A stretch of DNA of 39,859 bases from Melioribacteraceae bacterium (lineage in GTDB: Bacteria > Bacteroidota > Ignavibacteria > Ignavibacteriales > Melioribacteraceae). The translations under genes and the position numbers were made by a program. Below the pieces are notes generated by a model. The model had not been told where the DNA came from and ran no database searches. It worked only from the letters and a program-made list of their open reading frames with translations. The stretch covers positions 1 to 39,859 of the forward strand of contig JAEINS010000034.1 in assembly GCA_016342755.1 (NCBI GenBank), written 5' to 3'. Positions 1-39,859 of the stretch are shown in pieces. The first letter of the stretch is position 1. Every line of letters starts with the position of its first letter.

Positions 1-13
1 TTAGGATGGCTAA

Positions 14-190
14 AATTCCACTTTTTTCGGGAATTTTAATTGTCGTTTAAAAGGAATTATAAATGTCGTTAATCAGGGAGTAGTTGCTTTGCAATCGGAC
101 TATAAGTATTCAAGCGTAAAAAACTATTTGTATAGAGATCATTCTATAATCTTTGTGGCAACAGATTATGTAAGTGCCGAGATTGTTTAG
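14..190 (+). pseudogene. Remnant of a Y1 (RAYT/IS200-like) transposase, C-terminal end only
   Basis: A reading frame ending at the TAG at 188-190 encodes a tail containing NQGVVALQSDYKYSSVKNY followed by an aspartate-histidine-serine run. This resembles the C-terminus of REP-associated Y1 transposases, which usually read like NPVKAGIV, then PEDYKYSSA, then DHS. Only about the last 40 codons look transposase-like. Upstream the frame loses resemblance and hits a stop at 11-13, and no catalytic HUH motif or tyrosine is present in the window. It lies beside short palindromes of REP type, as expected of a RAYT locus. The gene may be a relic or may extend intact but frameshifted beyond the window edge. 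The family call rests on a short match recalled by eye. Confidence 0.5.
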
Positions 191-196
191 AGGAAA

Positions 197-218
197 TGTC
201 AAGAAGTGGTTCTTGACA
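197..218. repeat. REP-like palindrome 1
   Basis: Perfect 9-base inverted repeat: left arm TGTCAAGAA, loop GTGG, then the exact reverse complement of the arm. It starts seven bases after the stop of the transposase remnant. It shares its layout (GTCA near the outside, GAA at the loop edge, four-base loop rich in G) with the palindromes at 429-448, 487-510 and 29399-29424. Confidence 0.6.
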
Positions 219-237
219 GCCTCGAAAATACCAAATT

Positions 238-345
238 TATTTATTCACACTTTCGATACGTCCCGACAAATCAGGACTACTCAGATTGACTAGTACCCTT
301 TTTATCAACATCTCTTGACTCCACTCGAAATAACATTAACATTTT
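238..345. repeat. Probable interspersed intergenic repeat (TTTCGATACGTCCCGAC type)
   Basis: The stretch holds TTTCGATACGTCCCGAC, a short imperfect hairpin (GTCCCGAC, AAATC, AGGAC), ACTACTCAG and a later CTCCACTCGAAATAAC. These words are typical of small interspersed repeats scattered between genes in Bacteroidota-type genomes, and do not look like coding sequence. Identity is recalled by eye and copy number cannot be judged from this window. Confidence 0.4.
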
Positions 346-392
346 TAAACAAAAACGAACTTTTAGAACTTTTTATTTGTTTTACGGAACCA

Positions 393-419
393 AACTGTAT
401 ACATTGCGTCTATACAGTT
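393..419. repeat. Perfect inverted repeat, 9-base arms
   Basis: Arms AACTGTATA (393-401) and its reverse complement (411-419) flank a nine-base loop. It sits among the REP-like palindromes but has a different arm sequence and loop, so it may be a separate hairpin. No gene ends close enough upstream to make it an obvious terminator. Confidence 0.5.
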
Positions 420-428
420 AAGTAGCTG

Positions 429-448
429 TTAAGAACCATTTCTTGATA
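429..448 (-). repeat. REP-like palindrome 2, opposite orientation, one mismatch
   Basis: On the minus strand it reads ATCAAGAA, loop ATGG, TTCTTAAC: the same layout as the palindromes at 197 and 487, with one non-paired or wobble position. It is inverted relative to the copy at 487-510, 38 bases away. Two inverted REPs separated by a short spacer is the REPIN arrangement. Confidence 0.45.
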
Positions 449-486
449 GAAAAATACAGTATTAGAATTATAATAGGTCTATAATT

Positions 487-510
487 GAGTCATGAAATGG
501 TTCATGACTC
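487..510 (+). repeat. REP-like palindrome 3
   Basis: Perfect 10-base arms, left arm GAGTCATGAA, loop ATGG, followed by the exact reverse complement. Relative to the copy at 197 the arm differs (CATGAA versus CAAGAA), but both sides changed together, so pairing is kept. Confidence 0.6.
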
Positions 511-525
511 CCAGATGAAAATGTA

Positions 526-551
526 ATGCCGGTATTATTTTATGCCGGCAT
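526..551 (-). terminator. Weak hairpin at the end of the EamA gene
   Basis: Arms ATGCCGG (526-532) and CCGGCAT (545-551) form a 7-base stem around the stop codon of the minus-strand transporter gene. There is no strong T-run after the stem on the minus strand, so its role as a terminator is uncertain. Confidence 0.3.
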
Positions 552-1391
552 CTTTATCTTCACTTTTTCATTTAAGTACAAAGCTCCAATTACAATAATT
601 CCACCAATAAATAATCTTAAAATATTTCCACTTTCTCCAAAAACTAACAAAGAAACTGCAACAGCAATTGGTATTTTAAGATTGTTAAAAACGGCAAGTG
701 TTCCAGAGTTTACTTTTCTGGCACCGTAATTCCACAAGAAAAATCCAATACCTGAGGCAGCAATTCCAAGATATAATAAAGTAAATATCTGTTTATTTGT
801 GATTATTAAATCAGAATAATTGGTTGTAACAGACGCAAATATAAATGTGATTATTGCTGCACCAAGATATACATAGGCGAAAATACTTTTATCGGAATGT
901 GAATTTGTTGACATGACTTTTCTGTAATAAATTTGACCAAATGCAAAACAAAGATTTGAAACTTGCACAATTAAAAATCCAGTTATAATAGTACTGTTTA
1001 TGTCTTCATATTTTATGACGGCAGTTCCTATAACAGAAAATAGTGCGGAGATAAAAAATGATTTATTGAATTTTTTCGAAAATAGATCATTTATAAGTGT
1101 AACATAAATCGGTGTAAATATGGTAAATAGTGCAACTTCATAAGCTTGTAAATATTGGAAAGCGTAAATATAACTGATGTACATTAATCCAAATTGCAAT
1201 GCCCCGGTAAACATAAGCTTTTTTACTAATCGTAATTCAACATTCTTAATTTTTATAAATGGGAGAAAGAGGAAGAATGAAATTCCGATTCTTACAAATG
1301 ATACAAAATTTGGATCAAGACCGGTTAAGTTGTCTTTAATTAGTCCAAACGAAAAAGCCCATAAAAGGGATACTATTAGAAGGTATATCAT
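540..1391 (-). CDS. EamA/DMT-family inner-membrane transporter
   Basis: The 283-residue product is almost entirely hydrophobic, with about ten predicted membrane helices in two similar halves: the 10-TM layout of the drug/metabolite transporter (EamA, RhaT-like) superfamily. The N-terminus (MIYLLIVSLLWAFSFGLIK) and the second-half segment with GIGFFLWNYGARK, followed by FNNLKIPIAVAVSLLVFGE, are characteristic of EamA proteins. Family members export amino acids, metabolites or other small compounds, and the substrate cannot be read from sequence. The gene stands alone: its nearest upstream neighbour on the same strand (the DUF4412 gene) ends about 95 bases away behind a terminator-like hairpin. 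The family call is secure; the substrate is unknown. Confidence 0.88.
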   Translation of the reverse strand: MIYLLIVSLLWAFSFGLIKDNLTGLDPNFVSFVRIGISFFLFLPFIKIKNVELRLVKKLMFTGALQFGLMYISYIYAFQYLQAYEVALFTIFTPIYVTLINDLFSKKFNKSFFISALFSVIGTAVIKYEDINSTIITGFLIVQVSNLCFAFGQIYYRKVMSTNSHSDKSIFAYVYLGAAIITFIFASVTTNYSDLIITNKQIFTLLYLGIAASGIGFFLWNYGARKVNSGTLAVFNNLKIPIAVAVSLLVFGESGNILRLFIGGIIVIGALYLNEKVKIKMPA

Positions 1392-1448
1392 TTAAAATAC
1401 TTTGAAATTTGAAAATAATAAGATAGGGGAATAAGTGGATAAATTAAA

Positions 1449-1475
1449 GACGACATCTTTAAAAAAGATGTCATC
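1449..1475 (-). terminator. Rho-independent terminator of the DUF4412 gene
   Basis: Twelve-base arms (GACGACATCTTT at 1449-1460 and its near-perfect complement at 1464-1475, one mismatch) with a three-base loop. On the minus strand the stem is followed by TTTAATTT. It lies 11 bases beyond the stop of the gene at 1487-2164. Confidence 0.7.
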
Positions 1476-1486
1476 TTTCGTAAAAA

Positions 1487-2164
1487 TTAATTGCCGAACA
1501 TTCCGCCCATATCCATTTTTCTAAAGTTAGAAGGGGCTTTAAATAAATCATTACTCAAACTTTTTTTCTCAAGTTTTAAAGCTTCCATTTTAAACTGTGT
1601 TGTTCCGTCTTCATTTTTAGCAATCATTTTTAATGGGAACATACCTGAATCGGATAATTTTGATAACCAGTTGTTACCACCGCCCATTGGCCCCTGCATA
1701 AATTTGAAATCGCCTAAATCTTTTGCGATCCACATTTCAAATGTTCTACCTTCATCTTTAGAGGACAGTTTTTGACATTCATATCCTAAGATTGTTTCAG
1801 TGCCGCCTTTGGTAAAATTGGCTTCGTCAAAATCTACATCTTCTTCATCATCTTCGTCATCAGCAAACATTTTTGCTTTTTCTTCAAGGCTTTTTAGAGA
1901 GAATTCCATGTACATTTTTTGAGCCGGCATTAACATTATCATATTCTCTTTATCGATGATAGAAGCCATTTTTTGACCTTCAGCATCAATTTCAAATCTG
2001 ATTGTTTCTCCCTTAATGTAATAATCTAATAACTGAGAATTCTCATCACCGCTAAGTTTATATTGAATATAACCTTCAAAAGCCTGTGCGCTAACTGAAT
2101 TAAATGAAGCAATAACCACGATTAAAATTAAAGAAATACGAATAACTATTTTTTTCATTTTCAA
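1487..2164 (-). CDS. Exported DUF4412-family protein
   Basis: 225 residues. An N-terminal signal peptide (a basic start, then a hydrophobic stretch ending near VSAQA) sends it to the periplasm or cell surface. The mature part reads as a DUF4412 domain: FEGYIQYKL near the start, then YYIKGETIRFEID, an IIDKENMIMLMP segment and YMEFSL. It also has an acidic Asp/Glu run near residues 100-115 and a Met/Gly-rich end (MDMGGMFGN). DUF4412 proteins are of unknown function and common in Bacteroidota-like genomes; the fold is probably beta-rich and LolA-like, which is inference. An AAGGAG ribosome-binding site lies just upstream of the ATG. It is monocistronic, with a terminator after it and the hydF terminator before it. 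Confidence 0.8.
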   Translation of the reverse strand: MKMKKIVIRISLILIVVIASFNSVSAQAFEGYIQYKLSGDENSQLLDYYIKGETIRFEIDAEGQKMASIIDKENMIMLMPAQKMYMEFSLKSLEEKAKMFADDEDDEEDVDFDEANFTKGGTETILGYECQKLSSKDEGRTFEMWIAKDLGDFKFMQGPMGGGNNWLSKLSDSGMFPLKMIAKNEDGTTQFKMEALKLEKKSLSNDLFKAPSNFRKMDMGGMFGN

Positions 2165-2226
2165 CTCCTTTTATTTATAAAATATAAATGCCCGACACGC
2201 TACAACAAAACTTCTTAAATTTAGTG

Positions 2227-2250
2227 AAAAATTATTTCTTGATGAAATAA
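2227..2250 (-). terminator. Probable terminator downstream of hydF
   Basis: A seven-base AT-rich stem (TTATTTC and its complement, 2232-2250) with loop TTGAT is followed on the minus strand by five T residues. It starts 13 bases after the hydF stop. The weak stem lowers confidence. Confidence 0.5.
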
Positions 2251-2262
2251 AAACTTCAGTGT

Positions 2263-3486
2263 TTAAATATCTTCCCAGACAGCTATTGCTTCGTCAAATG
2301 GTTCTATTGCTCTTGGAATAGCTCCGTGTATGTATGAAATAAGAACACCGTAATTTACAATTGGTACTTCCATAAATCTGGCTTGTTTAATTCTTGTATG
2401 CATTCCTCTGCGTGTTGCCATACAGGCTCCGCAATGTATTATCAATTTATAATCTGCAAGATTATCCGGGTAATCGGCTCCGCTTCTATGATCGATTTGC
2501 AAATCTCTTTGTGTATGATTTCTAAGCCATCTGGGAATTTTTACTCTGCCAATATCATCTTCCTGCGAATGATGAGTACAGGATTCAGCAATTAAAACTT
2601 TATCACCGTTTAACAGGTCATTAACACGTTTAATACCTTTAACAAATTCGGGCAGTTCGCCTTTATACCTTGCCATTAAAATTGAAAATGTAGTTAGTGG
2701 AATATCATCCGGTACATCAGCCGCAACTTTCATGATTGCCTGACTATCGGTGACAACTAGTTTAGGTTTTTCATTAAGTTTGCTTAACGCCGCGCGCAAT
2801 TCTTTATCCTTTGCAACAACTACAATTGTGTCTTCATCAAGTGCTTCACGTATTGTCTGAACCTGAGGCATTATCAATCGGCCTTTTGGAGCACCAAGAT
2901 CAATTGGGACTACTAATACAACAATATCATGCTGTTTAACAAGATCGCCAATTAATGGCTGTTCTTCTTCAGCCGGAATTAATTTTACAACCTTTTCTTT
3001 TAACTCGTAAATCCCTTTGTCCTCAATACATGAAATTTCCGCAAATCTTAATTTTAGTGAGTTTAATTCTTTTGTTAAATCGGGATTTACACCAAGCTCA
3101 ATTTTATTAAGAGCAATTATAAAAGGTACTTCCAGTTTTTCTAAATGATTAAATAGATTTTGTTCTTCATCTGTTAAAGTGTTCTGGCAACCGAGAACAA
3201 CAATCGCAAAGTCAGCTTCCGAAACAGCTTTAAGAGTTTTACTAATTCTTTTTTGTCCAAGTTCACCAACATCATCAACACCGGCAGTATCAACAAGAAC
3301 AACCGGACCAAAGGGAAGCAGTTCCATAGCTTTTTTAACGGGATCGGTTGTTGTACCCGGAGTATCACTTACAATTACAAGATCTTGCCCAACAAACCTA
3401 TTTACTAATGATGATTTACCAGAGTTTCTTTTACCGACAAATACTATATGCTTCCGTTCTGAATTTGCAACTTTATTCAATTTCAA
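2263..3486 (-). CDS. hydF: [FeFe]-hydrogenase H-cluster maturation GTPase HydF
   Basis: 407 residues, the usual HydF length. HydF is the scaffold GTPase on which the HydE and HydG products are assembled into the 2Fe subcluster before transfer to the hydrogenase. Visible signatures are the P-loop GKRNSGKS (18-25), the G2/G3 region with DTPGTTTDP (41-49) and DTAG (66-69), and NKIE (127-130). The HydF-specific iron-sulfur motif is complete: C303-x-H305 and, 45 residues later, H351-C352-x2-C355. The start overlaps the end of aspA by 14 bases, so the two genes are translationally coupled. No hydrogenase structural gene, hydE or hydG lies in the window, so they must be elsewhere if the pathway works. 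Confidence 0.95.
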   Translation of the reverse strand: MKLNKVANSERKHIVFVGKRNSGKSSLVNRFVGQDLVIVSDTPGTTTDPVKKAMELLPFGPVVLVDTAGVDDVGELGQKRISKTLKAVSEADFAIVVLGCQNTLTDEEQNLFNHLEKLEVPFIIALNKIELGVNPDLTKELNSLKLRFAEISCIEDKGIYELKEKVVKLIPAEEEQPLIGDLVKQHDIVVLVVPIDLGAPKGRLIMPQVQTIREALDEDTIVVVAKDKELRAALSKLNEKPKLVVTDSQAIMKVAADVPDDIPLTTFSILMARYKGELPEFVKGIKRVNDLLNGDKVLIAESCTHHSQEDDIGRVKIPRWLRNHTQRDLQIDHRSGADYPDNLADYKLIIHCGACMATRRGMHTRIKQARFMEVPIVNYGVLISYIHGAIPRAIEPFDEAIAVWEDI

Positions 3487-4882
3487 TTCCTATTTCTTTC
3501 GAAAGAATTTTATACAATTCTTCTTCTGTTAATAATCCGGATTCAAATAACAGATCGATAAACTTTTTATCTTTGTCAAATGCTTCTTTAACAAGCTGTT
3601 CAATTTTATCGTAGCCTAATGTTGGAATTAATGAAGCCGCAATTGCTGAAGTATTAATCAGATTTGATTTACACTTTTCTTTGTTAGCTGTAATTCCATG
3701 AATACAGTTTTTTGAAACATTTCTTAAAACATCCTTTAGCATCGAAAGAGATTTAAGCATTGTGTGTGCTATCATTGGCATAAATGGGTTAAGCTCTAAA
3801 TGTCCGGCAGATGAAAGGTTAGTTATAATAAGATCATTTGCTTTTATCAGTTCACAAATCTGAATCGCGTTTTCCAGAATTACGGGATTTACTTTCCCGG
3901 GCATTATTGAAGAACCTGATTGTTTTGGCGGCAGATTTATTTCTCCAATTCCACCAGCCGGACCGCTTGATAAAAAGCGTAAATCGTTACATATCTTTTG
4001 CAGCGAAACTGATCCGGCTTTTGCTAATCCATGAACTTCAACAAGTGTATCCTGGTTCTGGGTTGTATCAATTAAATCTTCACCTTTTGCAATTGGAAGT
4101 CCGGTAATCTTTTTTAGATTAGCATTAATTGTTAATACGTATTTCCGTTCCGCGGTAATAGAATTTCCAACAGCCGTACCGCCAAGATTAACTGAACGTA
4201 TCCGTTCTTCACAGTTGTAGACGCGCCATCTGTCCCTTGCAACAGCCTGTGCATAAGCTCCAAATTCTTGTCCCAATGTTATTGGAACCGCATCCTGGTA
4301 TTGTGTCCGTGCAAGTTTAATAATTCCTTTAAACTCTTCTTCTTTATTTTGAAGTGATCTTTGGAACAGAGCAAATGCTTCTGATAACTCGCGAAGTAAA
4401 TATATAACGGCAATTTTTAATGCAGTGGGAAAAGTATCGTTTGTAGACTGCGACATATTAACATCATCAAGCGGATGAATAAAATCATACCCGCCATAAT
4501 TTTTTCCGCCAAGTTTTAGAGCTGTATTGGTGATTATTTCATTGATGTTCATGTTTAATGAAGTGCCGGCACCGCCCTGATAAGGATCAACAATAACTTT
4601 TTCAAAAATAGATTTATTATCACTTTCAATTGCGGAATCTGCTTCTTCCAATAATTTATTAATCGCGTTTTCAATTAGGGAATACTTTTCTTCATCCAAT
4701 AGATTACAATTTTTGTTGGTTACCGCGGCAGCTTTTTTCACTAATAAATAGGCTTTTATAAGATGGGGATTTACCTGTTCATTGCTTGAAGGGAAATTAT
4801 TGCTACTTCTTAACGAATGTATTCCATATACAGCGTTGTCTGGGAGTTCTAATTGCCCAAGGGAGTCTTTTTCTATTCTCAT
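3473..4882 (-). CDS. aspA: Aspartate ammonia-lyase
   Basis: 469 residues, full length for the aspartase/fumarase class II superfamily. The reaction is L-aspartate to fumarate plus ammonia, in the cytoplasm. The family signature loop GSSIMPGKVNP is at residues 323-333 and STNDT at 146-150. At 191-200 the protein reads ARTQYQDAVP. Aspartases carry Q where fumarases carry H at this site, which favours aspartase over fumarase. The gene is immediately upstream of, and overlaps, hydF. Aspartase genes are known neighbours of hyd maturation genes in several anaerobes, so ammonia supply for the azadithiolate bridge, or simple fumarate/ammonia metabolism, are both possible; this link is inference. It starts at an ATG preceded by a divergent intergenic region shared with cysS. 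Confidence 0.9.
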   Translation of the reverse strand: MRIEKDSLGQLELPDNAVYGIHSLRSSNNFPSSNEQVNPHLIKAYLLVKKAAAVTNKNCNLLDEEKYSLIENAINKLLEEADSAIESDNKSIFEKVIVDPYQGGAGTSLNMNINEIITNTALKLGGKNYGGYDFIHPLDDVNMSQSTNDTFPTALKIAVIYLLRELSEAFALFQRSLQNKEEEFKGIIKLARTQYQDAVPITLGQEFGAYAQAVARDRWRVYNCEERIRSVNLGGTAVGNSITAERKYVLTINANLKKITGLPIAKGEDLIDTTQNQDTLVEVHGLAKAGSVSLQKICNDLRFLSSGPAGGIGEINLPPKQSGSSIMPGKVNPVILENAIQICELIKANDLIITNLSSAGHLELNPFMPMIAHTMLKSLSMLKDVLRNVSKNCIHGITANKEKCKSNLINTSAIAASLIPTLGYDKIEQLVKEAFDKDKKFIDLLFESGLLTEEELYKILSKEIGIEIE

Positions 4883-4913
4883 AAAGATATTAAGTCTTAT
4901 TTTTATCGATTAA

Positions 4914-4941
4914 AATATATAAAAGTATTTATAGCTCCCAA
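4914..4941 (-). promoter_or_regulatory. Candidate aspA-hydF promoter
   Basis: On the minus strand TTGGGA (4936-4941) is followed after 16 bases by TATATT (4914-4919). The predicted start site is roughly 25 bases upstream of the aspA ATG. The -35 match is only partial. Confidence 0.3.
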
Positions 4942-4996
4942 AACGTTTTTTTCTTTTAATACTAAACTATATTAAGGTAATTAGAAATATGCTTCC

Positions 4997-5025
4997 TTGA
5001 TAAACCTATATCAGCTTTGTATATT
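4997..5025 (+). promoter_or_regulatory. Sigma-70-type promoter of cysS
   Basis: TTGATA (4997-5002), a 17-base spacer and TATATT (5020-5025), each five of six to the housekeeping consensus. The -10 box ends 25 bases before the cysS ATG and a GGAG ribosome-binding site follows. It is the best promoter match noticed in the window. Confidence 0.55.
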
Positions 5026-5050
5026 TTAACATTAAATTATTGGAGATACG

Positions 5051-6454
5051 ATGCAGATATATAATACACTTACGAAGAGAAAGGAAGAATTCAAATCGAT
5101 AGAACCTTCAAAAATAACAATGTATGTTTGCGGCCCTACTGTATATGATTATTTTCACATTGGTAATGCCCGTACATTTATTATGACTGATGTAATAAGA
5201 AGATATTTTGGATACAAAGGTTACGATGTAACTTACGCGATGAATTTAACTGATGTTGATGATAAGATAATAAAAAAATCGAATGAAGAAGGAATTACTC
5301 CTGACGATGTTGCCGATAAGTTTATAGATGCTTTTTTTGAGGATATTGAAAAACTGAAAGTGAAGAAAGCTAATATTTATCCTAAGGCAACTAAGCACAT
5401 GGGAGATATAATTAAGCTTATAAAGGATTTGGAAGATAAAGGTTTTGCCTATAATGTTGACGGGAACGTTTTTTATAATGTTAAAAAATTTGAAGGTTAC
5501 GGAAAACTTAGCGGTAAAAACGTTGATGATCTTTTATCCGGCGCAAGAATAGAAATAAATAATGAAAAAGATAATCCTTTGGATTTTGCTCTATGGAAAA
5601 AAGCTAAAGACGGTGAACCTTCGTGGGATAGCCCTTGGGGAAAAGGAAGACCCGGCTGGCACATTGAATGTTCTGCTATGAGTATGAAACATCTTGGTGA
5701 GACAATAGATATTCACGCCGGCGGAAATGATCTTGTTTTTCCTCATCATGAAAACGAAATTGCGCAGAGCGAAGCCTGTACTTCAAAACAGTTTGTTAAT
5801 TACTGGATGCATTTTGGATTCTTAAATATCAAAGATGAAAAAATGTCTAAATCGCTTGGTAACTTTTTTACCGCCCGCGATATTCTTAAACAATATTCTG
5901 CTGAAGTAATTAGATTGTTTTTGTGCCAGACTCATTATGCCGGTCCGTTAAATTTTAGCGAAGAAGGTCTTAAATCAACTGAAAACGGATTAAAGAAAAT
6001 TACTCTGTTAGCCGAAGAAGTATTAAAAGGATTAGATAATAGCGAAGGTGTAAAACCGGAATTTGATTTCGACAGTTTATATGCTAGTTTTGAAACAGCT
6101 ATGGATGATGATTTTAATTCTTCCAGAGGAGTTGCGGTAATATTCGATTTTGTAAAAGCCGTAAATAAAGTGATTGCTGAAAATGAAAATATTAGTCCGG
6201 AGTTTTTTGAAAAAGCTAAATTGTTTTTAGAAAAAACCGCGGTCGGTGTTTTTGGTATTCTCGATTTTAATTCTATTAGTATTAGTTCAGGCGGTTCATT
6301 AGAAAATGAATTGGTAGAATTGTTCATTAAAATGCGTACTGACGCAAAGACAGAAAAAAACTGGGCTTTGGCTGATAAAATTCGTGATGAACTAAAAGAA
6401 ATCGGTATCGAATTGAAAGACAGTAAAACCGGAACAACATTCAAAAAAATATAA
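5051..6454 (+). CDS. cysS: Cysteinyl-tRNA synthetase
   Basis: 467 residues, standard length. It charges tRNA-Cys with cysteine in the cytoplasm. Class I signatures are in place: C27 in MYVCGPTVYDY (first zinc ligand), the HIGH-type box HIGN at 36-39, GWHIECSAMS with the second zinc cysteine, the zinc-ligand region DLVFPHHENE, and KMSKS at 264-268. The C-terminal anticodon-binding helices end in FKKI. A clear promoter and a GGAG site precede the ATG. Two small envelope genes follow at 16- and 28-base gaps and probably share its transcript. Confidence 0.97.
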   Translation: MQIYNTLTKRKEEFKSIEPSKITMYVCGPTVYDYFHIGNARTFIMTDVIRRYFGYKGYDVTYAMNLTDVDDKIIKKSNEEGITPDDVADKFIDAFFEDIEKLKVKKANIYPKATKHMGDIIKLIKDLEDKGFAYNVDGNVFYNVKKFEGYGKLSGKNVDDLLSGARIEINNEKDNPLDFALWKKAKDGEPSWDSPWGKGRPGWHIECSAMSMKHLGETIDIHAGGNDLVFPHHENEIAQSEACTSKQFVNYWMHFGFLNIKDEKMSKSLGNFFTARDILKQYSAEVIRLFLCQTHYAGPLNFSEEGLKSTENGLKKITLLAEEVLKGLDNSEGVKPEFDFDSLYASFETAMDDDFNSSRGVAVIFDFVKAVNKVIAENENISPEFFEKAKLFLEKTAVGVFGILDFNSISISSGGSLENELVELFIKMRTDAKTEKNWALADKIRDELKEIGIELKDSKTGTTFKKI

Positions 6455-6470
6455 ATTTTCTTAAATTAAA

Positions 6471-6857
6471 ATGAATAAACGATTGGGAATTACTTTATTA
6501 ATAGGACTTGGATTAGCTTTTGTATCATTTTTTTTATGGCAATATGTTTTTCTAATTTATGAAGTGACTTATAAAATAACACCGGAGGAGTTATATTTTG
6601 ATAATGAAACTATTATGAATATTGAAGTTATTCCATTAAACTCGTTTGGAAAACCAGCTCCTTTTAGAAGTGCACCGTCAAAGTTTTTTATTGATGAAGG
6701 AATTGATTATATAAAAATAATTGAAACAAATGAGAATGAAGGCTTCATAAAAATAAAAGCAGTAAAAGCATCCGGGAAAGTTGTACTTACAATTAAATCG
6801 ATTTACGGACTTTTCCCAACAACTTTGGTAATACCGGTTTACAGTAATAATACATAA
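6471..6857 (+). CDS. Small membrane-anchored protein of unknown function, possible Ig-like domain
   Basis: 128 residues, not recognised. One hydrophobic helix near the N-terminus (residues 6-30, with FVSFFLWQYVFLIY) is followed by a hydrophilic, beta-strand-rich region of about 95 residues. The pattern (ITPEELYFDNETIMNIEVIP near its start, later KVVLTIKSIYG) recalls bacterial Ig-like folds in which a strand begins with an accumulation of T/V/I. It is probably anchored in the inner membrane with the domain in the periplasm. It sits between cysS and an exported barrel-like protein in the same direction with short gaps, so co-transcription is likely. No catalytic motif seen. Confidence 0.6.
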   Translation: MNKRLGITLLIGLGLAFVSFFLWQYVFLIYEVTYKITPEELYFDNETIMNIEVIPLNSFGKPAPFRSAPSKFFIDEGIDYIKIIETNENEGFIKIKAVKASGKVVLTIKSIYGLFPTTLVIPVYSNNT

Positions 6858-6885
6858 TAATTTGTATTAAAATTGAAGGTGAAAA

Positions 6886-7665
6886 ATGAAATTAGTTTTT
6901 AGAGCAATTGGTATTTTTCTTGTGATTAGTCAGGTTTTATTTGCGCAGGGTACATCGGGTACAAATGCAAAATATGAGTATAGATCACTTGTTGATATGC
7001 CAACGGCCGGTATTTTGGAAAAAGGATTTGTAGGGATAACCCTTGATAATATGCCAAACGGAGTTGTTGTTTCTAAAATGGAAGTTGGTGTTTTTGATAA
7101 TCTAAGCTTTGGAATTTCTTATGGTGCTTCAAATTTAATTGGAAAGGGTGAACCGGATTGGTATAAATTGCCAGGGATAAATGTTCGCCTAAGAATTATA
7201 AACGAGACAGAAGCTACTCCGGCAATTACGTTCGGATTCGATTCGCAAGGAAAGGGAAGATACGAAGATAGTGAACATGAAAGATTCGAAATTAAATCGC
7301 CCGGATTTTTTGCCGCCGCGGCAAAGAATTTTGAGTTTCTGGGATATTTAAGTGTTCATGGTGTTGTAAATTATTCTCTGGAAAGGGATGATAATGATAA
7401 AGACTTAAATATGCAGATTGGTGTTGAAAAAACAGTCGGCGGAAAATTTTCTGTTGTTGCCGAGTGGAATTTTGCAATCAATGACAACGGTTCTTATTCG
7501 TTTGGTGACGGAGCCGGATTCATAAATATGGGTGCAAGATGGTCTGTTGGCGAAGGTTTTACAGTCGGACTTGACTTTAGAGATATGTTAAATAACAAAA
7601 AAAATATTGAGCCGTCCAGAGCGGACAGATCATTATTTGTGGAATATGTTAAAGCCATATTTTAG
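6886..7665 (+). CDS. Exported beta-barrel protein, function unknown
   Basis: 259 residues with a signal peptide (hydrophobic stretch ending VLFAQG). The mature part alternates polar and hydrophobic residues in strand-length runs with many glycines (for example KMEVGVFDNLSFGISYGASN and ARWSVGEGFTVGLDFRD), as in small outer-membrane barrels of the YjbH-like kind. RBS GAAGGTG precedes the ATG. It follows the small membrane protein by 28 bases. Which ligand or partner it serves cannot be told from sequence. After its stop there is a 143-base gap containing the leader of the next gene. Confidence 0.6.
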   Translation: MKLVFRAIGIFLVISQVLFAQGTSGTNAKYEYRSLVDMPTAGILEKGFVGITLDNMPNGVVVSKMEVGVFDNLSFGISYGASNLIGKGEPDWYKLPGINVRLRIINETEATPAITFGFDSQGKGRYEDSEHERFEIKSPGFFAAAAKNFEFLGYLSVHGVVNYSLERDDNDKDLNMQIGVEKTVGGKFSVVAEWNFAINDNGSYSFGDGAGFINMGARWSVGEGFTVGLDFRDMLNNKKNIEPSRADRSLFVEYVKAIF

Positions 7666-7808
7666 TTTGTATAGTATTTTGAACAATTAGTCTTACATAA
7701 TAGACAAATATATATTAGTTAATCTAATTTAGCGTTCAATTTAATCATTCTTATCAGGCATGATTATTGCGAAATTAGGTTAAACTATAAACTCAACGAG
7801 GTGTCAAA

Positions 7809-9086
7809 ATGAGAATAATAACTCGTTTATCAATTTTCCTAGTAATGCTTTCTTTTACAGGATGTTATACCCAATTAGCTTTGGATGATGAACAAAGAGA
7901 AAATGAGAGCAAATGGGATTATTATGAAGAAGATTCAGATTATATAGATGAACCAAGTGAAAGAACTGAAATTAATCGTAATTATGAAGAATATGATAAT
8001 TACAATGATGATTCACTGGCTTATTATGATGATTCTGTAGAATATGCTGAATATGAAGAACGTCCATATTCACCGGTTTATGATAACGATTACTACGATA
8101 ATGATTTTTATCCCGGATACTCTAGATATTATTGGGGATATCATCCTGGAAGAGTAATAGTAGGCGCATACTGGACTAATCCTTGGTATGATGATTTTGG
8201 GTATTGGGATTCATATTATTATTCCCCATTTGTTTATTCAAGCTGGTACTATCCTTATAATCGCGGATATTATTCAAATTATAATAATCATCATTATTAC
8301 AATGGCAGCAGTAATTGGTATTCATATAATAATTGGAACAGATCGAAGTATAAACAAAGAGATAATTTTACCGGAACAAGAAGAAATGATAACTCACCTT
8401 CTGTAAAAACCAGAGACTTTACTGGCAGGAATATTGGTGATAGAAATAATTTAAATCTTAGACCCGGTGTTAATACAACAAGCAGAACAGTTGCAAGAAC
8501 TGATAGACAGGAAGTTAAAAAGCGTAATATTGAAGCACGAGCCGGACGAACTGTTACTTCTAAAGAAGGAATAATTACAAGTCAAAGAGCCGGAAGAACT
8601 AAAGCTAATGTTTCTGCAAGAACCAGTAAAACAAGTACAAAAAAACCTTATGTTTCCAGTAGAAATAAAACCAGTAAATCAGATTCAAAAAGTTATAGAA
8701 CAGCTCCAAAAACCAGCCGGAAAAAATATACAACCGGGAGTAAATATAAATCTAAATCGCCAAGTTATAGAACAAAGAGTAAGTCCTATAGAACTAACTC
8801 TTCAAACCGGTCATCAAAAAGCAGTAGTAAATCTTATTCAAGACCGAGCCGGAGTTCATCAAAATCAACTTCTAAGAGCTACAGCCGCAGTAAATCTTCA
8901 AGCAGCAGCAGCGGATCAAAATCTTCCGGTTCATACTCAGGACGTAAAAGTTCTTCGGGCAGCAGCAAAAGCAGCAGTGTTTCCTCAAGCAAAAGCTCCG
9001 GTAGCTCTTCACGTTCCAGTGGAAGCCGGTCGAGCGGAAGCAGCTCAAGTTCAAGAAGCGGTTCTTCATCTTCAAGACGCAGGTAA
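7809..9086 (+). CDS. Low-complexity lipoprotein: acidic Tyr/Asp-rich front, basic Ser/Arg-rich tail
   Basis: 425 residues. The first 19 residues are a lipoprotein signal (basic start, hydrophobic core, FTGC lipobox with C19). Residues about 25-110 are strongly acidic and Tyr-rich; about 110-180 are Tyr/Asn/Trp/Gly-rich. From about 185 to the end the chain is basic and dominated by Ser, Arg, Lys and Thr; the last ~100 residues are almost only S, R, K and G. Charge is therefore split between the two halves. The mature protein would be tethered to the outer membrane with a disordered basic tail. No known domain recognised. RBS CGAGGTG lies upstream. The Ser/Arg repetition opens a long shadow frame (8608-9096) that should not be taken as a gene. 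The next gene begins seven bases after the stop. Confidence 0.75.
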   Translation: MRIITRLSIFLVMLSFTGCYTQLALDDEQRENESKWDYYEEDSDYIDEPSERTEINRNYEEYDNYNDDSLAYYDDSVEYAEYEERPYSPVYDNDYYDNDFYPGYSRYYWGYHPGRVIVGAYWTNPWYDDFGYWDSYYYSPFVYSSWYYPYNRGYYSNYNNHHYYNGSSNWYSYNNWNRSKYKQRDNFTGTRRNDNSPSVKTRDFTGRNIGDRNNLNLRPGVNTTSRTVARTDRQEVKKRNIEARAGRTVTSKEGIITSQRAGRTKANVSARTSKTSTKKPYVSSRNKTSKSDSKSYRTAPKTSRKKYTTGSKYKSKSPSYRTKSKSYRTNSSNRSSKSSSKSYSRPSRSSSKSTSKSYSRSKSSSSSSGSKSSGSYSGRKSSSGSSKSSSVSSSKSSGSSSRSSGSRSSGSSSSSRSGSSSSRRR

Positions 9087-9092
9087 AATTTT

Positions 9093-9521
9093 ATGAATAT
9101 ATGGTTTCGCTCTTTGGTATTACTGATCAGTTTAATTTTTATTAACGGATGCTACATATTGCTGGAGCATCCGGATGTTAAGGTTACGGAAGAGGGTGAA
9201 ACTTACCAGGCGGCAATTATGTTTTTTGATGATTGTGCCGACTGCCATTCAACAGATGAAATCTCAGAATATTATTTTCTTGCAAACGACCAAGTTATCA
9301 GTCCGCATAAACTAAATGAAGAAAAATTTTATAGAATTGATGAACATGGCAATTTCGATTTTTTTTACAATTCAGTCTGGTGGTTTGAAGAAGAGTATAA
9401 TTACTATTTTATAGAAGATGATTATTCATTATTGACCGATTCTACCGAATCAGATGAAGATTTTCTTTGTACCCGCAATAAAACAATCGAGAATGTATTA
9501 AGTGAAAAAACTTATGAATAA
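9093..9521 (+). CDS. Small lipoprotein with a single CxxCH motif
   Basis: 142 residues, not recognised as a known family. A lipoprotein signal ends at FINGC (C20). Residues near 48-52 read CADCH, the covalent haem c attachment motif, within FFDDCADCHS. The rest is acidic and aromatic, with a WWFEEEYNYYF stretch. If a haem is attached this is a very small surface cytochrome, but there is no clear distal Met/His ligand arrangement. The motif may instead bind metal or form a disulfide. It is packed between the Ser/Arg lipoprotein (6-base gap) and the FadL-like barrel (overlap), suggesting one transcript. Confidence 0.65.
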   Translation: MNIWFRSLVLLISLIFINGCYILLEHPDVKVTEEGETYQAAIMFFDDCADCHSTDEISEYYFLANDQVISPHKLNEEKFYRIDEHGNFDFFYNSVWWFEEEYNYYFIEDDYSLLTDSTESDEDFLCTRNKTIENVLSEKTYE

Positions 9522-10956
9522 AAAAAATATTGTAACACTCTTCCTCGTTTTATTCCCTTTATTAATAAAAGCTCAAAATTATAATGATGCATTAATACTT
9601 AGTGAACCCGGGCTTGGTGCAAGCGCGCGTGCATTAGGAATGGGGAATAGTTACACTGCTTTAAGTGAGGATTTTTCGGCTGTGTTTTTTAATCCGGCTG
9701 GACTTGGTTTAATGAAACGGCTGGAATTATCAACAAACATTAGTTTTGATCAATTTAATAATGACGTTGATTTTATAAATAGTAGAAGTAAATCTGATAT
9801 TTCGAATAGTAGTTTTTCACAAATTGGATTTGTGTTCCCAATTCCTACATTTAGAGGCAGTTTAGTTTTAGCTGCCGGATACAATACACAAAAGGAAATA
9901 AATAGTATTGTTGCCTTTAAAGGGTTTAATAATGCTACTAATTCTATGATACAGGATTTAACTGGTTTAAACGAGGATCTCCCTTATAATTTAGGCTTAA
10001 GTTATCCGGTTGAAGATTCCGATGGAAATTATCTAAATGACGGAACAAAAATTAAAGGAAGATTGCGTCAGCAGGGAGAAATTATTAATGAAGGTGATAT
10101 AGGAAGCTGGGCTTTTGCCGGCGCAATAGAAATCGCAAAAAAAATGTTTTTTGGTGCCGCGTTTAATATTTATTCAGGTTCTTATATAAAAAGCAGAAAA
10201 TATACAGAATATGATGAAATAGATTATTATGGTTCAAATATTTACCTTGTACCGGATGATCCGGAGACTGCGGATTTCCAAAAGTTTAAGCTTGTTGATA
10301 AAGTAGACTGGGAATTAAGCGGCTATGATTTGAAGTTTGGCTGGTTATACCAAATTAATAAAAGGGTCAGATTAGCCGCAACATTTAAACTTCCAACTAC
10401 TTTTACCGTTAAAGAAAAATATTTGGTTGATGGTTTTAGTGAGTTTGGAAATGACATTAGTTTTAAGTCAGAGGATGAATTTGATTCAGAGTATGATATT
10501 AAGAGTCCGATGGAAATTAGTTTTGGATCAGCTTATAATATTTTTAATACTATAATTTCCGGACAAGTTACATACATGGATTATTCCGAAATTGAATTTA
10601 GTGATGGATTTGAAAAGGAAGAGTTATCATATAAAAATGAAGAAATAGTTGAACTTTTAGATAATGTTCTAAGCTATAATGTTGGTATAGAGTATATACT
10701 TCCTAAATTAAATGTTAGATTAAGAACCGGATTTATATATATGCAATCGCCGTTTAAGGGTGATAATTCGAACTTTGACAAAAAATATTTTACACTTGGA
10801 TTTGGCGTATTAACCAGTAGGTTAGTTTCGCTTGATGTAGGTTATGCTTTTGGCTGGTGGAAAAGTTTTTCAGATAATTATGGAAATGGTCAGTCCAGAG
10901 TTTACGAAGATATAACAACTAACAAAATAATGCTTTCATTATCGTACCGATTTTAA
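9514..10956 (+). CDS. FadL/PorV-like outer-membrane barrel protein
   Basis: About 480 residues with a signal peptide ending IKAQ. The first part of the mature protein (GLGASARALGMGNSYTALSE, then FNPAGLGLM) is the hallmark of the OmpP1/FadL and PorV/PorQ superfamily, whose members are 14-strand barrels for hydrophobic substrates or T9SS-associated barrels. Strand-like alternation runs to the final KIMLSLSYRF, which ends in F as outer-membrane proteins usually do. The start is uncertain: a GTG at 9502 or the ATG at 9514. The ATG is chosen although neither has a good ribosome-binding site; both overlap the previous stop. A strong terminator follows at 10994. Whether it serves transport or the T9SS is not decidable here. 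Confidence 0.8.
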   Translation: MNKKNIVTLFLVLFPLLIKAQNYNDALILSEPGLGASARALGMGNSYTALSEDFSAVFFNPAGLGLMKRLELSTNISFDQFNNDVDFINSRSKSDISNSSFSQIGFVFPIPTFRGSLVLAAGYNTQKEINSIVAFKGFNNATNSMIQDLTGLNEDLPYNLGLSYPVEDSDGNYLNDGTKIKGRLRQQGEIINEGDIGSWAFAGAIEIAKKMFFGAAFNIYSGSYIKSRKYTEYDEIDYYGSNIYLVPDDPETADFQKFKLVDKVDWELSGYDLKFGWLYQINKRVRLAATFKLPTTFTVKEKYLVDGFSEFGNDISFKSEDEFDSEYDIKSPMEISFGSAYNIFNTIISGQVTYMDYSEIEFSDGFEKEELSYKNEEIVELLDNVLSYNVGIEYILPKLNVRLRTGFIYMQSPFKGDNSNFDKKYFTLGFGVLTSRLVSLDVGYAFGWWKSFSDNYGNGQSRVYEDITTNKIMLSLSYRF

Positions 10957-10993
10957 GAAAGAATAAATTAATAGTAAATTTGTAAAGAAGCTT

Positions 10994-11022
10994 AAAGCAC
11001 CTTATTTTATAGGTGTTTTTTT
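10994..11022 (+). terminator. Rho-independent terminator after the FadL-like gene
   Basis: Nine-base stem (AAAGCACCT at 10994-11002, one wobble pair, with AGGTGTTTT at 11011-11019), eight-base loop, and a run of T residues from 11016 to 11022. It separates the preceding gene group from rsgA. Confidence 0.85.
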
Positions 11023-11031
11023 AATATTTTA

Positions 11032-11044
11032 AGAGGGACTTATT
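11032..11044 (+). promoter_or_regulatory. Ribosome-binding site and AUU start codon of rsgA
   Basis: AGAGGG (11032-11037) is a good Shine-Dalgarno sequence and lies four bases before ATT at 11042-11044. In this frame the stop at 11030-11032 and the absence of ATG, GTG or TTG before 11174 leave ATT as the only start with a spaced ribosome-binding site. The reading frame after it already encodes the OB-fold of RsgA. Confidence 0.55.
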
Positions 11045-11995
11045 AAAGGTCGCATTTATAAAATAGAGAGTAAAGATTATTACTTAATCAACGAAGAAGG
11101 GGAAATAATTAGAAGTGTTCTCCGGGGTAAATTCAAAAAGACATATGGGTTTAAAAAAGATAAACTCCATACTTTGGATATTGTCGCAGTTGGTGATTAT
11201 GTAAATTTTCAAATGAATGATGATGGAACCGGCTGGATAGATAAAGTATTTGAACGCAATAATTATCTTTCGCGTAAAGCTCCCAAAATAAAGGGTACAA
11301 GTTTTAGAGGCGAAAGGCTGGAACAAATTATTGCGACAAATGTTAATAAGCTTTTTATTGTTAATAGCACAATCCAGCCGCAATTTAATAACAGACTTTT
11401 AGATAGAATTATTGTCGGAGCTGAAAGTGCTAAAATAGAACCAGTAATAATTATTAATAAGATTGATCTAATTGATATTAAGGAAGCTGAGTATTGGATT
11501 GATATTTATCAGAAGTGCGGTTATAAAGTATATTTAACAAGTGCAAAAAAGAAAATTGGCATAGAAAATTTAAGACTCGAAATAAAAAATTCTGATAGTG
11601 TTTTTTGGGGAGCATCCGGTGTAGGAAAATCTTCTCTTTTAAATACATTATATCCTGAATTAAACTTTAAAGTTGGAGAAATTAGTACCCAGACTAATAA
11701 AGGAACTCATACAACAGTTACAAGTGTTCTAAAAGAAGTTGAGCCGGGAACTATAATTGTTGATACTCCGGGAATTAGAGAGATAGAACCGTACGGAATT
11801 AAGAAGCAGGATTTAGGACATTATTATATTGAGTTTTCTGATTATTTAAATGATTGTAAATTTAATACATGTACACATTTTCATGAACCGGGATGTATAG
11901 TTAGAGAAGCTGTGGAGAATGGTGATATATCTGAAGAAAGATATGAAAGTTATTTGAATTTACTTGATACTATTGAAGATGACATGATTTATTAG
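11042..11995 (+). CDS. rsgA: Ribosome small-subunit maturation GTPase RsgA
   Basis: 317 residues from the proposed ATT start. RsgA is a circularly permuted GTPase that checks late 30S assembly. Domains in order: an N-terminal OB-fold (begins KGRIYKIESKDYYLINEEGE, and includes the VAVGDYV segment); the permuted GTPase with NKIDL first, then the P-loop GASGVGKS at 190-197, TNKGTHTT and DTPGIRE; and the C-terminal zinc site C272, C277, H279, C285. Opening the gene at the first conventional codon (TTG 11174) would delete about 44 residues of the OB-fold, so that start is rejected. The TPR lipoprotein gene begins 12 bases after the stop. Confidence 0.93.
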   Translation: MKGRIYKIESKDYYLINEEGEIIRSVLRGKFKKTYGFKKDKLHTLDIVAVGDYVNFQMNDDGTGWIDKVFERNNYLSRKAPKIKGTSFRGERLEQIIATNVNKLFIVNSTIQPQFNNRLLDRIIVGAESAKIEPVIIINKIDLIDIKEAEYWIDIYQKCGYKVYLTSAKKKIGIENLRLEIKNSDSVFWGASGVGKSSLLNTLYPELNFKVGEISTQTNKGTHTTVTSVLKEVEPGTIIVDTPGIREIEPYGIKKQDLGHYYIEFSDYLNDCKFNTCTHFHEPGCIVREAVENGDISEERYESYLNLLDTIEDDMIY

Positions 11996-12007
11996 GGATT
12001 ATTATTG

Positions 12008-13801
12008 ATGCAGAAACTTATATATATATTATTAGTAATTATAACCGCCGGTTGCGCAACAAACAAAATTGTTGATGTAAGTTCGGAAGCGGATAAGAAA
12101 AAAGAAGAACAAAATGAAAAACTTGCCGTAACTAATTTTATAAACGGTTCTGTCTACGACTTAAAAGGAGAGTATGCAGATGCTATCCTCGAATATCAGG
12201 AAGCATTGAGGCTTGATCCTAGCGCGGGAATTTATTTTGTGCTTGGCAAAAATTATTTATTTCTTAATAAAATTGTTCCGGCTTTACGCAATACTAAACA
12301 AGCAGTTGCCTTAGATTCTACAAACGTTGATTATAACATTCTTCTTGCTGAAGTTTTTAGCAAAGCGCACCTTGTTGATTCTGCACAAATAACTTATCAG
12401 AAAATTCTTGAACTGGATTCGCTTAATGTTCATGCATATTTTAACCTGGCGCAGATTTCGGAAAAAGAAAAACCAATAAAAGCACTCGAGTTATATAATA
12501 AAATACTTGATATAACCGGACCTGAATGGAATATTCTAATAAAAGTCGCGGATCTTAACGAAAGAATGGGTAATGTTGAAGCTACCATAAATACTGTAGA
12601 GGAACTGGTAGAGTTTAACCCTTCAAATTATGAAATTAGAAAACTTCTAATTGAATCGTATATTAAAACTCAGAAAAATGAGAAAGCACTCGATTTAATT
12701 AATGATGTTCAGGCTACTTATCCAGACGATCTTGCGCTAAAAGAATATAAAGCCCAGGTTCATCTTAATTATGGCGAATGGCACAAAGGGGCTGATCTTT
12801 ATTTGCAGATAATTGATAATAAAGAAATACCTTTTAAGTCAAAAGTCAGAGTCGGAGTTATATTTCTTAATCAGACTTCGAATGATACAACGTTAATACC
12901 GGTGGCTCAGAAAATATTTAGTACAATTGACGCTGATTCATCCGATTGGCAAGTGAAGGTATATTTAGCCGAACTTGCTCTGGCAGAAAAAAATGATTCA
13001 GTCGCAATAGATTATTTTAAAGAAGCGGCTAAGTTATCGGAATGGAACTCGATGATATGGATGAGGCTTGGCGGATTATTATTTGATAACGGCAGATTAG
13101 ATGAAGCTATAGTTGAAATGAAAAAAGCTGTTGCTAATTATCCGGATGAATTTGTAATTAATGTTGTCTTAGGATTATCTTACGCGCAACTGCAATATTC
13201 AGATTCTGCAAAACCTTTCTTAGAAAAATCTGTTATATTAAATCCGGAGGATTTTACATCGCGGATGGCTTACGGATTTGTACTTCAGCAGCTTGATGAA
13301 CAGGACAAAGCATTAATTCATCTTAATAAAGCTCTAAGTTTAAACCCTAAAAGTGTTCAGGTTCTTGGAACTTTGGGAATGATTTACGATGATAAAGAAG
13401 ATTGGAAAAATTGCTTTAAGTATTATGAGCAGGCAATACAACTTGATTCTAATGACGCGACAATCTTAAATAACTATGCATATTCATTAAGCAAAAATGA
13501 TATAGAACTTGAAAAGTCTTTGAGAATGGTACAAAAAGCTGTGGATCTTGAACCGGAAAATTCGTCTTACCTAGATACAATTGGCTGGGTCTATTTTAAG
13601 TTAGGCGATTATGAAAATGCAAAGCTATATATAGAGAAATCATTAGAGATTACAAGAAGTGCTGTAGTTATTGAACATTTGGGAGATGTATATTTTAAAT
13701 GCGGTGATAAAAAAGCAGCGATGAATTATTGGGAAGAAGCAGGTTTATTAGATCCTGAGAATGAAACTATTAAAGCAAAAATTGAAAAAGGTGGGTTGTG
13801 A
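12008..13801 (+). CDS. TPR-repeat lipoprotein
   Basis: 597 residues from the ATG at 12008 (an in-frame TTG three bases upstream is less likely). The signal ends at ITAGC (C16), a lipobox, so the protein is lipid-anchored and probably on the outer membrane. The rest is a solenoid of tetratricopeptide repeats, roughly a dozen 34-residue units, with typical helix pairs such as GEYADAILEYQEALRLDPS and ALIHLNKALSLNPKSVQVLG. Such proteins scaffold assemblies rather than catalyse reactions. It is the first gene of the packed run leading through envC, the glycan genes and the PorU-like gene; its stop overlaps the GTG start of the next gene. A role as scaffold in envelope or glycan assembly is inference. 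Confidence 0.88.
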   Translation: MQKLIYILLVIITAGCATNKIVDVSSEADKKKEEQNEKLAVTNFINGSVYDLKGEYADAILEYQEALRLDPSAGIYFVLGKNYLFLNKIVPALRNTKQAVALDSTNVDYNILLAEVFSKAHLVDSAQITYQKILELDSLNVHAYFNLAQISEKEKPIKALELYNKILDITGPEWNILIKVADLNERMGNVEATINTVEELVEFNPSNYEIRKLLIESYIKTQKNEKALDLINDVQATYPDDLALKEYKAQVHLNYGEWHKGADLYLQIIDNKEIPFKSKVRVGVIFLNQTSNDTTLIPVAQKIFSTIDADSSDWQVKVYLAELALAEKNDSVAIDYFKEAAKLSEWNSMIWMRLGGLLFDNGRLDEAIVEMKKAVANYPDEFVINVVLGLSYAQLQYSDSAKPFLEKSVILNPEDFTSRMAYGFVLQQLDEQDKALIHLNKALSLNPKSVQVLGTLGMIYDDKEDWKNCFKYYEQAIQLDSNDATILNNYAYSLSKNDIELEKSLRMVQKAVDLEPENSSYLDTIGWVYFKLGDYENAKLYIEKSLEITRSAVVIEHLGDVYFKCGDKKAAMNYWEEAGLLDPENETIKAKIEKGGL

Positions 13802-14577
13802 AAATAAAGTTATTATTACTGTCTCTTATTGTTGTAACCTTGTGGCAGGGCTGTGCTCCTCCAAAACAGATTTCAAAAGAGAGTGAAATTCCTGCTGAAA
13901 GATTAATAAAAAAGCTTGAAGGAAGCAGAAGAAAAATTAAAACTTTTGAGGGTACAGGTGTTCTTAATATAAAAACTGAAGAATTAGGTCAGGTAAAAGC
14001 TAATTTTCACGTTGTACTAAAAAAGCCCGATTCAATTAAAGTTTCGATATATGGTCCGTTTGGAATTGATTTAGCTCATATTCTTGTAACAAATAATAAA
14101 TTTAATTTTTACGAAGTTCAGGAAAACAAACTTCATATTGGAAGAACTAATAATAATATGTTGAAAAAGATTTTTAAAATTGATCTTTCATTTGCTGAAT
14201 TAATTGACGCGTTTGCCGGATCTGTAAATTTAACGGATAAACTTTCAAGAATTCCGGATGATTATCAGTCATCTGAAAGTGAATATTTTTTGAGTTATAA
14301 AAATGGAGACGGTAAAAAAACTAATTATTCAATTGATATGACTGACTTAGCAATTAAGGAATTCTCAATTGAAAATGAAAACGGAAGTAAAATTCTGGAA
14401 GGAGTTTATTCTAATTTCAAAAAAGTAAAAGATGTTTCTGTTCCTTATCATACAGTTCTGGAAAATGAAGGAAATGATCAAAGTATTACAATTGATTATC
14501 GCAGAATAAAAATTAATAATGAAATTGAGTCGGTTGCAATTTCTTTACCAAATGATGTTGAAACAATTAGATGGTAA
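13798..14577 (+). CDS. DUF4292-family (LolB-like) lipoprotein
   Basis: 259 residues, GTG start overlapping the previous stop by four bases. A lipoprotein signal ends at LWQGC (C19). The body matches the DUF4292 pattern of Bacteroidota-type genomes: KIKTFEGTGVLNIKT, FHVVLKKPDSIKVSIYGPFG and ILVTNNKFNFYE, the strands of a half-barrel like that of LolA/LolB, which carry lipoproteins or lipids. A lipid- or lipoprotein-handling role at the outer membrane is inference. It overlaps the envC-like gene by seven bases, so the three upstream genes of the run are coupled. Confidence 0.78.
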   Translation: MKIKLLLLSLIVVTLWQGCAPPKQISKESEIPAERLIKKLEGSRRKIKTFEGTGVLNIKTEELGQVKANFHVVLKKPDSIKVSIYGPFGIDLAHILVTNNKFNFYEVQENKLHIGRTNNNMLKKIFKIDLSFAELIDAFAGSVNLTDKLSRIPDDYQSSESEYFLSYKNGDGKKTNYSIDMTDLAIKEFSIENENGSKILEGVYSNFKKVKDVSVPYHTVLENEGNDQSITIDYRRIKINNEIESVAISLPNDVETIRW

Positions 14578-15782
14578 AATTGAATAAAATATTGCTTATG
14601 CTTTTCTTTGTTGTGAATGTGTTTTTTGCGCAGAATACTGATGAAATAACTGAAAATAAAAAAGAACTCGATGAACTTCGTACTCAGATTACTAATCTGC
14701 AAAAGACGCTTGACAATAAAACCTCCTCTGAAAAAAAATCTTACTTGGCTTTAGAAAATATCAATCAGCAAAATTTGCTTTTAAAAAGACTGGTTAGAAA
14801 AATTAAAAGGGAAGAGCAAAATAAAATAAATGAAATTGGAAGGTTAGAAACCGAGATTACCGGTTATGAAAACGGGATAAAAAAATTAAGAGAAGAATAT
14901 TCAAAATATGTTATCTGGCAATATAAGTATGGTAAAAAAGGAGAATTGGAGTTTTTACTAGATTCTGATTCCTTTAATCAGGCAATGAACCGCTTAAAAT
15001 ATTTTAGTTCAATTACAGAAGCAAACAAAACAAAACTGGTAAATTTAAAAGAAAGCGTTTATACCTTAAAAGAATTAAAAGCTAAATATAAATCTGAAAA
15101 AAAAGAACAATCAATTCTGTTATCCGAAAAGGAAAAGGAACAGCGGAATATTGAAATTAAGAGATCTGAGAAGCAGAACTTATTGAAGGAATTGAAAGAG
15201 AGCAAAGAAGATCTAAATGAAGAGATAAATCAAAAAAGATTAGCCGAAGTTGCAATTAATGAGTTGATAACAAAACTTGAAGAAGATGAGCGAAAACGAC
15301 TTTCAGCTATTCAGACAGAAAAATTAAAAACTGGTAAAAGCCCTTCTGTAATTACTTTTAACTATAATAAGTTATCAGATTTTACTAAATTAAAAGGTAA
15401 ATTATCGTGGCCTGTTGAAGGTGGTACGGTGAAAAGGAAGTTTGGTGAAATTGAGAATAAAAAACTTAAGACCAAAACCTGGAACTACGGCATAGATATA
15501 GAAGCTGGAAAAAGCAGCGATGTGACTGCCGTGGCCGAAGGCTACGTATCGGCAATTAAATGGATTCCGGGGTATGGAAGTGTTCTTATACTGACTCATA
15601 AAAATAGCTTCAGGACTGTTTACGGTCATCTTGATGACATTATTGTAGGCGAAGGTGACAAAGTGGATTTCGGAACAAAACTTGGTACTGTAAACGAAAG
15701 TATTGAGGGAAGTCTGTTACACTTTGAAATATGGAATTCCAGGAATTATCAAAACCCAGAACTTTGGTTAGTTAAAAAATAA
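14571..15782 (+). CDS. EnvC-like murein hydrolase activator (degenerate M23/LytM)
   Basis: 403 residues. Signal peptide (ends NVFFAQN), then a long coiled coil (about residues 25-250) rich in K/E/L heptads, then a C-terminal LytM/peptidase M23 domain (about 280-403). Active LytM enzymes bind zinc through HxGxD and HxH. Here the first motif is NYGID (N305 replaces His, D309 kept) and the last is LLHFE (L382 replaces His, H384 kept). With two zinc ligands lost the domain should not cleave peptidoglycan. This coiled coil plus dead LytM is the EnvC plan, which activates amidases at the division site. The next gene (GTG, 12 bases on) starts the glycan set. Confidence 0.88.
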   Translation: MVKLNKILLMLFFVVNVFFAQNTDEITENKKELDELRTQITNLQKTLDNKTSSEKKSYLALENINQQNLLLKRLVRKIKREEQNKINEIGRLETEITGYENGIKKLREEYSKYVIWQYKYGKKGELEFLLDSDSFNQAMNRLKYFSSITEANKTKLVNLKESVYTLKELKAKYKSEKKEQSILLSEKEKEQRNIEIKRSEKQNLLKELKESKEDLNEEINQKRLAEVAINELITKLEEDERKRLSAIQTEKLKTGKSPSVITFNYNKLSDFTKLKGKLSWPVEGGTVKRKFGEIENKKLKTKTWNYGIDIEAGKSSDVTAVAEGYVSAIKWIPGYGSVLILTHKNSFRTVYGHLDDIIVGEGDKVDFGTKLGTVNESIEGSLLHFEIWNSRNYQNPELWLVKK

Positions 15783-15794
15783 AATAGTATACTT

Positions 15795-17060
15795 GTGGGC
15801 AAAAATAGAATCCAAACAAATCAATCTTTTATTAAATACTTACTTAGTATTTTAAATAATGGGCAATATATTTTTTATATGTCTTTTATTGAACGACTAT
15901 TGTATTTCTTATTCTTTGTTGTATTAGCTAGAAGTCTTGAAACATTACAATATGGAATAATTATTTCGATTTTTGCTTTTGCAAATATTACAAATATGTT
16001 CTTTAATTTCGGATTACCTATTCATTTTCAAAGACTGACTGCTAAATCCAAAAATAAAATGCGAGAACAGTTTTTTAGTGGTTTAATAATTAAAATTTTG
16101 GGGTTATTCTTATTCATAATTATTAGTTTAATTTATTATAATTTTAGCAGTTTTAATCACTCCAATATTTATATCTTAATTGTAATTCCAATATACATTT
16201 TTGGAATAAATTCTTTCCTACAGCACATATTTTTTGGTGATAATAATTTTAATAAAGTGTTCAAGCCATTTATTATTGCTAGGGTGATTTTTGTCACTCA
16301 TCTTTCTCTATTTTATTTTAAATTCATTTCCCATGAGGTTCTATTCTTTGGATTCTTTGCAATCTCGGTTTTAGAATTAATCTTATTAGCAAAATCATTA
16401 TATAATGAAAAGATACATTTTTTTATGAAAGTAATTGATATAAATGAAATTAAAGATATATTAAAATCTTCAACTCCTATCGGATTTGGATTATTTTGCG
16501 TAATGATGTATGATAAAATTGATATTCTCCTAATTGAAAAAATTTTAAACTTTGAACTGGTTAGTTACTATGCTGTGGCTTATTCAATTTATAAAATCCC
16601 TCAAATTATTAGTTCTTCAATTTTAGTACCGTTCTTTTCTGATCTTTCTAGTAAAAATGCTGATAATAGTTATATGGAAAAAATTAAAGAAATTGCCCTT
16701 ACATTACTTGCAATTAGTCTTCTCATAATTATAATAATCTATTTTGTTGGAGATTTTATAGTAGCCATTACTTTTGGAGAAAAGTATTTAAGTTCTTCTT
16801 ATTTTTTGAAAATTTTGAGTATTGCATTGCCATTTCTATTTTTAAATAACCTTACTGGAGTGGTCTTAAATTCAGTTGGATTAGAGAAAAAAGCTTTTAA
16901 ATCAGCTGCAATCGCTAGCTTCATTAATATATTATTGAATATAGTTTTACTCAATCTGTGGGGAATTATTGGAGCCATAATTTCGACTATTGTTACTGAA
17001 TTTATAATATTATTGATTCAATTATTTTATATTAATCAAAAACGGGAGATCTTAATTTAA
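15795..17060 (+). CDS. Wzx-type polysaccharide flippase
   Basis: 421 residues, nearly all hydrophobic, with about 12 membrane helices: the MATE/MOP-superfamily polysaccharide exporter layout that flips undecaprenyl-linked oligosaccharides to the periplasm. The first helix region (MSFIERLLYFLFFVVLARSLE) and the segment YDKIDILLIEKIL are typical of the family. The start is a GTG without a clear ribosome-binding site; the in-frame ATG at 15879 would remove 28 residues. No Wzy polymerase or ligase was seen in the window. Base composition drops sharply here: 16081-16140 has 8 G+C in 60, against 18 in 60 at 13081-13140 (counted by hand). Confidence 0.85.
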   Translation: MGKNRIQTNQSFIKYLLSILNNGQYIFYMSFIERLLYFLFFVVLARSLETLQYGIIISIFAFANITNMFFNFGLPIHFQRLTAKSKNKMREQFFSGLIIKILGLFLFIIISLIYYNFSSFNHSNIYILIVIPIYIFGINSFLQHIFFGDNNFNKVFKPFIIARVIFVTHLSLFYFKFISHEVLFFGFFAISVLELILLAKSLYNEKIHFFMKVIDINEIKDILKSSTPIGFGLFCVMMYDKIDILLIEKILNFELVSYYAVAYSIYKIPQIISSSILVPFFSDLSSKNADNSYMEKIKEIALTLLAISLLIIIIIYFVGDFIVAITFGEKYLSSSYFLKILSIALPFLFLNNLTGVVLNSVGLEKKAFKSAAIASFINILLNIVLLNLWGIIGAIISTIVTEFIILLIQLFYINQKREILI

Positions 17061-17759
17061 ATGAGTAGTTATTTTTCTTCACAATATTCAAGAATTAATG
17101 ATATCAATTTAAATGATAAAGAAGGTATAAGTAATTGGTATTTAAAAAATTTGGAAAGTTATTCATATGAATTCTCTAATTTGAAAATAGATTTTGAAAA
17201 TAAAATAATATTAGAAATTGGATGTGGAATTGGAGGATTTTTATATTATCTGAATCATAAAGGTATTTCCAATTTTTTAGGAATCGATATTGATGAAAAA
17301 CAAATATCAGTCTGTAAGCAATTTGTAACACCAAAAGTTATTTGTAAGGATGTATTTGAATTTTTGGATGAAACGAATGAAAAATTTGATGTTATTGTTA
17401 TGTTTGACGTGATTGAGCATATAAAAAAAGATAATATAATTCCTTTACTTAAGGAGATTAATAATATATTAAATAAAAATGGTCTCTTAGTTTTAAGAAC
17501 TCCTAATATGGCTAGTATGACATCCTTCTATTCAAGATACCTTGATTTTACTCATGAAATAGGTTTTACTTCAGAAAGTTTAGAATATGTATTGAATGAG
17601 ACAAACTTTAAGAATATTTCGTTTAGTAATTCTGCAATTGGTAGGAAAAGAATATTCGTAACAAAATTAATTACAAAGTTTATTTTCAATTTACTGAGAT
17701 TCCCAGCCCCTAAAATATTCACTTCAAATATATTAGCGGTTGCAAAAAAAATAAAATGA
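17061..17759 (+). CDS. SAM-dependent class I methyltransferase
   Basis: 232 residues. The AdoMet-binding motif I is LEIGCGIGG (51-59), followed by the acidic end of strand 2 (LGIDIDE), and motif IV appears as VMFDVIEHI; the order is that of class I methyltransferases. Such enzymes in surface-glycan clusters methylate sugars or their lipid-linked precursors. The ATG lies directly after the flippase stop and the end overlaps the next start (ATGA), so it is coupled on both sides. The acceptor is unknown. Confidence 0.85.
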   Translation: MSSYFSSQYSRINDINLNDKEGISNWYLKNLESYSYEFSNLKIDFENKIILEIGCGIGGFLYYLNHKGISNFLGIDIDEKQISVCKQFVTPKVICKDVFEFLDETNEKFDVIVMFDVIEHIKKDNIIPLLKEINNILNKNGLLVLRTPNMASMTSFYSRYLDFTHEIGFTSESLEYVLNETNFKNISFSNSAIGRKRIFVTKLITKFIFNLLRFPAPKIFTSNILAVAKKIK

Positions 17760-18853
17760 AGATATTATTGATTGGTAGTTATTCAGACGAGTCATGTATC
17801 CCGGCACCATTAAAAGTCGCTAATTCTTTATTTAGGGAATTTGCAAATAAGGAGCATCATGTAAAATATTTTACATATTTTGATGATGGATTTAAATATA
17901 CTAGAATTCAGAAATTCTTTGGGAAAGAAAAGATTGCTAATAGAATTTATAGATTCGGAATATTTCCGCTATTAAGAGAAACAATTAGTTTTAAACCAGA
18001 TATAATTCAAATTGTAAATGCTGAGGCATTTTATTTACCGATCTACTCTTTAAAAATAATTTTAAATGTTAAAATTATTTATTTAGCTCATAGCAATGTG
18101 GAATATTTATTAAAGAATGCGTTACACTTAGATCGTTATTCAAAATATAGATTGAAAACTATTGAATTTTTTAATTCTAATTTTAGTGATAGAATTTTGG
18201 TGTTGTCGAGACGTGAAAGCTTTTTGTATTATAAAAGACTCAAAAAAAAGGGAAGTTTGATTGTTGTTGATAATGGTGTTTCTGAGCACAAGATTATTAA
18301 GACAAACTTTAAATATTCAAAACCATTCAAAATAATTTTAATCGGTTCTTTTTATAGAAAAGAGAAGGGAATAGATATTCTAATAAATACTCTGGAGCAA
18401 CTTGGTTTAGATTTAGAACTTACGATTTGTTCTTATGATTTAAACAGCGTCGAGGATTATAAATTTAATAAAAATATTTTGATCAATTTAAAATATGGTC
18501 TAAATGAAAATGATGTCCTTTGTGAAATTAGAAGCAATGACTTATTAATTGTTCCATCTAAATATGAACCATTTAGCTTAGCGTTACTTGAGGGAATGAG
18601 TACTGGAACTCTATTTTTAACTACATCAAGAGTAGGGTTTTCAGAAAGATTACCAAAAGAATTAAAAAGATTTATTTACGATATTAACAATGAAAAGGAA
18701 TTGTTATATAAAATTATTGAAATAATAAATATGGATTTAAACGAAAAAGTAAATTTTTCGAATATGATTAAAGATTTTAGTATAAAGTTTAGTTGGAATG
18801 AAGTTGCTGATAAATACTTAAAAATTTATACGGATATTCTGAATGGCAAATAA
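17756..18853 (+). CDS. Family-4-type glycosyltransferase
   Basis: 365 residues. GT-B fold signs: an N-terminal MKILLIGSYSDES nucleotide-fold strand and loop, and the C-terminal donor-binding motif NDLLIVPSKYEPFSLALLE, with the spaced E...E pair of GT4 enzymes. The usual GxxxxxKG segment is seen as IGSFYRKEKGIDILI. It overlaps the previous gene by four bases and the next by 11. It should add one sugar to the growing surface oligosaccharide at the cytoplasmic membrane. Donor and linkage are unknown. Confidence 0.87.
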   Translation: MKILLIGSYSDESCIPAPLKVANSLFREFANKEHHVKYFTYFDDGFKYTRIQKFFGKEKIANRIYRFGIFPLLRETISFKPDIIQIVNAEAFYLPIYSLKIILNVKIIYLAHSNVEYLLKNALHLDRYSKYRLKTIEFFNSNFSDRILVLSRRESFLYYKRLKKKGSLIVVDNGVSEHKIIKTNFKYSKPFKIILIGSFYRKEKGIDILINTLEQLGLDLELTICSYDLNSVEDYKFNKNILINLKYGLNENDVLCEIRSNDLLIVPSKYEPFSLALLEGMSTGTLFLTTSRVGFSERLPKELKRFIYDINNEKELLYKIIEIINMDLNEKVNFSNMIKDFSIKFSWNEVADKYLKIYTDILNGK

Positions 18854-19823
18854 CAATTTACCTGATATCTCAGTAATAATGCCGGTTTATAATTCTGAAT
18901 TATACTTAAAAGAGGCGATTGATAGTATATTAAATCAGACTTTTCAAAATTTTGAATTTATAATTGTGGATGATGGATCAGAGGATAATTCCAAAAAGAT
19001 AATAAAAAGTTATAAAGATGATAGAATAAGGTTTTTTGAAAGGGAGCATCTAGGGATAGTTAATCAGTTAAACTTTGGGATTAAAAAAGCAAGAGGGAAA
19101 TATATTGCTAGAATGGATTCTGACGATTTGTCATTATCTAATAGATTAGAGAAGCAGTTTGAATATTTACAAAAATTTCCAAATGTAAAATTAGTTGGTA
19201 CAGACATAAAAATTATCAATGAAGATAGCAAAGAAATTTATATAAGGAACTATCCAAAGACAGCCGCAGAAATTGAATATCAGATGCCAATTTATAGTGC
19301 ATTTTGTCATCCAGCTATAATGATAGAAAAAAAAACAATAATCTCTTTTAATGGGTATGATGAAAAATTGGAATCGGCAGAAGACCACATACTATTTTTA
19401 CAGATGTTAGAGAATAGTATTGAAATGAGGAATTTGTCAATGACTCTTCTAAAATATAGAATTCATATGAAGTCTGTTACAAGTAAATTTAATAATGTTC
19501 AAAATGATTTGTCATATTCCTATGGAAAAAAATACCTTGAGAAAAAATTAAATAATGCAACAACAGATAAAGAAAAATTGAGCTTGTTAGTAAGACTAGG
19601 TTTGCTCGAATATTATAGAGGAGAGATGCCAATTGCACGAAAACACTTTCTTAATGCTATATCAATAAAACCTATTAAGATTTTCACTTTACATAGGTAT
19701 CTGTTCTTATCTCTTTTTGGAACTAGAATGGTAAAATATCTTAGAGAAAAAAAAATCTTATCTAAATTTAATTATCTAATAGTAAAACTATTTAAGTATG
19801 ATACGCATAAAATTAAAAGTTAA
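18843..19823 (+). CDS. Family-2-type glycosyltransferase
   Basis: 326 residues. GT-A fold: VIMPVYNSELYLKEAIDSI with FIIVDDGSEDNS near the N-terminus, the metal-binding DxD as MDSDD in KYIARMDSDDLS, and AEDHILFLQML later, where a catalytic Asp is usual. The C-terminal 90 residues are helical and basic. It is coupled to the genes on both sides (11-base overlap before, two-base gap after). It transfers a nucleotide-activated sugar to a lipid-linked acceptor; the specific sugar cannot be told. Confidence 0.9.
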   Translation: MANNNLPDISVIMPVYNSELYLKEAIDSILNQTFQNFEFIIVDDGSEDNSKKIIKSYKDDRIRFFEREHLGIVNQLNFGIKKARGKYIARMDSDDLSLSNRLEKQFEYLQKFPNVKLVGTDIKIINEDSKEIYIRNYPKTAAEIEYQMPIYSAFCHPAIMIEKKTIISFNGYDEKLESAEDHILFLQMLENSIEMRNLSMTLLKYRIHMKSVTSKFNNVQNDLSYSYGKKYLEKKLNNATTDKEKLSLLVRLGLLEYYRGEMPIARKHFLNAISIKPIKIFTLHRYLFLSLFGTRMVKYLREKKILSKFNYLIVKLFKYDTHKIKS

Positions 19824-19825
19824 TT

Positions 19826-20905
19826 ATGCAAAATAAAAAAAAGATACTGCATATAATACTTAGATCATCTTATGATGGAGCTTCAGTTTTACCGGTTAGG
19901 GTTATTCGGCATCTGCCTGAGTATGATCATAAAATTGTCTCTATATTTAAAGGGGCGTTATTTGAAGAAACGGAAGAAGAAATTAATTATGATCATCTAA
20001 TAGAAAGTTCTGAAATAGATAAGTATTCAAAAACTAAAATTTTAAGCTTTTTAATTTTTCTATTAAAAAACAAATTTGATATTATACATTATCACTGTGG
20101 TGGTGTTAGTTTACTCTTTTTGTCTCTTTTATTTAGAAAAAACGCTAAGATAATTCATCATATTCATAGTGGTGTGATAAGTGGTGATAACAATGCAAAA
20201 GATATATCAGTTTTTCATAAATTATTGTATAAAATATTAGATAAAAAAACTATCAAAATTGCATGTGCAGAGCATGTGTATGATTTTTATAGGAAAAATA
20301 TAAATTCGGGTGATGAAATATTCCTAGTAAAAAATGCAGTTGAAAAAATAAATGAATTAAATAAAAAACAAGTTTACGGAATAGGTTATCTAGGAAGAAT
20401 AACCAAAGAGAAAGGTATAAATATTGTTTTTGATCTAATTAATAACAAAAAAAAATTACCCTCGAGACTTAATTATTATCTTAAAGGAGATGTGAATTTA
20501 GCAGTTGCCGAATTTGATAGATTTAGAAATAGTTATAATAACTATTATTCAGAACCAAGTTTAGATGTTGATGATTTTTTTTCTAAGGTAGATATTTTAT
20601 TGTTTCCATCGATTGCTAGTGAAGCATTGCCATTAGTAGTATTAGAAGCGGTTTCTCATAATGTTGCAGTTGTTTTAGTAAAAGATAAATGGTCGGTAGA
20701 AATATTTGGAGAATCTTATCCATTCTATATTAATGAAACAAATAAAGTTAATTCTATTATTGAAATGATTAACAAATACTATCAAAGTAGAGAATTAAGA
20801 GATGGTATAATTAGTCTTTATAGACAAATAAATGATAAATACAATTTTCAGAAAATGATTGAGAGTCTAATAAAAATATACAATGAGAATTCTGCATCTA
20901 AATAA
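19826..20905 (+). CDS. Family-4-type glycosyltransferase
   Basis: 359 residues, GT-B fold. The N-terminal Rossmann half begins KKILHIILRSSYDGASVLP. The second half has GYLGRITKEKGINIVFDL and the donor-binding motif DILLFPSIASEALPLVVLE, as in GT4 enzymes. It differs clearly in sequence from its neighbours, so it is not a recent duplicate. It overlaps the next transferase by 23 bases, a longer overlap than elsewhere in the run. Confidence 0.86.
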   Translation: MQNKKKILHIILRSSYDGASVLPVRVIRHLPEYDHKIVSIFKGALFEETEEEINYDHLIESSEIDKYSKTKILSFLIFLLKNKFDIIHYHCGGVSLLFLSLLFRKNAKIIHHIHSGVISGDNNAKDISVFHKLLYKILDKKTIKIACAEHVYDFYRKNINSGDEIFLVKNAVEKINELNKKQVYGIGYLGRITKEKGINIVFDLINNKKKLPSRLNYYLKGDVNLAVAEFDRFRNSYNNYYSEPSLDVDDFFSKVDILLFPSIASEALPLVVLEAVSHNVAVVLVKDKWSVEIFGESYPFYINETNKVNSIIEMINKYYQSRELRDGIISLYRQINDKYNFQKMIESLIKIYNENSASK

Positions 20906-21941
20906 TGAACTTAGTATTTCATGCGGTGTTACAAGATCGATAATTAATATTTGCAACTATTCTAAGAATGAGCATAAATGCTATATAATTGCCTTAAAAG
21001 GGAATGCAGCTGAAAGATTAAATCAGAATAACATGGATTTTAGGTTTTATAACTCTGCTTTCCCAGATCCTATTAGATTTTTAATCGTAATATATAAAAT
21101 TTATTTATTTTGTAAGAAAAACAAGATTGATGTAATTCATGCTCATCACAGATACTTTGATTTAATAGGGTTTATTATTTCTAAAACTTTAAAAATTAAA
21201 ACTGTAACTTCAGTTCATAGTAAAGTTTATTGGAAGAGAATTTTAAGTTATAAAGCGGATAAAATAATTGCCGTAAGTGAGGCTGTAAAAAAACATCTTA
21301 TAAATAATTTTAACCTTCCTATTACAAAAATATCTGTTCTAAATAATTTTATTGATCCAAATAAGATTAATATTAGCAAGAAAAAAGATGAACTACTTAA
21401 AGAACTTAAAATTGATTCTGAAAAAAAAATCTTGCTGTTTTCTGGTAGATTGAGCAGAGAAAAAGGTTTAGATATTTTATTAAAGGCATTTGATAGTATT
21501 TTTATAAATAATAAAAATATTGTTCTTTTAGTTATCGGAGATAGTGAACTAAACGAGGGTTCACAAAAATTTATTGAAGACAAAAAGGATTCAGTTGTTT
21601 ATATAGAGTCTCAAAAGGAAATTTTTAATTTTATAAATATTGCTGACTTAATAATTTTACCTTCCAGAACAGATTCATTCCCATTTGCAATGCTTGAAGC
21701 TGGTTTTCTTAAAAAAGCTATAATTGGATCAAGAGTAGATGGAATTGCTGAGTTTATAGAAAATGAAGTTGATGGAATTCTCTTTGCTTCAGAAGATGTT
21801 GAAGAACTTAGTGATAAAATAAATTTATTATTGAGTAGACCTGATAAATGTGTTAAGCTTGGTGAAAATTTATACAGAAAAGTAAATACGTTGTCAGGTC
21901 AAAAAATTATTAGAAAAATTATAGATTTATATAAATATTAA
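20883..21941 (+). CDS. Family-4-type glycosyltransferase
   Basis: 352 residues, GT-B fold. The start MRILHLNNELSISCGVTRS is the acceptor-side loop of GT4 enzymes; later come LLFSGRLSREKGLDILLKAF and the donor site region LIILPSRTDSFPFAMLE. In this last motif the first of the two glutamates is replaced by Asp (DSFPFAMLE), a conservative change. The segment VIHAHHRYFDLIGFI holds the His region common in the family. A 24-base gap follows before the WecG/TagA gene. Confidence 0.87.
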   Translation: MRILHLNNELSISCGVTRSIINICNYSKNEHKCYIIALKGNAAERLNQNNMDFRFYNSAFPDPIRFLIVIYKIYLFCKKNKIDVIHAHHRYFDLIGFIISKTLKIKTVTSVHSKVYWKRILSYKADKIIAVSEAVKKHLINNFNLPITKISVLNNFIDPNKINISKKKDELLKELKIDSEKKILLFSGRLSREKGLDILLKAFDSIFINNKNIVLLVIGDSELNEGSQKFIEDKKDSVVYIESQKEIFNFINIADLIILPSRTDSFPFAMLEAGFLKKAIIGSRVDGIAEFIENEVDGILFASEDVEELSDKINLLLSRPDKCVKLGENLYRKVNTLSGQKIIRKIIDLYKY

Positions 21942-21965
21942 CGTCATAAAAGATTATGCTAAAAC

Positions 21966-22745
21966 ATGATTACTTACTTTGGAAAAAATATTTACAAAAT
22001 TTTTGAATTTAATTTTGTTGATCTAGACTATACTGAGATTATATCTATTATTGATGAAGTTATTAAAAAAAATGATAAATTAAGAATTTTTAATGTAAAT
22101 GCATCAATAATTTTAAAAGCTCTTAGTTCTCCAAGTTTATTAAATAATTTTAAAAAACAAAAAATTGTATTCATGGATGGTATCGGAGTTTTTATTGCAT
22201 TAAAATGTCTATTTGGGTTTGGTACAATAAAGCATAGAGTTACCGGTACTGATTTATACTATAAATTAATGGAATATGCTGATATACATAAGCTTAGAGT
22301 TTTTTTTATTGGTGGTTGCGAAGAGGCTGCAAGTAAAGTTGAGAGTGTACTAGAAACGAAATTTCCTAATATAGGTTTTTGTGGAGTTTTAGATAGAAAT
22401 AATTACGAAAAAAATGATTATAAAGAAATATTAAAACAAAAAAAACCTCATCTATTATTTGTTGGTTTAGGAACTCCCAAGCAAGAGGATTTTATTTGTA
22501 ATACTCTGGATGATCTCGATATTCCAATACAATTGGCAGTTGGAAGTGGAATTGAATTTCTTGCTGATCATATTAAAAGGGCTCCAAAAATATTTAGAAT
22601 ATTTGGAATTGAATGGCTGTTTAGGTTATTTAAAGAACCACAAAGGTTATGGCGAAGATACATTATTGGAATACCGCAATTTACTTATTTAATATTTAAA
22701 ACTTACATTAGTAATAAATTTAAATTTTCGGGAGAGGGTAAGTGA
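21966..22745 (+). CDS. WecG/TagA/CpsF-family glycosyltransferase (GT26)
   Basis: 259 residues, full length for GT26. Family signatures: MDGIGVFIALK with the catalytic-type Asp, RVTGTDLYYKL, FFIGGCEEAASKVE, LFVGLGTPKQEDFI, and the basic C-terminal stretch RAPKIFRIFGIEWLFRLFKE followed by a Pro-Gln-Arg segment. Family members add an N-acetylmannosamine-type sugar to an undecaprenyl- or prenyl-linked GlcNAc, the second step of several surface glycans. The initiating enzyme is not in the window. The stop overlaps the GTG start of the PorU-like gene by four bases, physically joining glycan synthesis to the secretion-linked peptidase gene. Confidence 0.92.
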   Translation: MITYFGKNIYKIFEFNFVDLDYTEIISIIDEVIKKNDKLRIFNVNASIILKALSSPSLLNNFKKQKIVFMDGIGVFIALKCLFGFGTIKHRVTGTDLYYKLMEYADIHKLRVFFIGGCEEAASKVESVLETKFPNIGFCGVLDRNNYEKNDYKEILKQKKPHLLFVGLGTPKQEDFICNTLDDLDIPIQLAVGSGIEFLADHIKRAPKIFRIFGIEWLFRLFKEPQRLWRRYIIGIPQFTYLIFKTYISNKFKFSGEGK

Positions 22746-25700
22746 AAATAATTTTATTAGTTGGTTTGATTTTTTCTTCTGTCCTTTTTTTAAGCGCCAG
22801 AGAAACAGAAATATTGAAGTCGAACAAGGGGTTTATCGTAAAAGTAAAAACTGAAACCTTAAAATATAATGATATTAAAAAAGGCAAATTTACATTACGA
22901 GAATATTTTGAATATAACGAAATAAATAATTCTGATTTTAATGTGCCACAAAGTGTTATTTATATTGCACTTCCAAAAAGTTCTAAACCGGTTTTTAGAG
23001 TAATAAATCTTAAAAAAGAGTCACTCAACAATGTTTATCTAGGGAAAAGTAATAAAGTTGGGCAAGTAGAATTAAATTCTGAAAATATTCTTAGTATGGA
23101 CGAAATACCGACCAATATAATAGAATTAAAAGGTTACTCTTTTATAAAGGATAATTATTGCGCAGTTATTAAAATTAATCCCATAATAAACAAAAGTAAC
23201 AGTTTATTTAATGTTAGTGAATTTGATATTGAAGTAATATTCGATAAGAATTATGTGATTAAAAAAGAAAAAAATGATAAAGATAGAGTTTCAGCTGATT
23301 ATTCAAATGTGTTTTATAATAATGACATTGCACAAAGCTTCAAAAGTAGAACAGGAGCGGTAGTAAAGAGTAAATCTGATTGGATTGAATGGGGAAATGA
23401 CTATCTAAAAATTACTGTTGGTGAGGACGGTATATATAGAATAAGTAAAGCTGATTTAATTAACAATGGAGTAAGTGTTAGTTCGATAAATCCGAAATCA
23501 TTTAAACTATTTTCTAGAGGTAAAGAAAACCTAATATTTGTTAATGGTGAAGAGGATAATTCTTTTGATGATTTTGATTTTATAGAATTTTATGGGTCTA
23601 AAAACTATGATTCTACTGATCACAGAATATTAAATGGTGTTGGAGAGCAGGCATATGAATATTTAAATAGATATAGCGACTCTACAGTTTATTGGCTTAC
23701 ATGGGGGACCGAAGAAGGAAAGCGTTTTTCTGAAAATATGATCACCGATGCTACTGACACACTCGATTATTATACAGAAATTATTCACCAGGAAACAGAT
23801 AGATTTCTTGATAATAAGGAAACAAGTTTACTTGCACAAGAAAATACAGAATGGTTAGAAAAAGAAACATGGATTTACGGGAATCACAATGTTGGTGAAA
23901 GAAGTCACAAGTTTGATGCAGATAACATTGTTCCTGGTAAAGTAGCGAGTGCCTACTATAAAGTGATTAGTTTGGCAACTGATATAACAAATAATGCTCA
24001 TAAACTAGGGCTTAAAATTAATGATAATGAAAGTATACATGATTCAAGTTTTATTAATAAATATGAGCAAAAAATACTAAAAGCCGAATTTAATTCAGAT
24101 CAATTATTAGAGGGTCAAAATAATATTAAATCAATATCTTTTCAAACTGATGCTTCAATTAACACTGTTCAGGAGGATTGGTTTGAAGTTGAGTATCCAA
24201 GATATTTACATTTTTCTACTGATAAAATGATTTTTGCATTTAACCAGGAATTGAGTTCTAAAGATTATGTTGTAAAAATAGAAAATGTTGATTCTGATGA
24301 TGTGCTTATATACAAAATTGAACCAGAAATTAAACTCATTCGAAATTTTACTGTAGTTAATTCCATTTTAACATTTACTGATTCAATTGCACAAGGTGAT
24401 AAATATATAATTATCAAAAAAGACTTTGTAGCAAAACCAGAATTTTATGAAGTAAGAAAATTCACAAATTTATTACAAAATAATAACCAAGCAGAGTATA
24501 TATTACTAACTAATAGATTGTTCAAGAACACAGCAGAAAAATATTCTCAATTCATTTCAGAAAATTATTCCATAAGTTCTAAGGTAGTTTATGTAGACGA
24601 TATTTATAATCAATTCAATTATGGATTTTTTGCACCAGAACCGATAAGAGAATTCTTAAAATTAGCTTATGATAACTGGCAGGAACCTAAACCAAAATAT
24701 TTGTTTATTGTAGGTGAGGCAAATTACGACTATAAAAATGCAAGAAAAATCGAACCATATGTACCTAATATAGTTCCCTCATTTGGCCATCCAGTTTCGG
24801 ATGTTTGGTTTACAGTTTGGGATTCCATTAGCCATGTACCTCAAATGATGGTAGGAAGATTGCCAGCAATCAAACTATCTGAATTTGAACATTACTATAA
24901 TAAACATGAAGCTTATTTAAACACTCCATTTGACGAATGGAATAAATCTATTCTATTATTCTCTGGAGGAAAATCTAATTATGATCAAAACTTCACGAGA
25001 ACTATAAACAATAGGTTAAATGATAATATTTTTACTCAAAAGCCAATTGGTGGTTATGTTCAACACTTTTATTCAACTTCAAATCCAAGATCTAATTTTG
25101 GACCATTTGATAATACTTTTGTTGATAGTGTAATTAATAATGGAGCTGTTATAACTTCTTTTGTTGGTCACAGTGGGACTAAAATTTGGGATAATGGGAT
25201 AGAAGAAGTTAATCAATTAAAAGCAGGAAATAATAAGAAATCTTTTATTACTGATTTTGGCTGTTCCACTGGTAAATTTGGTGAACCTGATATTGTTTCT
25301 TTTTCTGAAGCATTTACCAATGGTTTAGAAGGAGATGCAATAGGTTATGTCGGTAATTCTTCTCTAGGATTCAGCTCAACTTCTTCACTCTTTCCAAGTA
25401 TGTTTTACGAAGAACTAATTAGGTCTGAATTTTCAAATGTTGGTGAAGCACATTTAAATGCTAAGATTAGATTGATTACTCAGTATGGTTTATCTGATGT
25501 AAATAAAGTTTTTCTGTATTGTAATAATCTATTCGCTGATCCAGTTATAAGTTTATCGATCCCTAAAAAAATAAACCTCAACATTAAAAATTCTGATATT
25601 GAGCTAGACAAAATAATTGATGATAATCAGGATTCAACTAATATTTTTGTTAAGTATAGAAATTTAGGATTAGTTGATACAAGCAATTTGGTGATTAGGA

Positions 25701-28006
25701 TAACCGATATCTTCAATAAGGAAGTGATTTTTGAAAAGATTATATTAAAGGATCTGCCATTTAATGAAGATTCTTTTAGCTTAAATATACCTGTTAAAAA
25801 CCTCAGTGGGTTACATGATATAAGTATATCATTAGATTATGAAAATAAAATTGATGAAATTAATGAGGAAGATAATTCAATTAACTTTAGTTTTAATGTT
25901 ATAACATCTCGAATTAGAAATCTAATTTCAGAAAACGAATTACTAATAGGAAATGGTAAATTTAATCTTCTTAATTCATTAAATAAAAGTGTAAGCAACA
26001 GCCTTATTGTACAGATCGATTCCACATCTGAATTCAAGAATCCTACTGAAAACTATTTTGAATTAGATACATTATTTACATCAGTTTATTTTTCGAACTT
26101 AATTGAAGGACAAAGATATTGGATAAGATTCAAATTAAACACTCCAGAGAGTGTTTTTTTGGAAACATATTCTTTTTTATTTGATCCTGCAAAAAACATT
26201 GATATTGGAATTAGCGATTTACATTCATTTAGTATTCAAAAAACTGAAAATCTAGTTTGGAGTGAAGATGGGATATCTGTTGGTGATATCCCAATTAAAA
26301 TTGAACTAGCCTCAACAGGTTTTGAAGATGGAGGAATAGCAACTATTAAAATCGATGGTACTGATTATCCGAATAATCCTAGAGGGTGTGGTTTTCATAA
26401 TGTTGTTATCAATAAAGAAACTTTTGAAATGGAAGAATATACATGGTTTAATTTTTGGGCTCCAGTAGATAATTATGATGAATATTATTCATTTTTAAGT
26501 CGAGTTCCAAATGATAAATTTCTTGCAATAAGTATAAGTGGTTCTTGTGGTGGATATAATCTGCCAGATTCAGTAATAACTTTGCTAGAATCATTTGGAA
26601 GCTTAGAAGCACAAAATATTAAGTGGGCCACTGCATGGATACTGTTCGGTGAAAAAGGAGCGGAAATTGGTAGTGTCCCTGAAGAAATTTCGTTTTCAGA
26701 AAAAGTTGAATATGATACAACATTTGTTATTAGAGCGAAATCTGGGAATATACTTACAAAAAAAATAGAATATATTGAGAAAATAAATAGTATCGAGTTT
26801 GATGTTAATTTGCCTGTGGGAACACAATTAAGTAAGTATGTGATACTTAATAGAAAATCCAATATTGATACTCTAGGGATTGAAAGTCCAGAGGGTTTTA
26901 GTTTTGAGACTCCTTCTGATTTATCAAGTATTCAATTTGCTGTTAACTTTGAAGGGAATGAAAATTTAGAGTTTCCAACACTTAATAATATGATTCTCCA
27001 TTCAGATTTATTTCCCGAACTTGCAACCAACTATCAAGTTGTCTCTTTAGAAAAAGATACACTTCAGCAAGGAGAAAATGCTGAACTTGAATTTTGGGTT
27101 TACAATGTTGGAGAATCTCCAGCGGATAGTTTTGATGTTAAAGTAGAAGTTCAATCACCGGATAATACTAAAGATAAAATTTTTGAACAAATGGTTGCCT
27201 CAATTGATAGTATGGGCAGAAAAAAGTTTCAAGTTAGTTTTCCTACTGCCGCAATTAATGGGGATAGAACATTTCTAATTTCGATTGATCCAGAAAATAA
27301 AATCCGTGAGTTATATGAAGACAACAACTATTACTCAATTCCATTTTTCGTAAAAGGGGACACAACAAAACCATCATTAAATGTAACGTTTGACGGACAG
27401 GATATTTTTGATGGTGATTATATAGCTATAAACCCAAATATAAAAATTGAATTAAGCGATCCGTCACTGATACCAATTACCGATACAACCGGAGTTGATA
27501 TTTATTTGAACAATAAACGTATCAGTTATTCAATAAATGCTTCAAACCTTACATATACATTTAATCAGGCTAATCCTAAATTTGTAGCTGAGTACAGACC
27601 TGAATTAGAGGATGGAGAATACGAGTTAAAAGTATTAGCTAAAGATGCATCCGGGAATGAAGCCGATTCATCTGGCTATATTAAAAAGTTTACGGTTTCA
27701 AGCGAAGCTAAGTTGTTGTACGTTTATAATTATCCTAACCCGTTTAGCGAAGAAACATATTTTACTTTTAAACTAACACAGATTCCGGAAGAGATTGAGA
27801 TTAAAATCTATACAGTTGCTGGTCGTTTAGTTAAGATAATCAAAATGGATGCTGCGGAACTTAGCTATGATTTCAATAAGATATATTGGGATGGAAAAGA
27901 TGAAGATGGCGATGAACTTGCTAACGGAGTTTATCTTTATAAAACTATTATGAAAACAGCCGATAAAACTGAAAGCACTGTTCAGAAACTAGCTATTGTT
28001 AGATAA
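22742..28006 (+). CDS. PorU-like C25 cysteine peptidase/T9SS sortase with extra domains
   Basis: 1754 residues, GTG start, signal peptide to about residue 20. Order: beta-rich N-terminal region with WIEWGNDYLKITVGEDGIYR as in PorU; gingipain-type C25 domain (about 560-940) with H810 in FVGHSG and C841 in DFGCSTGKFG; a CARDB-like domain (about 945-1055); a domain at about 1190-1320 with GCGFHNVVINKE, DKFLAISISGSCGG and KWATAWILFGEKGAEIG that resembles ILEI/PANDER (FAM3); a second CARDB-like domain (about 1430-1540); and a C-terminal T9SS/FlgD-Ig-like domain starting at YNYPNPFSEE (about 1661-1754). PorU removes cargo sorting domains and attaches cargo to lipopolysaccharide. It is longer than Porphyromonas PorU (about 1150). 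It could instead be a PorU-related paralogue or secreted gingipain-like protein. Confidence 0.82.
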   Translation: MKIILLVGLIFSSVLFLSARETEILKSNKGFIVKVKTETLKYNDIKKGKFTLREYFEYNEINNSDFNVPQSVIYIALPKSSKPVFRVINLKKESLNNVYLGKSNKVGQVELNSENILSMDEIPTNIIELKGYSFIKDNYCAVIKINPIINKSNSLFNVSEFDIEVIFDKNYVIKKEKNDKDRVSADYSNVFYNNDIAQSFKSRTGAVVKSKSDWIEWGNDYLKITVGEDGIYRISKADLINNGVSVSSINPKSFKLFSRGKENLIFVNGEEDNSFDDFDFIEFYGSKNYDSTDHRILNGVGEQAYEYLNRYSDSTVYWLTWGTEEGKRFSENMITDATDTLDYYTEIIHQETDRFLDNKETSLLAQENTEWLEKETWIYGNHNVGERSHKFDADNIVPGKVASAYYKVISLATDITNNAHKLGLKINDNESIHDSSFINKYEQKILKAEFNSDQLLEGQNNIKSISFQTDASINTVQEDWFEVEYPRYLHFSTDKMIFAFNQELSSKDYVVKIENVDSDDVLIYKIEPEIKLIRNFTVVNSILTFTDSIAQGDKYIIIKKDFVAKPEFYEVRKFTNLLQNNNQAEYILLTNRLFKNTAEKYSQFISENYSISSKVVYVDDIYNQFNYGFFAPEPIREFLKLAYDNWQEPKPKYLFIVGEANYDYKNARKIEPYVPNIVPSFGHPVSDVWFTVWDSISHVPQMMVGRLPAIKLSEFEHYYNKHEAYLNTPFDEWNKSILLFSGGKSNYDQNFTRTINNRLNDNIFTQKPIGGYVQHFYSTSNPRSNFGPFDNTFVDSVINNGAVITSFVGHSGTKIWDNGIEEVNQLKAGNNKKSFITDFGCSTGKFGEPDIVSFSEAFTNGLEGDAIGYVGNSSLGFSSTSSLFPSMFYEELIRSEFSNVGEAHLNAKIRLITQYGLSDVNKVFLYCNNLFADPVISLSIPKKINLNIKNSDIELDKIIDDNQDSTNIFVKYRNLGLVDTSNLVIRITDIFNKEVIFEKIILKDLPFNEDSFSLNIPVKNLSGLHDISISLDYENKIDEINEEDNSINFSFNVITSRIRNLISENELLIGNGKFNLLNSLNKSVSNSLIVQIDSTSEFKNPTENYFELDTLFTSVYFSNLIEGQRYWIRFKLNTPESVFLETYSFLFDPAKNIDIGISDLHSFSIQKTENLVWSEDGISVGDIPIKIELASTGFEDGGIATIKIDGTDYPNNPRGCGFHNVVINKETFEMEEYTWFNFWAPVDNYDEYYSFLSRVPNDKFLAISISGSCGGYNLPDSVITLLESFGSLEAQNIKWATAWILFGEKGAEIGSVPEEISFSEKVEYDTTFVIRAKSGNILTKKIEYIEKINSIEFDVNLPVGTQLSKYVILNRKSNIDTLGIESPEGFSFETPSDLSSIQFAVNFEGNENLEFPTLNNMILHSDLFPELATNYQVVSLEKDTLQQGENAELEFWVYNVGESPADSFDVKVEVQSPDNTKDKIFEQMVASIDSMGRKKFQVSFPTAAINGDRTFLISIDPENKIRELYEDNNYYSIPFFVKGDTTKPSLNVTFDGQDIFDGDYIAINPNIKIELSDPSLIPITDTTGVDIYLNNKRISYSINASNLTYTFNQANPKFVAEYRPELEDGEYELKVLAKDASGNEADSSGYIKKFTVSSEAKLLYVYNYPNPFSEETYFTFKLTQIPEEIEIKIYTVAGRLVKIIKMDAAELSYDFNKIYWDGKDEDGDELANGVYLYKTIMKTADKTESTVQKLAIVR

Positions 28007-28044
28007 ATATTAATTTGAATAAATTTTAATAACAAGGAATATAA

Positions 28045-29391
28045 ATGAAAAAAATATTGTTAATTCTTTTTATTGTTGCCGCGTTTCCTTTGTCAGCTCA
28101 ATATTATCAGATTCAGCAGGATGAAGGATTAATAGGCGGGGGATTAGGAGTTACCTGGATTGACGGTCAACCGCATTACGCAATGAGATTTTTCCCGGAG
28201 TTTGCATTTAATAACTTTGGGATCGGCTTAGATCTTAAACTGGAATATGATTCTAATGGAAAGATAAGAACTGAAAATTTTAATACTACATCAGATTATT
28301 TAAGTATAATCAGATATCTCCGCTATGGACAGAAAAATGATCCGGTTTATGTGCGTCTTGGAGCACTGGATTACGCAACTCTTGGACATGGCAGCATTAT
28401 GTACATGTATAATAACAGTCCGGGTTTTGACAATAGAAAAATTGGAATGGAGTTAGACATCGATTTCAATTACTTCGGGTTTGAATCTGTTTATGGAAAT
28501 TTTGGTGAAGCCGGATTACTTGGATTACGCGGTTATATACGTCCCTTAAAAGTAACCGAATTACAGAATACTCCCATTATAGGCAATCTTGAAGTTGGTG
28601 CTTCGGTTGTAACCGATTTCCACGGTAATGCTGGTGTGTTATCCGGATTTATTAATGATGCTAAAAATGGAGAATTTGAAGCGCTTACAGATGCAGGAAC
28701 TATAAGTATAATTGGATTCGATCTTGGTTTGCCAATCTTAAGAACCAGACTGGTAGATTTTGATCTATACTACGATTATGCAAAAATAATTGATTATGGA
28801 AGTGGTTCAGCTCTAGGAGCAATATTTAAATTTAAAGGATTCGGAGTAGTTGATGTTTGGACTAAGTTTGAAAGACGCTGGAATGGCGACCAGTATATTC
28901 CGGCTTATTTTAACTCGATGTACGAAATTGAAAGATTTAAGTTTGACAGAAAGGATAATGCAGTACGAAGCAAGATTCAGCAGTTAGAATCGATGGAATC
29001 TGTTGGTGATGGTTTTTATGGAGAGTTATTGCTTAGACTTGTTGGTACATTTAATATAATTGGTAGTTACCAGAGACTGGATGATCATCCGGATTCCGGT
29101 ATTCTTCATCTCTCGGCTGATATTACTCCTGAAGGCTCAACTTATTTGGCCAGAGCCGGATATGATAAAATTAATATTCGTGATGAAAAAGATTTATTTA
29201 AACTTGATGATCGTTCATATTTATTCGTAGAGTTTGGATATAAACCTATGTCGTATGTAATAGTTTCGATGGTTTATAATTGGACCTTTACACCTGAGCG
29301 GGATGCTGATGATATGGTGATTGGCTATAAACCGCAGAAGAAAATTGAACCAAGAGTTTCGTTTGTTTATCCGTTAAACTTTGGCGGGTAG
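28045..29391 (+). CDS. Outer-membrane barrel protein of unknown function
   Basis: 448 residues with a signal peptide ending LSAQ. The chain is a series of amphipathic strand-like segments with glycines and aromatics, for example ALDYATLGHGSIMYMYNN and FVEFGYKPMSYVIVSMVYNW, typical of a large outer-membrane barrel. It lacks the PorV/FadL signature seen in the product of the 9514 gene, so it is not called PorV even though porV often follows porU in Bacteroidota. It has an AAGGA ribosome-binding site and begins 38 bases after the PorU-like stop, so it is probably the last gene of the run. A REP-like palindrome follows, and a convergent gene ends at 29462. Confidence 0.65.
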   Translation: MKKILLILFIVAAFPLSAQYYQIQQDEGLIGGGLGVTWIDGQPHYAMRFFPEFAFNNFGIGLDLKLEYDSNGKIRTENFNTTSDYLSIIRYLRYGQKNDPVYVRLGALDYATLGHGSIMYMYNNSPGFDNRKIGMELDIDFNYFGFESVYGNFGEAGLLGLRGYIRPLKVTELQNTPIIGNLEVGASVVTDFHGNAGVLSGFINDAKNGEFEALTDAGTISIIGFDLGLPILRTRLVDFDLYYDYAKIIDYGSGSALGAIFKFKGFGVVDVWTKFERRWNGDQYIPAYFNSMYEIERFKFDRKDNAVRSKIQQLESMESVGDGFYGELLLRLVGTFNIIGSYQRLDDHPDSGILHLSADITPEGSTYLARAGYDKINIRDEKDLFKLDDRSYLFVEFGYKPMSYVIVSMVYNWTFTPERDADDMVIGYKPQKKIEPRVSFVYPLNFGG

Positions 29392-29398
29392 GTTTAAA

Positions 29399-29424
29399 TG
29401 TGTCAGAACTGAGGTTCTGACACA
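29399..29424 (+). repeat. REP-like palindrome 4 between convergent genes
   Basis: Perfect 11-base arms (left arm TGTGTCAGAAC) around loop TGAG. It has the same GTCA...GAA...loop...TTC...TGAC plan as the copies near the window start but a different arm, again fully paired. It lies between the convergent barrel and HAD genes and may also stop transcripts from both sides, though T-runs are weak. Confidence 0.6.
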
Positions 29425-29461
29425 ACATAAAGAAACTTCAGTAAAAAAAGATTTCCCAGAT

Positions 29462-30109
29462 TTATATAGATTTCAGAATGAATTCTTTTAGTTCCCCGAC
29501 TGAATGAAAATAATAATCACTTCCCATACCTAAAACTTCTTCTTTTGCATAACTATCCCAAACAACCGATGCTATCTTAGTGCCGGCACCCTTTGCCGCT
29601 ATTATATCTGCCGGAGCATCTCCAATCATAAGAACATTTTCTTTCTTCAAATCAAAACGATTTACAAAACTAGTAATGGCTTTTGCCGATGGCTTTGGCT
29701 CATCTATATCGTCACCGGTTAATATCGGATCAAAGTAATCGTAAATTCCAATATGGTTAAGGGTTATTTCAGAAGACTTTCTTCCTTTACCGGTATATAT
29801 TCCTAAATGAATTTTTTTCTTATAAATCATTTCTACAATTTCTTTCATTCCGGGATAAATATCTGCCATAGCTAAATGATTCTGATTATAGAATTCATAA
29901 TAATCAGAACATGCGTTATCATAATTATTGCCCATTATATCTTTCAAAATAACATTTTCAGTCGGGCCAAAAAGCGCAACTATTTCTTCATAAGTATAAG
30001 TTCGTTCCAAATACTTTTCTGTTACATGATTAAATGAAGCAATTATTAATTCATTTGTTGAGGTTAATGTTCCATCAATATCAAAAATGATTCCGTCAAA
30101 TTTTTTCAT
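29462..30109 (-). CDS. HAD-superfamily phosphatase (phosphoglycolate phosphatase/beta-phosphoglucomutase type)
   Basis: 215 residues. HAD motif I is FDIDGTLT (nucleophile D10, acid D12); motif II lies in LGIYTGKGR; motif III lysine in EPKPSAKAI; motif IV is MIGDAPADI. A helical cap sits between motifs I and II (about 15-85), as in subclass I enzymes such as Gph, PpaX and PgmB. Substrate not decidable. It begins six bases after the stop of the propeller gene on the same strand, so both share one transcript. Confidence 0.9.
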   Translation of the reverse strand: MKKFDGIIFDIDGTLTSTNELIIASFNHVTEKYLERTYTYEEIVALFGPTENVILKDIMGNNYDNACSDYYEFYNQNHLAMADIYPGMKEIVEMIYKKKIHLGIYTGKGRKSSEITLNHIGIYDYFDPILTGDDIDEPKPSAKAITSFVNRFDLKKENVLMIGDAPADIIAAKGAGTKIASVVWDSYAKEEVLGMGSDYYFHSVGELKEFILKSI

Positions 30110-30115
30110 AATACC

Positions 30116-31972
30116 TTAGTCGATTTTAAAAATTATAATCCGGCCATCCAAATTTGATGCAAGTAAATACATATCATTAAATTTTTGAACCGTATGAATT
30201 CTTGAATTACCCATGAATAAAAGGGTTTTAAAATAGTATCTATTATTTATTCTATAAATATTGCCGTTATCAGCACCAAATGGAATTATATTATTGATCT
30301 CTTGAATATTATTTGATGATCTGTCAATTCCATAATTCACATTAATTTGTTTTATGAACTTACCGTTTTTAGAATGTATAACATAAAACTTGTCTTTGTC
30401 AGATTTTATAAAAAGTTTTTTCTTATCGGTTGAAATACCAATGGAGTTTAATGCGTCATATTTATCAGTCTTCCAAAGAGTTTTTCCCAATCGCGCATCA
30501 ATTGCTGTTATAAATTTATCCGGGGTTGATATAAAAACACTATTGCCGTCAGTAACCGGAATTACACTTGCTGGCGAATTTGATTTATCTTTATCATTTT
30601 TCCATTTCCAAATTAGCCATCCTTCTTTAGCATCAACAGCGTATAAATAACCATCCCATGCGCCAAAGATAATTTTATTACCAATTTGGATTGGCTTAGT
30701 TTCAATCATACCGTTAACAGAATTATTAACCCATAATTCTTCAAGAGTTTCAAAATCGTAGCAATAAAGATTACCGGAATATGTTCCTAAAATAACTGCG
30801 GTATTGTTGCCGGAAACCTTTTCTTCCAGAAATTCATGTTTCCCTTTATATTCAATAGTAATAAGCTGCGATGTAATTGCTTCATCAAATCCTATCGATT
30901 GCAAAAGTGTTCCTTTAGCTGCGTTAAGAGTTAGCAAATCGCCTTGTGTTGTACCAACTGCTATAATATTTTCTGTTATTACTGGTTTGCCAACAATATT
31001 TCCAAAAGTATTATAATCCCACAAAACAGTTCCTGAACTATCCATACAAGTTATAATGCCGCTTAACGAAGATGTATAAATATTGCTATTATAAATAACA
31101 GGTTCATGTAATAAGGTTCTATTTGTTGATGTATCAAGCATAAATGAAACTGATTTATCGATAAATTTTTTCTGATCAAAGTCTGGAATTGAATGAGTTT
31201 GGTTCTTCTTTATTTTTTTAAGAGTTATTACAGAGTCAATATTTACTTGCTGATTTACAATTATAGAGTCTTTTTTATTCTCAATAATTTTCAAATTCCA
31301 TGCAGGTTTATTTTTACTAAAGACAGGCAGCGAATTTATTTCGTGAATTGAATGCACTTTTTTAATTTCATTGTCCTGTTTATTTGATATGAAGACAACT
31401 CTTAAATTATAATCTCTAAAAATATTCATCAATACCGGATTATTATCGGGTTCATTTTCTATTGATTTATTGGTTATCAAGAAAATTTCAGATTTAGTCT
31501 TAAGAGAATCTAATTTTGATTTAAGCCAAATTAAATCTTCAACTTTGTAATGTCGGCATCCGTTTCCCAAAGGTATTGAGCTGTTTAGACCAATAAATAA
31601 AGTGCTGTCCTGTTCAAACAAGAATTTATCTTTTTTCCATAAATCCAGAAAAGATGAAAAACCGCTTTCACTATACTCAATATCTTTTCTGCCCGGAATA
31701 ATATAATAAGGTTTTTCCAATGTTTGAAAAATTTCGGAGGCAGTATAAAATTCTTCAGATCTCCCGGAAGAAGTTAAATTTCCGTTGATAATTGTAAATT
31801 TAAGATCAGTATTTTTATTAATAGCATTAATAACCGAATCTAATTTAGAGTCATTATTTTCAATTCCGGCTTCAGGACTGGATATCCATGCGAATTTAAA
31901 ATTTTGGGCTTGTGAATTTATTGCCAATAGAGCGAAAAAAGTAACAAATAGCTTGAAAAACGAATAGGTCAT
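30116..31972 (-). CDS. Degenerate calcineurin-like phosphoesterase fused to a PQQ-like beta-propeller
   Basis: 618 residues with a signal peptide ending NSQAQ. Residues about 24-230 follow a metallophosphoesterase layout: the segments FKFAWISSPEAG, FTIINGNLTSSG and PYYIIPGRKDIEYSESG sit where active enzymes have DxH, GD and GNHD, but the metal ligands are replaced (GN for GD, GRKD for GNHD) and the later His motifs are missing. Residues about 280-615 are a PQQ/pyrrolo-quinoline-type propeller with repeats such as GDLLTLNAAKGTLLQSIGF and DGYLYAVDAKEGWLIWKWK. The protein should be an exported binding or scaffold protein without hydrolase activity. Partner unknown. It is divergent from lepA. Confidence 0.8.
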   Translation of the reverse strand: MTYSFFKLFVTFFALLAINSQAQNFKFAWISSPEAGIENNDSKLDSVINAINKNTDLKFTIINGNLTSSGRSEEFYTASEIFQTLEKPYYIIPGRKDIEYSESGFSSFLDLWKKDKFLFEQDSTLFIGLNSSIPLGNGCRHYKVEDLIWLKSKLDSLKTKSEIFLITNKSIENEPDNNPVLMNIFRDYNLRVVFISNKQDNEIKKVHSIHEINSLPVFSKNKPAWNLKIIENKKDSIIVNQQVNIDSVITLKKIKKNQTHSIPDFDQKKFIDKSVSFMLDTSTNRTLLHEPVIYNSNIYTSSLSGIITCMDSSGTVLWDYNTFGNIVGKPVITENIIAVGTTQGDLLTLNAAKGTLLQSIGFDEAITSQLITIEYKGKHEFLEEKVSGNNTAVILGTYSGNLYCYDFETLEELWVNNSVNGMIETKPIQIGNKIIFGAWDGYLYAVDAKEGWLIWKWKNDKDKSNSPASVIPVTDGNSVFISTPDKFITAIDARLGKTLWKTDKYDALNSIGISTDKKKLFIKSDKDKFYVIHSKNGKFIKQINVNYGIDRSSNNIQEINNIIPFGADNGNIYRINNRYYFKTLLFMGNSRIHTVQKFNDMYLLASNLDGRIIIFKID

Positions 31973-32041
31973 TAATTATTTCTCTTTAAATTAAAAATAT
32001 ATTCCGATTATATTCTAATAATAAATATTAAAAAATCTAAA

Positions 32042-32069
32042 TTGAATTTAGGGCGTTTTTTGATATATT
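32042..32069 (+). promoter_or_regulatory. Candidate lepA promoter
   Basis: TTGAAT (32042-32047), a 16-base spacer and TATATT (32064-32069) lie in the divergent gap before lepA. The predicted start site is about 22 bases before the ATG. Spacer is one base short of ideal. Confidence 0.4.
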
Positions 32070-32097
32070 TATTGATTAAAAATTTTTGAAAAAGGAT

Positions 32098-33888
32098 ATG
32101 GAAAATATAAGAAATTTTTGCATAATAGCTCATATAGATCATGGTAAAAGTACTATTGCTGATGGTTTGTTGGAAAAGACAAGTACAATTTCCCATAGAG
32201 AAGCTAAAAAGCAAGTTTTAGATGATATGGATTTGGAGCAGGAAAGAGGAATTACAATAAAATCTCATGCTATACAAATGAAACATCTTGTAGGAAAAAC
32301 TGAATACACTCTTAATTTAATTGATACACCCGGGCACGTCGATTTTTCTTACGAAGTTTCAAGATCGCTGGCGGCATGCGAAGGTGCGTTATTAGTTGTT
32401 GATGCTGCCCAGGGTGTTGAAGCCCAGACTATTAGTAATTTATATCTGGCTGTTGAAGCCGGACTTGAGATAATTCCTATTATCAATAAAATTGATTTAC
32501 CTAGCGCGATGGTTGATGCTGTAAAAGGACAAATAATTGATCTTATAGGTTGTAAGGATGAAGATATAATTTTGGCTAGTGCCAAGACCCGTGAAGGATT
32601 TGATGATATTTTAGATGCCATTATTGAAAAAGTTCCGGCTCCGTCCGGCGATAAAGACGCTCCCTTGCAGGCATTAATTTTTGATTCAATATTTGATTCT
32701 TACAGAGGTGCTATTGCGTTAATTCGTATTTTCAACGGACGTTTAAAAACCAAAGATGCCGTAAAGTTTTTTGCGCATGATAATAAATATCTGGCAGAAG
32801 AAATTGGAACTCTTAGACTTGGCAGAGTTAAAACTAACATTCTAGAAGCAGGTAATGTCGGTTATATTATTTGCAGTATAAAAGATGTTCATGATACTAA
32901 GGTCGGTGATACCATAACGCTTCAAAAAGGCGGTGCTACTGAACCACTGGAAGGTTACCAGGAAATTAAACCGATGGTTTATTCCGGACTTTACCCAACA
33001 GATTCGGATGATTTTGAAAATTTGCGTGATGCTCTGGATAAGTTCAGACTTAATGATTCGGCTTTATCATTTGTGCCGGAAACATCCGCTGCTCTGGGGT
33101 TTGGCTTTAGATGCGGATTTCTTGGTCTGCTGCATATGGAAATTGTTCAGGAGAGACTAGAACGGGAATTTGACCAGTCGATTGTAACAACACTTCCAAA
33201 CGTGGAATACCATGTCCGTAAAAAAGATGGCCGCGAAATAATAGTTGATAACCCGGCGGAAATGCCCGTAGTAGGCGATATTGATTTGGTTGAAGAACCA
33301 TATATAAAGGCTCAGATTGTTACTCCTAGTGAATATATTGGAAGTATAATGAAGCTGGCTATGGAAAAACGCGGTACATATATTAATACTGATTATATAG
33401 ATCCGACTCGTGCCGATGTACAATTTGAATTTCCACTAGCAGAAATTATATTTGATTTTTACGACAAATTAAAATCAATATCGCGCGGTTATGCTTCATT
33501 CGATTATGATTATATAGGTTATAGAGAATCTGATCTTGTAAAACTTGAGATATTACTGAACGGTGAGACTGTTGATGCATTATCAGTAATTTGTCATCGT
33601 GATAAATCTTACGATTGGGGACGAAAAGTTTGTACAAAACTTAAAGAACTTATACCACGCCAAATGTTCGAGATAGCTGTTCAGGCTGCCATTGGATCAA
33701 AAGTAATTTCGAGAACAACTATTAAAGCTCTTAGAAAAAATGTTCTGGCAAAGTGTTATGGCGGTGATATTACTAGAAAAAGAAAACTTCTTGAAAAGCA
33801 GAAAGAAGGTAAACGCAGAATGAAACAGGTTGGGAATGTTGAAATTCCACAAGAAGCCTTTTTAGCAGTTTTACAGTTGGATGATTAG
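32098..33888 (+). CDS. lepA: Elongation factor 4 (LepA), back-translocase GTPase
   Basis: 596 residues from the ATG at 32098, beginning [19 protein letters not shown] as LepA proteins do; an in-frame TTG at 32086 adds four residues and is less likely. LepA is a translational GTPase that helps ribosomes under stress. Signatures: [38 protein letters not shown], and the LepA-specific C-terminal domain ending [14 protein letters not shown]. It is followed at nine bases by the first of two signal peptidase genes, an arrangement (lepA-lepB) known in many bacteria. Confidence 0.97.
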
Positions 33889-33897
33889 TTAGTTTTT

Positions 33898-34761
33898 ATG
33901 GTAAACAAGAAAATTAAAAAAAATAAATTCAGAAGTTTTATTGTTGTCGTATTTTATGCTGTAATAGCATCTGTTATTCTAAAAACATTTGTGGTAGCCG
34001 CTTATAAAATTCCATCAGGATCAATGGAAGACACTTTATTAAAAGGGGATTTTATTCTTGTAAATAAATTGTCTTTTGGTTCAGAATCACCGGCAGTAAT
34101 CCCTTTTACAGATATTTCTATTCCGACAATAAGTTTGCCCGGTTACTCTGATCCTGAGTGCGGGGAAGTGATTGTGTTTAAGTTTCCTGGTGAACAAATT
34201 GGTGAATTTGATGATGAATGCTATATAAAACGCTGTATAGGAAAACCCGGGGATGTAGTAGAAATTAAAAACAAGAATGTATTTTTGAATAATGACAGAT
34301 TGATATTACCGGTCGATCTAAAATTTGATGTATCTGAAAATTACCGTGAGGGAATGGCTGAAGAAAAAATATTTCCTAACGATAAGAATTGGAATGAAGA
34401 TTTTTATGGCCCTCTGGAAGTACCGTGTGAGGGAGATACAATTACAATTTCAAAAAATAATATAAATACTTATAGATCTATTATTGAACTTGAGAATGGA
34501 AGCGGTTCATTAAAAATTGACGGTGGTGAGTATTTTATAAATAATAAAAAAGCAGTATGGTATGTTATTAAGCAAGACTATTATTTCGTTTTGGGTGATA
34601 ATAGAAATGACAGCTCTGACAGCAGATTTTGGGGCTTTGTTCCGCGAAGTAATATTATTGGGAAGGCTTTATTAGTATATTGGTCAATAGATGCAGAAGA
34701 AAATTCTGAAAGTTTGTTGAACAGTATTAGATGGGAAAGAATTTTAAACTTTATTAGATAA
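33898..34761 (+). CDS. lepB: Signal peptidase I, first copy
   Basis: 287 residues. One N-terminal membrane helix (about 12-34) then the periplasmic catalytic domain. The catalytic Ser is S42 in PSGSMEDTL and the general-base Lys is K111 in YIKRCIGKPGD. Box E is present as GDNRNDSSDSRFWG. It cleaves signal peptides of secreted proteins on the outer face of the inner membrane. It starts nine bases after lepA and is followed at 15 bases by a second, clearly divergent copy. Confidence 0.95.
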   Translation: MVNKKIKKNKFRSFIVVVFYAVIASVILKTFVVAAYKIPSGSMEDTLLKGDFILVNKLSFGSESPAVIPFTDISIPTISLPGYSDPECGEVIVFKFPGEQIGEFDDECYIKRCIGKPGDVVEIKNKNVFLNNDRLILPVDLKFDVSENYREGMAEEKIFPNDKNWNEDFYGPLEVPCEGDTITISKNNINTYRSIIELENGSGSLKIDGGEYFINNKKAVWYVIKQDYYFVLGDNRNDSSDSRFWGFVPRSNIIGKALLVYWSIDAEENSESLLNSIRWERILNFIR

Positions 34762-34776
34762 ACTAAAGGAAAATTT

Positions 34777-35703
34777 GTGTTTAATACAGAAGATCGTAAA
34801 CAGAAAAAGTTACAGAAAGAAAAAGAGAAAACAAATAGAACTCAGGCGCAGAAATCAATAGATTTTGTTAAAAATTTGTTGTTTGCATTAATAGCAGCTT
34901 TGTTAATTAAATCATTTTTAATAGAAACATCCAGAGTCCCTACGGGATCGATGGAGCAGACAATAATGGTAGGCGATTTTTTATTCGTAAATAAATTTAT
35001 TTATGGATCATCTTCGCCCAGAAGCATACCGTTCACAAGTATTTCGCTTCCATATTTTCAGCTTCCGGCAATTAGTGAACCTGAAAGAGGAGATATTGTA
35101 GTATTCGAATTTCCAGGATACCGGGATGATATAATTTCGGAAACTTTAGATAATTATGTAAAAAGATGTGTCGGTTTGCCCGGAGATAAAATTAAGATAG
35201 TTGATAAAGTACTTTATATAAATGGTGTTGAGCTAGAACGACCTCCGCATATTCAGTATAACATGTCGCATCCAATGCCTGCAGGTGTTCCCAATTCAAG
35301 AATATTTCCAAGAAACAGCGGATGGAATGAAGACAACTATGGTGAGTTAGTTATTCCTAAGGCTGGCGATGTAATTGAATTAAATAAAAACAATGTTGTG
35401 CAATGGAAGACCTTTATTGATAGGGAATATGCGAGACGTGTTGTAAAAACTAAGGGAGATATTATTACCATTGACGGGAAAGAAGTTACTTCTTATACTA
35501 TTAAAGAAGATTATTTCTTTATGATGGGAGATAATAGAGACAACAGTCTGGATAGCCGTTTTTGGGGTTTTGTACCACGCAGTAAAATTATGGGAGAAGC
35601 GTTAATGATTTACTGGTCGTGGAATCCCAACATTCCGTTTTCAAATTTATTTAAATTGTTAGGTACTGTTCGTTTAAATAGAATTGCAAAATTGGTTCAT
35701 TAA
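34777..35703 (+). CDS. lepB: Signal peptidase I, second copy
   Basis: 308 residues, GTG start with an AAAGGA ribosome-binding site. A charged Lys/Glu-rich extension of about 26 residues precedes the membrane helix (about 30-50). Catalytic Ser is S58 in PTGSMEQTI and Lys is K129 in YVKRCVGLPGD; GDNRDNSLDSRFWG follows. All catalytic boxes are intact, as in the first copy. The two copies differ substantially in sequence, so this is an old duplication and the two may differ in substrate range. A hairpin terminator follows at 35773. Confidence 0.95.
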   Translation: MFNTEDRKQKKLQKEKEKTNRTQAQKSIDFVKNLLFALIAALLIKSFLIETSRVPTGSMEQTIMVGDFLFVNKFIYGSSSPRSIPFTSISLPYFQLPAISEPERGDIVVFEFPGYRDDIISETLDNYVKRCVGLPGDKIKIVDKVLYINGVELERPPHIQYNMSHPMPAGVPNSRIFPRNSGWNEDNYGELVIPKAGDVIELNKNNVVQWKTFIDREYARRVVKTKGDIITIDGKEVTSYTIKEDYFFMMGDNRDNSLDSRFWGFVPRSKIMGEALMIYWSWNPNIPFSNLFKLLGTVRLNRIAKLVH

Positions 35704-35772
35704 AAAACGTAGATAAAATTAATTTTGTGATGTTACAATTAGTATTCATTAAAAGCCTTGCATTTATTTAAA

Positions 35773-35807
35773 GAATGACAACTTTAAATATGTCATTCAA
35801 CTTTTTT
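35773..35807 (+). terminator. Terminator after the lepA-lepB-lepB run
   Basis: Perfect eight-base arms GAATGACA (35773-35780) and TGTCATTC (35791-35798) with a ten-base loop. Six T residues follow at 35802-35807. Confidence 0.7.
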
Positions 35808-35809
35808 AT

Positions 35810-35870
35810 TGTCATTCTGAGGAGTGAAACGACGTGAGAATCTCCATTTTTTTAGATTCTCTCTTTTTTG
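35810..35870 (+). repeat. Interspersed intergenic repeat (GTCATTCTGAGG... type) with a terminal hairpin
   Basis: The segment opens TGTCATTCTGAGGAGTG, continues AAACGACGTGAGAATCTCC, and ends with arms GAGAATCT (35836-35843) and AGATTCTC (35854-35861) followed by a T-run (35864-35869). This wording matches a small repeat found between genes in many bacterial genomes (recalled by eye). The last part can form a second terminator just upstream of the subtilisin gene. Confidence 0.5.
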
Positions 35871-35885
35871 ATTATAGGTAATTAT

Positions 35886-37883
35886 ATGAAACAATTATTC
35901 TTAATTTTAATTTTTATAACATCATCATTAACATTTGCTCAAACTAAGTATCTTATCTATTTTAAAGATAAAGGTATTTCCTCAACAGAAAGGCTTGAGA
36001 AAACATCCACACTTTATAAAATTTCCGAAGAATCGTTAAGTAAAAGAACTATTGAAAGACGAAAAAAAATAATGGGTGAATCTTATATCACATTAAAAGA
36101 TGTTCCTCTTTCTAAAAATTATATTGAACAAATTAAATCTGTTGGGATAAAAGTTAAAAATAAATTAAAATGGTTTAATGCAGTATCGGCTTACTTAACA
36201 GAAGAGCAAAAGAGTAAAATTAAAAACTTTAATTTTGTTGATAGAATAAAATTAGTTAAATCTTTCCATAGAAAACCTATCATTAATTTTGAGAAAAAAG
36301 AACAAACTCTTGTAAAAAAGAATTCTCAAAATAATTTGTATAATTATGGTTCATCATTAACCCAGTATTTGTTATCCGATGTACCGACTGTGCATAATGC
36401 GGGATTTAACGGGGAAGATGTAACTATTGGACTTTTAGATACCGGATTTGATTGGAAGAATCATCCGGCCCTTTCTAATAGAAATGTTATTGCTGAAAAA
36501 GATTTTGTTTTTGATGATGATAATACGGCTGACGAAGATGAAGATGATCCCGGACAAGATTCTCATGGTACATCAGTTTTTTCAGTTATTGGTGGATTTG
36601 AAGAAGGAAGTTTAATTGGTCCTGCTTTTAACGCAAAATATATTTTAGCTAAAACAGAATATACACCAACTGAAACAAGAGTTGAAGAAGATAACTACGC
36701 GGCGGCATTAGAGTGGATGGAAGCTTTAGGAGCTGATATTGTATCTTCATCAGTAGGTTATAACGAATTTGATTCTGATACTGAATCTTACAGTTATGAA
36801 GATCTTGATGGGAAAACAACCATTGTAACTAAAGCATCCGAGCTTGCGTTTAACAGAGGTGTTTTAACAATTACATCAGCCGGAAATGAAGGGAACAATA
36901 ACTGGAAATATATTACAGCTCCCGGGGATGGTTTTAACACACTAACAATCGGAGCCGTTACAGAAGATAATGAATTATCTTATTTTAGTTCCCTTGGACC
37001 AACGGCTGATGGCAGAATAAAACCTGAACTAACGGCAATGGGCACAAAAATTTATATGGCTCAGAATTCAAAAGTTTCTCAATATAAATATGCAAATGGT
37101 ACTTCTTTTTCTGCACCAATTGCATCTGGTGTTGCAGCACAACTTTTATCAGCCCACCCTTATCTTACAAATGAGCAAATGCGAGCTATTTTAATTGAGT
37201 CGGGAGATAATGCTAATAAACCGAATAATGAAATTGGATATGGACTAATTTCAGCACTTAAAGCTGTTGAATATCCCAACATAAATACTACAGATGGAAG
37301 TTTTCAAATAAATAAATTATTTATAGCTGATACTGTACAAGAATCAACTGTTAACGTACATCTTTTAGGTGAAAATGACGAGTTAGAAAGCCATCTTATG
37401 TCTAAACAAAATGATTCTAGATATACATTTGATATGTCGGACTTTTCAGGAAATAAAATTATTAAAGTTTATTTCACTTATCAAAGGGTTGGGGAGAATA
37501 CCGAAAAAAGATATCCAACAGATAATCAATATTTAAAATATGAAAATGATTCTCCAACATTAAATCTAAATTTCACACCGGATACTATAACTATAGAACC
37601 TCCGGAGCCTGTTGTAAAAGAATATAAACTTGAGCAAAACTATCCAAATCCGTTTAACATTGGAACAACAATTAGATATAAACTGGAAAAGGATTCGCAC
37701 GTAAACCTAACAGTTTATAACATACTTGGTGAAAAAGTAACTACACTAGTGGATGCAACAAAAAATGCCGGAGTTTTATATTCTGTTAATTTTAGAATAA
37801 ATAACTTGTCAAGCGGATTTTATATCTATCGATTAGAAACGGATGGATTCACAGAAAGCAGAAAAATGATTCTGATAAAATAG
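35886..37883 (+). CDS. Subtilisin-like (S8) secreted serine protease, T9SS cargo
   Basis: 665 residues from the ATG at 35886 (an in-frame TTG at 35868 is less likely; AGG lies seven bases before the ATG). Signal peptide ends LTFAQ. After a pro-region (about 20-130) comes an S8 domain with the triad D185 (LLDTGFDW), H227 (DSHGTS) and S407 (GTSFSAPIASG), and the oxyanion SAGNEGN. Residues about 580-665 are a type A T9SS sorting domain (LEQNYPNPFNIGTTIRYKLE onwards) ending RKMILIK. The protein should pass the inner membrane by Sec, be cut by a signal peptidase such as those encoded upstream, and then be exported and trimmed by the T9SS. Confidence 0.93.
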   Translation: MKQLFLILIFITSSLTFAQTKYLIYFKDKGISSTERLEKTSTLYKISEESLSKRTIERRKKIMGESYITLKDVPLSKNYIEQIKSVGIKVKNKLKWFNAVSAYLTEEQKSKIKNFNFVDRIKLVKSFHRKPIINFEKKEQTLVKKNSQNNLYNYGSSLTQYLLSDVPTVHNAGFNGEDVTIGLLDTGFDWKNHPALSNRNVIAEKDFVFDDDNTADEDEDDPGQDSHGTSVFSVIGGFEEGSLIGPAFNAKYILAKTEYTPTETRVEEDNYAAALEWMEALGADIVSSSVGYNEFDSDTESYSYEDLDGKTTIVTKASELAFNRGVLTITSAGNEGNNNWKYITAPGDGFNTLTIGAVTEDNELSYFSSLGPTADGRIKPELTAMGTKIYMAQNSKVSQYKYANGTSFSAPIASGVAAQLLSAHPYLTNEQMRAILIESGDNANKPNNEIGYGLISALKAVEYPNINTTDGSFQINKLFIADTVQESTVNVHLLGENDELESHLMSKQNDSRYTFDMSDFSGNKIIKVYFTYQRVGENTEKRYPTDNQYLKYENDSPTLNLNFTPDTITIEPPEPVVKEYKLEQNYPNPFNIGTTIRYKLEKDSHVNLTVYNILGEKVTTLVDATKNAGVLYSVNFRINNLSSGFYIYRLETDGFTESRKMILIK

Positions 37884-37950
37884 TTAGTAGTACATAGTTA
37901 ACCCCGCCTTAAAAATTGGCAGGCAAGAGTTATCAGTAAAAAAATTGTAG

Positions 37951-37975
37951 AGTCGTTCATTGGAACGGCTTTTTT
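37951..37975 (+). terminator. Rho-independent terminator after the subtilisin gene
   Basis: Eight-base stem AGTCGTTC (37951-37958) with GAACGGCT (37963-37970, one wobble), four-base loop, and a T-run to 37975. It lies about 65 bases beyond the stop. Confidence 0.75.
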
Positions 37976-38000
37976 ATTAAACCGGCCAAGGTTATCGAGT

Positions 38001-38022
38001 TTTTTCGATGATAATCGAAAAA
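38001..38022. repeat. Perfect inverted repeat, 9-base arms
   Basis: TTTTTCGAT (38001-38009) and its exact complement (38014-38022) around loop GATA. No gene ends nearby apart from the subtilisin gene, which already has a terminator at 37951. Confidence 0.45.
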
Positions 38023-38104
38023 GTATCTAGATGCTGTAAGTATTGTTTTATACCAACCAATTATGGAAAAAACAAACTAAAAGGGTAAAAATCTCTGACC
38101 TCTA

Positions 38105-38118
38105 TAGGGAATACCCTA
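38105..38118. promoter_or_regulatory. TAGGG-CCCTA palindrome, site 1 (distal operator candidate)
   Basis: TAGGGAATACCCTA: five-base inverted arms around four bases. It is the outermost of three similar sites upstream of the FG-GAP cargo gene. Confidence 0.4.
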
Positions 38119-38180
38119 ATGCTAAAACAGCCTAAATTCTTAATATATTTTATTAAATCGTAAATTTTTAGATAATTTAT

Positions 38181-38214
38181 TAGGGTATATCCTAGTCAAA
38201 TTAGGGATACCCTA
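38181..38214. promoter_or_regulatory. TAGGG-CCCTA palindromes, sites 2 and 3, 21 bases apart (operator candidate)
   Basis: TAGGGTATATCCTA (38181-38194, one arm change) and TAGGGATACCCTA (38202-38214). Their left arms begin 21 bases apart, two helical turns, so proteins bound to both would face the same side of the DNA. Site 3 ends three bases before the candidate -35 box at 38217. This is the pattern expected of an activator or response-regulator site. Confidence 0.45.
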
Positions 38215-38216
38215 TA

Positions 38217-38245
38217 TTGCATAATTAATAAGATTTAGATATCTT
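38217..38245 (+). promoter_or_regulatory. Weak candidate promoter of the FG-GAP gene
   Basis: TTGCAT (38217-38222), 17-base spacer, TATCTT (38240-38245). Poor consensus match, as would suit an activated promoter next to the TAGGG sites. A perfect 9-base hairpin (TAAAAGAAA and complement, 38258-38284) lies in the predicted leader. Confidence 0.25.
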
Positions 38246-38320
38246 GCTTTAGATACATAAAAGAAAAGGGTGGAGTTTCTTTTATAGTATTAATTGAAAT
38301 CAAGGAGCGGGATTAAGCTA

Positions 38321-39814
38321 ATGATTATTAAAAAAAAATCTTTTGTTGCACTTCTAATTTTTTTCGTAAGTAGTAAGTTTTTTTGTCAAGACAGCTTAAA
38401 ACTGGTAGCAGTTTTAGAAGGCACAAACCGGGGTGATAAATTTGGAAGAGTAAAAGGTGCCGGAGATATAAACGGCGACGGATATGATGATTTTTTTGTA
38501 GGTAGTTCCGGGGGATATGCAAGATTATATTTAGGCAATATAGACTTTGATACTTCAAGCTATATAAAACTAACCTCAACGAATGAAACAGAATATAGTT
38601 ACGGTAGTTTGGCTACCGGTATTGGTGATATTAATAGTGATGGTTATGATGATTTTGCCATTGCTTGTACTTATTTTGACGGAATATTTGGGCAAGGAAG
38701 ATTCCATGTTTATTACGGAGGAGCAGAAATAGATCTAATTCCAGATTTCACATATAATTCTGATTATCATCAAGAAGGAGCCGGTCCACTAAAAAATTAT
38801 GATATTGATATAAATAAAGATGGATACGATGATTTTTTAGTTATTTCACCTTATAATTGGACAACAGGTAAAGGACGAGTAAAATTGTTTTGGGGCGGTG
38901 AGAGTTTTGATGAAGACAATGTTTTGATTATAAATGCTCCGGAAGAAGAGGGGGATATATTTTTTGGTGAATCTGTTGAAATTATAAATGATATTAATGG
39001 TGATGGATATGAAGACATATTAATATCAAGTAATGAATTTGGGGAAAAATGTAAGGTTTATGTTTATTATGGTGGACCAAACATAGACAATATATATGAT
39101 GATGTAATTGCACCTGTAAAGGATGAATATAATTTTGGAATAATAATAAACAGTGTGAGTAATAATAGTGAAATTGGAAAAATTAATTTTATAATTGGTT
39201 CAGATGATTCAAGTTATACTTATTATTCATTAGATTCAGTAATAGTAGATTCACCAAAATTATATGGAGTAGGGAATTGCGGTGATATAAATAATGATAA
39301 TAGCATAGATTTAATTTTATGTACTGACTCAATATATATATATGATGATCATTGGTGGAATAAAAAACAACTTATTAAAGTTTTATCTCCATATTATAAA
39401 AATGCACAAGGATTTGGTAAGTATTTTAATTCAACTACAGATATAAATAATGATGGTTACAATGAAGTTATAATTTCCGCACCCTATAGTGATTCCTTAA
39501 GAGGAAGTGTTTATATTTTTTCATATCAGAATATAACTTCTATCGATGAAAAAAATAAAATTATCCCTCGTCAGATTACATTATCGCAGAACTACCCAAA
39601 TCCATTTAATCCAACAACAAAGATAGAATATCAACTTCCAAAAGCTGGACATGTAACATTAAAAGTATTCAACATGTTAGGTCAAGAAGTTGCAAGTCTA
39701 GTTAATGAAGTTAAAGCAGAAGGAAGATACTTAGTAAACTTTAACGCAAAAAACCTAGCCAGCGGAACTTATATTTATACTCTAAACTTCCCCACAATTT
39801 GTAGACACGAATAA
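38321..39814 (+). CDS. FG-GAP (integrin-alpha-like) repeat surface protein, T9SS cargo with altered C-terminus
   Basis: 497 residues from the ATG at 38321 (an in-frame TTG at 38294 is possible; GGAG lies at 38304-38307). Signal peptide ends KFFCQD. Six FG-GAP-type repeats follow, each with a calcium-binding DINGDGYDD-like loop: DINGDGYDDFFVG, DINSDGYDDFAIA, DINKDGYDDFLVI, DINGDGYEDILIS, DINNDNSIDLILC and DINNDGYNEVIIS. Such blades form a surface propeller for adhesion or ligand binding. The C-terminus is a T9SS sorting domain (SQNYPNPFNPTTKIEYQLP onwards) but after SGTYIYTLN it ends FPTICRHE instead of the usual basic KKM...K tail. The next gene starts 40 bases later. Confidence 0.88.
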   Translation: MIIKKKSFVALLIFFVSSKFFCQDSLKLVAVLEGTNRGDKFGRVKGAGDINGDGYDDFFVGSSGGYARLYLGNIDFDTSSYIKLTSTNETEYSYGSLATGIGDINSDGYDDFAIACTYFDGIFGQGRFHVYYGGAEIDLIPDFTYNSDYHQEGAGPLKNYDIDINKDGYDDFLVISPYNWTTGKGRVKLFWGGESFDEDNVLIINAPEEEGDIFFGESVEIINDINGDGYEDILISSNEFGEKCKVYVYYGGPNIDNIYDDVIAPVKDEYNFGIIINSVSNNSEIGKINFIIGSDDSSYTYYSLDSVIVDSPKLYGVGNCGDINNDNSIDLILCTDSIYIYDDHWWNKKQLIKVLSPYYKNAQGFGKYFNSTTDINNDGYNEVIISAPYSDSLRGSVYIFSYQNITSIDEKNKIIPRQITLSQNYPNPFNPTTKIEYQLPKAGHVTLKVFNMLGQEVASLVNEVKAEGRYLVNFNAKNLASGTYIYTLNFPTICRHE

Positions 39815-39853
39815 AAGCAACTATATTAGAGAAAAAAATATAGGAGCAAAAAG

Positions 39854-39859
39854 ATGAAA
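39854..39859 (+). CDS. Start of a further gene, cut by the window edge
   Basis: ATG AAA at 39854-39859 follows a good ribosome-binding site (AGGAG at 39842-39846). Only two codons are visible, so nothing can be said of the product. Its position suggests co-transcription with the FG-GAP gene. Confidence 0.4.

Follow-up and report, generated by a model that had tools for sequence, protein, structure and literature searches.

Organization of the locus

The window analyzed here, a stretch of 39,859 nucleotides from a Melioribacteraceae bacterium (contig JAEINS010000034.1), carries at 15795–28006 a run of co-oriented genes that leads from a Wzx-type flippase through a methyltransferase and GT4, GT2, GT4, GT4 and GT26 glycosyltransferases to a gene with a strong C25 match. 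The coordinates, strand, gene order and family assignments agree with a preliminary description of the same DNA. With each gene taken to start at the first start codon of its frame, the features are as follows:

12005..15782, + strand: TPR, LolB1/DUF4292 and EnvC/M23 genes, upstream neighbors that do not belong to the module and persist in genomes lacking the cassette
15795..17060, + strand: Wzx-type polysaccharide flippase, 421 aa, first cassette gene (Pfam PF01943, E 1.1e-18)
17061..17759, + strand: SAM methyltransferase, 232 aa (Pfam PF13489, E 1.6e-20)
17756..18853, + strand: GT4-type glycosyltransferase, 365 aa (Pfam PF00534, E 5.4e-14)
18843..19823, + strand: GT2-type glycosyltransferase, 326 aa (Pfam PF00535, E 4.6e-35)
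19826..20905, + strand: GT4-type glycosyltransferase, 359 aa (Pfam PF00534, E 3.8e-11)
20883..21941, + strand: GT4-type glycosyltransferase, 352 aa (Pfam PF00534, E 1.2e-32)
21966..22745, + strand: GT26 (WecG/TagA/CpsF), 259 aa (Pfam PF03808, E 1.3e-44; TIGR00696, 116.8 bits, cut-off 69)
22742..28006, + strand: PorU2-like C25 protease, 1754 aa (Pfam C25; NF052324, 433.6 bits of 450)
26390..26662, + strand: ILEI/FAM3 domain within the PorU2-like gene (E 8.4e-11)
28045..29391, + strand: downstream gene (the "barrel" of the preliminary description), no Pfam family, often adjoining porU2 in relatives

The junctions from the flippase onward measure 0, −4, −11, +2, −23, +24 and −4 bases, as expected from the reported overlaps and gaps of less than 25 bases, and the gap between EnvC and the flippase is +12 bases. 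The stop of the GT26 gene, which is the sole GT26 match in this genome, indeed overlaps the start of the PorU-like gene in a shared GTGA at 22742–22745. Upstream, the DUF4292 gene is LolB1 by NCBIfam score (77.5 bits, cut-off 50); downstream, the two genes described as T9SS cargo both have a Por_Secre_tail domain (35868–37883 and 38294–39814). The remark that no terminator lies inside the run carries no weight, as a consensus scan of 11500–31000 found 7 terminator-like sites compared to 6.0 in shuffles, five of the 7 being inside 15795–28006; promoter and terminator scans alike were at or below chance level and uninformative.

GT26 enzymes act on a lipid carrier made by WecA/TagO, as in the biosynthesis of ECA or wall teichoic acid. 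This genome has only one gene of the WecA/TagO-type family PF00953 (369 aa), which is probably MraY, since every one of 32 genomes has such a gene, of 369–396 aa. A dedicated UDP-GlcNAc 2-epimerase (PF02350) as source of the GT26 donor found no support: the family is over the cut-off in 25 of the 32 genomes, namely 18/22 with PorU2 and 7/10 without (G140, discussed below, is among the 10). Family assignment named no Wbp/Vim-type gene in the cassette; nor did it name a VimA-like gene or any other aminoacyl-sugar gene in the window or among ten cluster proteins from relatives, two of them without a family.

The C25 protease and its relation to PorU

The PorU-like gene had been taken for the PorU of this genome. 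It is instead a PorU2-like paralogue, and canonical PorU sits elsewhere beside porV: another C25 gene reaches 990.7 bits against the PorU model NF033707 over model positions 1–1094 (cut-off 420), while the window protein scores 306.8 bits, below the cut-off, with model positions 875–1094 matching (E 1.9e-27). Canonical PorU is over the cut-off in all 32 nearest genomes, and its surroundings differ from the window, in that no glycan gene was seen within 20 kb of canonical porU in this genome or, by blastp, at any of 14 canonical porU loci fetched. Judged by sequence, the window protein is a PorU paralogue nearest to PorU2, its best-scoring NCBIfam family (NF052324, putative type IX secretion system sortase PorU2, compared by model name and scores only); its 433.6 bits fall below the cut-off of 450, which none of the 197 genomes of the class passes.

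The protein runs from an N-terminus resembling a signal peptide (judged by eye) through a gingipain-type pro-domain region, C25, ILEI/FAM3 and CARDB to a PorU-like C-terminal domain, with Pfam placing C25 at 586–938 (E 2.3e-60), ILEI at 1217–1307, CARDB at 1434–1532 and FlgD_ig at 1670–1734. A profile of its relatives matches PorU (6za2), the gingipain pro-domain and FAM3, and that of 16 relatives matches 6za2 at 931–1154, which points to a PorU-related T9SS-type C-terminal domain of its own. H810 and C841 are aligned with His and Cys in every one of 43 proteins, canonical PorU among them, and we take these positions to be the catalytic His-Cys pair of C25 enzymes.

From the model names we also assume that PorU2 pairs with a PorV2 barrel (NF052325). 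PorV2 was nevertheless rejected as a tell-tale partner, because every one of the 197 genomes yields a match to its model, always below the cut-off. The best listed match in this genome lies on contig C6 and does not adjoin the window porU2; a true PorV2 (427.3 bits, cut-off 325) adjoins the PorU2-like gene at one other locus, L186.

The ILEI/FAM3 domain

Profile comparison relates the ILEI domain to the POMGnT1 stem (E 7.9e-19), and the predicted model of the window domain (pLDDT 89.4) finds its best matches in POMGnT1 stem chains (target TM 0.76–0.77), so that the domain is predicted to have the POMGnT1 stem/FAM3 fold. Sugar binding is reported for the POMGnT1 stem, FAM3A and FAM3C (PMC9802357), and a phage tail module (CBM_1) is described as keeping two of the sugar-binding residues (PMC9437275). 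Fold and profile are those of the POMGnT1 stem and FAM3, but here the domain is fused to a bacterial C25 protease. It also differs from the POMGnT1 stem in that the key residues are kept in some PorU2 lineages only: equivalents of Arg129, Asp179 and Arg207 are present in 29, 62 and 74 of 103 PorU2-like proteins (window included), all three together in only 21, and none of the three in the window; the relative L085 is one that has all three. The canonical PorU of these genomes showed no ILEI/FAM3 domain.

Alternatively, PorU2 could be a surface protease or CTD-processing enzyme for which the cassette product, an exopolysaccharide or capsule, serves as attachment or as substrate, without transfer of cargo to it; this reading we consider somewhat unlikely. 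In its favor, gingipains are examples of C25 peptidases that act as plain proteases, and the ILEI domain may do no more than attach PorU2 to the glycan; PorU2 also has its own PorU-like C-terminus, and a canonical PorU-PorV pair is present for ordinary cargo. However, among solved structures the full-length profile matches PorU itself best (6za2, E 3.4e-32), and in some other families the PorU2-like genes have a PorV2-like barrel for a neighbor, an arrangement like that of PorU and PorV in this genome.

Association of porU2 with GT26 across the class

A comparison of gene order across the class, which the preliminary description had called for, reveals that the GT26-porU2 neighborhood recurs beyond chance. 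With strong PorU2 matches defined as all listed matches down to E 4.8e-89, a threshold set after the list was seen, GT26 is found in 79 of the 85 genomes with such a match versus 19 of the 112 others (both, 79; PorU2 only, 6; GT26 only, 19; neither, 93), and the two genes lie no more than 10 kb apart in 65 of the 79, where about one is expected. Three of the six genomes with PorU2 only have the gene at a contig end (G157, G096, G175), and the other three are assemblies of 440–540 contigs (G052, G081, G120). If the ILEI domain is used in place of the strong match, 86 genomes have both, 37 ILEI only, 12 GT26 only and 62 neither; the GT26 and ILEI genome lists are complete for positives, and single ILEI places are among the matches listed. 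Among the nearest 32 genomes, 22 have GT26, 21 of them as a single copy. The cassette also occurs in a cultured relative, Stygiobacter electus 09-Me.

Of 48 named loci, 43 have GT26 upstream of porU2, and 32 of 35 do so in another set; these counts are not independent because the loci are partly on the same contigs: one set comprises the best 80 of 446 places and shares contigs with the strong-PorU2 locus set. Neighboring genes in these comparisons are labeled by best blastp hits and not by family scans. The co-transcription suggested for the window is not conserved, as GT26 points away from porU2 in 5/32 and 8/43 loci, and yet it remains beside porU2 despite the changes in orientation. Adjacency itself is given up in family f4, where PorU2 and GT26 are apart in all nine genomes with both, and in G149, where they occupy different contigs and the block is absent at EnvC; in each case GT26 is still present. 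Outside this group, GT26 was found in none of 20 PorU2-like loci examined, and the PorU2-like genes of other families have O-antigen ligase, GT4, or WcaJ-Gmd-epimerase genes as neighbors.

Genomes without the cassette

Eight of the nine nearby genomes without ILEI-PorU2 have no GT26 anywhere. The block from flippase to porU2 is missing after EnvC in all six informative PorU2-less genomes, where TPR-LolB-EnvC remain, and in a seventh it is absent as far as the contig goes. G058 and G093 are uninformative on the locus because their contigs end at EnvC; in G073 one other gene follows EnvC before the contig end, and no downstream flank gene was recognized in G066.

The proposal that glycan and sortase-like genes act as one unit is thereby borne out, with limits in relatives at the flippase and the PorU-like gene. 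The wider run of 12.0–29.4 kb is real in that TPR, DUF4292, EnvC/M23 and downstream genes are present, but it does not hold as a module: TPR-LolB-EnvC and the barrel gene were rejected as parts, being kept where the block is absent (the barrel in G086, G165 and G135), and a HAD gene is likewise kept in G086, G145, G165 and G191. Nor are the two downstream cargo genes tied to the block; they too were rejected as parts, a cargo-type gene of the subtilase type being kept after LepA and S26 in block-less G086, G145 and G191.

A tree shows 6 or 7 state changes, and in independent pairs the change in GT26 was never opposite to that in PorU2. The two counts differ by G140, first taken as cassette-less until an ILEI fragment was found there at a contig end; leaving it out lowers the changes from 7 to 6 and the starred pairs from 5 to 4. 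Many branches are weakly supported (9/24 starred), a sign test on the well-supported ones (4–5 pairs) cannot reach 0.05, and G106 had too few columns to be included in the careful tree.

Could the glycan genes form an ordinary island for O-antigen or exopolysaccharide, placed beside porU2 by chance and linked to it by vertical inheritance of neighbors only? The glycosyltransferase content of the cassette does differ between genomes, GT26 occurs in 19 genomes without strong PorU2 and apart from it in family f4, and the weak branches of the tree leave room for such an account. We nevertheless find it very improbable in view of the PorU2-less loci devoid of glycan genes (the six, and the visible part of the seventh), the genome-wide disappearance of GT26 from eight of nine such genomes, its position by porU2 after inversion, and its presence in G149 and family f4 even where the two are not adjacent.

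The cassette product might also be an O-glycan or LPS of general use, serving many proteins, with PorU2 as one user among others. O-antigen ligase-type genes are indeed general (31/32 genomes), and in Porphyromonas gingivalis T9SS cargo is described as joined through a linker to a subset of ordinary O-LPS (PMC13086638). We regard this as decidedly unlikely, because a glycan that cells need in general would not be expected to disappear along with PorU2, and the nearby PorU2-less genomes lack both the cassette at the locus and, in eight of nine cases, GT26.

A model for the cassette

The coupling of sortase and glycan genes is well supported. That 15795–28006 is a co-inherited cassette for a dedicated surface glycan and a second T9SS sortase that anchors cargo to it is, in our judgment, the probable explanation, held with some reserve. 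Because the glycan genes are inherited and lost together with the second sortase, we suggest that they make the tether used by PorU2; the glycan chemistry, the linking sugar and the cargo we infer.

Going by their families, the glycosyltransferases and GT26 would build a lipid-linked oligosaccharide, which the methyltransferase may modify or cap and the flippase would move across the inner membrane, and general machinery encoded elsewhere would carry the glycan to the surface. By homology with canonical PorU, PorU2 would be exported by the T9SS via its own C-terminal domain and stay on the surface, where its His-Cys center could cleave the sorting domain of some cargo and join the new C-terminus to an amine on the cassette glycan. 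PorZ delivers A-LPS to PorU in P. gingivalis, and the ILEI/FAM3 domain might be a built-in counterpart that holds the glycan.

A bolder version, which we think unlikely, is that PorU2 is a glycan-matched sortase whose ILEI domain has adapted to the variable glycan cassette of each lineage, canonical PorU serving the remaining cargo. Covariation of the residue at the Arg129 place with the presence of UDP-galactopyranose mutase gave no clear signal. If this version were true, the tether could be swapped by gain, loss or replacement of one cassette.

Comparison with known systems

The closest parallel is PorU of P. gingivalis with A-LPS (Wbp/Vim pathway, A-LS linker), likewise a C25-type protease with a retained C-terminal domain. 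To our knowledge, the glycan genes of P. gingivalis are not linked to porU, whereas here they lie next to the sortase gene and are inherited along with it, and this sortase, which carries an ILEI domain, comes in addition to a canonical PorU encoded elsewhere. Exosortase/PEP-CTERM and rhombosortase systems, which are linked to exopolysaccharide genes, also have a sorting enzyme encoded with glycosyltransferase genes. Exosortase is unrelated to the C25 protease. It is described as embedded in the inner membrane and proposed to transfer the C-termini of proteins to a compound, perhaps a sugar, yet to be identified (PMC7468200), in contrast to the C25 protease of the T9SS considered here, which would be located at the outer surface.

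The chemistry of T9SS cargo anchoring is reported as solved for P. gingivalis, T. forsythia and P. intermedia, with a different linking sugar in each (PMC11969387). A sortase bundled with its probable anchor pathway makes the anchor-making genes predictable, also in lineages without genetics, and a cassette in a single block makes the prediction testable by one deletion. The bundle also points to a naturally occurring sortase that has sugar recognition built in, which might be useful for surface display. The locus also offers natural deletions for comparison, and one of the block-less genomes retains a wzx::porU2 scar.

Gene layout of the cassette and identity of its protease

The window is one entire contig (G000:C50) of a 4.73-Mb assembly, and its nearest named loci come from MAGs labelled mainly Ignavibacteria, Ignavibacteriales, Ignavibacteriaceae, Melioribacteraceae or only Bacteroidetes, plus a few other labels. 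Its central genes are arranged as follows:

Upstream of the cassette: TPR, LolB1 (DUF4292) and EnvC genes
15795-28006, + strand: cassette of eight genes, in the order flippase (wzx), methyltransferase, GT4, GT2, GT4, GT4, GT26 and a 1754-aa C25 protease (porU2)
Downstream of the cassette: a gene without a Pfam family, previously called a barrel
Downstream of the cassette: a HAD gene and, on the other strand, a BamB-like gene
Downstream of the cassette: LepA, two signal peptidases and two Por_Secre_tail proteins

The preliminary description of a tightly packed run in one direction, in which the GT26 stop overlaps the start of the PorU-like gene, is borne out: junctions range from a 23-base overlap to a 24-base gap, and GTGA holds both the stop of GT26 and the start of the protease. 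Outside the cassette, the signal peptidase genes form a tandem S26 pair after lepA (33898-35703), and 9502-10956 encodes an OmpP1/FadL-type protein, which matches Pfam Toluene_X over the cut-off and is under every NCBIfam cut-off, the top score being BamG (68.8 of 250).

The protease scores 433.6 bits against the PorU2 model (NF052324; cut-off 450) and 306.8 bits against the PorU model (NF033707; cut-off 420). The same genome encodes a canonical PorU on another contig, C18 (990.7 bits over model positions 1-1094), and after it a canonical PorV (274.9 bits; cut-off 250); canonical PorU is over the cut-off in all 32 genomes of the window's family and order. Judged by its sequence, the window protease is a PorU paralogue, so that its designation as a PorU-like sortase holds as to kinship, but it is not the canonical PorU. 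His810 and Cys841 are aligned in 43/43 proteins compared, canonical PorU among them, and a profile built from 16 relatives matches the gingipain R2 pro-domain as well as PorU 6za2, the latter best in its C-terminal region. An ILEI/FAM3 domain (ILEI; Pfam E 1.1e-9) and a CARDB domain sit between the catalytic domain and the C-terminus.

Further C25 proteins of ~1900-1936 aa, under the PorU cut-off, occur in the same genomes at places distinct from PorU and the cassette PorU2 (G173:C5, G130:C28, G125:C20, G119:C1:2162400, G180:C1:3031440 and G183:C1:2987498). Family f8 (G132:C74, G178:C77, G097:C323, G070) carries several PorU2-like genes of ~1620-1640 aa per genome, clustered or scattered.

GT26 and PorU2 are linked across the class

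A strong PorU2-like match (down to E 4.8e-89, a threshold chosen after seeing the list) is present in 85 of the 197 class genomes. GT26 (PF03808) accompanies it in 79 of these 85, versus 19 of the 112 others (Fisher p 6e-29, uncorrected for kinship). A total of 65 of these 79 carry both on a single contig no more than 10 kb apart, against about one expected by chance. Of the 14 exceptions, nine belong to family f4, where the two are apart in all nine genomes that carry both. ILEI matches, those listed being mostly within open frames of PorU2 size, occur in 123 of the 197 genomes; with ILEI as the marker, 86 genomes carry ILEI together with GT26, 37 carry ILEI alone, 12 carry GT26 alone and 62 lack the two, and several families retain an ILEI-bearing protein without GT26.

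Counting only loci whose upstream flank spans 4 kb or more, GT26 is found upstream of porU2 in 32/35 of one set and 43/48 named loci, the two sets partly overlapping. The linkage seen in the window's gene order recurs in the class. The orientation of GT26 is opposite to that of porU2 in 5/32 and 8/43 loci, which means that the neighbourhood is retained even where a single transcript is impossible; the co-transcription implied by the proposed single operon is not conserved. The other cassette glycosyltransferases vary between loci, and among representatives of the further clusters are UDP-galactopyranose mutase, GT9, GT2 and GT4, with two lacking a family. When 14 canonical porU loci (20 kb each, one 14.6 kb) were annotated by blastp in the same way, they showed no flippase, glycosyltransferase or mutase. 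In one locus (L048 13089-18231, genome G153), porU2 is split over several frames (1188, 232 and 353 aa), with glycosyltransferase and GT26 genes still upstream.

Natural deletions of the cassette

Strong PorU2 occurs in 22 of the 32 nearest genomes, 21 of which also have GT26; nine lack any ILEI-PorU2, and GT26 occurs only in G093 among them; G140 is ambiguous. The TPR-LolB-EnvC locus was fetched from the PorU2-less genomes, of which G086, G066, G135, G145, G165 and G191 are informative and G073 partly so; the contigs of G058 and G093 stop at EnvC. TPR, LolB and EnvC are retained where the cassette is missing, and after EnvC blastp detected no intact flippase, glycosyltransferase or GT26 in the six informative genomes or, as far as it extends, in G073. 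Instead, EnvC is followed by the barrel gene after 56 bases in G086 and 27 bases in G165, and by the HAD gene after 106 bases in G145.

In G135 (L157 15289-15690), an open frame fuses a flippase stretch (~residues 15-114, counting the reading just before the open frame) to the last 57 PorU2 residues. As the junction reads, this fusion is what a single deletion running from wzx into porU2 left behind. The block is also missing at EnvC in G140, which has an ILEI fragment elsewhere, and in G149, whose PorU2 and GT26 are on other contigs; in G157, a flippase immediately follows EnvC and PorU2 is at a contig end. A tree built from TPR, LolB and EnvC gives seven changes of state for the cassette, or six if G140 is left out. 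On well-supported branches, GT26 changes in the same direction in 4.6 of 5 independent pairs (3.8 of 4 without G140) and never in the opposite one, although a sign test on 4-5 pairs cannot reach 0.05.

The ILEI domain

Among solved structures, a profile made from 22 ILEI sequences matches FAM3C (E 1.6e-21) and the stem of POMGnT1, a sugar-binding domain (E 7.9e-19). The domain was modelled with AlphaFold2 for a relative (L085; pLDDT 91.7) and for the window (pLDDT 89.4), and in each case POMGnT1 stem chains were the top fold match. POMGnT1 is described as binding sugar through Arg129, Asp179 and Arg207 (PMC9802357); in an alignment of 103 PorU2-like proteins, the identical residue is found in 29, 62 and 74, respectively, all three in 21 and none of the three in the window protein. 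The predicted fold thus suggests glycan binding for the family, whereas the three residues do not support the window's own copy as a binder.

PorU2-like loci beyond this group

We examined 20 hand-picked, and thus non-random, ILEI-bearing PorU2-like loci: 18 were taken from the 26 out-of-class genomes that were positive (two of the 18, G207 and G296, fall short of the Pfam cut-off) and two come from within the class (families f16 and f17). GT26 was found by blastp in none of the 20. According to family scans, the adjoining gene is an O-antigen ligase in L180 and L192, a weak, below-cut-off Wzy match in L191, a GT4 in L181, L187 and L194, and in L177 an epimerase after WcaJ and Gmd genes, a layout that L178, L179 and L190 share judging by gene lengths; by blastp, it is a flippase-like gene in L184 and L195. 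PorV2 adjoins in L186 (family scan), and L182, L183 and L185 resemble that locus by blastp. These assignments give a known or likely glycan gene at 12 loci, a PorV2-like barrel at four and neither at four. In the f16 and f17 loci, related proteins of 447 aa (L188 7466-8809; no Pfam or NCBIfam match) and 507 aa (L189 9101-10624) immediately precede the PorU2-like gene.

A proposed model for cargo anchoring

In Porphyromonas gingivalis, PorU cuts off the C-terminal signal and joins the cargo to an amine on a special A-LPS sugar, which PorZ provides (PMC10202324, PMC13086638). The simplest reading of the genes, residues, predicted folds and co-inheritance documented here is that the same chemistry would be carried out by a second sortase, which would have a glycan of its own and hold the sugar through a domain in the same protein. 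PorU2 would be exported, cleave the sorting signal of a putative cargo and transfer it to an amine on a presumed sugar of the cassette-made glycan, which its own domain may hold. Pfam and NCBIfam scans named no aminoacyl-sugar gene and no polymerase among the eight cassette genes, and G000 has a single PF00953 gene, so the glycan's start and amine would come from elsewhere or be different.

The name PorU2 was not found in the open-access literature searched, and the portions seen of its T9SS, sortase, exosortase and Ignavibacteria papers contain no description of a PorU2-type sortase linked with a glycan cassette. In Melioribacter roseus, most CBM-bearing enzymes are described as having Por sorting domains and cellulase activity as cell-bound (PMC3534657), which makes these enzymes natural candidate cargo.
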